A stretch of 64,000 bases of DNA, from contig JAFPWU010000010.1 of NCBI GenBank assembly GCA_017412715.1, positions 124,001 to 188,000 of the forward strand, given 5' to 3'. This DNA comes from Clostridia bacterium. Lineage in GTDB: Bacteria; Bacillota; Clostridia; Christensenellales; Aristaeellaceae. The first letter of the stretch is position 1; each line of letters starts with the position of its first letter. The notes beneath the pieces were generated by a model. That model was not told the origin of the DNA. It did not search any database and saw nothing but the letters and a program-made list of their open reading frames with translations. Shown in pieces: positions 1-64,000 of this stretch. A program made the position numbers and the translations under genes.

Positions 1-213
1 CTTGATGGAGCGCTGGATATTATCGTTGGGCATGTTGTTCGCCTTCGCCTTGGCGATCACGTCCCGCAGCTTGCCGTTGGACTCGGGATTGGCGCCCCCC
101 TCCCGGACGGCGATGGCAATCTCCCGGCCGATCTTCGTAAAAATCGCGCCGCGCTGCGCGTCAGCCTTGCCCTTTTTTGCCTGAATATTGTGCCACTTGG
201 AATGTCCGGACAT
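1..213 (-). CDS. yebC: YebC/PmpR-family DNA-binding protein (5' part only)
   Basis: The 71 visible codons encode the highly conserved YebC/PmpR N-terminus: it opens [16 protein letters not shown] and continues through the FTKIGREI and GGANPESN blocks. Family members are cytoplasmic proteins of about 240 residues; they act as transcriptional regulators and, in recent work, as helpers of translation through polyproline stretches. The ATG at 211-213 (complement) has a GGAGGG ribosome binding site a few bases upstream. The gene continues beyond base 1, so the C-terminal two-thirds is not in the window. It lies 64 bases downstream of the DUF2974 gene on the same strand and could be co-transcribed with it. 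Confidence 0.95.
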
Positions 214-277
214 GGTATTCCCTCCAACCTCAACCAGATTTAAACACGGGGATTATATCATTCTCCCCGAAGGCCCG

Positions 278-1432
278 TCAAGAAAAAGATGCGGTTTCTC
301 CGGCCTCCTCCGGGGCTGCCTCCGTCCGTTTCTCCTCCGGCTTCGGCTCCTGCTTTCTCAGATGATACCGGTCCGCCACGCTGCCGAAGCCCAGGGAGAT
401 GAAGAGCCCCGCCAGCCTGGCCAGCCCGCGCCGCGCCTCCGCGCTCATTTCCCGGGTTCCCTTCGCCATCCCGGACAGAGTCCGCAGCGGATCCACCTTC
501 ATCTCCGTAAAGTTGGAGGATTTGGAATTCTCCAGCAGGGCGAAGAGGGTATCCACCATCTCTCCCCTTTCCTCCCGTTCCGTCTGCTCCAGCAGGCCGT
601 GGAGGGTTTCGCTGATCACTTCCGCGTTGGCGTCGATCTTTTCAACGGTTTCAAACTGCGTGCCGCGAACCTGCCAGGTCAGGGGGTCATGCTGCATGAT
701 CCCGCTGGCGTCCGCTTTCACCACCGTATATTTCCGGTGGTATTCCATCATCATGCCCACGATGCAGGTCTGAGGAACGACGGAGCGGATCCGGTCCACC
801 ACCCGGGCGTACCCTTCGCTCCCGAAGACGGTGGGATCCATCCCCGGCCCGTCAAAGGAGTCTATTTCAATCAGCCGGTCCTGCACCTCCGGCCGGCAGC
901 AGGCCGCGGCGTAGGCCGCAAGATTTCCGCCCTTGCTGTGGCCCACCACGCGGATGGGCCTCTCGTCCAGCTCGGCCGCCCGCTCCAGATAGAAGACGGC
1001 CGCCTCCTGGGCGGGAACCGCGGTCTGCCAGGACATGTTGAGGTCTTCCTTCCATCCCACCAGGGTGCCGTCCGTTCCCCGGAACCCGATGCACAGGGTG
1101 CCGTCCGGCATGTCGTAGCAGGTGGCGGAGAACTGCAGCTCCTGCTCCTCATCCGTCAGGGAGATGAAATGGTGCATGCGGACGGAGCCGAAGCGATGGG
1201 TGTCCGCCATGGCCAGGAACTGGGCCTTCCGTCCGTCAAAATTCGCCACAATCGTATCCTGCATCAGCTCCAGCCGTTTCGCCTCCGCCAGCGTCCAGCC
1301 CCGCGGATCGTCGATGCCCCGGAAGTTCAGATAGCATAGATTGGACATGCTCAGGGCGTCGACGGCATTCCAGGGAGAAAGATCAAACCCGAGGTCTCCC
1401 CGCCAGGCGAAATAATCCATCAGATTGGCCAT
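278..1432 (-). CDS. DUF2974 (Mbeg1-like) alpha/beta-hydrolase-type protein
   Basis: A 384-residue protein opening MANLMDYFAWRGDLGFDLSP, which is the typical start of the DUF2974 family, uncharacterised proteins common in Clostridia. A lipase-like nucleophile elbow, GHSKGGNLA, is visible near the middle (about residue 160-170), preceded by a CIGFRGTDGT segment that resembles the oxyanion-region strand of class 3 lipases. This supports an esterase or lipase-like fold, but the substrate is unknown. The C-terminal 80 residues are charged and probably flexible. No signal peptide is seen, so it is probably cytoplasmic. It follows ftsK by 24 bases on the same strand. Confidence 0.85.
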   Translation of the reverse strand: MANLMDYFAWRGDLGFDLSPWNAVDALSMSNLCYLNFRGIDDPRGWTLAEAKRLELMQDTIVANFDGRKAQFLAMADTHRFGSVRMHHFISLTDEEQELQFSATCYDMPDGTLCIGFRGTDGTLVGWKEDLNMSWQTAVPAQEAAVFYLERAAELDERPIRVVGHSKGGNLAAYAAACCRPEVQDRLIEIDSFDGPGMDPTVFGSEGYARVVDRIRSVVPQTCIVGMMMEYHRKYTVVKADASGIMQHDPLTWQVRGTQFETVEKIDANAEVISETLHGLLEQTEREERGEMVDTLFALLENSKSSNFTEMKVDPLRTLSGMAKGTREMSAEARRGLARLAGLFISLGFGSVADRYHLRKQEPKPEEKRTEAAPEEAGETASFS

Positions 1433-1456
1433 GTGTTTTCCATCCTTTCTTCCGGT

Positions 1457-4400
1457 TTACGCCGGCGTCTCCGTCTTCATCTGTTCCCACTGCTCCCGGG
1501 TAATCAGGCATTTCCGGGGCTTGCTGCCGTCCTTGGCGGAGATGATGCCCCGGGCCTCCAGCTCGTCCGTCAGACGGCCGGCCCGGGCATAGCCCACCTT
1601 CAGCCGCCGCTGCAGGGTGGAGGTGGAAATCTGTCCGTCGGAGATGGCATATTCCACCGCCTGCTCGAAGAGCCCGGAATCGGAGCTCTCGCTTTCCGCG
1701 GCGCCGCCGATCATATCCATGCCGGGCTGATCCTCCTGGCCCCGGCTCAGCTGCTCCAGCTTGTCCAGCACCTCCGGATCGTAGGCGCTGGGGTTGGCCT
1801 GGCGCACGTGGTCCGCGATGCGGTTCACTTCCTCATCGGAAAGGAAGCAGCCCTGCACCCGGGTGGGCGCGAAGGAACCGGTGGGCAGATAGAGCATGTC
1901 GCCCCAGCCCAGCAGCTGCTCGGACCCGTTCCGGTCCAGAATGGTCCGGGAGTCCACATAGCTGGCGGTCTTGAAGGCAATCCGGCTGGGAATATTGGCC
2001 TTGATCAGGCCGGTAATCACGTCCACGGAGGGCCGCTGGGTCGCCACGATCAGATGAATGCCCGCCGCCCGGGCCAGCTGGGTCAGGCGGCAGATATACT
2101 CTTCCACATCCTTCTTGCAGACCATCATCAGGTCCGCCAGCTCGTCGATGATAATCACGATCCGGGGCATGGGCTTCTCCCCTTCCGCCAGGATCCCGTT
2201 ATATCCCTCCAGGTTCCGGACGCCCCGCTCGGAGAATTTATCGTACCGCTCCATCATCTCCGCCACCGCCCAGGCCAGCGCGGCCGCGGCCTTATGGGGA
2301 TCGTTCACCACCGGCAGCAGCAGATGGGGAATTCCGTTATAGCACTGCAGCTCCACGACCTTCGGGTCCACCAGGATCATCCTGACCTCATCGGGGCCAG
2401 CCCGGAAAAGCAGGCTGTTGATGATGGTATTGATGCAGACGGATTTACCGGATCCGGTGGCGCCGGCGATCAAAAGATGGGGCATCCTGGCCAGGTCGCA
2501 GACCACGGGCGCCCCGGCGATATCCTTGCCCAGGGCCACCGTCAGAATGGACTTGGCGTTCTGCATCGGGGAGCTCTCCAGCACCTCCCGCAGGGTCACC
2601 GTGGCCCGCTTGGGATTCGGAACCTCCACGCCCACCAGGCCCTTGCCCGGAATGGGCGCCTCGATACGGACCGAGGTAGCCTGCATGCCGTAGGCAATAT
2701 CCTTCTCCAGCTCGGAGATTTTCCCCACCTTCGTGCCCGGAGCCAGCTCCAGCTCGAACCGGGAGATGGCCGGGCCATGGGTCACATGCACCACCCGGGC
2801 CTGTACCTTGAAGCTCTGCAGGGTCGCCTCCAGGCGGCGGGAACGCTCCTCGTCCTCCAGGGAGGTATCCAGCACCGCCGCGTCCGGCTTCTTCAGATCC
2901 GTGATGGGCGGGGCATAATAGGGGGTCGGCTCCCAGTATTCCTCCGCCGGATCCTCCTCCTTCGGATTCACATGCCGGAGCTCCGGCTTCCAGGTAGGAT
3001 CCTTGATGGTCTCCTGAACCACGGGAATCGTCAGCTGCTCCGGCTTCCGGGCTGAATCCCCGCGGGATTCCCGGGCCGCGGGCTCGGAAATCTGCTCCGG
3101 CTCCTTCGGCTTCCCGGTCCCTTCTCCGGTCCGGCTGTCCTTCGCCGCGGTCTTCCGCTCCTCCCGGCCGGGATTTCTGCTTTCCTCTTCCGCGGAAATC
3201 ACCTGATCCATCCAGGAGGAAGAGGCCTTTCCGCCGCCCCCTGCGGTCCTGCGCTGTGCGCCCGTCCGGGCTGAATCCCCGGGAGCTTCCTCCCGGCCAA
3301 GCGGCCGTTCCGGCGCCTCCGGCTCCCTTTCCGGCAGACGGTTTTCCCGCGCCGGCTGCTCCCGCTCGGGTTCCGGGGCCGCTCCCTGTTCCGGCTCCTT
3401 CCACCGGCTCAGATCCTCCTCGATCTGGGCCTGCTCCATGCGAATCCGGGCGGACTTCATCCGTCCGGTATTGCCGCTCTGGGCGAAGGAGGTCCGGGGA
3501 TAGGCCATGCCCTCCCGCCGCTTCTCCTCCGGGGAAAGCGCGCTGAGGCCGTCGTCCTGCTTTTTCCGGCCGAAGATGCGGGATCCCGCAGATTTTTCCT
3601 CGGACCGGCCGGAGGACCCGCCCAGGCCGAAGATCCGGCTGCCCGAAGCGCCCTCCCGGGAGTCCTCCCCGGTCTGCCGGTCAAAAATACGGCTCCTCTG
3701 CCCCGGTTCCACGGGGGTCATCCGGTCCGTCAGCTGCTGCTGCCATTCCGCCACGCTGTCCGCGCCCTCCGAGGCGGTCTTCCCCTGAGCCGTCTCCGGC
3801 CAGGCCGGAATTCCGGAGGCGCCCGGCCAGGCGTTTTCCTGATTCTGTCTGTTCCACCGGCCGGACTGCTGCCGGGCGGCGGCCTCACGCGCCTGCTGCC
3901 GGTTTTGCTGCTGCTGCAGCTGATACTGCTGCTGCATCAGGTAGGCCTGCTGCTGGGCATAGGCCTGCCGCTGGCGCTCCTGTTCCTGCTGATAGGCGAT
4001 CTGCTGCCGGTCCTGCCCTTCCTGATCGTTCTTCTTTCTGCCAAAGGAAAAGGAGACCTGCCCCTTCATCAGCCCCCGGATCCGGCCGGGCGTCAGCCCG
4101 ACGGCCAGCAGCGCGCAGACCAGGATCAGCACAAAGAGGAGCACCGCCCCCAGGATCGTGCCCACCAGGCTCCAGAAGGGATAGGCCAGAATCACGCCCA
4201 GGGCGCCTCCGCTGGCCTGCAGGGAAATGCTTTGCGCATATCCCTGATAGATCACCCCGCCCCAGCTCCCGTCGGACAGGCGGGAAAGCAGCTGCAGGTA
4301 TTCCTCGTTTCCGTACCTGGTCACCAGCACCACGAAGGCGCAGAGGCCCAGATAGGCCAGCACCCCATAGAGAAAGGGCCTGACCGGCGCCTTTCGCTGG

Positions 4401-4639
4401 CAGGACCAGATCACCAGGACGCCCGCCCAGACCGGAAACAGCGGCGCTGCCGCCGCCAGGCCTCCCGTCAGGCCGAAGCAGACCTGCCGAAGGACATCGA
4501 ACACATTTCCCGCGGTCTTTAATACCACCGCAAGGAACATGAGTACCCCCAGGGCAACAAGAATCAGCCCTCCGAGATATCGCAGGGCCAATGTATCGGC
4601 CGAGTAGACCGGCTGCCGCTGTTTGCTCCGCTGAGCCAT
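1457..4639 (-). CDS. ftsK: FtsK/SpoIIIE-family DNA translocase
   Basis: A membrane-anchored ATPase that pumps double-stranded DNA across the division or sporulation septum. Four hydrophobic segments occupy about residues 20-190. A long linker (about 200-580) follows, first glutamine-rich (about 205-255) and then charged and proline-rich. The RecA-type motor carries Walker A GATGSGKSV near residue 725 and Walker B IIIIDELADLMM. The C-terminal gamma domain (last 70 residues) has the winged-helix pattern that reads KOPS/SRS sites, including QISTSTLQRRLKVGYARAGR. At 1060 residues it is longer than the usual 750-900 because of the linker. The ATG has only a 13-base gap from the upstream secreted-protein gene. 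Confidence 0.96.
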   Translation of the reverse strand: MAQRSKQRQPVYSADTLALRYLGGLILVALGVLMFLAVVLKTAGNVFDVLRQVCFGLTGGLAAAAPLFPVWAGVLVIWSCQRKAPVRPFLYGVLAYLGLCAFVVLVTRYGNEEYLQLLSRLSDGSWGGVIYQGYAQSISLQASGGALGVILAYPFWSLVGTILGAVLLFVLILVCALLAVGLTPGRIRGLMKGQVSFSFGRKKNDQEGQDRQQIAYQQEQERQRQAYAQQQAYLMQQQYQLQQQQNRQQAREAAARQQSGRWNRQNQENAWPGASGIPAWPETAQGKTASEGADSVAEWQQQLTDRMTPVEPGQRSRIFDRQTGEDSREGASGSRIFGLGGSSGRSEEKSAGSRIFGRKKQDDGLSALSPEEKRREGMAYPRTSFAQSGNTGRMKSARIRMEQAQIEEDLSRWKEPEQGAAPEPEREQPARENRLPEREPEAPERPLGREEAPGDSARTGAQRRTAGGGGKASSSWMDQVISAEEESRNPGREERKTAAKDSRTGEGTGKPKEPEQISEPAARESRGDSARKPEQLTIPVVQETIKDPTWKPELRHVNPKEEDPAEEYWEPTPYYAPPITDLKKPDAAVLDTSLEDEERSRRLEATLQSFKVQARVVHVTHGPAISRFELELAPGTKVGKISELEKDIAYGMQATSVRIEAPIPGKGLVGVEVPNPKRATVTLREVLESSPMQNAKSILTVALGKDIAGAPVVCDLARMPHLLIAGATGSGKSVCINTIINSLLFRAGPDEVRMILVDPKVVELQCYNGIPHLLLPVVNDPHKAAAALAWAVAEMMERYDKFSERGVRNLEGYNGILAEGEKPMPRIVIIIDELADLMMVCKKDVEEYICRLTQLARAAGIHLIVATQRPSVDVITGLIKANIPSRIAFKTASYVDSRTILDRNGSEQLLGWGDMLYLPTGSFAPTRVQGCFLSDEEVNRIADHVRQANPSAYDPEVLDKLEQLSRGQEDQPGMDMIGGAAESESSDSGLFEQAVEYAISDGQISTSTLQRRLKVGYARAGRLTDELEARGIISAKDGSKPRKCLITREQWEQMKTETPA

Positions 4640-4652
4640 GAAAATCCTCCGA

Positions 4653-5894
4653 TTATTCTGTAAGAATGATACTGATCAAAATACCGTTTTCATCCCCATG
4701 CAGCTGGAGATGATGCTCCCCGAAGGCATAATAGTCCCGGGTGCCGGGAAGGGTCTGATAGGCCTCCGCCCGGTCGCTGTCGAATTCCAGGGAAGACTCC
4801 GGCTCTCCCAGCAGGGTCAGCCAGGTCTCCCGGGATGTTTTCCCCACCGTCAGCCCGCAGAAGCTGCCCAGATCCACCCGGATGCCGTCCACCCGGCTGC
4901 CGCTCCACTCCTCGGTCAGATAATCCGTCAGCAGGAACACGCCCCGGAACTCAGCCCCCTCCAGGGCGAACATCCGTCCCAGCGCATAGACGTCCGGATC
5001 CGTCAGCAGATGCCATTCCTCCGTCAGGGGCTGAAGGGCCTCCCCCAGCCTGACGGGAATGCCGGGAACCGTCCCTTCCTCCGTCTGGCGACGGATCGCT
5101 TCCCCCGCGTCCCGCTCCGGCGCCTCTTCCCGCGCCTCCCCGGTCTTCGGGGCCCGAATCCCCATGGCGGTCACCACGCTGTCCTCCGCCGGATTCAGCT
5201 GGTCCCAGACCGCGTCCCAGGGAATCAGCACATCCCCCGCCCGGTCGCTGAGGGTGCTCAGCTGTTCGATGGGGTACATGAGGATGATGCCCCGTTCCGT
5301 CATCCGGAAAAGCTCCGGCGCCGGGGTCAGCAGGCTGTTTTGCAGATGGGCGCTCAGATCTGGCGCAACCTTTTCCTCCAGATAGTTTTCCGCCGCCTGC
5401 CGGGCCGCCTCCGGATCCAGGAACAGCTCCTCCCAGGTCACCTCATGGCCGTCCCGCAGATCCACGTTTCCTCCCGTCCAGATCTGCGTGGGCCTGGGGG
5501 AGGTTACGGCCCCCTCCGCGGAAAGGGCAAAGGAAAACACCGGGCCCAGCAGGGTTCCCCGCCAGGAAACCGTCAGCTTTCCCCCGGAGATCAGCTGGCT
5601 GACCCGGTTCACATACGCCAGGACGTTTCCGTCCTCCAGAATCCGGTCGTTCACGGCCTTCCGAAGTTCCTCGGGCACCGTTCCCTCCCGCAGGGCCGGA
5701 TAGGCCAGGCTGCTTTCCCCCAGGGAAATCCCCTTTTCCTCCAGCCAGTCCGGGGCGGGCTCCGCGTTAGTCAGCTCCTCCGCAGCCTGAGGCTGCTCCC
5801 GGAGCTCCGCCTCCTCCCCGCAGGAAGAAACGCTCCCGCCGTTCCAGATCCATACCGCGGCCAGCGCAGCGCATAAAATCCTTCGATACTTCAT
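4653..5894 (-). CDS. Secreted DUF3298/RsiV-like protein
   Basis: A 413-residue exported protein. The first 28 residues look like a signal peptide (MKYRRILCAALAAVWIW, then a small-residue region with SSC, which may or may not be a lipobox). The segment around residues 165-250 (GHEVTWEELFLD, then a hydrophobic IILMYPIEQLS and an IPWDAVWDQLNP ending) matches the layout of the DUF3298 domain of RsiV-like and other Gram-positive exported proteins, where the last block normally reads like IPYSEL. The C-terminal 110 residues (DPDVYALGRMF onward) look like a separate domain with a repeated beta pattern and are not recognised. Function unknown; possibly a cell-envelope sensor or ligand binder. It lies just upstream of ftsK. 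Confidence 0.7.
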   Translation of the reverse strand: MKYRRILCAALAAVWIWNGGSVSSCGEEAELREQPQAAEELTNAEPAPDWLEEKGISLGESSLAYPALREGTVPEELRKAVNDRILEDGNVLAYVNRVSQLISGGKLTVSWRGTLLGPVFSFALSAEGAVTSPRPTQIWTGGNVDLRDGHEVTWEELFLDPEAARQAAENYLEEKVAPDLSAHLQNSLLTPAPELFRMTERGIILMYPIEQLSTLSDRAGDVLIPWDAVWDQLNPAEDSVVTAMGIRAPKTGEAREEAPERDAGEAIRRQTEEGTVPGIPVRLGEALQPLTEEWHLLTDPDVYALGRMFALEGAEFRGVFLLTDYLTEEWSGSRVDGIRVDLGSFCGLTVGKTSRETWLTLLGEPESSLEFDSDRAEAYQTLPGTRDYYAFGEHHLQLHGDENGILISIILTE

Positions 5895-5995
5895 GGCAGA
5901 TTACCTCCGTATCTCCGGTATTTTATCGCATTTTTACTTTTTCATCAAGAGTATGTTTCTTTAATATGCTTTTTCTGTAATACTTTTGAAATTTA

Positions 5996-6577
5996 TCAAT
6001 CCGCGGTGAAAAGCTGGATGGAGCGGGAAATATTGGAAAGGGATCCGCTCAGCGAGGAGGGAACCGTCAGCACATAAAGCCCCCGGCCCGGTGCCTGCAC
6101 ATGAACCCGGACCGTTTCCTCATTCTCCATGCGCACGGAGGTCTGGCCGAAGAGGGCCGGGCCCAGCGTGCTGCTGAAGGCGTAATCTCCCTTTCCCATC
6201 AGCTCCAGCCCCTCCGCGGGATAGATGCTCTGGAGGATCAGGGGCTCCCCCAGCGGGGTCTGCCAGTACAGGGTCAGCATTCTCCCGTACTGTCCCTGCC
6301 AGGGAACGTCCCGGCTGGTGCCGGAGACGAAAACCATTCCGCTTCCGCTCATAAAGCTCATGATCGGCGCGGGAAAGGTTGCGGCCAGCTCCCGCAGATC
6401 CTGCTCGGAGGAGATCTCCATCCCCGGGGAGGCGGTCAGCAGGGGCTGGGGCGCGGGCTCCGGCTCCCCGGAGGGCTGAGGCTGGGCCACGATGATGGTC
6501 ACGCACAGCGAGACCAGGGCCGCCAGAAACCCGGCCGCCCCAAGCAGCTTCCCCAGCCATTGCCCTACCTTTTTCAT
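5996..6577 (-). CDS. Small single-pass membrane protein, unknown function
   Basis: A 193-residue protein with one strong N-terminal hydrophobic helix (about residues 10-31, LLGAAGFLAALVSLCVTIIV). A Pro-rich spacer (SGEPEPAPQP) and a globular extracytoplasmic part rich in beta-type residues follow. The ATG at 6577 has AGGAAGAG upstream. I recognise no domain. It is divergent from the zinc-ribbon gene and about 100 bases upstream of the DUF3298-like gene; the AT-rich 100-base gap (5895-5995) could hold a promoter for that gene. Confidence 0.7.
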   Translation of the reverse strand: MKKVGQWLGKLLGAAGFLAALVSLCVTIIVAQPQPSGEPEPAPQPLLTASPGMEISSEQDLRELAATFPAPIMSFMSGSGMVFVSGTSRDVPWQGQYGRMLTLYWQTPLGEPLILQSIYPAEGLELMGKGDYAFSSTLGPALFGQTSVRMENEETVRVHVQAPGRGLYVLTVPSSLSGSLSNISRSIQLFTAD

Positions 6578-6613
6578 CCGTCTCTTCCTTCCGGCCCCGG
6601 GGCTCCTCTTCCC

Positions 6614-6641
6614 TTGACAATCCCCGCAGGTCGCTTATAAT
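6614..6641 (+). promoter_or_regulatory. Sigma-A promoter of the zinc-ribbon gene
   Basis: TTGACA at 6614-6619, a 16-base spacer and TATAAT at 6636-6641: both hexamers are perfect. The expected transcript start is about 6648, giving a leader of about 70 bases before the ATG at 6721. Confidence 0.85.
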
Positions 6642-6720
6642 AACCGCAGTAAGCGCGCTGATGCAGCGTTTCCATATTTTACCCGACCCTGTCCCGGTCG
6701 TCAACTTCGGAGAGAGATCT

Positions 6721-7626
6721 ATGGCCTTAACTGCCTACTGTAAAAAATGCCGCCGGGAGGTCGCTCCGGGGGATCTGTGCCCCCGCTGCGGCACCCGGCT
6801 GGCCAAAACCGCCGTCCACGCGGCCTGGGTGACGGAAAAAAGGCCCGTGGGGGACTGGATGAGCTGGAACGCGGTCTTCCGCTGGCTCTTCCCCGCCGGG
6901 CTGGTCATCCTGCTGCTTTCCCTGCTGCTGGAAGCCCTCTCCGGGGGGCTGGCCGCGGTGGAAGCCCTTTTCCTCGGCTCCTTCCCCCTCACCCTGGGCC
7001 TCATTCTTTTCAGCGTCCTGGCGCTGGTTTTCCTGGCCCTGCTGCTGCAGGGAAAGGAGCTGACCGATTACGTGATCGACAGCCGCGGCGTCCATGCCAG
7101 CCGGTATCTGCCTTCCCCTACCGCCCTGAAGCTTCTGGCCCGCCTGAAATCCCCCCGGCTCCTGAGCCAGGTGGATCCCGAATCCGAGAATCCGGTCCTC
7201 CTCCTGGAGGAACGGGATCTGCCCTGGCGGGCGGTGTCCCGGGTTCAGCTCTGGCCGGAGAAATGCTACATTCTTTTCTACGCCCCCGCCTGGTGGCTGC
7301 AGATCCCCGTCCGCTGCACCCCTTTTTCCTGGGACGACGCCCTTTTCTTTGTCCGGGATAAGCTGGGCAAGAAAAAGGCCGTGGACCTGCCGGATCATCT
7401 GCGGGTCCAGGCGGCCAAGGTCCCGTCCTCCCGGAAAAGGAAAGCGGAGCCGGCATCCTCCAGCCCCGTATCCGTCTATATTCCTCCAAGGGATGAGGAA
7501 CCGGCACCCATTGGCTCCGAACCGGAAAGCGCGTATCCGCCCCAGGAAAGCGGGGAGGATGCCTTTTCCGAATCCGAGGGGCAGCTCCGGATGGATCTGG
7601 ATCCGGATCCGGATGCCGCGCCCTGA
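6721..7626 (+). CDS. Zinc-ribbon, two-helix membrane protein
   Basis: A 301-residue protein. The N-terminal 25 residues form a four-cysteine zinc ribbon (CKKC and CPRC). Two adjacent hydrophobic segments follow at about residues 57-80 and 92-115, then a soluble domain of about 140 residues (RGVHASRYLP, the Trp-rich VQLWPEKCYILFY stretch) that resembles the PH-like domains placed after paired helices in small membrane proteins. An acidic tail ends the protein. The start was placed at ATG 6721, not at the earlier in-frame ATG 6661, because GGAGAG lies just upstream of 6721 and the promoter at 6614-6641 would put 6661 only 13 bases into the transcript. Function unknown. It converges on ligA with only 13 bases between stops. 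Confidence 0.8.
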   Translation: MALTAYCKKCRREVAPGDLCPRCGTRLAKTAVHAAWVTEKRPVGDWMSWNAVFRWLFPAGLVILLLSLLLEALSGGLAAVEALFLGSFPLTLGLILFSVLALVFLALLLQGKELTDYVIDSRGVHASRYLPSPTALKLLARLKSPRLLSQVDPESENPVLLLEERDLPWRAVSRVQLWPEKCYILFYAPAWWLQIPVRCTPFSWDDALFFVRDKLGKKKAVDLPDHLRVQAAKVPSSRKRKAEPASSSPVSVYIPPRDEEPAPIGSEPESAYPPQESGEDAFSESEGQLRMDLDPDPDAAP

Positions 7627-7639
7627 GCGGGTGCTTTTC

Positions 7640-9631
7640 CTAAAACCGCTGCACAAACTCATCCTCCGAGAGGATAGGAATGCCCAGCTCCGCCGCCTTT
7701 TTGTTCTTGGAGGAGGCGGAGGTCACATCGTTGTTCACCAGGAAACTGGTCTTTTTGGACACGCTGCCCGCCACCTTGCCGCCGTTGGCCTCCACGTAAG
7801 CCTTGAAGGCATCCCGGTTTTTAAAGTGATGCACATCCCCGGTGATGACGAAGGTGAGCCCCTGGCAGGAACCGGAGGCCGCGGCCGCGGGGGCCTCCTC
7901 CGGGATCTCCAGCAGTTCCAGCAGCTCCTCCAGGGTTTTCCGGTTCTCCGGGTCATCCGCCCATCCGTAGACCGCGCCGGACCTTTCCGGCCCGATGCCC
8001 TCCACCTGGGCGAAGCTGACCCTCTCCCGCAGCGCCTCCGCAAAGCCGGGCCAGCCATAGGCGCCCACCAGCCGTTTCGCCGCGTCCTGGCCGATCTGGG
8101 GAATGCACAGCGCCGTCAGAAAATGGACCGCATCCGTATGGGTGCGGGATTTTTCAATGGCGGAAAGCAGGTTCTCGCAGCTCTTCTGCCCGAACCCCTC
8201 CATCTCCTGAATCTCCGCCGCGTGCTCCCCCAGCCGGAACACATCCGCGAAGGAGTGAATGAACCCCGCCGCCACGAAATCCCTCAGGGATTCTATGGAA
8301 AGCCCGTCTATGTCCATGCCGATCCGGCTCACAAAGCGCTCATACTTCTTCAGGTTCTTCGCCGGGCACCCGGCGTATCCGCACTTCAGCGTTCTGGCGC
8401 CGCTGTTCCCCACCTCCACGGATGTGGGCGCCCCGCAGGCGGGACAGCGGGCGGGAATCTCAAAGGCCCCCTCCGCCTTTGGAACCCGGATCACCTTGGG
8501 AATGATCTTGTTCGCCTTGATGACCTCCACTTCCGTCCGGCCCGGCTCCCCGATGCCCAGCCGCTCCATCTCGCTCAGATTCACCAGGGAGGCCCGGGTG
8601 ACCGTGGTGCCTTCCAGCTGCACCGGGTCAAAGATCGCAACCGGGGTAATGGTGGTGGCCCCGCAGGACCATTCAATCTGCCGGAGCACCGAGACGGCGG
8701 ACTCGTCCTGCCATTTGAAGGCCAGTCCCGCCCGGGCGGCATGATGCCCGGTTACGCTGCCGGAGGCCGCGTAGGCGGTATCCTCATAGGAGAGCACCAG
8801 CCCGTCCACCGGCAGATCCATCTCCCCGGACTCCACCCGCCGGGTCCATCTGGCCACCGCATCCGGAAGGCCGGCAGCATCCGTTTTTTCCCGCTCCACG
8901 GTCATAAACCCCAGCTCATCCAGCCAGGCCATCCGCGCGCCCCAGGAAAGAAGCTCCTCCTCCCGGTATACCAGGGTAAAGGCCCGGAAGGTCACCCGCC
9001 GCTGCCGAACCTCCTCCAGCCGTTTCTCGTCCAGGCTCAGGGTTCCGGAGGCCAGATTCCGGGGATTGGCGTACCGCTCCCCCGGGTCCGTAATTCCCCG
9101 GTTGATCTCCTCAAAATCCGGATAGGAAATGGTTGCCTCTCCCCGGACCACCAGGTGCCCTTCATAGGGCACGGTCAGGGGAAATCCCCGCAGGGCATCC
9201 TTCATGTAGGTAATGTTGGTGCCCACGGTGCCGTTTCCCCGGGTCAGGATCCGGGTCAGGCTTCCCCCGTCATAGGTCAGCACCAGCGTCAGCCCGTCCA
9301 GCTTCCAGGAGAGCCAGACCGGCCGCTCCCCCGCCCAGGCCTGCAGCTCTTCGATCTTCTTTGTCTTCGCCAGGGAGAGGGCGGGAAACTCATGGGCTTC
9401 CTTCGTCCCGGCACTGTTCTCCTCCCCGGCGGAGCTCACGTTCTGGGTAGGGCTGCCCGGCAGGGTGATTCCCGTCTCCGTCTCCAGCCTGGCCAGCTCG
9501 TCGAACAGGGCATCCCATTCATAATTGCTCATGATCTCGTCCCGGCCGCCATAGTAGGCCTCCGAGGCCCGGTTCAGCTGGTCGATGAGCACCTGCATTC
9601 TTCCGATGATTTCGATATCGCTCTGGGGCAT
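7640..9631 (-). CDS. ligA: NAD-dependent DNA ligase
   Basis: LigA seals nicks using NAD+ in replication and repair. The 663-residue protein has the expected order: Ia domain with the YYGG block near residue 27, adenylation domain with catalytic Lys110 in the K-L-D-G motif, OB fold, a four-Cys zinc finger (CPAC and CGYAGC), helix-hairpin-helix repeats, and a C-terminal BRCT domain (GLTFVITGDVHHFKNR). Length matches the family. It is on the minus strand, downstream of the rhamnose operon but separated from it by a strong terminator, so it is expressed independently. The start MPQSDIEI at 9631 has GGAGGGAAG upstream. Confidence 0.96.
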   Translation of the reverse strand: MPQSDIEIIGRMQVLIDQLNRASEAYYGGRDEIMSNYEWDALFDELARLETETGITLPGSPTQNVSSAGEENSAGTKEAHEFPALSLAKTKKIEELQAWAGERPVWLSWKLDGLTLVLTYDGGSLTRILTRGNGTVGTNITYMKDALRGFPLTVPYEGHLVVRGEATISYPDFEEINRGITDPGERYANPRNLASGTLSLDEKRLEEVRQRRVTFRAFTLVYREEELLSWGARMAWLDELGFMTVEREKTDAAGLPDAVARWTRRVESGEMDLPVDGLVLSYEDTAYAASGSVTGHHAARAGLAFKWQDESAVSVLRQIEWSCGATTITPVAIFDPVQLEGTTVTRASLVNLSEMERLGIGEPGRTEVEVIKANKIIPKVIRVPKAEGAFEIPARCPACGAPTSVEVGNSGARTLKCGYAGCPAKNLKKYERFVSRIGMDIDGLSIESLRDFVAAGFIHSFADVFRLGEHAAEIQEMEGFGQKSCENLLSAIEKSRTHTDAVHFLTALCIPQIGQDAAKRLVGAYGWPGFAEALRERVSFAQVEGIGPERSGAVYGWADDPENRKTLEELLELLEIPEEAPAAAASGSCQGLTFVITGDVHHFKNRDAFKAYVEANGGKVAGSVSKKTSFLVNNDVTSASSKNKKAAELGIPILSEDEFVQRF

Positions 9632-9710
9632 GCTTCCCTCCGGATTTTCTCCGCGTTTGTATCTTTTCAGCCGCTCCGCTTTATGGGCTGAACAGTTCCG
9701 CGTAATTTGG

Positions 9711-9757
9711 AAAAAACGCGGCCCCTTCCGGCGGATTATCCCGCCGGAGGGGGCCGC
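9711..9757 (-). terminator. Intrinsic terminator of the rhamnose operon
   Basis: A 17-base GC-rich stem (9718-9734 with 9741-9757, one mismatch) closed by a short AT loop. On the minus strand it is followed by six T residues (plus-strand A run 9711-9716). It lies 25 bases past the rhaD stop. Confidence 0.9.
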
Positions 9758-9781
9758 TGGTCATCTCATCCTGTTTCGAAC

Positions 9782-10606
9782 TCAATCCAGGAACTCCTCC
9801 CGGATCGTTACGCCGAATTCTTTGGCAATCGCCCGCAGGGCATCGTCCGTTATGGTCTGCAGCTCCGGAAGGCCCGTGCTCCGCTGAAGCACCCAGATCT
9901 GGGCGCTCTTCTCAATGGTGTGCATCAGGCCGAAGGTGATGTCAAAATCCGGCCCGGAGACGAAGAGGCCGTGCTGGGCCCAGACCGCCGCTTCGAATTC
10001 CTTCATCTTCTCGCAGGTCGCCAGCGCGATGTCCGCCCCGCCGGGCACCATCCACGGCACCACGCCGACGCCGCCGGGGAAGACCACGGGGCACTCGGTG
10101 GCGCTCTTCCACAGGGCCCGGCTGAAATCCCGGTCCGTCAGGGGCAGCACATAGGTCATGGCGATGATATTGGCCGGATGGGCATGATAGATGACCCGGG
10201 TCTCGCCGCCCGTCGCCGCCACCCGCACCGAGTGGTTCATGAAGTGGCTCGGGAACTCGCTGGTGGGCCGTCCGCCGTTGACCAGGCCCCAGCGGACCCG
10301 GTAGCTGTCGCCCTTTTCGTTAATCTCCACAACGCACAGGCTGTCCTCCGGATCCAGGATCACGTTCCGGAAGTATTTGCCGCTGCCGGTGGACAGGAAG
10401 AATTCTCCCGCCAGGTTCGCGCCGGTCACCCCCATGGCCACCCAGGGCCGGGGCTCCGCGTCGAAGAAGGGAGCCATCTGCTCCACTTCCTCCTTCTTCA
10501 GGCGGTAGGTCAGGTTTCCGCCGTTGCGCTCGTGCCAGCCCTGCAGCCAGCCGTCGTTGCACATCCGGATATACCTTTTCATGATGTCAAGATCCAAAAT
10601 GCTCAT
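9782..10606 (-). CDS. rhaD: L-rhamnulose-1-phosphate aldolase
   Basis: A class II zinc aldolase that splits L-rhamnulose 1-phosphate into dihydroxyacetone phosphate and L-lactaldehyde. The 274 residues match the RhaD length; seen are WHERNGGNLTYR near the N-terminus and the metal-binding HAHPANIIAM segment, with a second histidine in WAQHGLFVSG. It is the last gene of the three-gene operon, 13 bases after the isomerase gene. Confidence 0.95.
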   Translation of the reverse strand: MSILDLDIMKRYIRMCNDGWLQGWHERNGGNLTYRLKKEEVEQMAPFFDAEPRPWVAMGVTGANLAGEFFLSTGSGKYFRNVILDPEDSLCVVEINEKGDSYRVRWGLVNGGRPTSEFPSHFMNHSVRVAATGGETRVIYHAHPANIIAMTYVLPLTDRDFSRALWKSATECPVVFPGGVGVVPWMVPGGADIALATCEKMKEFEAAVWAQHGLFVSGPDFDITFGLMHTIEKSAQIWVLQRSTGLPELQTITDDALRAIAKEFGVTIREEFLD

Positions 10607-10619
10607 GCTCGTCCTCTCC

Positions 10620-12044
10620 TTATCTCGTAATGATATCCACAGGCAGGTTGAAGATCTTCGCCACCTTCAGAATCGTGTCGATATGCCGTCCCGCCGCCGC
10701 GGCCATATGGTGCGTCGGGCCCGCCTCGCTCCACCGGTTGCAGAACTCCCTGGCGCTGATATTAAACCGCATCCGCATATTGGTGTCGCCGAACTCGAAG
10801 ATGGGCCCTTCCTCGTTGACTCCCTCCGCCACGACAAACTTGAAGTGGCCGTCCTTATCCTGGGTGATGCCCAGGAAGGTGATCGGCGTATTGACGGGAG
10901 GATAGAACTGGGTCAGGTATCCGCCGCCGGTCTTCCCGTGAAACACGGGCACGATCTTCATGGTAGGCTTCCGGGCCTGGGAAATATCCGCGTCCCCGGA
11001 TCCGGAATGGCCGATAATGCAGATATCCTCGTCGAAATCGATGGAATACATCTCGGACAGCTGGCCGGTCCCGGCGATCACCTTCAGGATCCCCATGGCC
11101 ATGGCCACCTTGATGTCGCCTTCCACGGCGCAGGCGGTGCCCTGCTTGATCAGCATGGAGAAGGCGGGAATCAGCATGGAATCCAGCTTTCCGGCCACGC
11201 CCTGGGCAAAACCATCGTAATGGCTGGCCACGAAGCCCAGCTTCTCGTCCTTCACCCACTGCTCAAAGGCCACCACGTACTTCGCCATGTCCCACACGGT
11301 CTCCACCGTGGCTCCGCCCTCGATGTCAAAGGTGTTCAGGATATCCTCCGCCTTGGCCCGGATGGCCGCCTCGTCGGTGATATGGTCCGCGATGGCCCAC
11401 ATCTTCTCCCAGTCGAATTGCTTGGTGTACAGCCACATCCGGTGGTACAGGTTGGTCTCGTCGATGTACAGATCCATCATGCCAGGATAGGGCCGGCCGA
11501 TCTGGGCGATATTGGTATCCCGGAAGCGGCGCCGCACCTGGGCCGCCCGGCACCAGTCCTCGATTTCCGCCTGCAGGGCCGGGTCTCCGCCCTCTTCCAC
11601 GCCGGTGATCACCGCGTGCCGCTTTCCGGCCCGCTCCAGGTCCGCCACCATCTCGCCCACAGCGCCGCAGGCATACAGCTCGCCCAGCCAGGTGGGGGTA
11701 TCCGTATGGGCATAATCCGGCGCCTTCTTTTTCTGCACGTTCACCAGCACCACCGGCACATCCAGATCCCGCACCGCCGGCAGCATATTGTAGCTGGTGG
11801 CATAGGTCAGCAGCTGAAGGATCACCAGATCCACGTCCGCCGCCCGGAAGCTGTCCCCGGCGGCCATGGCCATTTCCTTGGTGGTCACGATGCCCCCGTC
11901 GATCAGCTCCACGCTGTCCGGAATCCGGCGCTTGAAGACCTTGTACTGCTCCTCAAATTCCGGCACCAGGGACGGGAACTGGGGCAGATAGGCGCCCAGC
12001 GCGATGGCGAAAACGCCCACTTTGGCTTTGGTGTTGACTAACAT
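10620..12044 (-). CDS. L-fucose/L-arabinose isomerase-family protein
   Basis: A 474-residue cytoplasmic ketol-isomerase-type protein. The N-terminal half has the alternating hydrophobic strands and the SYNMLPAVRDLDVPVVLVN block of the FucI/AraA superfamily; the middle has QGVAGKLDSMLIPAFSML, and the C-terminus has a GPTHHMAAAAGRH histidine motif like those of fucose and arabinose isomerases. It lies between rhaB and rhaD, where a classical RhaA (a different TIM-barrel enzyme of about 420 residues) would be expected. The likely job is to isomerise the aldose that RhaB then phosphorylates, probably L-rhamnose or another 6-deoxyhexose; the exact substrate is inference. A good GGAGGA ribosome site precedes the ATG. 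Confidence 0.8.
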   Translation of the reverse strand: MLVNTKAKVGVFAIALGAYLPQFPSLVPEFEEQYKVFKRRIPDSVELIDGGIVTTKEMAMAAGDSFRAADVDLVILQLLTYATSYNMLPAVRDLDVPVVLVNVQKKKAPDYAHTDTPTWLGELYACGAVGEMVADLERAGKRHAVITGVEEGGDPALQAEIEDWCRAAQVRRRFRDTNIAQIGRPYPGMMDLYIDETNLYHRMWLYTKQFDWEKMWAIADHITDEAAIRAKAEDILNTFDIEGGATVETVWDMAKYVVAFEQWVKDEKLGFVASHYDGFAQGVAGKLDSMLIPAFSMLIKQGTACAVEGDIKVAMAMGILKVIAGTGQLSEMYSIDFDEDICIIGHSGSGDADISQARKPTMKIVPVFHGKTGGGYLTQFYPPVNTPITFLGITQDKDGHFKFVVAEGVNEEGPIFEFGDTNMRMRFNISAREFCNRWSEAGPTHHMAAAAGRHIDTILKVAKIFNLPVDIITR

Positions 12045-12159
12045 GTTTCCTCCTCCTTTATCCTCTGTCGCTCCGCTCTCTGCGGTATTCTATCCTGATG
12101 GACTTCTCTGCCGCCCGTTTCTCACTTTCCGGGCGTTCGAAACCACGCTCAGGCGGTTT

Positions 12160-13434
12160 TCAGCTGAAGGCCTTCATCTGGGCCCGCAGGTTTCCCAGCG
12201 CCGTCGCTTCGATCGGCAGCGCGATCACCTGCTTCCCCGTGGCCTCCTCCGTCAGCCGGTTCAGGAAGCCGTTCTTCGCCCCGCCGCCCACGATGTAGAG
12301 CTTCGTGCAGTTCAGGCCCGTATTCCGTTCAATCTCCTCGATGGCCTGCCGGTATCCCTGGGCCAGGGAGCGGTATGCGCAGCGGAAATATCCGGCCGGG
12401 CACTTCGGGGGATGGGGAAGCTTCGCGTCAAAAGCCTCCTTCATGCTCTCCGGCGCCATGAACACCGGATCGTTTACATCCACCAGATGGTCGAAGTGCT
12501 TCTCCTCCGTCTCCGCGGTAATCTCTCCCCAGGGCCTGTCCGGGCAAAGCTCCGCCCGCAGCCGGTTCACCAGCCACATGCCCATCAGGTTCTTCTGATA
12601 CCGGTTGTATCCGACGCCGCCCTCATTGCTGTAGTTGGCTGCCATGCTGCCCTCATCCGTCAGGGGCTTTTCCGTCTTCACCCCCAGCAGGCTCCAGGTG
12701 CCGGAAGAGATGTACAGCTCATTCCCCTCCATGGGGATCCCCTCCACGGCGCTGCCGGTATCGTGGGTGGCGCAGAGCACCACCCGGATTCCCTCATATT
12801 CTCCCAGCACCGCGCCGGGCTTCTGAAGCCCCGGGAAAAGGCCCTCCGGCAGCCCCAGGGCCCGGACCAGCTCCAGGTCGTATTCTCCGGTCTGCGCGCT
12901 GACCAGCCCCCCGGTGGTGGCGTTGGTGTATTCATGGGCCTTGCCGCCGCAGAGCTTGTACATCAGCCAGCAGGGGATCATCAGGAAGTCCGTCACCCCC
13001 TCCAGCCTTCCCGCCTCCCGGTCCGCCATCAGCTGGTAGACGGTGTTGAAGGGCTGGAACTGGATTCCCGTCCGCCGGTACAGCTCCGCGAAGGAAACCC
13101 GCTCATGCACCCGGGGAATCACCGGCTCCGTCCGCCCGTCCCGGTAGGCGTAGCAGGGCAGAACCTCCTCCTCCCCTTTCATCAGGACATAATCCACGCC
13201 CCAGGTATCCACGGACAGGCTCACAATTTCCGGATGCTTTTCCTTCGCCAGCCGGATGCCCTCTTTTACGTAATCCAGCAGCGCGAAGATATCCCAGGTC
13301 AGATGTCCGTCCCGCTCCGTCACGCCGTTGGGAAAGCGAAAAACCTCTTCCGTCCGGAGCTCGCCCTCCTCCTCCCAGCCTACAATATGCCGTCCGGAGG
13401 AAGCGCCGATATCCACGGCCAGATATTTATTCAT
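12160..13434 (-). CDS. rhaB: Rhamnulokinase
   Basis: Phosphorylates L-rhamnulose using ATP; FGGY carbohydrate kinase. The 424-residue protein begins MNKYLAVDIGASSGRHIVGW, the RhaB hallmark, and carries SVDTWGVDYVLM, CATHDTGSAV (the ATP/sugar site of the family) and IVGGGAKNGFLNRL. The start at 13434 was chosen over an in-frame ATG at 13485 because the protein core begins there, a GGGGG ribosome site lies 8 bases upstream, and the promoter at 13457-13485 would not transcribe the earlier codon. It is the first gene of the operon. Confidence 0.95.
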   Translation of the reverse strand: MNKYLAVDIGASSGRHIVGWEEEGELRTEEVFRFPNGVTERDGHLTWDIFALLDYVKEGIRLAKEKHPEIVSLSVDTWGVDYVLMKGEEEVLPCYAYRDGRTEPVIPRVHERVSFAELYRRTGIQFQPFNTVYQLMADREAGRLEGVTDFLMIPCWLMYKLCGGKAHEYTNATTGGLVSAQTGEYDLELVRALGLPEGLFPGLQKPGAVLGEYEGIRVVLCATHDTGSAVEGIPMEGNELYISSGTWSLLGVKTEKPLTDEGSMAANYSNEGGVGYNRYQKNLMGMWLVNRLRAELCPDRPWGEITAETEEKHFDHLVDVNDPVFMAPESMKEAFDAKLPHPPKCPAGYFRCAYRSLAQGYRQAIEEIERNTGLNCTKLYIVGGGAKNGFLNRLTEEATGKQVIALPIEATALGNLRAQMKAFS

Positions 13435-13456
13435 TCGCAGTACCCCCTTTCCACCT

Positions 13457-13485
13457 ATTGTACAGAAAAAGCGGGCGGTTTTCAA
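13457..13485 (-). promoter_or_regulatory. Promoter of the rhamnose operon
   Basis: Read on the minus strand: TTGAAA (13480-13485), 17-base spacer, TACAAT (13457-13462). The transcript would start about 16 bases upstream of the rhaB ATG. Confidence 0.65.
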
Positions 13486-13624
13486 TCAATTTTCAGACAT
13501 TTTCTCATGTATTCCGACCATTTCCGACCGCTTCCCCTCCCCGGGGGACGGAGACGGCCCGGCCGCAGCTGCGCGTGAAGCGTTCAGCGGTTTTTTCAAA
13601 GGGGAAAGACAGGGCTCATTTTCC

Positions 13625-13653
13625 TTGCGAAAGCGGCGGAAGTATGGTATGAT
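13625..13653 (+). promoter_or_regulatory. Promoter of asnS
   Basis: TTGCGA (13625-13630), 17-base spacer, TATGAT (13648-13653). The asnS ATG is about 30 bases after the expected start of transcription, with AGGAGG between them. Confidence 0.7.
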
Positions 13654-13689
13654 GCCCGCTGTGAATTGACAGCAGGAGGTTATAGACAG

Positions 13690-15069
13690 ATGGACGTCAT
13701 CACCACCCGGGAACTGAAGGAGCGCCTGAGCGAACTGCAGGGACAGGAAGTCACGCTGCGGGGCTGGATCCGCAATCACCGGAAACAGAAGAACATGGGT
13801 TTCATCGACTTTTTCGACGGAACCTGCTTTAAGAATCCCCAGGTGGTCTACGACGGTTCCATCGCGAATTTCGAAACCATCCAGGCCTTCCGCGTGGGCA
13901 GCGCCGTCCGGGTTTCCGGCAAGGTGGTGCCCAGCTATAAGGATCCCACCACGCCGGAGATTCAGGCGGCGGAAATCCTGCTGGAGGGGGACTGCCCGGA
14001 GGACTATCCCCTGCAGCCCAAAAAGCACTCCCTGGAGTTCCTGCGGGAGATCGCCTATCTCCGTCCCCGGACCCGCCTGTTCCAGGCGGTATTCCGCATC
14101 CGCAGCGTGGCGGCCATGGCCATCCATACCTATTTCCAGGACCGGGGATATGTCTATGTGCACACGCCCCTGATCACCGCCAATGACGCGGAGGGCGCGG
14201 GAAACACCTTCACGGTGACGACCCTGCCCCTCGGCGAGAAGCCGGATTTCTCCCAGGATTTCTTCGGAAAGCAGACGGCCCTGGCCGTCAGCGGGCAGCT
14301 GGAGGGCGAGACCTTCGCCATGGCCTTCAGCAATATCTATACCTTCGGCCCCACCTTCCGGGCGGAGAACAGCAATACGAAGACCCACGCGGCGGAATTC
14401 TGGATGATCGAGCCGGAAATCGCCTTCTGCGATCTGGATCACCTGATGGACATCGAGGAGGACTTCCTGAAGAGCATCGTCCGGTACGTGCTGGACAGAT
14501 GCCCCGATGAGCTCGCTTTCCTGGATCAGTTTACCGGCGGCGGGCTGCTGGACAAGCTGACCTCCCTGACGGAGAGCCATTTTGCCCGGATCACCCACGA
14601 GGAGGCCATCACCATCCTGCGCGGCGCCATGGAGAAGGGGACCCAGTTCCAGTTCGAGCCCCAGTACGGCGGGGATACCGCCAAGGAGCACGAGAAATAC
14701 CTGACGGAGGAATATTTCCATTCTCCGGTGCTGGTCTATGACTGGCCGAAGGAGATCAAATCCTTCTATATGTATCAGAATGACGACGGGAAGACCGTCC
14801 GGGGCGTGGATCTGCTGGTTCCCGGCGCCGGCGAGCTGATGGGCGGCAGCCAGCGCGAGGACCGCTATGAAAGGCTGACGCAGCGGATGGACGAGCTGGG
14901 CATCAGCAAGGAGACCATGGACTGGTATGTGAACCTTCGGAAATTCGGCGGATGCACCCACGCGGGCTTCGGCATGGGCTTCGAGCGGCTGCTGATCTAC
15001 CTCACCGGCGTGGAAAACATCCGGGACGTCATCCCCTACTTCCGGACTCCCCAGAACTGCGATTTCTGA
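13690..15069 (+). CDS. asnS: Asparaginyl-tRNA synthetase
   Basis: A class IIb synthetase that charges tRNA-Asn. The 459-residue protein has an N-terminal OB-fold anticodon-binding domain (VTLRGWIRNHRKQKNMGFIDF), class II motif 2 (FRAENSNTKTHAAEFWMIEPE) and a motif 3 region near the end (GFGMGFERLLIYLTG). The start at 13690 has AGGAGG 10 bases upstream; an in-frame ATG at 13666 lies too close to the promoter. A terminator follows directly. Confidence 0.96.
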   Translation: MDVITTRELKERLSELQGQEVTLRGWIRNHRKQKNMGFIDFFDGTCFKNPQVVYDGSIANFETIQAFRVGSAVRVSGKVVPSYKDPTTPEIQAAEILLEGDCPEDYPLQPKKHSLEFLREIAYLRPRTRLFQAVFRIRSVAAMAIHTYFQDRGYVYVHTPLITANDAEGAGNTFTVTTLPLGEKPDFSQDFFGKQTALAVSGQLEGETFAMAFSNIYTFGPTFRAENSNTKTHAAEFWMIEPEIAFCDLDHLMDIEEDFLKSIVRYVLDRCPDELAFLDQFTGGGLLDKLTSLTESHFARITHEEAITILRGAMEKGTQFQFEPQYGGDTAKEHEKYLTEEYFHSPVLVYDWPKEIKSFYMYQNDDGKTVRGVDLLVPGAGELMGGSQREDRYERLTQRMDELGISKETMDWYVNLRKFGGCTHAGFGMGFERLLIYLTGVENIRDVIPYFRTPQNCDF

Positions 15070-15095
15070 TCCGGAGGAACCCCTTCAAATTCTAT

Positions 15096-15126
15096 GCTAT
15101 GCCTCATCCGGGGCATAGCTTTTTTT
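15096..15126 (+). terminator. Terminator of asnS
   Basis: Perfect 8-base stem GCTATGCC (15096-15103) with GGCATAGC (15112-15119), 8-base loop, then seven T residues. Confidence 0.9.
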
Positions 15127-15143
15127 CATATTTGCATTTTTCC

Positions 15144-15172
15144 TTGACAAAATCGTAATAATTGTTTAGGAT
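15144..15172 (+). promoter_or_regulatory. Promoter of the rny leader
   Basis: TTGACA (15144-15149), 17-base spacer, TAGGAT (15167-15172). The expected start is near 15179, about 250 bases upstream of the rny start codon. Confidence 0.8.
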
Positions 15173-15180
15173 TAACTGAT

Positions 15181-15328
15181 CGGCTGAAGCGAAGTTCGTC
15201 TTCGCTCGCTGTTTTCGATAGATTTGATTCGCTTTTTCGCCTGTCGGGTTTGTCCCGAAGGGTGGCTTTCGCGCATGATTCTCAAGGGAAGCAGCGTTCA
15301 GCCGCGGGATTTTTCTTCGCGGCTTTTT
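15181..15328 (+). promoter_or_regulatory. Structured leader with alternative terminator upstream of rny
   Basis: The transcript can close an 8-base stem, CGGCTGAA (15181-15188) with TTCAGCCG (15297-15304). Directly inside it are a hairpin AGCGAAG/CTTCGCT (15188-15194 with 15200-15206) and a stacked stem CGCTG/CAGCG (15207-15211 with 15292-15296). The 3' arm of the outer stem overlaps the 5' arm of a terminator-like hairpin AGCCGCG (15300-15306) / CGCGGCT (15318-15324) followed by five T. The two folds exclude each other, as in an attenuator or riboswitch. I cannot assign it to a known RNA class; it could also be a free small RNA ending at about 15328. The gene-free stretch 15329-15427 holds nothing else I recognise except the rny ribosome site. 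Confidence 0.5.
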
Positions 15329-15427
15329 GTCGTGTCTTCGATGGACGCGGACGTGTTCCGCCCGGAGGCCTGGCCGATTCGCCTGATTTATTATGAATGA
15401 AAGATTCTGAGAAAAGGAGGAGAGGAA

Positions 15428-17011
15428 TTGCATCCGATTATCTGGATTCTGATTGCGCTGGCTGCGGCCATTCTGGGCTGCTTCGGCGGGTTTACCTATC
15501 GGAAGAATTACGTGGAAAACAAGATCGGCCGGACGGAAGACATGGCCAAGCGCCTCTATGACGACGCCGTCAAAAAGGCGGAGGATTATAAAAAGGAAAA
15601 GGTGCTGGAGGCCAAGGAGGAAATTCTGAAGGCCAAGGCGGAAAACGAACGGGAAAAAGCGGAAAACGAGCGGGAGATGCGGGAGCGCCGGAACGAGGTT
15701 CAGCGCAGCGAGCGTCACCTGGATCAGCGGGAGGAAGCCCTGGACAAGCGGGAGGACACCCTGAACCGCAAGGCCCAGAGCCTGGAGGACCGGGAGGATA
15801 ACCTGACCAAGAAGCTGGCCGCCCTCGATAAGCAGCAGGCCGAGCTGGAGGAGCTGAAGGGCAAGCAGATCGTCGAGCTGGAGCGGGTGGCCGCCATGAG
15901 CCGGGAGGAAGCCCGCCAGATCATCGTGGACAAGGTTCAGAAGGAAGCCTACCACGACGCCGCGGCCATGGTCCGGGATATCGAGACCCAGGCCAAGGAA
16001 GAGGGCGAAAAGAAAGCCCGGAACATCGTGGCCCTGGCCATTCAGAAGTGCGCCGCGGATCACGTGGCCGAGACGACGGTCAGCGTCATTAACCTGCCCA
16101 ACGATGATATGAAGGGCCGGATCATCGGCCGGGAGGGCCGGAACATCCGCGCCCTGGAGACCGCGACCGGCGTGGATCTGATCATTGACGATACGCCCGA
16201 GGCCGTCATCGTCTCCGCTTTCGATCCGGTGCGCCGGGAGGTTGCCCGGCTGGCCGTGGAGAAGCTGATCATGGACGGGCGCATTCATCCCGCCCGCATT
16301 GAGGAGACCGTGGAAAAGGCCCGCCGGGAGGTGGACAACCAGATCCGCGAGGCCGGAGAGAACGCCATTTTCGAGACCAACCAGCACGGGATTCATCACG
16401 AGCTGGTCAAGATTCTGGGCCGCCTGAAGTACAGGACCAGCTACGGCCAGAATGTGCTGAAGCACTCCATCGAGGTCAGCCATCTGGCAGGCCTCATGGC
16501 CGCCGAGCTGGGGGCCGACGTCCAGCTGTGCAAGCGGGCCGGCCTGCTGCATGACATCGGCAAGGCGGTGGATCACGAGAGCGAAGGAACCCACGTGACC
16601 CTGGGCGCCGAGCTGGCCAAGAAGTATCACGAGAGCGACGCGGTGGTCCACTGCATCATGGCCCACCATAACGATGTGGAGCCCCAGACGGTGGAAGCCG
16701 TGCTGGTGCAGGCGGCCGACGCCATCTCCGCGGCCCGGCCGGGAGCCCGGCGGGAGAGCCTGGAGAACTACATCAAGCGGCTGGAAAAGCTGGAGGAAAT
16801 CGCCAACAGCTTCGACGGCGTAGAGAAATGCTACGCGATCCAGAGCGGCCGCGAGGTGCGCATCATGGTGAAGCCCGAGGATGTAACCGACGACGGCATT
16901 CGCATCCTGGCCAAGGAAATCGCCAAGACCATCGAGGAACAGATGGAGTATCCCGGACAGATTCGGGTCAACGTCATCCGGGAAACCCGCAGCACGGAAT
17001 ATGCCAAATAA
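15428..17011 (+). CDS. rny: Ribonuclease Y
   Basis: A membrane-bound endoribonuclease that initiates mRNA decay in Firmicutes. The 527-residue protein has an N-terminal membrane helix (about residues 3-22), a long charged coiled coil (about 30-200), a KH RNA-binding domain with [15 protein letters not shown], and an HD metal-dependent catalytic domain with [10 protein letters not shown]. Length and order match the family. The start is a TTG at 15428 with AAAAGGAGG 7 bases upstream; there is no better ATG. It is preceded by a long leader (see 15181-15328). Confidence 0.96.
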
Positions 17012-17035
17012 AGGAGGGTTCTTCCTCCGAAACTC

Positions 17036-17067
17036 AGCTCCGGAGCACCTGCTCCGGAGCTTTTTTT
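17036..17067 (+). terminator. Terminator of rny
   Basis: An 11-base GC-rich stem (17036-17046 with 17051-17061), four-base loop ACCT, and seven T residues. Confidence 0.92.
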
Positions 17068-17070
17068 ACG

Positions 17071-17110
17071 AAAAATACGAACGTTTATTTTGCGAACGTT
17101 CGTATTTTTT
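17071..17110. promoter_or_regulatory. Inverted pair of PurR-box-like sites
   Basis: AAAAATACGAACG (17071-17083) and its perfect inverted copy CGTTCGTATTTTT (17097-17109), with a 13-base spacer; the inner part also holds the palindrome CGAACGTTCG (17093-17102). Each arm matches the Bacillus PurBox consensus AWWWCCGAACWWT at 11 of 13 positions. It lies just upstream of the purE promoter. Operator function for a purine repressor is inferred; an AT-rich second terminator for rny is an alternative reading. Confidence 0.55.
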
Positions 17111-17142
17111 GCGATAAAATCTTTATTTTCGCAGATTGTCTG

Positions 17143-17171
17143 TTGACAACGTTCGGGAATTCCGCTATCAT
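17143..17171 (+). promoter_or_regulatory. Promoter of the purine operon, with an overlapping PurR-like box
   Basis: TTGACA (17143-17148), 17-base spacer, TATCAT (17166-17171). The spacer holds AACGTTCGGGAAT (17148-17160), whose complement ATTCCCGAACGTT fits the PurBox consensus at 11 of 13 positions, so a bound repressor would cover the promoter. Confidence 0.75.
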
Positions 17172-17239
17172 GTGCGTACTCTTTCCGACTGGAGGGAGCC
17201 CGGGGGTTTCAGACGCCCGGAAAGAAACCGGAGGTATTC

Positions 17240-17728
17240 ATGAAGAAAGTCGGAATCATCATGGGCAGCGACAGCGATCTGCCCGTCGTCAAAAAAGCCG
17301 TGGACGTCCTGAAGGCCCTGGACATTCCTTTCGAGGTGCATGTCTACTCCGCCCACCGGACGCCGGAGCAGGCGTCAGCCTTCGCCTCCTCCGCCAGGGA
17401 AAAGGGCTTCGGGGTCCTCATCGCCGCGGCGGGCATGGCTGCCCATCTGGCGGGCGCCCTGGCGGCAAACACCACCCTTCCCGTCATCGGCATTCCCTGC
17501 GCCGGCCCCCTGCTGGACGGGCTGGACGCCCTTCTTTCCACGGTCCAGATGCCCTCGGGGATTCCGGTGGCCACCGTGGCGGTAGGCGGCGGGGCCAACG
17601 CCGCCCTGCTTGCGGCCCAGATGCTGGCCATCGGGGACGCGGATCTCACCGCCCGGCTGGACGCCAGAAGGAAGGCGGACGCCGCGGCCGTGCTGGAGAA
17701 GGACGCGGGAATTCTCGCAAGGCTGTAA
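17240..17728 (+). CDS. purE: N5-carboxyaminoimidazole ribonucleotide mutase
   Basis: Converts N5-CAIR to CAIR in purine synthesis. The 162-residue protein starts [19 protein letters not shown] and has the SAHRTPE and GMAAHLAG blocks that form the class I PurE active site. It leads the operon; PurK, PurC and PurB are not in the window and must be encoded elsewhere. The ATG follows CCGGAGG by 6 bases. The 60-base leader contains competing short stems (17181-17187 with 17218-17224; 17205-17210 with 17224-17229), the second ending next to the ribosome site. Confidence 0.96.
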
Positions 17729-17828
17729 TCCTGCGGGAACTCGCCGCCTGACCGGCGGCCTTCCCCCGGGCCGGGGCGAAGCACGCCGTGTTTTTCAAGG
17801 GAATAGCTGATAGATTGGAGGCAGACAT

Positions 17829-19253
17829 ATGGGCGGATTTTTCGGGATTTCATCCCGGAGAGACTGTATGCTGGATGTCTTTTTCGGGGTGGACTACCAC
17901 TCCCATCTGGGCACGAAGCGGGCCGGCATGGCGGCGTGGGACCCGGAGATCGGACTCCAGCGGAAAATCCACAGCATCGAAAACGCGCCCTTCCGGACGA
18001 AGTTTGAAACGATCTTCCAGGAGATGCGGGGCACCTCCGCCATGGGATGTATTTCGGACAGCGATCCCCAGCCCCTGCTGATCCGTTCCTCCCTGGGCGT
18101 GTATTCCATCTGCATGACCGGCGTAATCCAGAATGACGACAAATTAATCGACCAGTATCTGTCCTTCAGCGGAGGGCACTTCGACTCCATGACCGGGGGC
18201 CGCATCAACCAGACGGAGCTTCTGGCGGCCCTGATCAACCAGAAGAGCAACTTCACGGAGGGCATTCTCTTTGCCCAGAAATCCATCGAAGGCACCGCCT
18301 CCATCCTGATTCTGAAGGAGGACGGACATCTTATCGCCGCCCGGGACCGCTTCGGCCGCCTGCCGGTGCAGGTGGGCCGGTCGGAGGACGGCTTCGCCGT
18401 CTCCTTTGAATCCTTCGCCTATCAGAAGCTGGGCTACGAGGACTGGCGGGAGCTGGGCAGCGGAGAAATCGTGGAGCTGAGTCCGGAGGAATGCATCCAG
18501 CTGAGCCCGCCCCGGAAGGAAAAGAAGATCTGCTCCTTCCTCTGGAGCTATTACGGATATCCCACCTCCACCTATGAGGGCGTCAACGTGGAGGCCATGC
18601 GCTACCGGAACGGAGCCCTCCTGGCGGAACAGGATCTGGAAAAGGGCAGCCTGGAGGAGATCGATTACGTGGGCGGCGTGCCGGACAGCGGAACCCCCCA
18701 CGCCATCGGCTACGCCAACCGGAGCGGCCGGCCCTTCGCCCGGGCCTTCATCAAGTATACCCCCACCTGGAGCCGCTCCTTCATGCCGGCCACCCAGGCG
18801 GACCGGGACAAGATCGCGAAGATGAAGCAGATTCCCGTGCACTCCCTGATTCAGGGAAAGGACCTGCTCTTCGTGGACGATTCCATCGTCCGGGGCACCC
18901 AGCTGCGGGAGACGGTGGAGTTCCTGTACGAGAACGGGGCTTCCGCCGTCCATATGCGCAGCGCCTGTCCCCCCATCATGTATGCCTGCAAGTACCTGAA
19001 TTTCTCCCGGAGCAACTCCGATATGGAGCTGATCGCCCGGCGGGTCATCGTGGAGCTGGAAGGCGAAGAGGGGCTGGAGCATCTGGCGGAATACGCGGAC
19101 CGGAATACGGAGCGCGGCCGGAAGCTGCGGGAGGCCATCTGCGAAAAGTTCCATTTCGCCTCCCTGGAATTCCAGAGCCTGGAAGGCGTGATCCAGGCCA
19201 TCGGCCTCGACCCCTGTGAACTATGCACCTATTGCTGGGACGGAAAGGAATGA
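17829..19253 (+). CDS. purF: Amidophosphoribosyltransferase, variant lacking the N-terminal Cys
   Basis: First committed enzyme of purine synthesis (PRPP plus glutamine to phosphoribosylamine). The 474 residues contain an N-terminal Ntn/GATase-II-like domain, a phosphoribosyltransferase domain with the PRPP loop [15 protein letters not shown], and cysteines placed like the 4Fe-4S ligands of Bacillus PurF (KICSFLW, MYACKYL, and two in CELCTYC). Classical PurF begins Met-Cys-Gly and uses that Cys as the glutaminase nucleophile; this protein begins Met-Gly-Gly-Phe-Phe-Gly and its first Cys is at residue 13. The same MGGFFG start is, from memory, common to a clostridial subfamily. Activity may depend on free ammonia or on a different Cys. 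The ATG at 17829 follows TTGGAGG. Confidence 0.85.
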
Positions 19254-19257
19254 TATC

Positions 19258-20307
19258 ATGATCAAAAATTCCCATTCTGAAGCCTATGCCGCGGCGGGTG
19301 TGGACATCACCGCGGGCTACAAATCCGTGGAACTGATGAAGAAGCACATTGCCCGCACCAATACCCCCGGCGTGATCGGCGGCCTCGGGGGCTTCGGCGG
19401 GCTCTTCGCCCCGGATCTGACGGGCATGAAGAAGCCCATCCTGGTTTCCGGAACCGACGGCGTCGGCACCAAGCTGAAGATCGCCTTCCGGATGGACAAG
19501 CATGACACGGTGGGCATCGACTGCGTGGCCATGTGCGTAAACGACATTATCTGCAGCGGCGCCAGGCCCCTGTTCTTCCTGGACTACATCGCCTGCGGCA
19601 AAAACGTCCCGGAGCGGATCGAACAGATCGTGAAGGGGGTCTGCGAAGGCTGCGTCCAGTCCGGCGCCGCCCTGATCGGCGGGGAAACGGCGGAAATGCC
19701 CGGCTTCTATCCGGAGAACGAGTATGACCTGGCGGGATACGCCACCGGCATCGTGGACGAGGAAAAGATCATCGACAATACCCGCATGGCCCCCGGCGAC
19801 GCGGTGCTGGCCCTGCCCTCCTCCGGCGTCCACTCCAACGGCTTCAGCCTGGTGCGGAAGGTGCTGGATATCGAGCACGCGGACCTGACCTCCCCCCGGG
19901 AGGAGCTGGGCGGCCGGAGTCTGGGAGAGGCGCTGCTGGAGCCGACCCGGATCTATGTAAAGCCGGTGCTGGCCCTGCTGAACCGGGTGGACGTGAAGGG
20001 CATCAGCCACATCACCGGCGGCGGCTTCTACGAGAACATTCCCCGGAGCATCCCGGACGGCCTGTGCGCCCGGGTGAGCCGGAGCGCGGTGCGGGTGCTG
20101 CCGATCTTCGACCTGATCGCCAGGGCCGGGAATATCCCGGAGCGGGATATGTTCAACACCTTCAACATGGGCGTGGGTATGAGCGTGGTCGTGCCGGCGG
20201 ACCAGAAGGCCGAAGCCCTGGAAATCCTCCGGACCCACGGCGTGGACGCCTATGAGATCGGCTGTATCGTCCCCGCGGAGGACGGCAAGATTGAAATCGT
20301 CGAATAA
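19258..20307 (+). CDS. purM: Phosphoribosylformylglycinamidine cyclo-ligase (AIR synthetase)
   Basis: Closes the imidazole ring, using ATP and FGAM. The 349 residues show the PurM hallmarks: [14 protein letters not shown] at the start, [13 protein letters not shown], the metal/ATP-binding [19 protein letters not shown], and [13 protein letters not shown]. The start was set at ATG 19258, 4 bases after the purF stop with GGAAAGGA upstream; an in-frame ATG at 19216 lies inside purF and adds non-conserved residues. The tight spacing supports translational coupling. Confidence 0.96.
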
Positions 20308-20317
20308 AGGAGACCCC

Positions 20318-20923
20318 ATGAAACAGACTAAAATCGCAGTGCTGGTATCCGGCGGCGGCACCAATCTGCAGGCGCTGCTGGACGCCCAGGCGGCAGGAAC
20401 CCTGCACAGAGGCCGCATCGTCCTGGTGATCAGTGACCGGCCCGGCGCCTTTGCCCTGAAGCGGGCGGAAAAATCCGGGGTTCCCGGGCTGGAAATCAGC
20501 AAAAAGGCCTGCGGCGGGCAGGCCGCCTTTGAGCAGAAGCTGACGGAGGCCCTGGAGGACCATGGCGCCGACCTGATCATCCTGGCCGGGTTCCTCAGCA
20601 TCCTGTCCGCGGACTTTACCCGGGCCTGGGATCACCGGATCCTGAACATCCATCCCAGCCTGATTCCCAGCTTCTGCGGCGCGGGCTTCTATGGCCTGAA
20701 GGTTCATGAGGCCGCCCTGGCCCGGGGCGTCAAGGTCACCGGCGCCACCGTGCACTATGTGAACGAGATTCCCGACGGAGGCGAAATCATCGCCCAGAAG
20801 GCGGTGGAGATCCTCCCGGGGGATACCCCCGAGATCCTGCAGCGGCGGGTCATGGAGCAGGCGGAATGGATCCTCCTGCCCCAGGCGGCGGAAACCGTGT
20901 CCGCCCTGCTGGCTGACCGGTAA
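20318..20923 (+). CDS. purN: Phosphoribosylglycinamide formyltransferase
   Basis: Transfers the formyl group of 10-formyl-THF to GAR. The 201-residue protein starts MKQTKIAVLVSGGGTNLQAL and has the NIHPSLIPSF active-site block, a catalytic-type His in GATVHYVN, and the C-terminal DGGEIIAQ. Start at ATG 20318 (AAAGGAGA upstream), 10 bases after purM. Its formyl donor is made by the fhs product encoded further down the cluster. Confidence 0.95.
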   Translation: MKQTKIAVLVSGGGTNLQALLDAQAAGTLHRGRIVLVISDRPGAFALKRAEKSGVPGLEISKKACGGQAAFEQKLTEALEDHGADLIILAGFLSILSADFTRAWDHRILNIHPSLIPSFCGAGFYGLKVHEAALARGVKVTGATVHYVNEIPDGGEIIAQKAVEILPGDTPEILQRRVMEQAEWILLPQAAETVSALLADR

Positions 20924-21002
20924 CCCCCGTCGCGGACCTTCCCCCGGCCATGCGTCCCCCGGAGAAAGCTGACCTCCGCGGAACGCTTCCCCCGAATCAG
21001 CC

Positions 21003-21047
21003 TGTTCCCGCAAGACCGACTGATCGACTGTTCCCCCAAGACCGACT
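21003..21047 (+). repeat. Two-copy 26-base direct repeat between purN and the IMP cyclohydrolase gene
   Basis: TGTTCCCGCAAGACCGACT (21003-21021) recurs with one change at 21029-21047, a 26-base period. The surrounding 165-base gap has no coding sequence. The meaning is unknown; it may be a remnant of a duplicated intercistronic element. Confidence 0.6.
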
Positions 21048-21088
21048 CTCAAACCACAGACGGAAGAACAAATCCTAAGGAGGGCACC

Positions 21089-21808
21089 ATGAACATCTAT
21101 GAGCTTCAGTCCCCTGCCGCGCTGCTGGCCGGCAATCCCTATCCCGGACGGGGCATCGTCCTGGGCATGACCCCGGACGGAACCCATGCCGCAGCCGCCT
21201 ATTTCATCATGGGGCGCAGTGAGAACAGCCGGAACCGGATCTTCACAGAGAAGAACGGCGAGGTCTTCACGGAGCCCTTCGACGCCTCGAAGGTCACCGA
21301 CCCCTCCCTCATCATCTATGCCGCCATCCGTCAGCTGGACAACCATCTGATCGTCACCAACGGCAACCAGACCGACACCGTCTACGAAGGGCTTCAAGCC
21401 GGCCGGACCTTCTCCGAAGCCCTGGCCTCCCGCTGCTTCGAGCCGGACGCCCCCAACTTCACCCCCCGGATCAGCGGCATGATCACCTTCGGGGAAAAGG
21501 ATTTCACCTATCAGATGAGCATTCTGAAGAGCGCGGATCCGGAGGGCACGGCCTGCCACCGCTACACCTTCGATTATGCGCCCCTGCCCGGGGTCGGCCA
21601 CTTCCTCCATACCTACGTGACCGACGGGAACCCCATTCCCACCTTCCAGGGCGAGCCGGAGCGGATGGCCATCCCCGACAGCATCGACGATTTTACGAAG
21701 GAGCTGTGGGACGCGCTGAATGCCGACAACCGCATCAGCCTCTACGTCCGCTACGTGGATCTGAAAACCGGGAAGGCCGAAAACCGGCTGATCAACAAGC
21801 ACGCCTGA
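21089..21808 (+). CDS. IMP cyclohydrolase (PurO-like, stand-alone)
   Basis: Closes FAICAR to IMP, the last step of the pathway. The 239-residue protein matches the separate IMP cyclohydrolase family (PurO/IMP_cyclohyd fold) rather than the N-terminal domain of PurH: it contains NPYPGRGIVLGM, YFIMGRSENSRNR and RQLDNHLIVTNGNQT. It sits next to a stand-alone AICAR transformylase, so the two reactions of bifunctional PurH are split over two genes. ATG with AAGGAGG 8 bases upstream. Confidence 0.9.
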   Translation: MNIYELQSPAALLAGNPYPGRGIVLGMTPDGTHAAAAYFIMGRSENSRNRIFTEKNGEVFTEPFDASKVTDPSLIIYAAIRQLDNHLIVTNGNQTDTVYEGLQAGRTFSEALASRCFEPDAPNFTPRISGMITFGEKDFTYQMSILKSADPEGTACHRYTFDYAPLPGVGHFLHTYVTDGNPIPTFQGEPERMAIPDSIDDFTKELWDALNADNRISLYVRYVDLKTGKAENRLINKHA

Positions 21809-21878
21809 TCCGATTCCAGGGCCGTCCGCCCATCCTCAAACCGACCGTCCTCACGGAATAAAGAAGGGAGCCTCACCC

Positions 21879-23063
21879 ATGAAAGAATTTGAACTGAAGT
21901 ACGGCTGCAACCCGAACCAGAAGCCCGCGAAAATCTATATGCGGGACGGCAGCGACCTGCCCATCGAAATCCTCAGCGGCCGCCCCGGCTATATCAACTT
22001 CCTGGATGCCTTCAACAGCTGGCAGCTGGTGAAGGAGCTGAAGGAAGCCCTGGGCCTGCCCGCGGTCACCTCCTTCAAGCATGTAAGCCCCACCAGCGCC
22101 GCCGTGGGCATCCCCCTGAGCCAGGATCTGAAGCGCGCCTGCTTCGTGGACGACATCCCGGGGCTGGATGATTCCCCCCTGGCCTGCGCCTACGCCCGCG
22201 CCCGGGGCACGGACCGGATGTGCTCCTTCGGGGACTGGGTCGCCCTGAGCGATCCCTGCGACGTGACCACCGCCCTGATGCTGAAGCGGGAGGTTTCCGA
22301 CGGCGTCATCGCCCCCGGATACGACCCGGAAGCTCTGAAAATTCTGAAAACCAAGCGGAAGGGAAACTACAACATCGTCCGGATCGACCCGGATTACGTG
22401 CCGGAAGTCCAGGAGCGGAAGCAGGTCTTCGGCATCACCTTCGAGCAGGGAAGAAATAACTTCAAAATCAACCGGGAGCTGCTCTCCAATGTGGTCACCG
22501 CCCGGAAGGACCTGCCGGAGACCGCCGTGCGGGATCTGATCGTCTCCCTGATTACCCTGAAGTATACCCAGTCCAACTCCGTCTGCTACGCAGTGGACGG
22601 TCAGGCCATCGGCGTGGGTGCCGGCCAGCAGAGCCGCATCCACTGCACCCGGCTGGCGGGCAGCAAGGCGGATACCTGGTTCCTGCGGCAGCATGAAAAG
22701 GTGCTGAACCTGCCCTTCCGGGCGGATCTGGGCCGGCCGGACCGGGACAATGTCATCGACGGCTATATCAATCAGAATGAAGAGGACGTGTGCGCCGAGG
22801 GCGTCTGGCAGAAATACTTCACCCGGCGGCCGGAGCCCTTCACCCGGGAGGAGCAGCGGGCCTTCCTGGCCACCCGCACCGGCGTGGCCCTGGGGTCCGA
22901 TGCCTTCTTCCCCTTCAGCGACAACATCCAGCGGGCGGCGGCCAGCGGCGTTCAGTACATTGCCGAGCCCGGCGGCTCCATCCGGGATGACGCGGTGATC
23001 TCCTGCGCGGACGACTTCGGCATGACCATGTGCTTCACCGGCATGCGCCTGTTCCATCATTAA
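21879..23063 (+). CDS. purH: AICAR formyltransferase (stand-alone, PurH C-terminal type)
   Basis: Transfers a formyl group from 10-formyl-THF to AICAR. The 394 residues correspond to the transformylase half of PurH only: ELKYGCNPNQKPA at the N-terminus, the KHVSPTSAAVGIPLS block with the Lys-His pair, QSNSVCYAVDGQAIGVGAGQQSR, and SDAFFPFSDNIQRAA. The MGS-like IMP cyclohydrolase domain is absent, consistent with the neighbouring PurO-like gene. ATG preceded by AAGGGAG. Confidence 0.93.
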   Translation: MKEFELKYGCNPNQKPAKIYMRDGSDLPIEILSGRPGYINFLDAFNSWQLVKELKEALGLPAVTSFKHVSPTSAAVGIPLSQDLKRACFVDDIPGLDDSPLACAYARARGTDRMCSFGDWVALSDPCDVTTALMLKREVSDGVIAPGYDPEALKILKTKRKGNYNIVRIDPDYVPEVQERKQVFGITFEQGRNNFKINRELLSNVVTARKDLPETAVRDLIVSLITLKYTQSNSVCYAVDGQAIGVGAGQQSRIHCTRLAGSKADTWFLRQHEKVLNLPFRADLGRPDRDNVIDGYINQNEEDVCAEGVWQKYFTRRPEPFTREEQRAFLATRTGVALGSDAFFPFSDNIQRAAASGVQYIAEPGGSIRDDAVISCADDFGMTMCFTGMRLFHH

Positions 23064-23404
23064 TCCGGAATTCAGCAGGATTCCTGCTAAGTGGCCAGCC
23101 AAGCCGCAGGGGTGTTCCGGATCCGGGGGCCTTGATTCTCGCCGGTACTTAGCGATTGACAAGCCGCAAGGCGCAGACAGAGCTTAGTACCGCTGCGTAA
23201 GTGAACGGGGGTTTCGAGCGCCCGGAAAACTGTCCAGTGGACAGTTTGCAGTGAGAAACGGGCAGCAGCCCCGGGCAGGAGAGGCCTGCCGCGTGCGGTG
23301 CGCGAGGCGCTTGCGCCCGCGGTGCGCGTGCGATTCCTTACCCCCGGGACGGAATTCCCCGAGAGCGAGGCGAAGCAATTGAATAATAGCAAAGGAAAGA
23401 TCAT
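23064..23404. other. 341-base non-coding insert within the purine operon
   Basis: No ORF with coding signs. It holds a perfect 8-base palindrome with a three-base centre, AACTGTCC-AGT-GGACAGTT (about 23228-23246), a repeated CTTAGTACC/GTACTTAGC motif (about 23140-23200), and a G/C-rich zone with several GCGC inverted repeats (23280-23330). This looks like one or two small intergenic repeat elements inserted between the AICAR transformylase gene and purD. No promoter is obvious, so purD is probably still read from upstream. Confidence 0.5.
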
Positions 23405-24667
23405 ATGAACATTCTCGTTATTGGCGGCGGCGGCCGCGAGCACGCCATCATCAGGGCCCTGCGCAAGAATCCGCAGGTGGAAACCGTCTGGGCGCTGCCC
23501 GGAAACGGCGGCATCGCCCGGGACGCGATCTGCGTGAACATTGGGGCGAAGGACATCGAAGGCATCGTTTCCTTTGCCTCCTCCCACCCCGTGGATTACG
23601 CCGTGGTGGCTCCGGACGACCCCCTGGCCCTGGGCTGCGTGGACGCCCTGGAGGCCGCGGGCATCCCCTGCTTCGGCCCCCGGAAGAACGCGGCCGTTAT
23701 CGAGGGCAGCAAGGTTTTCGCCAAGGATCTGATGAAAAAGTACGGCATTCCCACCGCGGCCTATCAGGTCTTCGATGACCCGGCCGCGGCCCTGCGGTAT
23801 CTGGAAACCTCCCCCCTGCCGGCGGTGGTCAAGGCCGACGGGCTGGCCCTGGGGAAGGGCGTCCTCATCTGCCCCACCCGGGAGGAAGCCTTTGCCGCCG
23901 TCCGGGCCATCATGGAGGATAAGCAGTTCGGGGACAGCGGCAACCGCATCGTCATCGAGGAATTCCTGCAGGGGCCGGAGGTATCCGTCCTTTCCTTCAC
24001 CGACGGAGAAACCGTGGTTCCCATGGTCTCCAGCATGGATCACAAGCGCGCCGGGGACGGGGATACCGGCCTGAATACCGGCGGCATGGGCACCGTGGCG
24101 CCCAACCCCTGCTATACGCCGGAGGTGGCGGCCCGGTGCATGGAGGAAATCTTCCTGCCCACCATCCGGGCCATGAAGGCGGAAGGCCGCCCCTTCCGGG
24201 GATGCCTGTATTTCGGCCTCATGATCACCTCCGCCGGCCCGAAGGTCATTGAGTACAACTGCCGCTTCGGCGATCCGGAAACCCAGGTGGTGCTCCCCCT
24301 GCTGGAGAGCGATCTGCTGACCGTGATGCAGGCGGTTTCCTCGGGCAGGCTGGCGGAGACGGAGGTCCGCTTCTCGAACCGGCATGCCTGCTGCGTGGTG
24401 CTGGCCTCCCGGGGATATCCGGAGCACTATGAGAAGGGCTTCGAAATCACCGTGCCCCCGGAGGTCTGGCCCCATACCTATGTGGCCGGCGCCGCGGAGA
24501 AGGACGGAAAGCTCCTGACCTCCGGCGGCCGGGTGCTGGGGGTGACGGCCGTGGCGGACAGCCTGGAGGAGGCCGTCCGGGAAGCCTACGCCCTGGCGGA
24601 GAAGGTCACCTTCGAAAACAAATACCTGCGGCACGACATCGGCCAAAGGGCCATGGCATTCAGATAA
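23405..24667 (+). CDS. purD: Phosphoribosylamine-glycine ligase (GAR synthetase)
   Basis: ATP-grasp ligase joining glycine to phosphoribosylamine. The 420 residues begin MNILVIGGGGREHAIIRAL and have the family blocks PVDYAVVAPDDPLALG, VVKADGLALGKGV, LNTGGMGTVAP and YNCRFGDPETQVVLPLL. Full length. AAGGAAAG lies 7 bases upstream of the ATG. It uses the unstable product of PurF. Confidence 0.96.
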   Translation: MNILVIGGGGREHAIIRALRKNPQVETVWALPGNGGIARDAICVNIGAKDIEGIVSFASSHPVDYAVVAPDDPLALGCVDALEAAGIPCFGPRKNAAVIEGSKVFAKDLMKKYGIPTAAYQVFDDPAAALRYLETSPLPAVVKADGLALGKGVLICPTREEAFAAVRAIMEDKQFGDSGNRIVIEEFLQGPEVSVLSFTDGETVVPMVSSMDHKRAGDGDTGLNTGGMGTVAPNPCYTPEVAARCMEEIFLPTIRAMKAEGRPFRGCLYFGLMITSAGPKVIEYNCRFGDPETQVVLPLLESDLLTVMQAVSSGRLAETEVRFSNRHACCVVLASRGYPEHYEKGFEITVPPEVWPHTYVAGAAEKDGKLLTSGGRVLGVTAVADSLEEAVREAYALAEKVTFENKYLRHDIGQRAMAFR

Positions 24668-24768
24668 GCGGACGGAAACCGCACCCCCGCTTCCCCCGGC
24701 GCTTCCGCCGGCGGCGCGGGGATGTTTCATCGGATACAGAGTATCAGAAAGACATGAGGTAACGCATC

Positions 24769-27700
24769 ATGGTCTACCGTATCTTCGTGGAGAAAAAACC
24801 CGGGCTGGACAACGAAGCCTCCGCCCTCCTTTCCGACGCCCGCACCTTCCTGGGCATCACCGCCCTGGAGAAGGTCCGGCTGCTGAACCGCTACGACGCG
24901 GAGAATATCACCCCCGAGGCCTTTGACCTGGCCGTGCGGGAAGTCTTCTCGGAGCCCCCGCTGGATCTGACCTCCGGGGAGGCGGACACCGAGGGCGCCG
25001 CCGCGGTCTTTGCCGTGGAATACCTGCCGGGGCAGTTCGACCAGCGGGCGGATTCCGCCGTCCAGTGCGTCCAGATGCTGACCCAGGGCTCCCGGCCGCT
25101 GATCCGCAGCGCCCGGGTCTACCTGCTCTACGGCGCCCTGTCGGAGGCGGACATCCTGGAGATCAAGAAGTATGTCATCAACCCGGTGGAAGCCCGGGAA
25201 GCCTCGCTGGAAAAGCCGGAGACCCTGGCGGCGGACTATGCCATCCCCACCGAGGTGGCCACCCTGCAGGGCTTCACCGACCTGGACCGGGCGGGGCTGG
25301 AAGCCTTCGTCCGGGACTACGGCCTGGCCATGGACGCGGAGGATATCTCCTTCTGCCAGCAGTATTTCCGGCAGGAAGGCCGGAATCCCACCATCACGGA
25401 AATCCGGATGCTGGATACCTACTGGAGCGACCACTGCCGGCATACCACCTTCCTGACGGAAATCGACAGCGTCCGCTTCCAGGATCCCGTCCTGGAGGCC
25501 GCCTGGGGCCGGTACCTGGCCGCCCGGAAGGAGCTGGGCCGGGAATCCAAACCCTTGTGCCTCATGGATCTGGCCACGGTGGCCGCCAAGGCGCTGCGGA
25601 AAAAGGGCCTGCTGGAAAAGCTGGACGAGAGCGAGGAGATCAACGCCTGCACGGTCCGCATGGACGTGACCGTGGACGGCGCCGTCCAGCCCTGGCTCCT
25701 GCTGTTCAAGAACGAAACCCATAACCATCCCACGGAGATCGAGCCCTTCGGCGGCGCGGCCACCTGCATCGGCGGCGCCATCCGGGATCCCCTCAGCGGC
25801 CGGGCCTATGTCTACGGCGCCATGCGGGTCACCGGAGCGGCGGATCCCACCCGGCCGGTTTCCGAAACCCTGCCCGGCAAGCTGCCCCAGCGGAAGCTGG
25901 TGACCACCGCCGCGGCGGGCTATTCCTCCTACGGCAATCAGATCGGCCTGGCCACGGGCATCGTGGACGAGCTGTATCATCCGGGCTACGCAGCCAAGCG
26001 CATGGAAATCGGCGCGGTCATCGCCGCAGCCCCGGCGGAAAATGTGCGCCGGGAGCGGCCCGCCCCCGGGGATGTGGTCATCCTGCTGGGCGGAGCCACC
26101 GGCCGGGACGGCATCGGCGGAGCCACCGGCTCCTCCAAGGCCCATAACGCCCACAGCGTGGAAACCTGCGGCGCGGAGGTCCAGAAGGGCAACGCCCCGG
26201 AGGAGCGGAAGCTGCAGCGGCTGTTCCGCAATCCCGCCGCCACGAAGCTGATCAAGCGGTGCAACGATTTCGGCGCCGGCGGCGTCTCCGTGGCCATCGG
26301 CGAGCTGGCCGACGGGCTGGAGATCGACCTGGACGCGGTACCGAAGAAATATGAGGGGCTGGACGGCACGGAGCTGGCCATCTCCGAGAGCCAGGAGCGG
26401 ATGGCCGTCGTGGTCACCGCGGAGGACGCGGACACCTTCCTGTCCCTTGCGGCGGCAGAGAACCTGCAGGCCACCCCGGTGGCCCGGGTGGCGGCCGAGC
26501 CCCGGCTGCGCATGCACTGGAACGGAAAGACCATCGTGGATATCAGCCGGGATTTCCTGAACTCCAACGGCGCCCCGAAGCATATCACCATGGCGCCGGA
26601 AAGCTCCCGCCCCGCGGAAACCGCCCCCGTCCTGACCGGGGATTTCCGGCAGGATACGCTGAACCTGGCTGGCAGCCTTCCCTTCTGCAGCCGGCAGGGG
26701 CTCTCCGAGCGGTTTGACTCCACCATCGGCGCGGGCACCGTGCTCATGCCCTTCGGCGGAAAATACCAGGCGACCCCCATCCAGGCCATGGTGCAGAAGG
26801 TGAGCCTGGAAAAGGGCGAAACCGATACCTGCACCCTCATGTCCTGGGGGTACGATCCGGAACTTTCCTCCCGCAGCCCCTACCACGGGGCCTACCTGGC
26901 GGTGACGGACAGCGTGGCCAAGCTCATTGCCGCCGGCAGCAGCTATGAGGATATCTACCTGACCTTCCAGGAGTATTTTGAGAAGCCCGGCACGGATCCC
27001 CGGCGCTGGGGCAAGCCCCTGGCCGCCCTGCTGGGCGCCTTTGACGCCCAGATGAATCTGGGCATCGGCGCCATCGGCGGCAAGGACTCCATGTCCGGCT
27101 CCTTCGAGGATCTGGATGTGCCGCCCACCCTGGTGTCCTTCGCGGTCACCACGGGAAAAACCGGCGAAATCATCTCCTCCGAATTCAAGGCCCCGGGGCA
27201 TCCGGTGGCGGTGCTGTCCCCGGAGTATGACGCCCAGGGCCTGCCGGTCACCGAGTCCCTGCTGGCCCTCTTCCGCCGGGTCACCCGCCTCATGCGGGAG
27301 GGAAAGATCCTCTCCTGCCGGGCCGGAGAAATCGGCGGCCCCCTGGGCTCCGCCCTGAAGATGGCCTTCGGCAGCCGGCTTGGCATGGAGATCGCCGAGG
27401 GCTGGAGCCTGGAGGAGCTGTTCACCCCGAAATACGGCTCCCTGATCGTGGAGCTTTCCGAGGACCTGCCGGAGGGGCGGCTGCTGGGCCGCATCACCTC
27501 CGATCCCGTCTTCACCCTGCGGGGCAGCCGGGTCACCCTGGCGGAGGTCATGAACTCCTATCTGGGCACCCTGGAGCCGGTTTATCCCACCCAGGCGCCG
27601 GGTGGCCGGAAGGAAGTTTCCATCCCTCAGATCAGCTATCAGGCCTCTTCCTGGCCCGCTCCCGCCCTGCGCACCGCCAGGCCCCGGGTGCTGATTCCCG

Positions 27701-28482
27701 CCTTCCCGGGCACCAACTGCGAATATGACAGCGCCCGGGCCATGCGGGAAGCCGGCGCGGAGGCGGAGATCTTCGTCATCCGGAACCGGACCGCGGAGGA
27801 GATCGCCCGCTCCAGTGAGCTGTTTGCCTCCCGGGTGCGGGACAGCCAGATGATCTTTATTCCCGGCGGCTTCTCCGGCGGCGACGAGCCGGACGGCAGC
27901 GCGAAGCTGATTACCGCCTTCTTCCGGGGGGCGGAAGTCCGGTCCGCCGTCACGGACCTGCTGGAAAACCGGGACGGACTCATGTGCGGCATCTGCAACG
28001 GCTTCCAGGCCCTGATCAAGCTGGGGCTGGTCCCCTTCGGCCGGATTCTGGAGACGGATGCCCACGCCCCTACCCTGACCTTTAACACCATCGGCCGCCA
28101 TCAGAGCCGGATTGTCCGCACAAAGGTGGTCAGCAGCCTGAGCCCCTGGCTGCGCCAGGCCAGGCCGGAGGGCATCTACCTGGTGCCCATCAGCCACGGC
28201 GAGGGCCGGTTCCTGGCGGAGGAAAGCGTGCTGCGGGATCTGATGGCCCGCGGCCAGATCGCCACCCAATACGTGGATCCGGAGGGCCGTCCCTCCATGG
28301 ACATCGCCGACAATCCCAACGGCAGCCTCTGGGCCATCGAGGGAATCACCAGCCCCGACGGCCGGGTCTTCGGCAAGATGGGCCACAGCGAGCGCGTCGG
28401 AAAGGGGCTGTACAAAAACGTCCCCGGGGATTATGATATCGGTATGTTCCGCTCCGCGGTCGCCTACTTCAGACAGGATTAA
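24769..28482 (+). CDS. purL: Phosphoribosylformylglycinamidine synthase, single-chain
   Basis: Makes FGAM from FGAR with ATP and glutamine. The 1237-residue protein is the large one-chain type that combines PurS-like, PurL and PurQ functions: an N-terminal PurS-like region (about 1-150), a linker with TYWSDHCRHTTF, two PurM-like halves (NETHNHPTEIEPFGGAATC; GAIGGKDSMSGSFEDL), and a C-terminal glutaminase with the nucleophile in CGICNGFQAL and its His/Glu partner in SHGEGRF. No separate purS or purQ is needed. ATG at 24769 behind a GAGGTAA ribosome site. Confidence 0.96.
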   Translation: MVYRIFVEKKPGLDNEASALLSDARTFLGITALEKVRLLNRYDAENITPEAFDLAVREVFSEPPLDLTSGEADTEGAAAVFAVEYLPGQFDQRADSAVQCVQMLTQGSRPLIRSARVYLLYGALSEADILEIKKYVINPVEAREASLEKPETLAADYAIPTEVATLQGFTDLDRAGLEAFVRDYGLAMDAEDISFCQQYFRQEGRNPTITEIRMLDTYWSDHCRHTTFLTEIDSVRFQDPVLEAAWGRYLAARKELGRESKPLCLMDLATVAAKALRKKGLLEKLDESEEINACTVRMDVTVDGAVQPWLLLFKNETHNHPTEIEPFGGAATCIGGAIRDPLSGRAYVYGAMRVTGAADPTRPVSETLPGKLPQRKLVTTAAAGYSSYGNQIGLATGIVDELYHPGYAAKRMEIGAVIAAAPAENVRRERPAPGDVVILLGGATGRDGIGGATGSSKAHNAHSVETCGAEVQKGNAPEERKLQRLFRNPAATKLIKRCNDFGAGGVSVAIGELADGLEIDLDAVPKKYEGLDGTELAISESQERMAVVVTAEDADTFLSLAAAENLQATPVARVAAEPRLRMHWNGKTIVDISRDFLNSNGAPKHITMAPESSRPAETAPVLTGDFRQDTLNLAGSLPFCSRQGLSERFDSTIGAGTVLMPFGGKYQATPIQAMVQKVSLEKGETDTCTLMSWGYDPELSSRSPYHGAYLAVTDSVAKLIAAGSSYEDIYLTFQEYFEKPGTDPRRWGKPLAALLGAFDAQMNLGIGAIGGKDSMSGSFEDLDVPPTLVSFAVTTGKTGEIISSEFKAPGHPVAVLSPEYDAQGLPVTESLLALFRRVTRLMREGKILSCRAGEIGGPLGSALKMAFGSRLGMEIAEGWSLEELFTPKYGSLIVELSEDLPEGRLLGRITSDPVFTLRGSRVTLAEVMNSYLGTLEPVYPTQAPGGRKEVSIPQISYQASSWPAPALRTARPRVLIPAFPGTNCEYDSARAMREAGAEAEIFVIRNRTAEEIARSSELFASRVRDSQMIFIPGGFSGGDEPDGSAKLITAFFRGAEVRSAVTDLLENRDGLMCGICNGFQALIKLGLVPFGRILETDAHAPTLTFNTIGRHQSRIVRTKVVSSLSPWLRQARPEGIYLVPISHGEGRFLAEESVLRDLMARGQIATQYVDPEGRPSMDIADNPNGSLWAIEGITSPDGRVFGKMGHSERVGKGLYKNVPGDYDIGMFRSAVAYFRQD

Positions 28483-28484
28483 GG

Positions 28485-28597
28485 AAACGCTGAAAAAATG
28501 TCCGGGGCTGAAATCCGCCTGCGCGGGGGCTTAACCCGCTTCGCCCGAGGAAGGGCGGCTTCAGCCCGAACAGCATCCGCCGGCCTTTCCTTCAGCG
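28485..28597. repeat. Nested inverted-repeat element between purL and fhs
   Basis: An outer pair CGCTGAA/TTCAGCG (28488-28494 with 28591-28597) encloses an inner pair GGGCTGAA/TTCAGCCC (about 28505-28512 with 28560-28567) flanked by further GC pairing. The element begins TAAGGAAACGCTGA directly at the purL stop; nearly the same start (TAAGGAAGCGCTGA) appears at 43516 directly after another gene. No T run follows the structure, so it is more likely an intercistronic repeat than a terminator. Confidence 0.5.
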
Positions 28598-28627
28598 CAA
28601 ACGATCGACTAAAAACAGGAGGACACC

Positions 28628-30310
28628 ATGGCTTACCTTTCTGATATTGAAATCGCCCAGAGCTGCCCGATGCAGCCCATCCAGGAGATCGCCGCCCGGG
28701 CCCACGTGCCGGAAAAGTTCGTGGAAGCCTACGGCCGCCACAAGGCCAAGATCGATCCCGCCCTCCTCCGGGAGACGGACCGTCCCGCTGGCCGGCTGAT
28801 CCTGGTCACCGCCATGACCCCCACCCCCGCCGGGGAAGGAAAAACCACCACCACCATCGGCCTGGCGGACGGCCTGCGCCGCATCGGCAAGGACGTCACC
28901 GTGGCCCTGCGGGAGCCCTCCCTTGGCCCGGTCTTCGGCATCAAGGGCGGCGCCGCCGGCGGCGGATATGCCCAGGTGGTGCCCATGGAGGATATTAACC
29001 TGCATTTCACCGGGGACTTTCACGCCATCGGCGCGGCCAACAATCTGCTGGCCGCCATGCTGGATAACCATATTCAGCAGGGGAACGCCCTGGGCATCGA
29101 TCCCCGGAAGATTACCTGGAAGCGCTGCGTGGACATGAACGACCGGCAGCTGCGCTTCGTGGTGGACGGGCTGGGCGGCAAAGCCAACGGCACGCCCCGG
29201 GAGGACGGATTTGACATCACCGTGGCCAGCGAGATCATGGCGGTCTTCTGCCTGGCCAGCGACCTGCAGGATCTGAAGGAAAGGCTGGGCCGCATCGTGG
29301 TGGCCTACACCTATGACGACCGCCCCGTTACCGCGGGGGATCTGAAGGCGGTGGGCGCCATGGCCGCCCTGCTGCGGGACGCCCTGAAGCCCAACCTGGT
29401 CCAGACCCTGGAGGGCACCCCCGCCTTTGTGCACGGCGGTCCCTTCGCCAATATCGCCCACGGCTGCAACTCCGTGATGGCTACCCGGATGGCCCTGCGC
29501 ATGGGGGACTATACCGTCACCGAGGCGGGCTTCGGCGCGGATCTGGGGGCGGAGAAGTTCCTGGACATCAAATGCCGCATGGCCGGCCTGACCCCGGACG
29601 CGGTGGTCGTGGTCGGCACGGTCCGGGCCCTGAAGATGCACGGCGGCGTGGACAAGAAGAACCTGGCGCCGGAAAACCTGCCCGCCCTGGAGAAGGGAAT
29701 TCCCAACCTGCTGCGCCATGTGCGGAACATCCGGGAGGTCTATCATCTGCCCTGCGTGGTGGCCATCAACCGCTTCCCCACGGATACGGACGCGGAGATT
29801 GACTTCATCATCGCCAAATGCCGGGAGCTGGGGGTCAACACCGTCCTCAGCACCGTCTGGGCCGAGGGCGGCAAGGGCGGCGAGGAGCTGGCCCGGGAGG
29901 TGGTACGCCTCTGCGAGGAAAAGAACCCGGCGGAAACCTTCACCTTCTCCTATGACCTGGATTGCAGCATCGAGGAAAAGCTCCAGGCCATCGTGACCCG
30001 GATCTACGGCGGCAGCGGCGTCACCCTGACCCCCGCCGCCCGGAAGCAGGCGGAGCAGCTGACCGCCCTGGGATACGGCGGCCTGCCCATCTGCGTGGCC
30101 AAAACCCAGTACAGCTTCAGCGACGATCCCGGGAAGCTGGGAGCTCCCGAGGGCTTCACCGTCACCGTGCGGAACCTGAAGGTCTCCGCCGGCGCCGGAT
30201 TCGTCGTGGCCCTCACCGGGGATATCATGACCATGCCCGGCCTGCCGAAATCCCCTGCCGCCGAGCGCATCGACGTAGACGAGGACGGAAAGATCACCGG
30301 ACTGTTCTGA
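28628..30310 (+). CDS. fhs: Formate-tetrahydrofolate ligase
   Basis: Makes 10-formyl-THF from formate, ATP and THF. The 560-residue protein has the P-loop [34 protein letters not shown] and the [19 protein letters not shown] block, all diagnostic. AGGAGG lies 6 bases upstream of the ATG. Its position after the purine genes fits, as both PurN and the AICAR transformylase use 10-formyl-THF. Confidence 0.97.
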
Positions 30311-30349
30311 TCCCCTTTCCGCCGCAAAGAAACCGTTGGAGTTTTTGTT

Positions 30350-31291
30350 ATGAAAATCAGCTGCGTGATTCCCTGCTATCACAGCGTAAACACCCTGGAG
30401 CCGGTGGTGCGGGACATCGAAAAAACCCTGGCCGCCCGGCCGGAGCTCGATTACGAAATCATCCTGGTCAACGATAATCCCCCGGATGAAACCTGGGATC
30501 TGATCCTGCGCCTGAGCCGGGAGAATCCCCGGATCCACGGGGTCTGCTTCAGCCGGAATTTCGGCCAGCATTCCGCCCTGATGGCGGGCTACCGCCAGGT
30601 CACGGGGGATATCGTGGTCTCCCTGGACGACGACGGCCAGAACCCTCCCTCCGAGATGTTCCGGCTCATCGACGCGGTGGACAGCACCCACGACATCGTC
30701 TACGCGGATTATCCCCGGAAGCAGCATACCCGCTTCCGGAATCTGGGCTCCAGGATGACGAACCGGATGTTTACCTGGATGCTGAACAAGCCGGAGGAGC
30801 TGTACCTGACCAGCTACTGGGCCGCCAAGCGGTTCGTCATCGACCAGATGATCCGCTGCGAGAGCCCCTTCCCCTTCGTGGACGGGCTGGCGCTTCAGTC
30901 CACCACCCGGTACGCCAGCGTGCCCGTGGATCACCTGCCCCGGGCGGAGGGGGAGAGCGGATATACCATCTTCTCCCTGTTCCGGCTCTGGCTTAACGCC
31001 TTCACGTCCTTTTCCGTCAAGCCCCTGCGGATCGCCACCGTCACCGGTTCCGTCAGCGCCCTGGCCGGGGTGGCTGTGGGCCTGGTGCTGATCGTCCGGA
31101 AGCTGATCCTCCGGGATCAGATCGACGCCGGCTGGACCAGCCTGGTGGCGCTGATGCTGCTGCTTTTCGGCATCCTGATGATCATGATGGGCCTGGTGGG
31201 CGAATACGTGGGCCGCATCTTCATCACCATGAACCGCAGCCCCCAGTACATTATCGAGTTTGATACGGCCAGGCCCCAGGAAAGCCCCTGA
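30350..31291 (+). CDS. GtrB/ArnC-like family 2 glycosyltransferase with two C-terminal helices
   Basis: The 313-residue protein has a GT-A domain with MKISCVIPCYHSVNTLEPV, FSRNFGQHSALMAGY and the metal-binding SLDDDGQNPP, followed by two membrane helices (about residues 225-248 and 262-288). This is the architecture of GtrB and ArnC enzymes, which load a sugar onto undecaprenyl phosphate. A weak ribosome site (TTGGAG) precedes the ATG. It is 39 bases after fhs but functionally unrelated to it. A flippase partner of the GtrA type is encoded far away at 56392. Confidence 0.85.
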   Translation: MKISCVIPCYHSVNTLEPVVRDIEKTLAARPELDYEIILVNDNPPDETWDLILRLSRENPRIHGVCFSRNFGQHSALMAGYRQVTGDIVVSLDDDGQNPPSEMFRLIDAVDSTHDIVYADYPRKQHTRFRNLGSRMTNRMFTWMLNKPEELYLTSYWAAKRFVIDQMIRCESPFPFVDGLALQSTTRYASVPVDHLPRAEGESGYTIFSLFRLWLNAFTSFSVKPLRIATVTGSVSALAGVAVGLVLIVRKLILRDQIDAGWTSLVALMLLLFGILMIMMGLVGEYVGRIFITMNRSPQYIIEFDTARPQESP

Positions 31292-31310
31292 TCCGGCTCC
31301 CTTCGGGCAT

Positions 31311-31341
31311 AAAAAAAGATGGCGCGCGCCATCTTTTTTTT
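31311..31341. terminator. Bidirectional terminator
   Basis: A perfect 30-base palindrome: seven A, GATGGCGC, GCGCCATC, seven to eight T. It serves the glycosyltransferase gene on the plus strand and the ATP-grasp gene on the minus strand. Confidence 0.92.
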
Positions 31342-31364
31342 ATTCTGTTCAGCCGCGCCGCTTT

Positions 31365-31395
31365 CTGATGTGTTCCACACCGGGGAACACATCAG
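31365..31395. repeat. 12-base perfect inverted repeat
   Basis: CTGATGTGTTCC (31365-31376) and GGAACACATCAG (31384-31395), 7-base spacer. It lies between the terminator at 31311 and the end of the ATP-grasp gene. There is no T run, so it is either an RNA 3'-end stem for the ATP-grasp transcript or an orphan protein-binding site. Confidence 0.6.
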
Positions 31396-31423
31396 CGCTC
31401 TGCCTGCGGGGCCGTGCCCTTTC

Positions 31424-32530
31424 TCATGCCTTCCTCAGGTAACATCCGGCCCGGTTGGAGCTGTCCGTGGTGTGGCCAATCCGTTCCGGATGCAGGTCCG
31501 TCACCTCCAGAATCCTCTCCGGCTCCTCCCGCTGCAGCCTCCGCAGCTCCCGCAGATCCTCCTCCGTAAAGATGAAGACGCTCTCCGCCGGGAAGCGGTC
31601 CTCGGCCCGGGTCAGATCCGGTGCCTCCCCGCAGGCGACCTGAATCACCATCTTCAGGTAGTCATATCCCGCCGCGTACCGCACCAGGTGGCTGCCGATG
31701 CAGTCCCCGCCCATGCGGGCCCCGATCTCGATCAGGCGGATGCAGCCCCTGTCGTCAATCTTGATTTCGGAATGGGAGGCGCCGTTTCTGATCTCCAGGG
31801 AATCCAGGGCGTGCTCCACCGCCGCCCGGATTCTGCCCTCCGTCTCCCCGTCCAGGGGAGCCGGCTCCAGATGCCCCGTCTCGATAAAGCGGGGCGCTCC
31901 GGTGGTGCGCTTCTCCGTCACCGCCAGAAAATGGTGCTCCCCCCGGAAGGAAAGGTACTCCACGCTGTACTCCTTTCCCTCCGCAAATTCCTCCACCAGC
32001 GCCTTCTTCTCCAGGCTCTGGGCGATGGCGTTCGCCACCGCCGGCCCCAGATCCCGGGGATCCGTGATCAGATGGATGCCCCGGCTCCCGCTCCGGTCCG
32101 TCGGCTTCACGATGGCGGGAAAGGAGATCTCCAGCCCCTTCAGGTCCGTCCCCGCGTCGACCCGGAAGCTGCGGACGCTGGGATCCCCGCCCCGGGCAAA
32201 GGCCTGGCGCATCAGGTGCTTATTGGTGCTCATCCGGGTGCTCTCCGGGCTGTTTCCGGGAAGACCCAGGGCGTTGGCCACGTAATTCACCGTCACCACC
32301 GCCAGATCCGAGGCGATGCTGCAGATGCCGCAGATCCCGATCTCCCGGCATTTTGCCAGGATCTCCTCTTTTTCCACGATGCTGATGGGATAGAAGACGT
32401 CGGCCTCCGCCTCCCCCACGTCCCCCGCCGCCCAGGCAAACACATGGGTGCGGTATCCCAGGGCCTTCGCCCTCCGGATCAGGGGCAGCTGCAGATAGCT
32501 GGCCCCGATAATCGCCAGATTTCTTTCCAT
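31424..32530 (-). CDS. ATP-grasp ligase, substrate unknown
   Basis: A 368-residue protein of the carbamoyl-phosphate-synthase-like ATP-grasp type. An N-terminal Rossmann-like pre-ATP-grasp domain (NLAIIGASYLQLPLIRRAK) is followed by the ATP-grasp core with FPAIVKPTDRSGSRGI, the adenine-region ALVEEFAEGKEYSVEY and the metal-binding IRLIEIGARMGGD. Such enzymes join a carboxylate to an amine or thiol. It sits alone on the minus strand, divergent from the nucleotidyltransferase cluster, so a role with that cluster is possible but not shown. GGAGG precedes the ATG. Confidence 0.85.
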   Translation of the reverse strand: MERNLAIIGASYLQLPLIRRAKALGYRTHVFAWAAGDVGEAEADVFYPISIVEKEEILAKCREIGICGICSIASDLAVVTVNYVANALGLPGNSPESTRMSTNKHLMRQAFARGGDPSVRSFRVDAGTDLKGLEISFPAIVKPTDRSGSRGIHLITDPRDLGPAVANAIAQSLEKKALVEEFAEGKEYSVEYLSFRGEHHFLAVTEKRTTGAPRFIETGHLEPAPLDGETEGRIRAAVEHALDSLEIRNGASHSEIKIDDRGCIRLIEIGARMGGDCIGSHLVRYAAGYDYLKMVIQVACGEAPDLTRAEDRFPAESVFIFTEEDLRELRRLQREEPERILEVTDLHPERIGHTTDSSNRAGCYLRKA

Positions 32531-32617
32531 GTTTTCCTCCGGTTCTCCCGCGCGCGGCCTCCGGAAGGCGGTGAGGATACCCTCTCCCGCCCCGCCTGCT
32601 GCCCGCGCGCTGTCCCC

Positions 32618-32646
32618 ATGTTACCTCATTTGCCCCTCAAAATCAA
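32618..32646 (-). promoter_or_regulatory. Possible promoter of the ATP-grasp gene
   Basis: On the minus strand TTGATT (32641-32646), 17-base spacer, TAACAT (32618-32623); four of six matches in each hexamer. Confidence 0.4.
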
Positions 32647-32719
32647 TCGCGCCCCGGCCCGGCCTTATTTTTACAGGAAACGCGCGAACCGGCGGGCCGT
32701 ATCCGGTTTCCGGCGGATA

Positions 32720-32748
32720 TTGTGAAAAACGGCCTTCCCTGCTATACT
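32720..32748 (+). promoter_or_regulatory. Promoter of the nucleotidyltransferase cluster
   Basis: TTGTGA (32720-32725), 17-base spacer, TATACT (32743-32748). The 330-base divergent region 32531-32860 otherwise holds only the putative minus-strand promoter and the GTG-start ribosome site. Confidence 0.7.
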
Positions 32749-32860
32749 GATATCACAAGGTAAAAGTTCAGCCCCGGATAAGCCCGGAATCAGACCGAGC
32801 GGCGCGGGCCCGGGCCTCGGCCGGGATCAGAAGTCCGCATTGAAAAGGAGGAACCGAAGC

Positions 32861-34003
32861 GTGAGCACCCCTGACATGGAACCCTTTCGCCCGCCGGAAT
32901 CTCCCGGGGATGTAAAAGCGGATCTGATCTATCTCTGCGGCTGCGCGGTCAACGGCACCGCTGCGGACAAAGCCCGCGTGGACCGGATGGACCTGACCGC
33001 GCTTTATCAGACCGCCCAGCGCCACATGCTGACGGCGGTTGCGGCCCATGCGCTGGCGGCTGCCGGGGTCAGGAACCCCGCCTTTCTCTGGGCAAAGGAG
33101 CGGGCCGTCCGGACCGCGGCCATGATGGATGCCGAACAGGCCAAAATTCTGGAAAAGCTGGAATCGGCTGGAATCTGGTACATGCTGCTGAAGGGCGCGG
33201 TTTTAAGGGATTACTATCCGGCTTACGGGATCCGCGAAATGTATGACCGGGATATTCTCATTGACGGGGATCGGGCCGGGGATGTCCGAAACATCATGAA
33301 GGAGCTTGGGTTCTCCGTGGAGGAATATGATGAAGAGGCCCACGGCTGCTGCCGCAAGCCGCCGATGATCATCTTTGAAATGCACCGGCGGCTGATGGGG
33401 CCGATGAGCGGAAAAGAGATTTATGCTTATTATCTGGACGTAAAAAAGCGGCTGCTGAAGGATGCGGGAAACGCCTTCGGCTTTCATCTGAAGGCGGAAG
33501 ACTTCTATGTGTATCAGGTGGTCCATGAGTATAAGCATTTTTCCAATGAGGGCACCGGGCTTCGCCCGCTTCTGGATACCTATGTCTATCTGAAGAATCA
33601 TGACCTGGATATGAACTATGTCAGGGCCGAGGTGAAAAAGCTCGGAATAGAGGACTATGAGCGGATGAACCGGTCTCTGGCCCTGCATCTGTTCGGAGGC
33701 GGGACGCTGACCGATGCGGAGCAGGCCGGACTGGACTATGCGCTCTCTTTCGGAACCTACGGAAGGGAGGAAAACTTTGCCCGAAATCTGCTCGAAAAGG
33801 AAGGAAAAAAGGGATACTTTTTATCCAGGCTGACCCTGCCCTATGCCAGGATGCTGGAAATATACCCGGTCTTGAAAAAGCTCCCGGTGCTGTATCCCTT
33901 CTGCTGGGCCCATCGGCTGCTTCATGCTCTCTTCTGTAAAAAGGATAAGGTCCTGGCCCAGCTGAAGGCCGGTCTGGCCTGGAAGGACAGGCGTCAGCCC
34001 TGA
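32861..34003 (+). CDS. NTP_transf_5-type nucleotidyltransferase
   Basis: A 380-residue protein of the uncharacterised nucleotidyltransferase family PF14907. It has the diagnostic MLLKGAVLRDYYP block (Lys111) followed by MYDRDILID with Asp129 and Asp131 as the likely metal-binding pair of a nucleotidyltransferase. Family members occur beside PqqD-like, HPr-kinase-like and lasso-peptide genes, where a role in peptide tailoring has been proposed. The start is a GTG at 32861 with AGGAGG 10 bases upstream; an in-frame TTG at 32840 lacks one. It has its own promoter and is followed by a catalytically degraded relative. Confidence 0.8.
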   Translation: MSTPDMEPFRPPESPGDVKADLIYLCGCAVNGTAADKARVDRMDLTALYQTAQRHMLTAVAAHALAAAGVRNPAFLWAKERAVRTAAMMDAEQAKILEKLESAGIWYMLLKGAVLRDYYPAYGIREMYDRDILIDGDRAGDVRNIMKELGFSVEEYDEEAHGCCRKPPMIIFEMHRRLMGPMSGKEIYAYYLDVKKRLLKDAGNAFGFHLKAEDFYVYQVVHEYKHFSNEGTGLRPLLDTYVYLKNHDLDMNYVRAEVKKLGIEDYERMNRSLALHLFGGGTLTDAEQAGLDYALSFGTYGREENFARNLLEKEGKKGYFLSRLTLPYARMLEIYPVLKKLPVLYPFCWAHRLLHALFCKKDKVLAQLKAGLAWKDRRQP

Positions 34004-34061
34004 TTCGGTTTTCGCGGCCGCCGGAGCGGTTTCAAAGGCTCCCGCGCCGGCTTCTTCTTTG

Positions 34062-34090
34062 TTGTAAAATCCTCTGCTCCATGCTACAAT
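34062..34090 (+). promoter_or_regulatory. Promoter of the second nucleotidyltransferase-like gene and genes downstream
   Basis: TTGTAA (34062-34067), 17-base spacer, TACAAT (34085-34090); transcription would start about 17 bases before the ATG at 34115. It may drive the run up to the pyruvyl transferase. Confidence 0.65.
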
Positions 34091-34114
34091 GGCAGGGAAG
34101 GAACGGGCTGAAAA

Positions 34115-35317
34115 ATGGAGAGGATGATGAAAAACAGAAGAGGATCTGACGGAATCGAAGCGCTGAAGCGGCACTGCTTCAGGGAGCTCCGGCTCTCGGA
34201 CCGGGACGTGGCGCTGCTGCGTCTTTCCGTCCGCAGGGACGCTTCTCCCGCGGATCTGTTTTCCTTTTATCAGACGGTGGATTTTGATGCGCTCCAGGGA
34301 CAGCAGGCCTGTGCGCTGGCCTCCCTCAGCCGGAGAATGGAGGACCGAGGCGTCCCGGAGGAGCTTGTTCCCCGTGTGAAGGGAATCTTCCGGTATCATT
34401 CCGCGCGAAACGCCTCGCAGATGAAAGAGCTCTACAATTTCCTGCAAAAGGCGAATCAGGCGGGGGCGGACGTGATGCTCCTGGACGGCGCCGCCATGAA
34501 GGCATATTATCTGCCGCAGGCGGTCCGCTATATGGGCGCTTTTTCCCTCCGGATAAAAGAGGGCCAAGCCGGGAACGCGATCCGGGCTTTGAAAGAAGCG
34601 GGAGATTATGCCGTCAGCACCGGCGCGCGTCATCAGCTGGTCTTTCAGAGCCGGCAAAATCCGGGAATCCGGTTCGTCTGTTCTCCGGACCGTGATTCCG
34701 GAGCCGATCCGGGCGAAGATTTCCGGGCGGAAGGCGCCGTTGAAACCTCCTTCCGAGGGGAACGGGTTTTCATTCCTTCCCGCGAAGCGCTGCTTTTTCA
34801 AATCCTGTCCGGGATTTTTCAGGCCGCTTTAAGCGGAGACTGCTTCTGTTCCGGACGGCTTCAGTGGGCGCTGGACAGCGCCTTTCTGTCCGGGGAGGAT
34901 GGCTTCCGGTGGGAAAAGCTCCGGGAATTGTGCCGCCGGCAGGACCGGACCACCGAAATGCTGACCATGCTGAAGATCCTGAAGGATCTTTTCCCCGCCC
35001 TTGTTCCGGAGGAAGCCTTTTCCCATCTGTCGCTGAGCGAGGCGGAAAAGAAACGGATGCCCCTTTTCCTCCGATTCATTCAGGTGAAGGAAAAGCATGC
35101 GTCGCTTGTACAGGCCGGCGCGGGGAAACGGAAATCGCTCCGGTATGATTTCTGCCTGCTCAGGCTGTACTGGTACAGAAACCGCTGCCTGGAAAAGCGT
35201 TCCGGATTGGCTGCGGACCTGTTTTCCTTTCCTTCCTTTCTAAAATCCAGCCTCGGCGCGGAAACGTGGCCGGAGCTTTTCAGATTCATTTTAACAGGAC
35301 TGCGAGAAACGATATGA
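34115..35317 (+). CDS. Degenerate NTP_transf_5-like protein
   Basis: A 400-residue protein with the same overall shape as its upstream neighbour. The LLKGAVLRDYYP block reads LLDGAAMKAYYLP, so the Lys has become Asp, and the MYDRD block reads MGAFS (about residues 140-144), so both catalytic Asp are missing. It is therefore probably not an active nucleotidyltransferase, but it is intact and full length; it may be a binding or scaffold subunit. The last codons overlap the start of the HPr-kinase-like gene by four bases (ATGA), which indicates coupled translation. Confidence 0.6.
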   Translation: MERMMKNRRGSDGIEALKRHCFRELRLSDRDVALLRLSVRRDASPADLFSFYQTVDFDALQGQQACALASLSRRMEDRGVPEELVPRVKGIFRYHSARNASQMKELYNFLQKANQAGADVMLLDGAAMKAYYLPQAVRYMGAFSLRIKEGQAGNAIRALKEAGDYAVSTGARHQLVFQSRQNPGIRFVCSPDRDSGADPGEDFRAEGAVETSFRGERVFIPSREALLFQILSGIFQAALSGDCFCSGRLQWALDSAFLSGEDGFRWEKLRELCRRQDRTTEMLTMLKILKDLFPALVPEEAFSHLSLSEAEKKRMPLFLRFIQVKEKHASLVQAGAGKRKSLRYDFCLLRLYWYRNRCLEKRSGLAADLFSFPSFLKSSLGAETWPELFRFILTGLRETI

Positions 35318-36369
35318 ACAGGCTGAAAACATTAGAACGGGTGCGGATCAGGGCCAGCGAAGAAGAAACAGAAGGATTTTTCGCGCGTTTGGAGCAGGAA
35401 ACGGAAAGCCTGCCCGGCTTCCATATTCTGTTCGGGCATCACGTGCTTCTGCTCAGGTTTCCGGATGAGGAAACCATGCTGAAATATCGCGAGATTCTTG
35501 ATCTGATCCGCACCGAACCCGCGGGAGAACCCGATGGAACCATTACGGTCTGGTCAGGCCGCCCCGAGGATTATTTAAACATCGGCAGCGGTCCCGAAAG
35601 CGCCGCCTGCTGGGAATGCTCCGGAAAAGCCGGTCAGATCCGGTTTGTGAAGTGGCCGGACAGAATCCTGGCCTGCCATTTCCCGGACAACCGGCAATAC
35701 ATCATCATGAACGGCCCCCTAGAGGATTATGTTCCCTACTGGGCTCCCTTTCACTGGGAATTCCATCAGTTTGCGATGAGCCATGGCTATGCCTTTGTGC
35801 ACAGCGGCGCCGTGGGGCTGAACGGCGAGGGGGTGCTGCTCTCCTCCATGGGCGGATGCGGAAAGTCGACAACGGTGTTAAGCTGTCTGCTGGACGGCTT
35901 TGACTATGTTTCCGATGACTATCTCCTGCTGGAGCCGAAGGCCGCGGCCGCTTACCCGCTGTATAACTGCGGCATATTAAATCAGGACAGCCTGGACCGT
36001 CTTCCGGAGCTGAAGCCCCGGGTCTCCGGCCCTGTCCTCAACCGGCCCGGCCGCTACATTGTCGACCTTTCCGGATACCGAAATCAGTTCTGCCGCGGGA
36101 TGAAAATCAAGGCCATCGTCCACCCGCGCGTTCTTCCCGCAGGCGAGCCCCGGGAAGCGGCCCGGATCAGAAAGGATCCCCTCCAGACCGCCAAGCGGGA
36201 GCTGCTCATCTCCAGCGCCCGCCAGAACGGATTCCTCATGATGAGGGATCAGGATTCCCTTCATGCCCTGTTCGGGTCCGTGAGCAGTCTCCCGTCCTAC
36301 GAACTGCTCCTGAGCCCGGACCGTCAGTCGAACTGCCTTGCGCTCAGAGAGCTTTTGGGCACGCTGTAA
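35314..36369 (+). CDS. HPr-kinase-like P-loop protein
   Basis: A 351-residue protein. The N-terminal 150 residues are unassigned; the C-terminal half starts with HEFHQ-type and HSGAVGLNGEGVLLSS segments, then the P-loop GGCGKSTT (residues 180-187) and SDDYLLLE (200-207), the arrangement seen in HprK/P C-terminal kinase domains and in the HprK-related proteins of lasso-peptide and PqqD clusters. Classical HPr kinase partners (HPr, CcpA) are not nearby. In paeninodin-type clusters such a kinase phosphorylates the C-terminal residue of the precursor peptide. The start was set at ATG 35314 in ATGA overlap; an in-frame upstream start at 35266 lies inside the previous gene. Confidence 0.75.
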   Translation: MNRLKTLERVRIRASEEETEGFFARLEQETESLPGFHILFGHHVLLLRFPDEETMLKYREILDLIRTEPAGEPDGTITVWSGRPEDYLNIGSGPESAACWECSGKAGQIRFVKWPDRILACHFPDNRQYIIMNGPLEDYVPYWAPFHWEFHQFAMSHGYAFVHSGAVGLNGEGVLLSSMGGCGKSTTVLSCLLDGFDYVSDDYLLLEPKAAAAYPLYNCGILNQDSLDRLPELKPRVSGPVLNRPGRYIVDLSGYRNQFCRGMKIKAIVHPRVLPAGEPREAARIRKDPLQTAKRELLISSARQNGFLMMRDQDSLHALFGSVSSLPSYELLLSPDRQSNCLALRELLGTL

Positions 36370-36399
36370 GATAAAAAAACAGGAAAAGGAGAAATCAGA

Positions 36400-36822
36400 A
36401 TGTACGCTTTGAATCTTCCCCGGATGTTCTATGATGTGTCTGAAAACCACGCCATCATCATCGACTCAGGAACCGGCAACTATTTCCTTTTGAATGTTCT
36501 TGCCTCCAAGGTCTTCCTGTATCTTACCAGAGGCGCTTCCCCCGAGGAGCTCGGCGCGGCGCTTTCAAAGGTGCCCGGATGCCCCGAGGATATTCAGAAG
36601 CGCATCGAGGACTTCTGCGGGCAGCTGGTCAGCGAATCCATCCTGAACACCGATGCGTCCGAGCAGTTCGACGGGAATACAGATGCGGGGCCCTTCTGGT
36701 TTTCGGAAGGCGTCGAATTCCGGATGGACAAGTTCGGCGATATGGCGGACCTGATCGTGGCGGATCCGATTCATGATGTGGATGAAGCCTGCGGCTGGCC
36801 GGTTCTTAAAGAGGGCGACTGA
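36400..36822 (+). CDS. PqqD/RRE-like protein with C-terminal tail
   Basis: A 140-residue protein. Residues 1-85 match the small winged-helix PqqD fold used as a RiPP recognition element: an N-terminal strand (YDVSENHAIIIDSGTGNYFLLN), then LASKVFLYLTRGASPEEL and a C-terminal helix (IEDFCGQLVSESIL). Free-standing PqqD is about 90 residues; here a further 50 follow, acidic and ending in DMADLIVADPIHDVDEACGWP (residues 114-134 in part). I recall similar D-P-I-H-x-V-x-E-x-G-W-P tails from small proteins next to HprK-like genes, but cannot verify that. The tail could be a precursor-like substrate fused to its recognition domain. It is 30 bases after the kinase gene, with AAAGGAGA upstream. Confidence 0.75.
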   Translation: MYALNLPRMFYDVSENHAIIIDSGTGNYFLLNVLASKVFLYLTRGASPEELGAALSKVPGCPEDIQKRIEDFCGQLVSESILNTDASEQFDGNTDAGPFWFSEGVEFRMDKFGDMADLIVADPIHDVDEACGWPVLKEGD

Positions 36823-36825
36823 TTC

Positions 36826-38238
36826 ATGGCCAGAATTTCCGTTCTCATTGTCAGCTATAATTACGGCCGCTTTCTTCGGGCGTGTATCGAAAGCGTTCTT
36901 GCGCAGACCTGCTCCGAAGAGCTGGAAATCGTGCTGGTGGACGACGGCTCCACCGATGAAACGGCCGGGCTGCTCCGCGCGTTTCCCATGGTGCGCCGCG
37001 TATTCCAGGCCCATTCCGGCGTCGCCGCCGCCCGCAACCGCGCGCTCAGAGAAGCTTCCGGTGATTATATCGCCTTTCTGGATGCCGACGATCTGTGGAA
37101 GAAGGATAAACTGGCCCTTCAGCTGAAGTATCTCCGGGAGCACCCGGACTGCGAAATCGTATTTACCGGGTATGAAAACTTCCTCGAGGACGGTGTTTCC
37201 CCGGATGAAAAATGGGTCAGGCAGAATATTCTCTTCGCCGCGAAAAACAGGACCTGCCTGCCGACCGCCCTTTTTACCCGAAGCGTCATGCTTCGCTGCG
37301 GGGATTTTGACGAAAGCTTCCGGCACGGCGAGGACACGGAATGGACCAGCCGGCTGGGCTATCTCGGCATACACTCCGGCTTTCTGGAGGACCGGTTGCT
37401 GTTGCGCCGGCTGCACGGGAAGAACCTCACCAAAGACAGCGAATCCGGACCTTCCGCGGAATCCATTGCAAAGGCCTTTCAGGTGATCCGGAGAAATCTG
37501 CAGCTTCAGAAAGAGCGCGGCTCCGGAGAAGAGGGGATCTCTGTCCTGATTCCGGCCTTTGACGCGGAAGCCTATATGGCCGAATGCATCGAAAGCGTTC
37601 GTAAGCAGCAGCCTCAGCTCCAGGGACTGCCTATGGAAATCATCGTCGCGGACGACGGATCAGGGGACCGTACCGCGGCGATCGCCGAGGCCGGCGGAGC
37701 CCGGGTGCTCCGTCTTGCGCACAGAGGGTCGGCGGCCGCAAGGAACGCGGCACTCCTCCAGGCGAGATATGAGTATATTTTTTTCCTCGATGCCGATGAC
37801 CGGGCCGCTCCTTCCGCATTGCGGGATCTGCTGCAGGCCCTTCGGGCTGAAAAAGGCCGGATGGCGGTTTTCGCGAGGGCCAGGGATTTCAGCGTGGAAA
37901 CGGATGAAGCCGGCGGCAGCTCCGAGCGCTTCTCCCCCCGTGCCTACTCCGGGTGTCTGCCCGGAGGTTCCCTGATCCGGAAGCAGGCGTTTCAGACCGT
38001 CGGCGTCTTTAACGAAGAGCTGAAGACGGGAGAAACCGTTGACTGGCTGGGGCGCTTCAGGGAAAGCGGTCTGCCTTCTTCCATGCTGGATTGCGTGACC
38101 CTGGAACGCCGGATTCACCGGGCCAGCACGGGAGCCGTGAACAGGGAGCAGGAGCAGCGCGATTATGCGCGCATTGTCAGGGAACACCTGAAGAGGATGA
38201 AGCATGAAGAAAATATCCCTGATCATCCCGGTCTATAA
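36826..38238 (+). CDS. Tandem two-domain family 2 glycosyltransferase
   Basis: A 470-residue protein with two GT-A units. Unit 1 (about 1-225) carries ISVLIVSYNYGRFLRACIES, VDDGSTDETA and the metal-binding LDADDLW; unit 2 (about 235-460) carries ISVLIPAFDAEAYMAECIES, ADDGSGDRTA and LDADDRA. Both DxD motifs are kept, so both units may transfer sugars, as in the two-activity polymerases of capsule synthesis. It starts three bases after the PqqD-like stop, and its own last 35 bases overlap the next glycosyltransferase gene. Confidence 0.88.
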   Translation: MARISVLIVSYNYGRFLRACIESVLAQTCSEELEIVLVDDGSTDETAGLLRAFPMVRRVFQAHSGVAAARNRALREASGDYIAFLDADDLWKKDKLALQLKYLREHPDCEIVFTGYENFLEDGVSPDEKWVRQNILFAAKNRTCLPTALFTRSVMLRCGDFDESFRHGEDTEWTSRLGYLGIHSGFLEDRLLLRRLHGKNLTKDSESGPSAESIAKAFQVIRRNLQLQKERGSGEEGISVLIPAFDAEAYMAECIESVRKQQPQLQGLPMEIIVADDGSGDRTAAIAEAGGARVLRLAHRGSAAARNAALLQARYEYIFFLDADDRAAPSALRDLLQALRAEKGRMAVFARARDFSVETDEAGGSSERFSPRAYSGCLPGGSLIRKQAFQTVGVFNEELKTGETVDWLGRFRESGLPSSMLDCVTLERRIHRASTGAVNREQEQRDYARIVREHLKRMKHEENIPDHPGL

Positions 38239-39052
38239 TGCGGAACCCTGGTTCCAGGAAATGCTGAACAGCGTGCTTGCGCAGACCTGGCCGCATATCC
38301 AGCTGGTGATTGTAAATGACGGCTCGACCGACCGGTCCGAAGACATTTTCCTCGGCTGTGAACCCGCCCTGAAGGAAAGGCTCAGCGAGGTCATCTATCT
38401 CCGGCACGAACAGAATCTCAGCGCATCTGAAGCAATTAACACGGCCCTTCCCTGGTGCGACGGGGAATACCTTTGCTGGGCTGACGCGGATGATGTCCTG
38501 CATCCGGACAGCATTCGCAAAAAGGCGGAATATCTCGACCGGTTTCCCTCCCTCGCGATGGTGCGGCACAACAGCGTTATCTTTCTTCAGAACAGCGGCC
38601 GCTATGCGGAGATTGCGAAGCCCGAAGATAAACAGGTTAAAAACATCTTTGAGGATCTCCTGTTTTCACGCACGTTCTGTTGCCCCGGCTGTTACATGCT
38701 GCGCTCGGAGGTGTTTTTCGCCTGCTATCCCGGCCGAAAAATCCCCGTATCCCGGCAGGGACAGAATATGCAGATGCTTCTCCCTCCCGCCTCTGTTTCC
38801 GACTGCGGATATATGGATGACCGTCTTTTTCTGTACCGAATCCATGGCGCCAATCATTCTCTGAGCTTTTCCCGCTTTCCGGATCTGCTGGAGCGGAAAA
38901 AGGAATTTGAGCAGCTTCAGCTCCGGGTGCTGCCTCACTGCCGCTGCGACCGGGAATGGTGGGAAGCCAGGATTCACCGATACTGGCAGCAGGAGACGGA
39001 AGACCTGAAAAAAAGCTATCTGTCCGCCATACGGCGGCATAAAGGGATCTGA
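38204..39052 (+). CDS. Family 2 glycosyltransferase
   Basis: A 282-residue single GT-A protein: MKKISLIIPVYNAEPWFQEML, IVNDGSTDRSEDI, and CWADADDVLHPDS as the metal-binding site. The last 60 residues are basic and may pack on the membrane. The ATG lies inside the preceding gene and is preceded by GAAGAGGATG, so the two are coupled. Acceptor and sugar are unknown. Confidence 0.88.
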   Translation: MKKISLIIPVYNAEPWFQEMLNSVLAQTWPHIQLVIVNDGSTDRSEDIFLGCEPALKERLSEVIYLRHEQNLSASEAINTALPWCDGEYLCWADADDVLHPDSIRKKAEYLDRFPSLAMVRHNSVIFLQNSGRYAEIAKPEDKQVKNIFEDLLFSRTFCCPGCYMLRSEVFFACYPGRKIPVSRQGQNMQMLLPPASVSDCGYMDDRLFLYRIHGANHSLSFSRFPDLLERKKEFEQLQLRVLPHCRCDREWWEARIHRYWQQETEDLKKSYLSAIRRHKGI

Positions 39053-39054
39053 AG

Positions 39055-40131
39055 ATGAAAAGAGCCGGCGTAGTCACGTTTTTTGACCATCCGAATTACG
39101 GCGCGGTGCTCCAGGCCTACGGGATGAAATACGCGCTGGAAAAGCTGGGCTGTTCCGTCACTTTTATCAGAAACGCCCGGGAGCCGAATCCGGCTCCGGA
39201 AATAGACCGCCGCCTGCTGGTGCTGGAGGCCCTCCGCCGCAGGCGGGATGCCCTTCGTCCGCTCAGAAAACCCTTTGCCGATTTTGCGGAGAAATATTTC
39301 CGGACGGAAAAGCTGGACGGGCAGCATGATGTGAGCGCCGGGTATGACTTTTTCATCGTCGGCAGCGATCAGGTCTGGAACCTGGAGATCACAGGGTATG
39401 ATCCCTTCTGGTTTCTTGATTTTGCTCCGCCCGAAAAACGCTTTTCCTACGCGGCCAGCTTCGGAACGGATCGCCTGCAGGAAAACAGCCTTCCCTGGTA
39501 CAGGGAAAGGCTGTCTGGTTTCGCAAATCTTTCTGTCCGTGAGGCCTCCGGGCAGGAAATCATCCGGGAACTGACCGGGAAGGAAGCGATCCTCTGCCCG
39601 GATCCGGCCCTTCTGCCCGAACGCGGCGTATGGGAAAAGCTGATGGTCCCTGGAGAAGAGGCCGTTGTTTTATATACAGCGGAATTTGATGCCGAGCTGT
39701 ATCAGGATGCAAAAGCGGACGCGGCGGCAAGAGGGCTCCCCCTGGCCGTGTTCGGCGCCAATCAGCCTCCGTCCGCGGGCGAAACGGCCGTCCCTTCTCC
39801 TGAAGCGTGGCTGGGCAGTATCGCCAATGCCGCCGCGGTCTATACAAATTCCTTTCACGCGCTCATCTTTTCCCATATTTTTCATAAGGAGCTGCGCATC
39901 AGGCCGCTGGCCAGAATGAAGAACCGGAACAGCCGCCTTTTTTCCTTTATCGCGTCCATGGAGGAAACGCTTACGGAGGAAGGAAGCAGGCCCGGTCTTT
40001 ATCTCCTGAAGGATTCCGGCAGCCGGAAAAAAGCGGATGCCCGGCTGGAGGCGCTCCGGCATTCCGGGTATGCCTGTCTGCGGAAGATCACGGATTCCCC
40101 TTTCCCGCAAGCAGATAGTATTTCTTTCTGA
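39055..40131 (+). CDS. Polysaccharide pyruvyl transferase-family protein
   Basis: A 358-residue protein of the PF04230 family, which adds pyruvate ketals to sugars of exopolysaccharides or related acceptors. Seen are TFFDHPNYGAVLQAYGMKYAL at the start, the FIVGSDQVWN signature, and a C-terminal TNSFHALIFSHIFHKEL block. It starts two bases after the glycosyltransferase stop. Its 3' end overlaps the oppositely oriented Fe-S gene by 44 bases. Confidence 0.9.
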   Translation: MKRAGVVTFFDHPNYGAVLQAYGMKYALEKLGCSVTFIRNAREPNPAPEIDRRLLVLEALRRRRDALRPLRKPFADFAEKYFRTEKLDGQHDVSAGYDFFIVGSDQVWNLEITGYDPFWFLDFAPPEKRFSYAASFGTDRLQENSLPWYRERLSGFANLSVREASGQEIIRELTGKEAILCPDPALLPERGVWEKLMVPGEEAVVLYTAEFDAELYQDAKADAAARGLPLAVFGANQPPSAGETAVPSPEAWLGSIANAAAVYTNSFHALIFSHIFHKELRIRPLARMKNRNSRLFSFIASMEETLTEEGSRPGLYLLKDSGSRKKADARLEALRHSGYACLRKITDSPFPQADSISF

Positions 40132-41227
40132 AAACCTCATAGGGCAGCGCGGCTGCGTCCTTCATGGCCAGTTGTCTGAAGGGATGGGCCGGGGCCGGGC
40201 TTACAAGCCGCGGCTGCATGGCTTTCTCCGGCGGAAGGCGCCTGTAGGTGCCCGATTTCTCCAGGTCATGACAGAATTTCCGTCCCTTTTCGGAATTGCC
40301 CAGAACCAGCGAAATCCCTTCCGCGGCGGAAAAAAGACGCGGCTCCTCCGTTTCCTCAAATCCGTGGAAATCTCCGACCGTGATATCCGCGCTGCGGCGG
40401 TATCCCGCGTAATGGCAGGCGCTGCAGGCCGGGCGCAGGATGAGGCCGCTGATATAGAGACGCCAGTAGAAATTGTTCAGAAGGAATTCTCTCCCTTCGC
40501 TGCCGTCCTCCATCCGCCAGGAAACCCCGTATCCCATCGGTTCCCGCTTGTCCCGGAAAGAATAATCCTCCACAGGGGACTTTTCCTGCGCCTTCAGATA
40601 TTCCCAGTTTTTCCGCCATACGAGAGGAGAGCCTACCCCGTTGCAGAGGATCTCAACCAGAAGGAGCTGATGATCCGTCATTTCTTTCGGAAGATCAGAA
40701 AGACTCGCTTTCAGCCCGTCCACCTGGCACGGCGTTCCACTGAAGAGGACGCTTTCCCCCCGCGCCAGCTGTTCGCGAATTTCCCTAAAGCAGCCGCGCA
40801 GATCGCTTTCAAGATATTTGGAATCGCTCAGAAGGGACAGTTCCCCGGGATCGTCAACGGATCGGTGAAACACCTTCCCCTTCCGGAAAGCAGCGCCGTA
40901 CACCCGGGCTTTTCTCTGCCCGGCGAAGAAGGCCTCAGCCAGGGCCGTGAACGCGCCGCCGGACGCGCTGCGCCTCAAAACCTCCGGGCGGGCATGCTGA
41001 AAAGCATACGCCTCGGTATCCCTGGCCAGTCCTTTCTCTCTCTCCCCGGTCAGCGGGCAAATGGCCGCGCACCGTCCGCACCGTGTGCATCGGGCTTCGT
41101 CGATCCGGGGATAACGGAAACCCTCCTCGTCCGGTTCCATGCGCAGGGCCGAGGAGGGGCAAACCGCCGCGCAGGCTCCGCAGCCGCTGCAGTCCTTCTT
41201 GTCCGTAAACAGGCCAATCATTCTCAT
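40088..41227 (-). CDS. FrhB/FdhB-like iron-sulfur protein (F420 hydrogenase beta-subunit family)
   Basis: A 379-residue protein with two ferredoxin-type 4Fe-4S motifs at the N-terminus (CSGCGACAAVCP and CTRCGRCAAICP), then the family's SASGGAFTAL and LFSGTPCQVDGL blocks, plus ACSACHYAGYRRSADITVGDF. Homologues in Firmicutes are routinely found beside polysaccharide pyruvyl transferases in exopolysaccharide clusters, where the redox reaction is unknown. It converges on the pyruvyl transferase gene with a 44-base overlap of the coding ends. Confidence 0.88.
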   Translation of the reverse strand: MRMIGLFTDKKDCSGCGACAAVCPSSALRMEPDEEGFRYPRIDEARCTRCGRCAAICPLTGEREKGLARDTEAYAFQHARPEVLRRSASGGAFTALAEAFFAGQRKARVYGAAFRKGKVFHRSVDDPGELSLLSDSKYLESDLRGCFREIREQLARGESVLFSGTPCQVDGLKASLSDLPKEMTDHQLLLVEILCNGVGSPLVWRKNWEYLKAQEKSPVEDYSFRDKREPMGYGVSWRMEDGSEGREFLLNNFYWRLYISGLILRPACSACHYAGYRRSADITVGDFHGFEETEEPRLFSAAEGISLVLGNSEKGRKFCHDLEKSGTYRRLPPEKAMQPRLVSPAPAHPFRQLAMKDAAALPYEVFRKKYYLLAGKGNP

Positions 41228-41298
41228 ACGTCCGTTTCTGCGGGATCAGGAGCAGCCTTCCCGCGTCTCTTTCTTTTTGGAGGCCGGACCGTCCTGCC

Positions 41299-42312
41299 TC
41301 ATGCGCGCCATAGGCGTCGGTTATACACAGAGCGAAGATAGCAGACCGCCCCTCCCAGACTGATCAGCCGGTGCCTGAAAAGAAACACCGGCCAGTTCCG
41401 GGGCCGAAGAAGATTTTTGATCTTCATGCCGGCCACTGCCCGCTTCACAGGATCCTCCTGCAGAAACAGAACCTGCCTGCGGTTCCGGACCGCCCAGGGA
41501 ACTTTGACGGCGGAATCGTAAAAATCATGTACCGCCGCAATCAGGGTCATTGAATATACATAGTCAGGGAACGCGGCCCTGACCCCTGGGCTGCCCCCGG
41601 AGGCCGCCCTCTCCGCTTTCCGGATGGCCTCAAGGTACCATGCCGCAGCCCCCTGAGTGACGCTCCTCATCATGGAAACCGTGTCCTGGCTGTAGCTGTA
41701 AATGATAAGATCCGAAATGACCATTTTATCGCACCGGTTCAGCGCGCGGATCAGAAATTCCGAATCCTCCGAACGGCGAAGAGATTCATCGAAAAACAGA
41801 TGGTTGGACATCAGGAAATCTCGGCTGTAAAACTTCGCCCAGGCACCCATCCGGCGCGTCGGAGCGGAAATCATCCAGATTTTTGCCGGTTCCAGCTCCT
41901 CGCCGGAAATCAGCCTGTTGGGGGCTTTGTACCTGCTGGTCACGGTCCTCTTCCCTTTTCGGAATCCCGCGGCAAGAATATCCGGCCCATATTTCTCCAG
42001 CAGGGAAACAGCTTTCACCATCTCCGGTTCACACTGGTCATCCGCGTCGACAAAGCAGATCCACTCTCCCCCCGCGTGCCTCATCCCTTCGTTTCGGGCC
42101 TGGGGCAAGCCGGTTTCTGAATGGCAGAGAAGCACTTCCGGATGTTGGTCCGCCAGTTCGGCCGCAAGCCGCGGGGTATCGTCCGCGGATCCGTTTTCAA
42201 CAATGATGATTTCGAAAGGGACGACCGTCCGGAACAGATTGAGGATGGAATCAACGGACCGGACAATATAGTCAGCAGCATTATGCGCCGGTATGATAAA
42301 GGATATCTTCAT
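41299..42312 (-). CDS. Family 2 glycosyltransferase
   Basis: A 337-residue GT-A enzyme: MKISFIIPAHNAADYIVRSVDS, IVENGSADDTPRL, CFVDADDQCEPEM for metal binding, then a C-terminal basic part that ends on the membrane-facing SLGGAVCYLRSVYNRR. It is divergently placed to the LCP gene and probably co-transcribed with the Fe-S gene downstream (71-base gap). Confidence 0.88.
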   Translation of the reverse strand: MKISFIIPAHNAADYIVRSVDSILNLFRTVVPFEIIIVENGSADDTPRLAAELADQHPEVLLCHSETGLPQARNEGMRHAGGEWICFVDADDQCEPEMVKAVSLLEKYGPDILAAGFRKGKRTVTSRYKAPNRLISGEELEPAKIWMISAPTRRMGAWAKFYSRDFLMSNHLFFDESLRRSEDSEFLIRALNRCDKMVISDLIIYSYSQDTVSMMRSVTQGAAAWYLEAIRKAERAASGGSPGVRAAFPDYVYSMTLIAAVHDFYDSAVKVPWAVRNRRQVLFLQEDPVKRAVAGMKIKNLLRPRNWPVFLFRHRLISLGGAVCYLRSVYNRRLWRA

Positions 42313-42445
42313 CCCCTTCCCCCCCTCCTGCTGCGGACGCTTGTTCCATAAAGCTATGAAGGATCACACCCTGGCCTTGATACGAAAAAAACAGGCCGGC
42401 GCCACGAAAAGCCCCGTCTGCAGGCATCAACTGTTATTTGGTTTT

Positions 42446-42474
42446 TATATATCATAGATTTATGGTTCGCACAA
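42446..42474 (-). promoter_or_regulatory. Promoter of the minus-strand glycosyltransferase and Fe-S genes
   Basis: On the minus strand TTGTGC (42469-42474), 17-base spacer, TATATA (42446-42451). It lies in the AT-rich divergent region 42313-42692, which otherwise contains no gene, only the plus-strand promoter at 42563-42591. Confidence 0.5.
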
Positions 42475-42562
42475 GCGTTTCCTGTTTATTTTTCACGGTA
42501 AAAAGCACGAATTAAATGATCAGCCGGCATGGAATAAGCCGTGACTCCGTTTTTCGCATCTC

Positions 42563-42591
42563 TTGCGTTTGTAGGGTCAGTTCATTATAAT
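42563..42591 (+). promoter_or_regulatory. Promoter of the LCP and ABC transporter genes
   Basis: TTGCGT (42563-42568), 17-base spacer, perfect TATAAT (42586-42591). The LCP ATG is about 95 bases further on. Confidence 0.75.
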
Positions 42592-42692
42592 ATTTCTAAA
42601 TGATTGCTACCGTACCGTATAGCTGGATGACAGCAGAAACCTGCTCAGACCCGGACGCCATCCCGGAGCGCAGGAGATGATGGGAGAATGCC

Positions 42693-43517
42693 ATGAATAA
42701 AAGACATGACTGGCTAGCCGGGCAGACGCGCGAACCCGAACTGATTCTTCTGCTCGGCTGCAATTTCTGCAAGGATGGAAACTATGACCGTTCCGATGCC
42801 ATCCTCGTTGCATCGCCGGACCCGAAAACCGGCACCGTTAAGCTGGCCAGTATTCTTCGGGATATCCAGGCCGACCTGCACGAGTATGGCATGGAGAAAA
42901 TCAATGCAGCGCTTCTTCATGGCGGACCGGAATTTGCGGTTCGGATCATCAACGAGTGCTTTCATCTGAGCATCCGGCATTATATCCTGGTGGACATGTA
43001 CGGTCTCGTCAACGTGATTGATCTCCTGGGCGGGATTGATGTGGAAATCACGGAAATGGAGCGTATCTTCCTCAATTGCTGGGTCAGGGATCTTGCCATG
43101 CAGTTTCAGGACGGCATCTTTCCGCCACCCCTGGAAAAGGCCGGCCTGGTTCATATGGACGGACGCACAGCCCTCTCCCATGCGCGCAACAGAGTGATCG
43201 GCACGGATTTTGCCCGGGCGGACCGGCAGCGAACAGTGCTGAAGGCCATGGCTGAGAAGATAAAGGAAGAATCTGATCCCGTGAAGCTGATACGACTCTT
43301 CTTCAAGGGGCTCAGATATGTGAAAACAGACCTTTCCGCCCTTCAGATCGCATCGATGGCCCTCCCTGTATGGCGGGCCGGAAATCTGAGTTTTCCTTCC
43401 ATCCGTATTCCGGTTGATAACACTTACAAAGTATCCACAGACGGAAACTGGCATTTTGAGATCGACTTTGAAGCAAACGCGCAGGAACTGGGGCGGTTCT
43501 TCTCGGAGGAAGTTTAA
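42693..43517 (+). CDS. LytR-CpsA-Psr (LCP) domain protein without membrane anchor
   Basis: LCP enzymes move glycopolymers from undecaprenyl pyrophosphate to peptidoglycan. The 274 residues show the LCP core: LILLLGCN, YDRSDAILVASPDPKTG, SILRDIQADL with the Arg-Asp pair, GMEKINAALLHGGPEFAV, GLVNVIDLLGGIDVEI, and the C-terminal ALSHARNR with ADRQRTVL. Canonical LCP proteins carry an N-terminal membrane helix and about 60-80 residues before the core; here the core starts at about residue 15 and an in-frame TGA lies 15 bases upstream of the ATG, so no anchor is encoded. The active site would then face the cytoplasm unless it is exported in some other way. Confidence 0.85.
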   Translation: MNKRHDWLAGQTREPELILLLGCNFCKDGNYDRSDAILVASPDPKTGTVKLASILRDIQADLHEYGMEKINAALLHGGPEFAVRIINECFHLSIRHYILVDMYGLVNVIDLLGGIDVEITEMERIFLNCWVRDLAMQFQDGIFPPPLEKAGLVHMDGRTALSHARNRVIGTDFARADRQRTVLKAMAEKIKEESDPVKLIRLFFKGLRYVKTDLSALQIASMALPVWRAGNLSFPSIRIPVDNTYKVSTDGNWHFEIDFEANAQELGRFFSEEV

Positions 43518-43628
43518 GGAAGCGCTGATTTCTTCCGTTCCGGCGGCTCTGGCCTTCGTTCAGGCGATGACGGCCGGAAAACCGCGCGTCCGCTCCGGGC
43601 GAGCCTGCGCCCGGATAAGGAGGTACCT

Positions 43629-45413
43629 GTGAAAAGCCCAGCCCTTTCCTGGATTTCTGATGTGTCCGGCGCCAAAAAAATCTATATTCTTCTGCTTTCC
43701 CTGGTTCAGAGCGTGAACGGCGTCACCGGCGTGATCTATGCGCTTCTGATGCGGAATATCGTGGATGCCGCTGTGTCCCGGAACGCTGCCATGTTCTTGT
43801 ACTGGATGGCGGCCATTGTGCTGCTGGTGGGGGTGCAGCTCATCCTGCGTGCGCTCTTCCGCTGGCTCTCGGAGCTTTCCCGCTCGAGCCTGGAAAACAT
43901 CTTCAAGACGCGCCTCACCGACGTCCTGCTCCACCGGGATTATCTGCAGGTCAGTGCGCTGCATTCGGCCGAGTGGATGAATCGTCTGACCAACGACACC
44001 GTTGTCGTCGCCGACTCCCTGACCGAAATTCTCCCGGGTCTCTCCTTCCTGATGGTGAAGCTGGCCAGCGCGCTGGTGATGATTCTGACGCTGGAGCCGC
44101 GGTTTGCCTCCATCCTGATCCCCGCAGGCCTGCTAATGGCCGTATTTAACTGGCTTCTGCGCCGAAGGCTGAAGCAGTTTCACAAAGGCATTCAGGAAGC
44201 CGACGGCCGGCTGCGGGTCTTCCTCACCGAGCATATCGGCAGCATGCTGATGATCCGCTCCTTCGCTGCCGAGGAACAGACAGCGCAGCAGGCCGGGGAA
44301 AGGATGGAGGCGCATAAATCAGCCCGCATGCGGCGCAATCGCTTTTACAATTTCTGCAGTACCATCCTCGGCGCCACCACGGGCGGCATGCATCTTCTCT
44401 GCCTGGGCTGGTGCGGCTACGGAATTCTGAAGGGCACCGTTACCTTCGGTACCCTCACCGCGATGTCGTCGCTGATATCCCAGATTCAGGTTCCCTTTAC
44501 CGATCTTTCCGGCTTTTTACCGCAGTACTATACCATGCTGGCCAGTGCAGAACGCCTTATGGAAGCCGAGTCCTTTGACAGGGCTTCTGCACCGGATCTG
44601 ACGGTTCCCGCGGTACGGGAGCTCTATCGTTCCGGTCTTTCCGCCTTCGGCCTGCAGAATGTGTCCTTCTCCTATTATCCGCCGGTGGAGCGGGTGATAG
44701 ACCTGAGCAAGAAAAACATGCCCGTCGCGATCCGTAACCTGTCCCTCCAGATCCGTAAAGGCGAGTATGTGGCCTTCACCGGCCCCAGCGGGTGCGGAAA
44801 GTCCACGGTTCTGAAACTTCTGATGTGCGTCCTTCAGCCGGATACCGGTTCCCGCTATTTTCTGGATGCGGAAGGCCGGAAGGGAAATCTGACCGCTGCT
44901 TACCGCCGGCTTTTTGCCTATGTTCCCCAAGGGAATATGCTCATGAATGGAACCATCCGGGATATAATTGCTTTCGGAAAACCAGAAGCGGCCGCAGACG
45001 ATGCGCAGATCCGCCATGCACTGGAGGTTGTCAGCGCCGACGGCTTTGTGGATTCCCTGGAGCAGGGCGTGGATACACTCTTGGGTGAGCACGGAGCCGG
45101 CCTTTCCGAAGGCCAGATGCAGCGTATTGCCATCGCCCGCGCCATATTTTCGGATTCCCCTGTTTTGCTCCTGGACGAAGCGACCAGCTCTCTGGATGCC
45201 GAAACTGAGCAGAGACTGCTCAAAAATCTGCGCCGACTGACGGACAGGACGGTGGTCATCGTCACTCATCGCCCCGCGGCCCTCAGCATCTGTGATCGGG
45301 TATTCCGCTTTACAGCGCAGGGAATCATTGAAATATGTAAAATCAGCCAGGAGTCATTGGGGAGCGGAGAGTTCTCTGTACCGGTGTCGGGATGTGACTT
45401 TCAGAGAAGATAA
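43629..45413 (+). CDS. ABC exporter, fused membrane and ATPase domains
   Basis: A 594-residue half-transporter: six predicted helices in the first 320 residues, then an ATPase domain with Walker A GPSGCGKST (starting about residue 385), signature LSEGQMQR (about 490) and Walker B VLLLDEATSSLD (about 515). There is no N-terminal C39 peptidase domain, so it is not a classical bacteriocin exporter. The start is GTG 43629 with AAGGAGG upstream. It probably exports the product of the cluster, or a lipid-linked glycan. A 110-base gap separates it from the LCP gene and starts with TAAGGAAGCGCTGA. Confidence 0.9.
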   Translation: MKSPALSWISDVSGAKKIYILLLSLVQSVNGVTGVIYALLMRNIVDAAVSRNAAMFLYWMAAIVLLVGVQLILRALFRWLSELSRSSLENIFKTRLTDVLLHRDYLQVSALHSAEWMNRLTNDTVVVADSLTEILPGLSFLMVKLASALVMILTLEPRFASILIPAGLLMAVFNWLLRRRLKQFHKGIQEADGRLRVFLTEHIGSMLMIRSFAAEEQTAQQAGERMEAHKSARMRRNRFYNFCSTILGATTGGMHLLCLGWCGYGILKGTVTFGTLTAMSSLISQIQVPFTDLSGFLPQYYTMLASAERLMEAESFDRASAPDLTVPAVRELYRSGLSAFGLQNVSFSYYPPVERVIDLSKKNMPVAIRNLSLQIRKGEYVAFTGPSGCGKSTVLKLLMCVLQPDTGSRYFLDAEGRKGNLTAAYRRLFAYVPQGNMLMNGTIRDIIAFGKPEAAADDAQIRHALEVVSADGFVDSLEQGVDTLLGEHGAGLSEGQMQRIAIARAIFSDSPVLLLDEATSSLDAETEQRLLKNLRRLTDRTVVIVTHRPAALSICDRVFRFTAQGIIEICKISQESLGSGEFSVPVSGCDFQRR

Positions 45414-45420
45414 TTAATGA

Positions 45421-45585
45421 ATGAAAGCTGGTCATAGCGCTGAGAACTTCTGCGCTGTTCGACATATTGCTTTGAATGTTCTCAAGAACATGGATGACAA
45501 AATGTCAGTGGCGCGCAGAAGGAGACACTGTGCTTACGGCGATGCTTACCTGGAAAAGGTTATTATGAAGCTCGTTCATGCGTAA
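45421..45585 (+). pseudogene. Transposase remnant (ISAs1/H-repeat type C-terminus)
   Basis: A 54-codon open frame, too short for a gene, that reads HSAENFCAVRHIALNVLKN, then an Arg-rich ARRRRH, and DAYLEKVIMKLVHA to its stop. This matches the C-terminal end of ISAs1-family (H-repeat, YhhI-like) DDE transposases, where the equivalent of AENFCAVRHIALNVL is AELFSGIRHIAINIL. The rest of the transposase is missing; in-frame stops lie directly upstream at 45415-45420. It marks a past insertion right after the ABC transporter gene. Confidence 0.75.
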
Positions 45586-45609
45586 GCCGTGCTTTGTTTT
45601 CCCCACCCC

Positions 45610-45638
45610 TTGCCTTCATGATTATTTTGAATTAAAAT
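45610..45638 (+). promoter_or_regulatory. Promoter of the L,D-transpeptidase gene
   Basis: TTGCCT (45610-45615), 17-base spacer, TAAAAT (45633-45638). Transcription would start near 45645, which excludes a start codon at 45644 and supports the ATG at 45692. Confidence 0.65.
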
Positions 45639-45691
45639 AGAGGATGTTCTGCGAACTGAGAATAAAAAGACAGGAGGTCAGGTACGCGGAA

Positions 45692-46978
45692 ATGAGTTTA
45701 CGGAAAGCCCTTTCTCTCTGCTTTGCGGGGATGCTCCTTTTTTCGGCCGCCGGCCTGGGGGAGGAAGAGGATGATCTGCTGATCGAGGAGATCGTCGAGC
45801 ATGTCCTCCTGGATGATGAGAACGCGGAAGTTCCTTATGTGCAGGAAGCCTCCTCCGGGCGCGAAATCGTCTACACCCCTTCCTATGGCAGTTCTTACGA
45901 TCCCCTTCCCGGGGAGAACAATTTTTGGACCTTCCCGATGGACATTACCGACGAGGCGGCTGTCTGGGAGATGCTGATGACCCCCATCACCGTGGTGGAT
46001 ATCGGCAAGAAGAGCACCGAGAAAACCCAGACCTATCTGTACCGGGAGCCGGACGAGAACAGCCTGAAGGTAGGGGTCGTCACCTGCGAATCCCAGGGGG
46101 TCCGGGTGCTGGAAACCCTGGATAACGGCTGGTCCCTGGTGGAATGCTACTCCAGCTCCTTCCACGCGACGAAGGTGGAGGCCTGGAATCTGCTGGTGTC
46201 CGGATATATCCCGACCAGCTATCTGAAGGAGGTTTCCCCCAATCAGCATCTGGCCATGATCTGCGACAAGCTGACGCAGCGGGTGTATATTTTCCAGGAT
46301 GGAAAGCTGTTCTCCACCCTGATGTGTTCCACCGGCCTGGTTCAGTGGAACGGAACCAAGTTTCAGCCCTATAACGAGACCCGCTCCGGCGAATTCCTGC
46401 TGATGAGCCGGGTCGGAACCCTGATCAGCGACCGGCTCTTCTGCGATATGGCCATCCGATTCAACGACGGGGATATGATTCATGAGGTGCCCCACGTCAA
46501 GAACTCCGACGGGGTCAAGAATTACAGCTCCACGGAGTACAAGCTGGGCACCCGGGGCAGCCACGGCTGCATTCGGATTCAGCGGAATAAGACCCCCGAG
46601 GGCACAAATATGGGCTGGATCTGGAACCAGCTAAAAAGCGGCAGCAAGGTCAAGTTCGTCATCTGGGAGGACTGGCAGGGCCGGCAGGTTTCCTATCCCG
46701 ACCCCTCTCTCCAGCTGTACTATAACCCCAAGGGGGGCCAGTATTATCACTCCTCCTCCTTCTGCTACAGCGCCTCCGGGGTCACCTTCCAGCCCTTCAG
46801 CTACATTCAGCTGGAGGAAGAGCCCTTCTCGAAGCTGAAGTTCTGCCCATACTGCGTGCCCGCCCTCCGGCAGGGAGAGATCGACGAGATCAATGCCGCC
46901 CACGCCCTGGGCGGGGATCACGATCCCCTGCTGACCAGCCTGCGGGAAGGTTATTACGAATATCTGAAGCAGAATTAA
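45692..46978 (+). CDS. Secreted L,D-transpeptidase (YkuD) with Cys-rich C-terminal module
   Basis: Cross-links or trims peptidoglycan outside the cell. The 428-residue protein has a signal peptide (residues 1-23, LSLCFAGMLLFSAAGLG), an acidic region, an SH3-like segment (about 110-185), and the YkuD domain with GTRGSHGCIRI, catalytic Cys293 and His291. The C-terminal 100 residues carry YYHSSSFC and CPYC, four possible metal ligands in a layout like the small Ada-type zinc motifs. AGGAGG is 14 bases before the ATG, a little far. A transposase remnant lies just upstream. Confidence 0.9.
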   Translation: MSLRKALSLCFAGMLLFSAAGLGEEEDDLLIEEIVEHVLLDDENAEVPYVQEASSGREIVYTPSYGSSYDPLPGENNFWTFPMDITDEAAVWEMLMTPITVVDIGKKSTEKTQTYLYREPDENSLKVGVVTCESQGVRVLETLDNGWSLVECYSSSFHATKVEAWNLLVSGYIPTSYLKEVSPNQHLAMICDKLTQRVYIFQDGKLFSTLMCSTGLVQWNGTKFQPYNETRSGEFLLMSRVGTLISDRLFCDMAIRFNDGDMIHEVPHVKNSDGVKNYSSTEYKLGTRGSHGCIRIQRNKTPEGTNMGWIWNQLKSGSKVKFVIWEDWQGRQVSYPDPSLQLYYNPKGGQYYHSSSFCYSASGVTFQPFSYIQLEEEPFSKLKFCPYCVPALRQGEIDEINAAHALGGDHDPLLTSLREGYYEYLKQN

Positions 46979-47004
46979 GCGGGACAGACTTTATCCTTAA
47001 GCCC

Positions 47005-47043
47005 AAAAACGCTGGCAGCCTGCACTGGCTGCCAGCGTTTTTT
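47005..47043. terminator. Bidirectional terminator
   Basis: A 16-base stem (47005-47020 with 47027-47042), loop TGCACT, A run on the left and T run on the right. Shared by the L,D-transpeptidase gene (plus) and the malic enzyme gene (minus). Confidence 0.93.
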
Positions 47044-47049
47044 ATTCAT

Positions 47050-48219
47050 TTACAGCCGGGCCACCCCGCTGTCCCGGGCGGCCTGCGCCACCGCCCCGGC
47101 CACGGCCGGGCCGATGCGCTTGTCAAAGGCCAGTGGCAGGATATACTGAGCGTTCAGCTCCTCCGGCGCCACCAGTCCCGCCAGGGCAAAGGAAGCGGCC
47201 TGTTTCATGGCCTCGTTGATATCCCTGGCCCGCACATCCAGAGCGCCCCGGAAAAGGCCGGGGAAGCACATGACGTTATTGATCTGATTGGGATGGTCGC
47301 TGCGGCCTGTGCCCACCACCGCCGCGCCGGCATCCAGGGCCTCCTCCGGCTCGATCTCCGGCGTGGGATTCGCCATCGGGAAGACGATTGCCTTTTCCGC
47401 CATGGAGCGGACCATCTCCTTTGACACCACATGGGGAGCGGATACGCCGATAAACACGTCCGCGCCCTGCATGGCGTCCGCCAGCTTACCGGAGAATTTC
47501 TCCGGATTGGTGATTTTCGCCATTTCCTCCTGGGCAGGATTCATCTGTTCCCCTTCGCAGAGGATGCCGAAGCGGTCCACCATCTTCAGGTGCTTCACCC
47601 CCAGGTTCAGCAGATGCCTGCCGATCGCGATCCCCGCGGAGCCGGCGCCGTTGATGACCACCTTCGCCTCGCCCATCTCCTTCCCGACCGCCCGCAGGGC
47701 GTTGATCAGGGCGGCGCCCACCACGACGGCGGTCCCGTGCTGGTCATCGTGGAAAACGGGGATGTCGCAGATTTCCTTCAGGCGGCGCTCAATCTCGAAG
47801 CAGCGGGGCGCGGCGATATCCTCCAGGTTGATGCCGCCGAAGCTGCCGGAGATCAGGTAGACCGTCCGGACAATTTCATCCACATCCTTGCTGCGGATGC
47901 AGATGGGAAAGGCGTCCACATCGCCGAAGGCCTTGAACAGGGCGCATTTTCCCTCCATCACGGGCATGCCCGCCTCCGGGCCGATATCCCCCAGGCCCAG
48001 CACCGCCGTGCCGTCGGTAATCACGGCCACCATATTGTGCCGGCGGGTCAGGGTGAAGGATTTGTCGTAATCCTTCTGGATCTCCAGGCAGGGCTGGGCG
48101 ACGCCGGGCGTATAGGCCAGGGACAGCTCCTCCTTGTTCGTCACCGGGACCCGGGAAACCACCTCGATTTTTCCGCCCCACTCCCCGTGCAGGCGCAAGG
48201 ATTCTTCCGCGTAATTCAT
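47050..48219 (-). CDS. NAD-dependent malic enzyme
   Basis: Decarboxylates malate to pyruvate. The 389-residue protein is the short bacterial type: AYTPGVAQPCLEI, DGTAVLGLGDIGPEAGMPVMEGK, HDDQHGTAVVVGAALINAL and the Rossmann motif INGAGSAGIAIGRHLL. Full length, no fused phosphotransacetylase domain. It is the last gene of a minus-strand run, 54 bases after the transglutaminase-like gene, and ends at the bidirectional terminator. Confidence 0.95.
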   Translation of the reverse strand: MNYAEESLRLHGEWGGKIEVVSRVPVTNKEELSLAYTPGVAQPCLEIQKDYDKSFTLTRRHNMVAVITDGTAVLGLGDIGPEAGMPVMEGKCALFKAFGDVDAFPICIRSKDVDEIVRTVYLISGSFGGINLEDIAAPRCFEIERRLKEICDIPVFHDDQHGTAVVVGAALINALRAVGKEMGEAKVVINGAGSAGIAIGRHLLNLGVKHLKMVDRFGILCEGEQMNPAQEEMAKITNPEKFSGKLADAMQGADVFIGVSAPHVVSKEMVRSMAEKAIVFPMANPTPEIEPEEALDAGAAVVGTGRSDHPNQINNVMCFPGLFRGALDVRARDINEAMKQAASFALAGLVAPEELNAQYILPLAFDKRIGPAVAGAVAQAARDSGVARL

Positions 48220-48273
48220 CTCAGTTTCTCTCCTTTTGAGTCAGTTGATCCGGATGCGGAATCGCCGGCTGCT

Positions 48274-51200
48274 TCAGGGCACCAGCGGGATGTACCCGTG
48301 GCTCAGAGCAAAGTCAATTGCAACCTGATTGCCGTGAGTATAGATCGCGATGAGACTGCTTCCATCAAAGGCATCCTTCGCAATCTCCGTCACGCCCTCG
48401 GGAATATCGATTTCCGTCACCGGCAGATTCGCGAAGGCCTTGGACTCAATCCTTTTCAGGCTTTCCGGCAGCTTCCAGACCGTTCCCTGGGGCAGATAAT
48501 CCGCCTCTTGCATCGTGCCATCCTCCTCTGGCTCGTCCGGCAGTTTTCCGTTTTCATCTGTCACCTTTAACGGAAACTCGTGACGCCAGCTCAGTCTTCC
48601 CGTGACGATGGTCAGGACGCCGGTATATCTTCCGGGAGACGAGATGGTTTTAACCGCCATCTCCCGATCCTCGTCCCAGCGCACGCTGTTCCAGTCGTGT
48701 TCTTCACCGTCAACAGTCAGATAACCTGTATCAACGCGGTAAGAACCGTTATCCTCCGGATTCTCCCAGCCATCACTGAACCAGATCAGGTCTGCCCCAT
48801 AGACCTCTTCACCCGCCTTGATGACAAGCTCCTCCCCGAAGAAAGTTTCCACGCCTGCGGGCAGGCCGTTCGTGGGGGAGGCAAAGATTACTTTATACTC
48901 CTGCGCCCAGGTGAGCCTTCCCCAGGAGGCAGAAAGATGAATGAGATCCACCTCCGCGTCCGCCGGCGCCTGCTCCAGATAGACGTTGATCGCCGGCTGG
49001 CCCCAGTCCGTGTGAGGTTCAAAGCGGAACCTGGCGTTTCCCTCCACCGTCCAGTTGAATATCGGATCCCCTTCCAGCAGATTCCGATAGGTCTCATGTG
49101 CATTCAGCCAGTACTGGGTCACAAAAGGTTCCTGCTGAAGCACATCGTTTTCCGGTTCATTCAAGGGCGCCGTATCCGGATAGCATGTCGCCTCATCCAT
49201 TCCGTTCCAGGAGCAAAATGGCAGCTTGGTTGTCACAAAAACATGCCAGCCGGAACTCCATGCCGTCCAGCGGCCATCCTTCTGCGCGCAGAACCGGAAT
49301 AAGCCCTCTGTGAAATCTTCCGGCAGCTCCGCCTCCGCGAAGGATACGGAAGTACCCGGATTCTCCGCATCCAGAATATTCTCCCATTCATTCTCCTGGT
49401 TCCACAGCTGCACCACCACGCGATCCGGATTCTCCACGGAAAGGGTGAATGATGCATCCTTAATATTCAGCAGTATGTTATAGTCCGGGGTTACCTGGAG
49501 CTCTTCCTGATCCCCCTCCGACTCAATCTCCACTTGTATTTCCACAGGATCAGACCAGACGCCGTCAAATCGGCCCCAGATTTCTCCGTGCAGAACGCCC
49601 GGCTCGTTTCCATAGTTCAGCGTGCCGGTGCTGCCTGCCGTACAGCTGCTCCAGGGGGGATTCGATCCCCAGAGCTCCTCCCCCGTACGCGCGTCAGCCA
49701 TCCAGATATGATCGGCGACGGCCTCCGCCCCGCTGACCGTATACGTTAGCTCATCCCCGAACGCAGCGGGATTTGCAGAGAGGGTTACGGTCGCCGTGGG
49801 CAGCGTCCGGCTCTGCAGCGTGAATGCAGCCGTCGCTGCCAGCGGATCCGATTCCGGATCGGGATAATCCCCCTGAATCGCCTGGAGCCTGACCTCATAA
49901 TTCCCTGGCCGCAGAAAGGCAAAGCCCATATAGGTCTCGGTGTCCTTCACGCTCTCATCCCACAGAACGCTCTCCGACTGGCTGCCATCCTCCCCAAGCC
50001 AGAAAATCTCCAGATAGCGCCGGCTCTGTTCCAGGCCGGAAACGGTAACCGTCACATCCTGCCCGATATATCCGCCGCAGGAAACCGCCACCTCGGACCG
50101 GTCTTCTTCACTGGCCACCGCCAGCCGGCCGGTGCTGCCCAGCAGGGTTACGGTTCCCTCATCATACTCATAGGTGATGTCCGTCCCTCCGGCCCGATAA
50201 ACATACGCTGTTTCCGAGAGCTTCTCCGTATATCCTTTCAGAAACAGATCCCCCTGATACCCCACAGAGCCGTCGTCGCTGTTGGTGATGTCGGCCAGAT
50301 AGTGCAGGCCGCCCATGGTTACGATGTTCCACATATGGTTTCCTGCGCCGGTGCCGCCGGACATGGTGCCGGAAACGCTGATGGCGGACACGCCGCCGCT
50401 GAAGGAGCTTTCGTCGCACAGGAACTGGAAAGCCTTCGAATAGCCTTCGCAGACCACCTTCGTGCTGCTGTCGCCGTCAAAGACATAGACCAGCTGCCAG
50501 GGGTCGCCGTAGGGCGTCGCGCCGTCATACGCCGCCTCGTCGTTATAATCCACGGCGTCACATATGTATTCCTTATAGGCCGCCAGCTTTTCCGCGTCTC
50601 CCTTCCCGGCGTTGGCGGATACGGCCTGGCGGGCATTGGCGGCCGCCGCGGCCGCCCGGGTGCCGTAGGAGGTATCGAAGGCAAAGGTCCCGGCCGCCCC
50701 GCTCACGGAATAGCCCGCGGACACGCAGAGAGAATAGGTCGCGCAGTCGTCCTCCGCAACCGCAAAGCCGATGGTATCGTCCTTCCTTTCCGCGCCGAAT
50801 CTCCCCGTAATATATCCTGTGGAGTAGGAATACCCCGCGGTCTTGTCAAACCAGTACAAGTCATAGGGACAGTCGAACAGCAGGCTCTGGGTGACCCGGT
50901 CGAAATCCACTGCCGTGGCCGCGGAGAAGGCGCTCAAAGCCTCCTCATTAAAGTCGGCCGTATCCCCCTCAATATCGAAAATGCAGTCTACCCCCAGCTC
51001 TTCCGCGGTATACTCCAGCTGATCATAAATGTCCGCCAGCGGAATCCGGAACTCAGTATCCCCCGTCCGTCCCGCCGCCACCAGGGCAATCCTCTCCCTG
51101 GCCGCGGCGTACAGCTTCGCCTCCGGCCCGGTCAGCTGATCCCCGGCCACGGTGCCCCGGGATTTCATCCCGGTCATCACCCGGGCAATATATCCCGCCG

Positions 51201-51372
51201 CAGCCTGTCTCTCCGTCATGGAGGCCTGCAGCCTCTGCCCTTCCCCGGAGGAAAGGGAAATCACGGGGGCTTCCCGTTCCGCCAGAGCGCCCGGCAGCAG
51301 CGCGATGCTCAGGCCCAGCCCCAGCACGACGATCAGGATCTTTTTCAGCGTTTTACGGGTTTTTCCCTTCAT
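48274..51372 (-). CDS. Large secreted transglutaminase-like protein with C-terminal BspA-type repeat
   Basis: A 1032-residue exported protein. Residues 1-31 form a signal peptide with a basic start (KGKTRKTLKK) and cleavage near LLPGALA-E. The N-terminal 380 residues contain a transglutaminase/protease-like core: Cys308 in VVCEGYSKAF, His346 in GNHMWNIV, and Asp361 in HYLADITNS, a complete catalytic triad. The middle (about 390-900) is a series of beta-sandwich-like units, and the last 65 residues are a BspA/leucine-rich repeat (LPESLKRIESKAFANL, ITEIDIPEGV-type). Start at ATG 51372, with GGAGGAG upstream, preferred over 51387. It may act on cell-surface proteins or peptides. Confidence 0.8.
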   Translation of the reverse strand: MKGKTRKTLKKILIVVLGLGLSIALLPGALAEREAPVISLSSGEGQRLQASMTERQAAAGYIARVMTGMKSRGTVAGDQLTGPEAKLYAAARERIALVAAGRTGDTEFRIPLADIYDQLEYTAEELGVDCIFDIEGDTADFNEEALSAFSAATAVDFDRVTQSLLFDCPYDLYWFDKTAGYSYSTGYITGRFGAERKDDTIGFAVAEDDCATYSLCVSAGYSVSGAAGTFAFDTSYGTRAAAAAANARQAVSANAGKGDAEKLAAYKEYICDAVDYNDEAAYDGATPYGDPWQLVYVFDGDSSTKVVCEGYSKAFQFLCDESSFSGGVSAISVSGTMSGGTGAGNHMWNIVTMGGLHYLADITNSDDGSVGYQGDLFLKGYTEKLSETAYVYRAGGTDITYEYDEGTVTLLGSTGRLAVASEEDRSEVAVSCGGYIGQDVTVTVSGLEQSRRYLEIFWLGEDGSQSESVLWDESVKDTETYMGFAFLRPGNYEVRLQAIQGDYPDPESDPLAATAAFTLQSRTLPTATVTLSANPAAFGDELTYTVSGAEAVADHIWMADARTGEELWGSNPPWSSCTAGSTGTLNYGNEPGVLHGEIWGRFDGVWSDPVEIQVEIESEGDQEELQVTPDYNILLNIKDASFTLSVENPDRVVVQLWNQENEWENILDAENPGTSVSFAEAELPEDFTEGLFRFCAQKDGRWTAWSSGWHVFVTTKLPFCSWNGMDEATCYPDTAPLNEPENDVLQQEPFVTQYWLNAHETYRNLLEGDPIFNWTVEGNARFRFEPHTDWGQPAINVYLEQAPADAEVDLIHLSASWGRLTWAQEYKVIFASPTNGLPAGVETFFGEELVIKAGEEVYGADLIWFSDGWENPEDNGSYRVDTGYLTVDGEEHDWNSVRWDEDREMAVKTISSPGRYTGVLTIVTGRLSWRHEFPLKVTDENGKLPDEPEEDGTMQEADYLPQGTVWKLPESLKRIESKAFANLPVTEIDIPEGVTEIAKDAFDGSSLIAIYTHGNQVAIDFALSHGYIPLVP

Positions 51373-51414
51373 TCTCCGCTCCTCCATCGGTTCGTCCTGA
51401 CATACGGTTCCGGC

Positions 51415-52122
51415 TCAGCTGCCCAGGTAGGCCTTCCTCACGTTGTCATCCTCCAGCAGGGCTTTGGCCTCCCCGCTCATGGAGATAGTCCCCGTCTCCA
51501 GTACATAGGCCCGGTCCGCGACGGACAGCGCCATCTGGGCGTTCTGCTCCACCAGCAGGATGGTGGTTCCCGCCGCGTGCAGCTCCCGGATGATGTCGAA
51601 GATCTGCTCCACCAGGATGGGCGCCAACCCCATGGAGGGCTCGTCCAGCATCATCAGCCGGGGCTTGCTCATCAGGGCCCTGGCCATGGCCAGCATCTGC
51701 TGCTCGCCGCCGGACAGGGTGCCGGCGATCTGCTTTTCCCGCTCCTTCAGCCGGGGAAACCGCTGGAATACATCCGCCACGGAGCCGTCGATCTCCCCCG
51801 CCGGCCGGGAATATCCCCCCATCTCCAGGTTCTCCCGGACGGTCATCTGCTGGAAGATCCGCCGGCCCTCCGGGCACAGGGCCATCCCCAGCCCCACCAT
51901 CCGGTTGGCGGGCACGGAGTTGATATTCTTCCCTTCAAAGAGGATCTGACCGCTGCGGGGCTTCAGCAGCCCGGCCACGGTGTTCAGGATCGTGGATTTG
52001 CCGGCTCCGTTGGCCCCGATCAGGGTGACGATCTCGTGCTCCTCCACCCGGAAGGAGACGCCCTTGATGGCATGGATGGCGCCGTAGAACACGTGAATAT
52101 CGTTGATTTCCAGCATGCTCAT
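51415..52122 (-). CDS. livF: Branched-chain amino acid ABC transporter ATPase LivF
   Basis: A 235-residue ATPase: Walker A GANGAGKST, signature LSGGEQQMLAMARAL and Walker B LMMLDEPSMGL, with the LivF-type start MLEINDIHVFYG. Last gene of the liv operon; its first codons overlap the livG stop by four bases. Drives uptake of leucine, isoleucine, valine or related amides. Confidence 0.95.
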   Translation of the reverse strand: MSMLEINDIHVFYGAIHAIKGVSFRVEEHEIVTLIGANGAGKSTILNTVAGLLKPRSGQILFEGKNINSVPANRMVGLGMALCPEGRRIFQQMTVRENLEMGGYSRPAGEIDGSVADVFQRFPRLKEREKQIAGTLSGGEQQMLAMARALMSKPRLMMLDEPSMGLAPILVEQIFDIIRELHAAGTTILLVEQNAQMALSVADRAYVLETGTISMSGEAKALLEDDNVRKAYLGS

Positions 52123-53003
52123 GCCTCCGTCCCCTCCTTTTCGCCGACGTCCTTCTGCTTGCCCAGATAGGCCTCCACCACGATCGGATTCCGCTGGATC
52201 TCCTCCGCGGTGCCCTTGGCGATGATCTTTCCGTAATTCAGCACGCAGATGCCCTCGCAGATGCCCATCACCAGGTTCATGTCATGCTCGATCAGCATCA
52301 CCGCGATCTGGAACTGATCCCGGATCTTGATGATATTGTCCATCAGCTCCTGGGTCTCGTGGGGATTCATGCCCGCCGCCGGCTCGTCCAGCAGCAGCAG
52401 GCTGGGATTCGTCGCCAGGGCCCGGACGATCTCCAGCCGCCGCTGGGCGCCGTAGGGCAGGCTTCCCGCCTGCATATCCCCCATATCCTGCATGCCGAAG
52501 ATGCTCAGCAGCTCCATGGCCTTCTCGTGCTGCTCCCGCTCCTTCTTCCAGTAGGCGGGCAGCCGGAGGATGCCGGAAGGCATGCCGTACCGGACCTGGT
52601 TATGCAGCCCGATCCGCACATTGTCCTCCACCGACATATTGGAAAACAGCCGGATATTCTGAAAGGTCCGGGCGATGCCGTGCCTGCTGGCCGCCACCGT
52701 ATCCATGCCGTGCATGTCGATGCCGTTGATCATCACCGAGCCCCGGGTGGGCTCATAGACCTTGGTCAGCAGGTTGAAGACCGTCGTCTTTCCCGCCCCG
52801 TTGGGGCCGATCAGGCCGGCAATCTCCGTCTTTCCCACCACCAGGTTGAAGTCCTCTACCGCGGTCAGCCCGCCGAAGTCGATGCCCAGATGCTGGCATT
52901 CCAGCACCGGCATCTTTCCCAGATCCCGCTCCGGAATAATGCTCCGGGAGGGCACGGGCACCATCTTCGTGTCCGCGTTGCGCCTGCGGATGGTCTCGCT
53001 CAT
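52119..53003 (-). CDS. livG: Branched-chain amino acid ABC transporter ATPase LivG
   Basis: A 294-residue ATPase with a 30-residue basic N-terminal extension before the LivG core (LECQHLGIDFGGLTAV). Walker A GPNGAGKTT, signature LPYGAQRRLEIVRAL, and Walker B LLLLDEPAAGMNP with the LivG-specific following helix. Overlaps livM and livF by four bases on each side, so translation is coupled. Confidence 0.95.
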   Translation of the reverse strand: MSETIRRRNADTKMVPVPSRSIIPERDLGKMPVLECQHLGIDFGGLTAVEDFNLVVGKTEIAGLIGPNGAGKTTVFNLLTKVYEPTRGSVMINGIDMHGMDTVAASRHGIARTFQNIRLFSNMSVEDNVRIGLHNQVRYGMPSGILRLPAYWKKEREQHEKAMELLSIFGMQDMGDMQAGSLPYGAQRRLEIVRALATNPSLLLLDEPAAGMNPHETQELMDNIIKIRDQFQIAVMLIEHDMNLVMGICEGICVLNYGKIIAKGTAEEIQRNPIVVEAYLGKQKDVGEKEGTEA

Positions 53004-54085
53004 GGCTGCCTCCCTCCTTTCTCCTTTCCGGTTCCCTGGGTGGCCTGCACCGTCTGGTGCAGGTTTCTCCTGCGGAACATCCCCTTCACGTTGTTCAGCA
53101 CCGCCCGGCTGGCCGGCGTGTTGGTAATCAGCATCATGGCGATCAGCAGCAGCGCGTAGACCAGCATCCGGTAATCCGAGAACTCCCGCAGCAGCTCCGG
53201 CAGCATGGTCAGCACCGTTGCGGAAATCACGGATCCCAGGGTGTTCCCGATGCCGCCCAGCACCACGAACACCAGCACGTTGATGCTCTGGTCAAACTTG
53301 AACTTTCCGGGAATCAGCGTGGAATAGTTCAGCCCGTACAGCGCCCCCGCCATCCCCGCAAGCACCGCGGCGGTCACGAAGGCGATCATCTTGTATTTGG
53401 TCACGTTGATGCCCACGGACTCCGCCGCGATCCGGTTGTCCCGGGTGGCCATGATGGCCCGGCCCGTCCGGGAATTGATCAGATTCAGCACCACCGTCAG
53501 GGTCACCAGGATCAGGATGAATCCCGCCCCGAAGGTGGCAATCTTACCCACGGAGACCGCCCCGTTGGGGCCGTTCAGCAGCAGCTTGCCCGGCAGGCTC
53601 GGGTTCAGGAACCCCAGCACCAGCCGCTTCCCCTCCACGGAGGCGTAGACGCAGTTCATCACGTTCCGGATGATCTCGCCGAAGGCCAGGGTCACGATGG
53701 CCAGGTAGTCCCCCCGCAGCCGCAGCACCGGAATGCCGATCAGCACCCCGAAGATTCCCGCCACCAGGCCCCCGGCCGCCATGGCGATCACCAGCCGCAG
53801 GATCTCATTCTCCATCTGGAACCCGTTCAGCATCCATCCGGAGACCACGATGCCGGAGAAGGCCCCCAGGCTCATGAAGCCCGCGTGGCCCAGGCTCAGC
53901 TCTCCGGAAATCCCTACCACCAGGTTCAGGCTCACCGCCATCACGATCCAGCAGCAGATGGGAATCAGCTGTCCCCGCAGGCTGCGGCTCATGCTGCCGT
54001 ACAGGCTGGAGCACAGCACATAGGCCAGAATCACGATTCCGAAGGTTACGGAATTATAGATCAGCTTTTTCCGTTTCGCGTTCAT
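53000..54085 (-). CDS. livM: Branched-chain amino acid ABC transporter permease LivM
   Basis: A 361-residue permease with about nine hydrophobic segments, the NLVVGISGELSLGHAGFM motif and the RGDYLAIVTLAFGEIIR coupling region of LivM. The C-terminal tail is basic. It is 13 bases after livH. Confidence 0.95.
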   Translation of the reverse strand: MNAKRKKLIYNSVTFGIVILAYVLCSSLYGSMSRSLRGQLIPICCWIVMAVSLNLVVGISGELSLGHAGFMSLGAFSGIVVSGWMLNGFQMENEILRLVIAMAAGGLVAGIFGVLIGIPVLRLRGDYLAIVTLAFGEIIRNVMNCVYASVEGKRLVLGFLNPSLPGKLLLNGPNGAVSVGKIATFGAGFILILVTLTVVLNLINSRTGRAIMATRDNRIAAESVGINVTKYKMIAFVTAAVLAGMAGALYGLNYSTLIPGKFKFDQSINVLVFVVLGGIGNTLGSVISATVLTMLPELLREFSDYRMLVYALLLIAMMLITNTPASRAVLNNVKGMFRRRNLHQTVQATQGTGKEKGGRQP

Positions 54086-54098
54086 TCCGCTCCCTCCC

Positions 54099-54986
54099 TT
54101 ACACTTTCTCGCGCACCTGCCGCCCCAGCAGCCCCGTGGGCCGGAAGAGCAGCACGATGATCAGCACGGCAAAGACGATGGCATCCCCCAGCTCCGTGGA
54201 GATATAGGCCTTTCCCAGGATCTCGATCACTCCCAGCAGGATGCCGCCGATCATGGCCCCGGGAATGGAGCCGATCCCCCCGAACACCGCCGCGGTGAAG
54301 GCCTTGATGCCCGGCATGGAGCCCGTGGTCGGCATCAGCACCGGATAGGCGGAGCACAGCAGCACCCCGGCGATCGCCGCCAGCGCGGACCCGATGGCAA
54401 AGGTGGCGGAGATGGTCCGGTTCACGTTGATGCCCATCAGCTCCGCCGCGCCCCGGTCCTCAGAGACGCAGCGCATGGCCTTGCCCATCTTCGTCCGGTT
54501 GATGAAGGTGGTCAGCACCAGCATGATCAGCAGATTGGCCAGGATGGCCACCAGGGTCACCCCGCTGATGGTCAGCCCGCCTCCGAACAGGGACAGGGTG
54601 GGCAGCACGATCATGCTGGAGGGGAAGCTCTTGGGGTTCGCCCCCCAGATCAGCAGCGCCAGGTTCTGCAGCAGATAGCTCATGCCGATGGCGGTAATCA
54701 GCACCGCCAGGGAAGCCGCCTGCCGCAGCGGCCGGTAGGCCAGGCTCTCGATCGTGATGCCCAGCACCGTGCAGACGGCCATGGCGATCAGCAGCGCAGC
54801 CGCCGGGGGCAGCCCCCAGTACTGCATGGCGCAGAAGGCCACGTAGGCCCCCACCATAATGACGTCCCCATGGGCAAAGTTCAGCATCTTCGCGATTCCG
54901 TATACCATGGTGTACCCCAGGGCAATCACCGCGTAGATGCTCCCCAGGCTGATTCCGTTCACCAGATTGGAGAGAAAAATCATCAT
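54099..54986 (-). CDS. livH: Branched-chain amino acid ABC transporter permease LivH
   Basis: A 295-residue permease; begins MMIFLSNLVNGISLGSIYAV and has YGIAKMLNFAHGDVIMVGAY and the EDRGAAELMGINVN coupling region. The start was moved in from an upstream frame at 55067 to the double ATG at 54986, where the family begins and a GGGGATAGG ribosome site lies. About 95 bases after livJ. Confidence 0.93.
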   Translation of the reverse strand: MMIFLSNLVNGISLGSIYAVIALGYTMVYGIAKMLNFAHGDVIMVGAYVAFCAMQYWGLPPAAALLIAMAVCTVLGITIESLAYRPLRQAASLAVLITAIGMSYLLQNLALLIWGANPKSFPSSMIVLPTLSLFGGGLTISGVTLVAILANLLIMLVLTTFINRTKMGKAMRCVSEDRGAAELMGINVNRTISATFAIGSALAAIAGVLLCSAYPVLMPTTGSMPGIKAFTAAVFGGIGSIPGAMIGGILLGVIEILGKAYISTELGDAIVFAVLIIVLLFRPTGLLGRQVREKV

Positions 54987-55081
54987 CCTATCCCCATTTC
55001 CCTGCTCAGATAAAATGAGCGAATCCGCCCCCGGAAAACCGGGAGCGGATCGCGCCCCTTCGCACAAATCAGAACAATGGC

Positions 55082-56218
55082 TTACTTGCTGAAGCCCACA
55101 TAGGCGCCGTTCTCAATGATGACGGCTGTGGGGGTCTTGGTTACCTCGCCGCTGGCGGACCAGGTCATGGTGCCGGTCACGCCGGTGATCTCCAGCTGCT
55201 GCATGGCGGCGATGATCCGGTCGCAGATCGCCTCGGCGGCCTCGCCCTCCTGCACCTCCGCGATCTCCGCGGCGGCCACCAGCGCGTACACGCCGTCATA
55301 GGCGTCCGCGGCGAACTGGTTCGGCACTTCGTTGTACAGCTCCTGATAGGTGGAGACGAACTTCACCGTCTTCTCATCCTGCGCGTCGGCGGAGAAGGGG
55401 GTCAGCAGCAGCACGCCCTCGGCCAGGGAGGTATCGAAGCCCTCGATGGTCAGGATGCCGTCCATGCCGTCCACGCCGAAGAACATGGGCTTGTAGCCGA
55501 TCTCGTTGGCCTTGATCAGGATCTGGGAGGCGGGGGTGTAGTAGATGGGCAGGAACACCAGCTCCGCGCCCTTGTTCATGGCGTCGTTCACCTGCACGGT
55601 GTAATCGGTGGTGTCATCGGTGAAGGTGGTGGTGGAAACCACTTCCAGGCCCACTTCCGGGGCCTTCTCGACGAAGGTCTGGTAGATGCCGGTGGAATAG
55701 GCGTCCGCGTTATTGTAGATTACGGCCACCTTGGTCGCCAGCTGATGCTCCGCGATGTATTCCGCGGACGCGGCGCCCTGGGCGGGGTCGGTGAAGCAGA
55801 CCTGGTATACGTTGTCCTTGTCCGCGGTGACGGCGGTGGAGGAGGCGGAGGGCGTCAGCATGAATACCCGCTCCTCATAGGCCAGCGCGCCCACGGCGAT
55901 GCAGGGCGTGGTGGTGGTGGTGCCCACGATCATCTGGGCGCCCTTGTCCATGGCGTCGTTATAGGCGTTGACGGCCACTTCCGCGTCGTGAGTATCGTCC
56001 TCGTCGATGATCTCCACCCGGTACTTGCCGCCGGCGGCGTTAATCTCGTCCGCCGCGATCTGGGCGCCCCGGCTGGTGGCCATGCCGTATACGGCGGCCG
56101 CTCCGGTCTCGGGCCCGATATGGGCGATCTTCAGCGTAATGGCATCCTCGGCTCCCGCCAGGGCCAGCATGCTCAGGCTCATGGCCAGCGCCAGGACCAG
56201 TGCAACGATCTTCTTCAT
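55082..56218 (-). CDS. livJ: Branched-chain amino acid binding protein LivJ/LivK
   Basis: A 378-residue extracytoplasmic binding protein. A signal peptide (MKKIVALVLALAMSLSMLALAGA) with a final AGA-E site and no lipobox Cys is followed by a type I periplasmic binding fold: LKIAHIGPETGAAAVYG, IAADEINAAGGKYRVE and a DDTHDAE segment. First gene of the liv operon. The lack of a lipid anchor is unusual for a Gram-positive binding protein. Confidence 0.94.
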   Translation of the reverse strand: MKKIVALVLALAMSLSMLALAGAEDAITLKIAHIGPETGAAAVYGMATSRGAQIAADEINAAGGKYRVEIIDEDDTHDAEVAVNAYNDAMDKGAQMIVGTTTTTPCIAVGALAYEERVFMLTPSASSTAVTADKDNVYQVCFTDPAQGAASAEYIAEHQLATKVAVIYNNADAYSTGIYQTFVEKAPEVGLEVVSTTTFTDDTTDYTVQVNDAMNKGAELVFLPIYYTPASQILIKANEIGYKPMFFGVDGMDGILTIEGFDTSLAEGVLLLTPFSADAQDEKTVKFVSTYQELYNEVPNQFAADAYDGVYALVAAAEIAEVQEGEAAEAICDRIIAAMQQLEITGVTGTMTWSASGEVTKTPTAVIIENGAYVGFSK

Positions 56219-56320
56219 TTTAGTGATCCTCCGTTCTTTTCAGTTTTTCGCGGGGCCCCTCGACCTCCCCGCGGGCCGGAATCGGTCCGTCTGTGAACCG
56301 TTCCTTTTTTTTCGAGGGCC

Positions 56321-56349
56321 ATTATACCCGTCCCGCCTTATTTCGTAAA
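56321..56349 (-). promoter_or_regulatory. Promoter of the liv operon
   Basis: On the minus strand TTTACG (56344-56349), 17-base spacer, perfect TATAAT (56321-56326). About 100 bases upstream of livJ. Confidence 0.6.
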
Positions 56350-56391
56350 GGCTTTCCCTGTCTTTTTTCTGTTCCGGCCGCGTTTTTCCGT

Positions 56392-56853
56392 TCAGGCCTT
56401 CTTCGTCAGCTTCTTCAGCCACTCTGAATGCAGCACCGCCCGCTTGGTAAAGAAGTTCCAGAACATCACGATCACCGTGGTGATGCAGAAATTCAGCATG
56501 TACATGGAAAAGCTCTTTCCCATCACGGTGAACAGCACCTGCTCCTCCCCGAGGATCATCCGGAAGATCCACATGAACAGCTCCTTGATCACCAGCCCCA
56601 TCAGGCTGGTAATCAGGAATCCCGCCTTCATGACCCCGTTATTCTCCCGGGCGGAAGGCCAGATCCACAGCACTGCGAACAGATAGTTCACCGCCACTGA
56701 CACCAGGAACGCAAAGAACTGCGCCAGCAGCGTATCCATCCCCAGCCCGTCCCGCAGGGCCACCAGCAGCACGAACTCCACGACGGCACAGATGCCCCCG
56801 GAAATCAGAAACTTGAAAACCTCCCCGAGCCGGGAGCTTTCCTTCTCTTTCAT
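56392..56853 (-). CDS. GtrA-family membrane protein
   Basis: A 153-residue protein with four membrane segments (GEVFKFLISGGICAVVEFV; LLAQFFAFLVSVAVNYLF; FLITSLMGLVIKELFM; YMLNFCITTVIVMFWNFF). GtrA proteins are thought to flip undecaprenyl-phosphate-linked sugars. No GtrB neighbour is present; the GtrB-like gene at 30350 is a possible partner. Start at ATG 56853, preferred over a TTG at 56859. A weak promoter with TATAAT (minus strand, 56930-56935) may serve it. Confidence 0.88.
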   Translation of the reverse strand: MKEKESSRLGEVFKFLISGGICAVVEFVLLVALRDGLGMDTLLAQFFAFLVSVAVNYLFAVLWIWPSARENNGVMKAGFLITSLMGLVIKELFMWIFRMILGEEQVLFTVMGKSFSMYMLNFCITTVIVMFWNFFTKRAVLHSEWLKKLTKKA

Positions 56854-57088
56854 ACCCAAATAATCCTTTCCCGTCCTTCACCGTCCGGACCCCCGGACGC
56901 GAATTCCGCCGGTCTTCGTTTTCTTCCATATTATACACAAAAGGCCCGGAAAAAGCCACCCCGGAACGGAAGCCGGCGGCGGGAAGGCCGGAACCGGGTC
57001 CCTCGCGGCGCATTGCTGCCCTATATGGTGCATAATCAGCCAGATAGGATAAAGTTAAGAAAGTGCTATGAATGTTGAAGATGTCCTA

Positions 57089-57117
57089 TTGAAAAGAAAC
57101 AGCCGGGTTCGGATAAT
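57089..57117 (+). promoter_or_regulatory. Promoter of the sugar ABC transporter operon
   Basis: TTGAAA (57089-57094), 17-base spacer, GATAAT (57112-57117); transcript start about 56 bases before the ATG at 57180. The divergent region 56854-57179 holds no other gene. Confidence 0.5.
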
Positions 57118-57179
57118 GATATTAACAAATCGGTCCGGCCATACGGGCCGAAAACAGAAAAATACAGGAGGAACCCATC

Positions 57180-58811
57180 ATGAAGAAACTGTCTTCCATC
57201 CTGGCCCTGCTTCTGGCGCTCTGCATGCTTACGGCCTGCTGCGCCGCGGAAGGGGCCGATCCCTTCGGAAAGTATGACGAGCCCGTCACGGTGCGCTTCG
57301 TGCGCAGCACGGACGACACCCTGGATACCAACTTCTTCGCCCAGTTCCCGGACAAGACCATGACGGACAACCTGTGGTGCGACCTGTATCGGGACGTGCT
57401 GAACGTGAACGTGGAATACGACTGGATCGTGAAGAGCGGCGACGAATATGACCAGAAGCTGAACACCGCCATCGCGGTGGGCGACATTCCGGAATTCGTC
57501 AACGTCAACACCCTGCAGCTGAAGCAGCTGGTGGAGGCGGACGTGATCATGCCCCTGGAGGACATCTACGAGCAGTACGCGGCGCCCTTCACCCGGGAGA
57601 TCCTGGAGAGCGACGGCCTGTCCCCCTTCCAGGCGGCCACCATCGACGGCCATCTGTACGGCCTGCCCAATGTGGACAGCAGCCTGATGATCGCGGACCT
57701 GCTCTGGGTGCGGACCGACTGGCTGGAAAAGCTGGGCCTGCCGATTCCCACCACCATGGACGAGGTGATGGCCACGGCGGAAGCCTTCGCCAAGGCTGAT
57801 TTTGACGGAAACGGCGTGGACGACACCCTGGGCATCGCCATCGCCAAGGATCTGTGGAGCCAGATGTTCAGCCTCCGCGGATTCTTCAACGCCTATGCCT
57901 CCTACCCGGGCATCTGGGTCGAGGATGAAAACGGCAATCTGGTTTACGGTTCCACCCTGCCCGGCACGAAGGACGCCCTGCAGGCCCTGCACGGCATGTA
58001 TGAAAAAGGCCTGATCGACCCCGAATTCGGCGTCAAGGACGGCGGCAAGGTCGCCGAGGCCACGACCGCCGGCAAGTGCGGCCTGTTCTACGGCGCCCAG
58101 TGGAACTCCATCTATCCCCTCCAGAGCTGCGTGAACCTGGATAAGGATGCCCAGTGGCAGGCGGTGTCCATCGTCAGCGCGACGGATCAGCCCGTGAAGG
58201 CCCAGACCGACGTAGGCACCCTGAGCTGGACCGTGGTCCGCAAGGATGTGAAGCATCCGGAAGCGGTCATGAAGATGTTCAACGTGTTCATCGACAAGAA
58301 CTGGGGCCCCGAAAACGAGAACGGCATCTACTACGCTCCGCTGGATTCCGAATCCATCTGGAAGCTGAGCCCCGTGGTTCCCACCAACCCGCATAAGAAC
58401 GACGGCGCCTTCCTGGATCTGGAGCAGTATCGGAAGGACGGCGACGAGAGCAAGGTCACCGGAGAGGCCCTGAGCATCCTGAAGAAGCTGCAGGCCTTCG
58501 AAAGCGGCTCCGAAGATGGCTTCGCCCTGTGGGGCTGGGAGCGCATCTACGGCGCGGAAGGCGCTTACGGCGTCCTGATCGACTACTACAACAAGGGCAT
58601 GACCCAGGATAACCTCTTCGTGGGCGCCCCGACCGAAACCATGACCAGCAAGATGAGCACCCTGGAGGATCTGCAGGACGAAGTGTTCATCAAGATCATC
58701 CTGGGCGAGGAAGACATCGACGCCTTCGATAAGTTCGTCAGCGACTTCAACACCCTGGGCGGCGAGCAGATCACGGCGGAAGTCAACGAGTGGTATGCCA
58801 GCGTAAAGTAA
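57180..58811 (+). CDS. Lipoprotein sugar-binding protein, LplA-like
   Basis: A 543-residue extracellular solute-binding lipoprotein: signal peptide with lipobox LTAC (Cys at residue 20), then a family 1 binding fold, with SGDEYDQKLNTAIAVGDIPEF as the hallmark block and DFDGNGVDDTLGIAI, which looks like a Ca-binding loop. Partner permeases of the LplB and LplC type follow, so the likely substrate is an oligosaccharide such as a polygalacturonate-derived or glycan fragment; the sugar is not shown by the sequence. GGAGG precedes the ATG. Confidence 0.9.
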   Translation: MKKLSSILALLLALCMLTACCAAEGADPFGKYDEPVTVRFVRSTDDTLDTNFFAQFPDKTMTDNLWCDLYRDVLNVNVEYDWIVKSGDEYDQKLNTAIAVGDIPEFVNVNTLQLKQLVEADVIMPLEDIYEQYAAPFTREILESDGLSPFQAATIDGHLYGLPNVDSSLMIADLLWVRTDWLEKLGLPIPTTMDEVMATAEAFAKADFDGNGVDDTLGIAIAKDLWSQMFSLRGFFNAYASYPGIWVEDENGNLVYGSTLPGTKDALQALHGMYEKGLIDPEFGVKDGGKVAEATTAGKCGLFYGAQWNSIYPLQSCVNLDKDAQWQAVSIVSATDQPVKAQTDVGTLSWTVVRKDVKHPEAVMKMFNVFIDKNWGPENENGIYYAPLDSESIWKLSPVVPTNPHKNDGAFLDLEQYRKDGDESKVTGEALSILKKLQAFESGSEDGFALWGWERIYGAEGAYGVLIDYYNKGMTQDNLFVGAPTETMTSKMSTLEDLQDEVFIKIILGEEDIDAFDKFVSDFNTLGGEQITAEVNEWYASVK

Positions 58812-58860
58812 TCCGAACCCATATTTTCGCCGGCTGTCCTGGCCGCGGAGAAAAACAATC

Positions 58861-58888
58861 GGGGGGCTGATGAAGGCATCAGTCCCCC
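58861..58888 (+). terminator. Intercistronic hairpin after the sugar-binding protein gene
   Basis: GGGGGGCTGATG (58861-58872) with CATCAGTCCCCC (58877-58888), loop AAGG, one G-T pair, followed by a mixed pyrimidine run. It is likely a partial terminator or an mRNA 3'-end stabiliser that makes the binding protein more abundant than the permeases. Confidence 0.65.
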
Positions 58889-59015
58889 TTCCTCTTTCGG
58901 GCCCCCGCTCTCCGCGCCGGCCCGGCATGCCTTCCACGGATCTCCGGCCCGGAGTCCCGGCGCGGAAGCATAAAATCACAGGGATCAGAATTCATCGGAA
59001 ACAGGGAGGAAAAAG

Positions 59016-59948
59016 ATGAGCAAACCTGTCAATACGGCATCCCTCCGGAGGCGGGGCGCCCTGAAGCGGGAACTGCCGTTCCATCTGATGCTGCTGCCCG
59101 GCGTCATCCTGGTATTCATCTACATGTACGTGCCGCTGAGCGGGCTGATCATCGCCTTTCAGAAGTTCATCCCGGCCAAGGGGCTCTTCGGCAACCAGAA
59201 ATGGATCGGCTGGGACAACTTTATTTACCTGTACCATCTTCCCGGCGCCATTTCCGCCCTGAGGAACACGATCATCATCGCCTTCTGGAAGATCCTCCTC
59301 CATCTGGTGATCCCCATCACCGTCTCCATCCTGCTGAACGAGGTCCAGAACGCCGCCTTCCGCCGCACGGCCCAGACGCTGGTCTACCTGCCCCATTTCC
59401 TCAGCTGGATCATCCTGGGCGGCATCCTGATCGACATCCTGAGCCCCAACGGCGGTTTCGTCAACAAGATCCTCGGGCTGTTCGGCGTGAAGCCCATCTT
59501 CTTCCTGGGCAGCAATGACCATTTCCGCTTCACGCTGATTGCCACCGACGTGTGGAAGGAGTTCGGGTTCAACACCATCGTGTACCTGGCCGCCATCACC
59601 AATATCGATCCGAACCAGTACGAGGCCGCCACCATTGACGGCGCCAACCGCTTCCAGCGGATGATCTACATCACCCTGCCGAACATGCGGATGATCATCG
59701 TGCTGATGATGGTCCTGAGCCTGGGCAACGTGCTGAACGCCGGCTTCGATCAGGTCTTCAACCTGTACAGCAAGCAGGTGTATTCCACGGGGGACATCCT
59801 GGATACCTTCATCTACCGGATCGGTCTGCTGGACGCCCAGTTCGGCGTGGCCACCGCCATGGGCATGTTCAAATCCGTGGTCTCGACCCTGTTCATCTCG
59901 GTCAGCTACTACTGCGCGTACAGGTTCGCGGACTACCGCATCTTCTGA
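59016..59948 (+). CDS. Sugar ABC transporter permease, LplB-like
   Basis: A 310-residue permease with six membrane segments and the coupling motif EAATIDGANRFQRMIYITLP. The N-terminus (LKRELPFHLMLLPGVILVFIYMYVPL) is of the LplB/YtcP-partner type. Works with the next permease and the upstream binding protein; no ATPase is encoded here, so a shared MsmX-type ATPase is expected elsewhere. Confidence 0.92.
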   Translation: MSKPVNTASLRRRGALKRELPFHLMLLPGVILVFIYMYVPLSGLIIAFQKFIPAKGLFGNQKWIGWDNFIYLYHLPGAISALRNTIIIAFWKILLHLVIPITVSILLNEVQNAAFRRTAQTLVYLPHFLSWIILGGILIDILSPNGGFVNKILGLFGVKPIFFLGSNDHFRFTLIATDVWKEFGFNTIVYLAAITNIDPNQYEAATIDGANRFQRMIYITLPNMRMIIVLMMVLSLGNVLNAGFDQVFNLYSKQVYSTGDILDTFIYRIGLLDAQFGVATAMGMFKSVVSTLFISVSYYCAYRFADYRIF

Positions 59949-59966
59949 CGGAAGGAGGAAAGCATC

Positions 59967-60851
59967 ATGGTTGAAAGCAAGCACTGGTCCAGCATTCTGT
60001 TCAACGTGCTGAACTATCTGATTCTGGGACTGCTGGCCCTCAGCTGTCTGATCCCGCTGGTTCACGTCTTCGCCATTTCCCTGTCCTCCTCCGCGGCGGC
60101 GACGGGAGGCCTGGTCAATCTGTGGCCGGTGGATTTCACCATCGAAAGCTACGCCTATGTGGCCCGCCGGGCCGCCTTCTGGCGGGCCATGGGAATCAGC
60201 ATCCTGCGGTCCGTCGTCGGCGTAACGATCAACATGTTCTTCTGCATCCTCTGCGCCTATCCCCTGAGCAAGGAGAAGGATCAGTTCCGGGCCCGGACCT
60301 TCTACGCCTGGTACTTTTTCCTGACCATGCTGGTGTCCGGCGGCCTGATCCCCCTCTATATGGTGGTGCGGATGACCGGGCTGATGGGAACCTTCTGGGC
60401 GCTGGTCATCCCCGGGGCCGTGCCGGTGTATAATATCATCCTGCTGCTGAATTTCTTCCGCCAGACCCCCCGGGAACTGGAGGACGCGGCCATCATCGAC
60501 GGCGCCACCCAGTGGCGGATCATGTGGCAGGTCTATGTGCCCACCAGCACCGCCGCCCTGGCCACGGTCGCGCTGCTGAGCACCGTATACCACTGGAACG
60601 AGTGGTTCCATGGCATCCTTTACATGAATTCCCCGGATCAGTATCCCCTCCAGAGCTACCTGCGGACCATCGTCATCGATATGAATCTGTCCAAGATGGG
60701 CGCCAACGACTGGCAGGCCCTGGTGGTGGTCTCCGATAAGACGGTGAAATGCGCCCAGATCTTCCTGGCGTCCCTGCCCATTCTGCTGGTCTATCCCTTC
60801 CTGCAGCGGTATTTTGTAAAGGGTATGGTGCTGGGGAGCGTAAAGGGGTAA
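59967..60851 (+). CDS. Sugar ABC transporter permease, LplC/YtcP-like
   Basis: A 294-residue permease with six membrane segments and the coupling motif EDAAIIDGATQWRIMWQVYVP. It ends in the family pattern YPFLQRYFVKGMVLGSVKG. 18 bases after the first permease, GGAAGGAGG upstream. Confidence 0.93.
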   Translation: MVESKHWSSILFNVLNYLILGLLALSCLIPLVHVFAISLSSSAAATGGLVNLWPVDFTIESYAYVARRAAFWRAMGISILRSVVGVTINMFFCILCAYPLSKEKDQFRARTFYAWYFFLTMLVSGGLIPLYMVVRMTGLMGTFWALVIPGAVPVYNIILLLNFFRQTPRELEDAAIIDGATQWRIMWQVYVPTSTAALATVALLSTVYHWNEWFHGILYMNSPDQYPLQSYLRTIVIDMNLSKMGANDWQALVVVSDKTVKCAQIFLASLPILLVYPFLQRYFVKGMVLGSVKG

Positions 60852-60886
60852 AATAGGGTATCTGACGCCGGAAGGAGGGACTGGTC

Positions 60887-62605
60887 TTGAGGGACGGAAA
60901 AAACGGGGGGCAGCGGAAAAATCGCCTGACGCCTCCCTCCCCCAGCCTGAAGCAGTCCGCGCTTCGGCGCATGCTGATCATCACCGTAGCCGCCGTACTC
61001 ATCTTCTACGGAATCGGACTTGCGGTCAACCAGATCGGCATCCGCAATGTGCGCAATGATATGCAGGACGCGCTGCGGGCCCAGGTGGAGTACGCGGCTA
61101 GCCAGGCCGGCCAGGATCTGGAAAGGCTGAAATTCTTCGCCACGGAAATGGCCTCGGATAAGCAGGTGGTGCGCTTCGCCATCTCCCATCCGGTGCTGAC
61201 GGAATGGGAACGGCAGAGCTATATCCGCTCCATCGCGGCCCAGGAATACCTGATCAAGCGGGCCAGCAGCCTGGTGGACACCGTGCGCATCATGTTTCCC
61301 TCCTTTGACAAAACCATCCTCACAGAGCAGGCGGAATACGTGTCCCTGGACCGGGAGATGTGGGACGGGCTCTATCCCCTGGCGGAGAAGGGCCGGGTCA
61401 CCCTGGGCGAATGGGGCGGAAGCCGGTGGATTCTGCTGCTGCGGATGGACGGAAAAAATCCCCTCTTCCTGATCGCCTTCAGCGTGTCCCCCGCCAGCCT
61501 GGAGGCCCGGCTGGAGAGCCTGGAAAACGAGAGAGCCGGCGGCCTGGCCCTCTGCCGGGCGGACGGCAGCGTGCTGGCGGCCGGCAGGGACGCGGAAGCC
61601 TTCCTCCCGGATCCCGCGGCCTCCGGCGAGGACCTGCTCCGGGCGGAGGCCCCGGTGCCGGGGGCCGGCCTCACCCTGCGGGGATACAGCCTGGTGGACT
61701 GGGCGATGGAGCCCTTCCTGCTGTACCGGCGGATCCTGTGGATCCTGACCGCGCTGGCCCTGGGGGTGCTGGGCGCCTACATCTGGTATGCCATGCGGCA
61801 CATCTTCCGCCCCCTGAACGAGCTTTCCGCCTCCATGAGGCAGGTGGAGCAGGACGGCCGGTACCGGATGGAAACCCGCGGAAATCAGGATTACAACGAC
61901 CTCTACGCCCAGTTCAACCATATGGTCGACCACCTGGAGCGGCTCACCGGCCAGGTCTATGAGGAGCAGTACCGGGCCCAGCAGGCGGAGCTGAAGCAGC
62001 TTCAGATGCAGATTGATCCCCACTTCCTGTATAACTCCCTGTATCTGATCTACCGGATGGCCCAGGCCGGGGGAAACCGGGATATTGCCCATCTGTCCAT
62101 GAATCTGAGCAACTATTACCGGTATATTACCAAGATGCCGGAACAGGTGGTGCGCCTCCGGGATGAAATCGGCCATGTCATGAACTATCTGGAAATCCAG
62201 CGGGTGCGCTTTTCGCCCCGGATCCGGGTGGAGGCGGAGCCCCTGCCCGAGGAAATCGCCGATGAGGAAATCCCCTCCCTGATCATCCAGCCCATCGTCG
62301 AAAACGCCTTCCAGCACGGGGTGCGGGATCTGGACCGGGACGGGCTGATCCGGCTTTGCTACCGGACGGAAGAAAATCATTTCCGGGTCATCGTCTCCGA
62401 TAACAGCGGAAAGATGACGCCGGAGAAGGTGGAGGCCCTGTGGGACCGGCTGCGAAACCCGGCGGAAGGGGAAGCCGGCGCCCTGTGGAATCTCTATCGG
62501 CGGCTGCAGCTCTATGAGGGCATGGAGCAGGTCCTGCAGCTGGAATGCGCGGACGGGGGCCTGCAGGCCTCCCTGATTTTCCAGAGAAAGGGGAAAAAAG
62601 GTTGA
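60887..62605 (+). CDS. YesM-type sensor histidine kinase
   Basis: A 572-residue membrane kinase: helix at about 28-50, extracellular sensor of about 220 residues, second helix at about 275-300, HAMP domain (about 300-350), and His_kinase domain with the phospho-acceptor His379 in DPHFLYNSLYL and the N box VENAFQHGV. The ATP-lid G boxes are weak: the expected DNGxG reads DNSGKM and the GxGL box reads GALWNL. Start is TTG 60887 behind GGAAGGAGG. It follows the transporter by 35 bases and likely senses the same sugar. Confidence 0.9.
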   Translation: MRDGKNGGQRKNRLTPPSPSLKQSALRRMLIITVAAVLIFYGIGLAVNQIGIRNVRNDMQDALRAQVEYAASQAGQDLERLKFFATEMASDKQVVRFAISHPVLTEWERQSYIRSIAAQEYLIKRASSLVDTVRIMFPSFDKTILTEQAEYVSLDREMWDGLYPLAEKGRVTLGEWGGSRWILLLRMDGKNPLFLIAFSVSPASLEARLESLENERAGGLALCRADGSVLAAGRDAEAFLPDPAASGEDLLRAEAPVPGAGLTLRGYSLVDWAMEPFLLYRRILWILTALALGVLGAYIWYAMRHIFRPLNELSASMRQVEQDGRYRMETRGNQDYNDLYAQFNHMVDHLERLTGQVYEEQYRAQQAELKQLQMQIDPHFLYNSLYLIYRMAQAGGNRDIAHLSMNLSNYYRYITKMPEQVVRLRDEIGHVMNYLEIQRVRFSPRIRVEAEPLPEEIADEEIPSLIIQPIVENAFQHGVRDLDRDGLIRLCYRTEENHFRVIVSDNSGKMTPEKVEALWDRLRNPAEGEAGALWNLYRRLQLYEGMEQVLQLECADGGLQASLIFQRKGKKG

Positions 62606-63354
62606 ATAAAATCCTGGTGGTGGACGATGAAAAGCTCATCGCCGACGGACTCCGGGCCATGCTGGCGGAAGCCTTCGCCGGAACCGCGGAGGTCGGCTGC
62701 TGCTATTCGGCGAAGGATGCGGTGGAGATTCTGACGGGTGCCCCGGCGGACGTGCTGCTGACGGATATCAATATGCCCAACTGGTCCGGCCTGGAGCTGC
62801 ATGAGGAGGTAAGCCGGTTCAGCCCGGAAACCCGGGTCATCTATCTGACAGGATATTCCGACTTTGAATACGCCCGGAAGGCCCTGGATCAGCATGCCTT
62901 CGCCTATGTGCTGAAGGGCGAGGGCGATGAATCCGTGGTCCGCACGGTGAGCCGCGCCCTGGCCGCGGAGGACCGGAGCGGGAATGCCCCGGCCCAGGCC
63001 CCCGCCGCCCCGGAATCGGATGCGGAGGCCTCCCTGCCGGAATGGGTGCAGGATCTCCACGGGTTTATCCGCAGCCGCCTGGCGGAGGATCTTTCCCTCA
63101 ATGTCCTGGCGGAGCACTGCCATTTTCATCCCGTCTATCTTTCCCGGACCTACCGGGAGGTCACGGGGAAAACCCTCAGCGATTTTATCTCCTCCGCCCG
63201 GCTCCGGAAAGCCCGGGAGCTGCTGCAGGAAAGCCGGATGAACATCCGGGAAATCGCGAAATGCACCGGCTTCGCCTCGGATAATTATTTCTGCCGCTGG
63301 TTCCGGAAGCAGACGGGAGAATCCCCCCAGGAATTCCGGAAAACGGAGCTGTAA
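62602..63354 (+). CDS. YesN-type response regulator (receiver plus AraC domain)
   Basis: A 250-residue regulator: receiver with Asp55 in LTDINMP and Lys in LKGEG, then a two-helix-turn-helix AraC DNA-binding domain (LNVLAEHCHFHPVYLSRTYR and IREIAKCTGFASDNYFCRWF). Its TTG start overlaps the kinase stop (TTGA). It probably activates the sugar transporter operon upstream. YesN proteins often have a linker region; here it is short. Confidence 0.92.
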   Translation: MNKILVVDDEKLIADGLRAMLAEAFAGTAEVGCCYSAKDAVEILTGAPADVLLTDINMPNWSGLELHEEVSRFSPETRVIYLTGYSDFEYARKALDQHAFAYVLKGEGDESVVRTVSRALAAEDRSGNAPAQAPAAPESDAEASLPEWVQDLHGFIRSRLAEDLSLNVLAEHCHFHPVYLSRTYREVTGKTLSDFISSARLRKARELLQESRMNIREIAKCTGFASDNYFCRWFRKQTGESPQEFRKTEL

Positions 63355-63366
63355 GCCCCGGGCGCC

Positions 63367-63408
63367 ATCAAAACAGGGGACCTTCCCGGTCTCCTGTTTT
63401 GATTTTTC
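63367..63408 (+). terminator. Terminator of the transporter/two-component operon
   Basis: A 16-base stem (63367-63382 with 63388-63403, one G-T pair), 5-base loop, then a T run at 63403-63407. Confidence 0.88.
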
Positions 63409-63420
63409 CGGGGAGCCGGG

Positions 63421-63551
63421 AAAACGGTTTAATACCGTTTTCGAACCGGCCCCTCCCTTCCTGAAAAAGAGCACAGAGAACTGTCCCCTGTGCTTCCAGA
63501 GGACCGTCCCCTGTGTCAGAGCCTGAAAACGAACACAGCGAAACTGTGTTC
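63421..63551. repeat. Cluster of palindromes in the gap after the YesN gene
   Basis: AAAACGGT/ACCGTTTT (63421-63428 with 63434-63441), a twice-used CTGTCCCCTGTG/CCGTCCCCTGTG (63481-63492, 63504-63515), and GAACACAG/CTGTGTTC (63531-63538 with 63544-63551). The GTCCCCTGTG unit resembles the REP-like palindromes found across many Firmicute intergenic regions. The remaining bases of the 347-base gap hold the promoter of the last gene. Confidence 0.55.
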
Positions 63552-63586
63552 CGCTTCTCGGACATGATATTTTGACAAAAAAGAGG

Positions 63587-63615
63587 TTGCGTGGATGTTG
63601 AGCTTGTTGTACAAT
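63587..63615 (+). promoter_or_regulatory. Promoter of the last secreted-protein gene
   Basis: TTGCGT (63587-63592), 17-base spacer, TACAAT (63610-63615). Same -35 hexamer as the LCP promoter at 42563. Confidence 0.65.
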
Positions 63616-63701
63616 TAACTAACTTATTTATATTTTCCAGGTCCGTGCCTCGCGGATACGGTTCGCGGGCATGGCCAGCGGTCTTGGGAGGAGGATCGGG
63701 A

Positions 63702-64000
63702 ATGAAAAAAAGGTGGAGAGGTGTTTTGTGCCTGTTTCTGCTGGTGCTTTGCGTATGCGTTTGCGCCACGGCGGAAGCGGAAGGGGTGGATGTTGAGATC
63801 CCGGCCGTTCAGGCGGGACAGGAAACCTCTTTCGTATTCACCTATGAAGAGGGATCCATTTCAAGTATTAACTACGGCCTGTATGAAAAGGACACTGAAT
63901 ACGCGCTGGCAGCAGATTATATTAATGTTGAGGGCACCGATACCTATCAGATAAATATTGATGGCCTTCTTCTTCAGCCCGGCGAATACGAGTTCAGAAT
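63702..64000 (+). CDS. Secreted protein, 5' part only
   Basis: About 99 codons are visible and the frame is open to the end of the window. The start ATG 63702 follows GGGAGGAGG. A signal peptide (residues 1-25, KKRWRGVLCLFLLVLCVCVC, cleavage near ATA-EAEG) precedes a beta-rich segment (VDVEIPAVQAGQETSFVFTY) that resembles the beta-sandwich units of the transglutaminase-like protein at 48274. Function unknown; the rest lies outside the window. Confidence 0.8.
   Translation, partial: MKKRWRGVLCLFLLVLCVCVCATAEAEGVDVEIPAVQAGQETSFVFTYEEGSISSINYGLYEKDTEYALAADYINVEGTDTYQINIDGLLLQPGEYEFR

Follow-up and report, generated by a model that had tools for sequence, protein, structure and literature searches.

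The lasso-peptide modules of pseudomycoidin and paeninodin (PsmK-PsmN, PadeK) cluster an HprK-like kinase and an NTP_transf_5-type protein with a PqqD-type RRE, and provide the precedent for phosphorylation of a peptide with addition of a hexose to the phosphorylated residue (PMC9266682). PsmK phosphorylates a C-terminal serine and PsmN is needed for the hexose on that same serine; the review leaves room for PsmN being a true nucleotidyltransferase, in which case the remaining step would fall to a host glycosyltransferase (PMC9266682). An RRE fused to a glycosyltransferase (PF00535) is reported in the 2025 update of RRE-Finder, the main text of which does not contain the words 'HprK', 'kinase' or 'nucleotidyltransferase' and in the available parts makes no mention of an RRE carrying its own precursor (PMC12710340).

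Here, we describe a gene block from a 64,000-nucleotide stretch of clostridial DNA (the window) that, like the RRE-Finder fusion, links an RRE to GT2 chemistry. Unlike the pseudomycoidin and paeninodin modules, it has no cyclase, B2 protease, separate precursor ORF or conserved C-terminal serine, and it has instead a tail fused to the RRE, GT2 core enzymes, and a kinase belonging to a separate high-scoring group. We propose, with a probability of about one half, that the block codes for a system of phosphate-plus-sugar assembly guided by an RRE, and that the RRE protein supplies the peptide as its own C-terminal tail. No title or abstract opening describing such a tail, and no paper containing DPIHEV or DPIHDV, was found in a literature search that had most subscription journals outside it.

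Gene organization

The genes of the block and their neighbours are listed in Table 1. The tight packing of the NTP_transf_5 pair, the kinase, the PqqD gene and the GT2 genes is as described in the initial annotation, with an ATGA overlap at 35314 joining NT2 and the kinase gene (read in the sequence), 30 bases between the kinase and PqqD genes, and three between the PqqD gene and the first glycosyltransferase gene. No peptidase domain was matched in the ABC exporter.

Table 1. Coordinates of the block and neighbouring genes in the window.
Feature	Position	Strand	Evidence
NT1, NTP_transf_5 nucleotidyltransferase	32861..34003	+	PF14907, E 6.6e-37; motif alignment
NT2, diverged NTP_transf_5 paralogue	34115..35317	+	PF14907, E 2.6e-11; motif alignment; blastp
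HprK/PEPCK-fold kinase, full-length clade	35314..36369	+	Hpr_kinase_C, E 0.0027, under cut-off; P-loop GGCGKST
PqqD-type RRE protein with C-terminal tail	36400..36822	+	PF05402, 23.5 bits vs cut-off 23.4
Fused tail FRMDKFGDMADLIVADPIHDVDEACGWPVLKEGD, residues 107-140 of the PqqD protein: leader-like part and DPIHxV...GW core	36718..36819	+	
GT2 glycosyltransferase, two-domain	36826..38238	+	PF00535, two stretches, E 3.9e-62
GT2 glycosyltransferase	38204..39052	+	PF00535, E 8.8e-30
Polysaccharide pyruvyl transferase	39055..40131	+	PF04230, E 1.4e-27
FrhB_FdhB_C / 4Fe-4S protein	40088..41227	-	PF04432, E 2e-18
GT2 glycosyltransferase, probable accessory	41299..42312	-	PF00535, E 3.8e-29
LytR-CpsA-Psr (LCP) glycopolymer transferase	42693..43517	+	PF03816, E 6.4e-28
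ABC exporter, membrane and ATPase domains	43629..45413	+	PF00664, PF00005

Recurrence of the block

An RRE followed by a DPIHxV tail is present at 82 loci in about 12 phyla, a count that leaves out a second, tail-less PqqD ORF at one locus (L021) and a duplicate of the window locus (L002). In the 46 loci with 5 kb of sequence to either side, the kinase is present in 43, a GT2 enzyme in 44, an NTP_transf_5 protein in 41 and an ABC gene in 23; within 7 kb, glycosyltransferases accompany 72 of the 82 loci and ABC-type matches, possibly generic, 34. No kinase was detected at 11 loci, several of which lie near contig ends. Outside lasso clusters the set is thus a recurrent block, nearly always accompanied by glycosyltransferases, and the refuting outcome named in the initial annotation, no recurrence in other genomes, did not occur. 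At six of the 82 loci the kinase is fused to a GT2 domain, and further fusions occur in the kinase-bait set described below, which ties phosphorylation to glycosylation; both domains were confirmed with Pfam in all six fusions checked. Kinases were counted with a model rebuilt from aligned domains; the first iterated model matched far more ORFs than loci, having apparently drifted through these fusions. Pyruvylation had also been proposed as part of the system, but the pyruvyl transferase lies downstream of the block at only six loci, the window and five from Clostridia, and is therefore not core; the FrhB_FdhB_C / 4Fe-4S protein adjoins it at the same six. LCP matches were confined to the window among the 82 loci, and the conserved neighbours include no protease that might release the tail.

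The hallmarks of a lasso cluster are missing, in agreement with the initial annotation. Neither cyclase nor B2 matches were found within the window with the queries used, and no Asn_synthase in its genome assembly, which is 54.7% complete. A cyclase-like ORF accompanies one of the 82 loci (L022), many of which have short flanks, and the same cyclase model detected cyclases in control lasso loci; the other refuting outcome named in the initial annotation, a cyclase always just outside the block, did not occur either. (A regex-derived list of lasso-leader-like ORFs, its F/Y/WxxP content forced by the regex, served for the lasso controls only.) Neither of two B2 queries matched significantly at any of the 82 loci, the window included. 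Among 45 whole genomes searched, 13 have a PF13471 hit that reaches the cut-off; in the window's own genome it does so barely and on a different contig (C29, the window being on C5). No conserved separate precursor ORF was found among 1271 small ORFs, the sole family present in at least three loci being a trio at rhizobial-type loci (L049, L051, L056), 4.5-6 kb away. The earlier statement that no separate precursor ORF is found holds, but needs correcting in that the PqqD protein itself ends in a fused, precursor-like peptide.

Because a scan seeded with the tail selects for the tail, it was repeated in 1,171 genomes, this time baited with the kinase and covering the classes or phyla to which the window (391 genomes), L014 (296), L003 (244) and L046 (240) belong. 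Tail-bearing PqqD proteins accompany 25 of 28 new full-length kinases (above 120 bits, a line drawn post hoc, and covering more than 280 of 340 model positions), whereas none of the 27 PqqD proteins close to kinases of the lower-scoring, lasso type has the tail. The four full-length kinases of the bait alignment (window, L003, L014, L046) are left out of the 28; L218 and L220, where kinase and tail PqqD are 4.4 and 4.8 kb apart and so past the distance limit applied, are counted as tail-positive, and L227, duplicated as L226, as full-length with tail. The three misses comprise a degenerate tail (L233), a locus where no PqqD was found (L222) and a locus truncated where its contig ends (L152). 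Just under the 120-bit line, two kinases of nearly full coverage (L154, 119 bits; L159, 113 bits) lack a tail PqqD. The low-scoring list holds 74 kinases, 27 of them with a PqqD within 3.5 kb, and omits both L226 rows, the second of which is a partial kinase of 139 bits that lacks a nearby PqqD; PqqD genes could be missed here, since most entries had only about 3.5 kb of sequence, and extending the limit to 5 kb gives 30 kinases with a PqqD, none with the tail. The new tail proteins are not duplicates of the original 82 (best identity 30-91%). The tail therefore pairs with one kinase clade, which forms a separate high-scoring group.

The RRE protein and its fused tail

In both fold and sequence the PqqD protein is a lasso-type RRE (B1/PqqD). 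The nearest solved sequences and folds are the lasso B1 proteins TbiB1 and TfuB1, with complexes of TbiB1 and the TbiA leader ranking first (Foldseek, best TbiB1, E 2.9e-4), and the RRE family profile matches TbiB1 at 8.8e-18. However, the lasso-type PqqD proteins encountered in these searches end soon after the RRE, whereas this one adds the DPIHxV...GW tail. The AlphaFold model (mean pLDDT 87.6) has three strands followed by three helices, plus an extra strand, with tail residues 109-112 predicted as a strand; residues 101-110 have a mean pLDDT of 96 and DPIH is poorly placed (about 60). We infer that the tail strand pairs in cis with the RRE. The leader region resembles a lasso leader in many members, although the FxxP part of the motif is absent from the tails of the window and several Clostridia; the resemblance to three lasso precursors is weak, with 7, 24 and 171 of 5000 shuffles scoring as well and log-odds below zero.

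Among the 25 tail proteins of the kinase-bait set, the mean frequency of the commonest residue is 0.93 across DPIHxV versus 0.40 across the RRE. A histidine and acidic residues of the tail are invariant or nearly so. No aligned Ser, Thr or Tyr was found among the tails of the 82 loci, and 30 have none of these residues after DPIH, as is true of the window tail; in the kinase-bait set the figure is 5 of 25. Serine is the last residue in 8 of 82 tails and aspartate in that of the window. Lacking a conserved hydroxyl residue, the tail does not support a simple copy of paeninodin-type serine phosphorylation.

Kinase and nucleotidyltransferases

The kinase retains H163, the GxGKS motif, D201/D202 and K247. 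H163, K184, D201 and D225 are invariant in a 10-row alignment that includes six lasso-type kinases; across 64 rows of the family, H163, K184 and D202 are invariant and D201 exceeds 90%, but D225 is not invariant. Judged against the published motif, the conserved His, Lys, Asp and Asp of paeninodin-type tailoring kinases appear to be present. Curated families of HprK-like kinases and PqqD-like proteins match weakly: the window kinase scores 31.3 bits against TIGR04352 (HprK-related kinase A), short of the cut-off of 200, and three other members 24-36 bits; TIGR04352 and TIGR04355 (HprK-related kinase A/B) give 21-38 bits against 200, and the SynChlorMet cassette models TIGR04248 and TIGR04249 give 15 and 24 bits against 125 and 100.

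NT1, a PF14907 member, keeps intact KG and DxD (YDRDILI) motifs and, by analogy with PsmN, may transfer a hexose to a phosphorylated residue. NT2 lacks the DxD motif and is probably non-catalytic. It had been regarded as a degraded copy, which fits the damaged motif but not its conservation: a second, diverged paralogue whose DxD motif is damaged follows NT1 at L041, L054 and L058 as well, and at L057 and L067 the two are halves of one long ORF, the first matching NT1 and the second NT2 (blastp).

Discussion

We suggest that the leader-like part of the tail would turn back and lie as a strand on the RRE of the same protein, offering the near-invariant DPIHxV...GW segment to the kinase. Together with the NTP_transf_5 protein and the GT2 enzymes, the kinase could then build a phosphate-linked sugar, for which either the tail would serve as primer or a substrate recruited to the tail would be the acceptor; additional glycosyltransferases and decorating enzymes would elaborate the product, and the ABC transporter, where present, would export it. 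Phospho-glycosylation is proposed here by analogy with PsmK and PsmN. The initial idea of a new phosphorylation or nucleotidylation system coupled to glycosylation gains from the recurrent cyclase-free block, its GT2 neighbours and the kinase-GT2 fusions, and needs revision in that the peptide is fused and NT2 is conserved. As to the role of the tail, we lean tentatively towards a covalent primer, at somewhat less than an even chance, over a pure docking handle. A specific version, in which the kinase phosphorylates the His or Asp of DPIH, the NTP_transf_5 protein adds a sugar to the phosphate and GT2 enzymes build a glycan on it, is unlikely as it stands.

The strongest competitor, and a possible reading, is that the tail serves purely for docking or activation: held by its own RRE, it would recruit the kinase (perhaps also the kinase-GT2 fusion) to an acceptor elsewhere, for example a sugar, a lipid-linked glycan or another protein, without ever being modified itself. 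The absence of a conserved hydroxyl residue and the close pairing with one kinase clade are both consistent with this, as are the Pfam-identified neighbours of ten representatives (GT4 enzymes, an epimerase, a sulfotransferase, a radical SAM and an SMP-30 protein) and a kinase fold for which PEPCK, an enzyme of small-molecule phosphotransfer, is also a match along almost the entire length. Against it, both enzymes have relatives in lasso clusters whose substrates are peptides (PMC9266682), and near-invariance of the histidine and acidic residues is what modified residues often display.

It is improbable that the block is an ordinary capsule or teichuronic-type glycan cluster whose synthesis is regulated by the RRE protein and the kinase. 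GT2, pyruvyl transferase, LCP and ABC genes do surround it, and its GC content, lower than that of the upstream flank, together with its absence from the loci of six relatives, suggests an acquired surface-glycan island; but no Wzx/Wzy or initiating sugar-phosphate transferase was found among the 20 window proteins scanned, and the RRE-tail protein, kinase and GT2 travel together over many phyla while other genes vary. A decaying lasso operon that has lost its cyclase and protease would account for the RRE scoring nearest to lasso B1 sequences and models and for kinase and nucleotidyltransferase families common to lasso clusters, but is very improbable given the conservation, with the architecture shared by many phyla, kinase motifs kept, the tail near-invariant and 81 of 82 loci without a cyclase match.

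If the preferred reading of an RRE-guided assembly system is correct, peptide-tailoring enzymes (HprK-like kinase and NTP_transf_5) are linked to glycan assembly, and if the tail is indeed a primer, a peptide-anchored glycan pathway extends over about a dozen bacterial phyla. That the core hardly varies between distant phyla speaks for a single conserved function, and not for an antibiotic under diversification. A peptide fused to its own recognition domain would be missed by genome mining for short precursor ORFs or a cyclase, and DPIHxV...GW after a PqqD domain offers a handle for searches and tests.

Among 45 genomes of the genus and 308 of the family, the window PqqD protein occurs in its own genome only; a scan of genome contigs with this protein alone as query confirmed no relative, and none was found in viral contigs. 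Plasmid searches returned one full-length relative, on a Crinalium plasmid, and the kinase search led to that same record only.

Fused peptide of the PqqD-type protein

The initial annotation described the gene block of the window (Table) as related to lasso tailoring genes, but lacking a cyclase, a leader protease, and a separate precursor ORF. The tight spacing of the NT1, NT2, kinase, PqqD, and GT2 genes agrees with the figures it gave, but the peptide had been overlooked and is the C-terminal tail of the PqqD protein itself. Extending past the RRE proper, this protein ends in ...FRMDKFGDMADLIVADPIHDVDEACGWPVLKEGD; a Crinalium plasmid encodes another, ending in ...LEKFTDMEDLLLLDPIHEVDVEAGWPNAKTA, followed in series by nucleotidyltransferase, HPr kinase, FkbM methyltransferase, and glycosyltransferase genes.

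Table. Genes of the block in the window
Feature	Position	Strand	Family
NT1	32861-34003	+	NTP_transf_5 (PF14907)
NT2	34115-35317	+	NTP_transf_5 (PF14907)
HprK-like kinase	35314-36369	+	
PqqD-type protein	36400-36822	+	
GT2 glycosyltransferase, first	36826-38238	+	
GT2 glycosyltransferase, second	38204-39052	+	
Polysaccharide pyruvyl transferase	39055-40131	+	
FrhB/ferredoxin-like protein, then third GT2	3' of pyruvyl transferase	-	
LCP protein, then ABC exporter	beyond third GT2	+	

A contig search with both proteins as joint query gave at least 80 loci, in Cyanobacteria, Nitrospirota, Deltaproteobacteria, Chloroflexi, Bacteroidetes, Acidobacteria, Bacillota, Proteobacteria, Aminicenantes, Verrucomicrobia, Phycisphaerales, Acidimicrobiia/Microbacteriaceae, and Elusimicrobia; these, with the window and the Crinalium plasmid, form a set of 82 loci. 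The tail loci span about 12 phyla (our own phylum assignment) among the matches listed, all 82 of which contain DPIHxV, a motif that partly seeded the search. Pro is found at -15 in 63/82 of these listed tails and Phe at -18 in 44/82; where present, this FxxP motif is like the lasso YxxP motif. The window and several Clostridia tails lack its Pro. A formal test found weak similarity between the leader-like part of the tail and three lasso precursors.

AlphaFold2 predicts the window protein (70-row alignment) with a mean pLDDT of 87.6 and the strand and helix order of an RRE, placing a strand (109-112) and a short helix (115-120) in the tail; mean pLDDT is 96 for residues 101-110 and 71 for 111-120, and about 60 for the DPIH part. 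From the DSSP assignment and the published rule (PMC12710340) that leader peptides bind the RRE as a strand on beta-3, we infer that the tail strand pairs with the RRE sheet. The six best matches among solved structures are lasso B1 proteins with bound leader peptides, namely TbiB1 and one other (6jx3), and a profile search concurs (TbiB1, E 8.8e-18).

Recurrence of the gene set

The gene set recurs outside the window: among the matches listed, the 7 kb on either side of the tail PqqD include a kinase in 71/82 loci, a GT2 in 72, an NTase in 60, and an ABC gene in 34, and where both flanks reach 5 kb or more (46 listed loci) the counts are 43, 44, 41, and 23. One common arrangement is PqqD-kinase-GT2-GT2-(ABC)-NTase. 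The window layout is approached by five Clostridia loci (L041, L054, L057, L058, and L067), which have NT(s)-kinase-PqqD-GT2s-pyruvyl transferase-FrhB, followed by an ABC gene in L057 and L067. Kinase and GT2 form one ORF in six of the 82 (L006, L014, L016, L023, L024, and L055, among the matches listed), and also in L116, L118, L119, and L149-L152; in each of the six fusions scanned, Pfam detects Hpr_kinase_C (below cut-off) as well as Glycos_transf_2. A single long ORF in L057 (6591-8942) and L067 (3056-5326) seems to join active-type and NT2-type NTP_transf_5 domains, hinting that the two types may act as a pair. No protease is a conserved neighbour in the clusters examined, and a cyclase-like ORF occurs in only one of the 82 listed loci (L022, 7913-9757, 50 bits); this ORF and the tail PqqD gene lie on opposite strands.

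A kinase alignment was also used as bait, without tail selection, in a search of 391 genomes from the class to which the window belongs, 296 from the phylum of L014 (titled Bacteroidetes), 244 from that of L003 (Microseira, Cyanobacteria), and 240 from the class that contains L046 (Loktanella), and the neighbourhoods of the kinases were retrieved. With full length taken as >120 bits (a line set post hoc) and >280 of 340 model positions, a PqqD with the tail accompanies 25 of the 28 newly found full-length kinases (24 DPIH, one DPVH); of the exceptions, L233 has a degenerate tail, no PqqD was found in L222, and L152 is ended by a contig edge. Two near-threshold kinases have no tail PqqD. Lower-scoring kinases have a PqqD within 3.5 kb in 27/74 cases, none with a tail, and several of their loci contain a lasso cyclase (L160, L162, L163, L165, L166, and L168). 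None of the 25 new tail proteins exceeds 91% identity to a member of the 82, and among themselves identity reaches no more than 85% over 100 residues. In these 25, the commonest residue of a column has a mean frequency of 0.40 in the RRE, 0.54 in the leader-like part, and 0.93 in DPIHxV, with D, P, H, G, and W invariant.

In L223-L230 (genomes of 1.7-2.1 Mb from the phylum of L003) the tail is longer, DPIHEVKEETGWTPEKDSIGYTKEET..., and a kinase ORF of ~510 aa also matches the RRE weakly (24-48 bits), as if the kinase had its own RRE.

Genomic setting

The block in the window is likely an acquired island. In 2-kb steps, GC is 0.54-0.60 at 32-46 kb, between an upstream flank of 0.63-0.68 (20-32 kb) and a downstream flank of 0.58-0.63 (46-56 kb). 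The gene at 28628-30310, upstream of the block, which we take to encode formate-tetrahydrofolate ligase, is matched in 35 of the other 44 genomes of the genus, at 83-91% identity where the match is full-length, so the contig fits its genus. Its order with the upstream neighbour (24769-28482) is kept in six genus genomes, in which the 14-16 kb beyond its counterpart have no match to NT1 through LCP, and the ABC query gives one weak match, in L241. In searches of 45 genomes from the genus, the window's own among them, and 308 from the family, the PqqD protein was found in the window's own genome alone.

LCP glycopolymer transferase, ABC exporter, and L,D-transpeptidase (YkuD) genes follow in succession at 42693-46978, a row suggesting that the product may be attached to the cell wall in this host.

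Proposed function and the acceptor

The best reading of the block is as an RRE-guided phosphate-and-sugar assembly system with its peptide fused in cis. In its working it appears to resemble the module of kinase and NTase that tailors lasso peptides, yet tests for membership place it outside the lasso clusters. The nearest published context we met is that of rumen Butyrivibrio lasso clusters, which are reported to include HPr kinase, nucleotidyltransferase, and glycosyltransferase genes (PMC7533575). In the literature searched the strings DPIHEV and DPIHDV are absent, and no title or abstract opening describes a fused-tail system; NCBIfam models all stayed below cut-off for those PqqD, kinase, and NTase proteins that were scanned.

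The acceptor is the weak point of the phosphate-and-sugar assembly reading. Among the matches listed, 30 of 82 tails, including that of the window, have no Ser/Thr/Tyr after DPIH, but such a residue is lacking in only five of the 25 kinase-bait tails, and in neither set (82 listed, 25 bait) is Ser/Thr/Tyr conserved at one tail position. There are two options: the invariant His or an acidic residue is the site that the kinase modifies, or the tail serves as a docking handle and the kinase has its target elsewhere. That the tail is a docking handle only, for which the same lack of a position-conserved Ser/Thr/Tyr argues, is plausible and only slightly less probable than a tail that acts as a covalent primer.

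Other kinase and nucleotidyltransferase loci

Lasso-type kinases with tail-less PqqD and NTP_transf_5 occur in L120, L121, L156-L158, L164, and L167, with no cyclase match within the retrieved stretch; these are possibly another cyclase-free kinase/NTase peptide system, and in L167 and L121 there are small ORFs whose starts carry WxKP or YEKP. L165, which also carries a cyclase, kinases, PqqD, and NTP_transf_5, has three tandem lasso-like small ORFs (1022-1564), each with a C-terminal Ser. In a Priestia lasso cluster (L084, 211-7465), DsbA, MauE/DoxX, and VKOR-like genes accompany a tandem pair of small ORFs that contain Cys and may encode disulfide lasso peptides.
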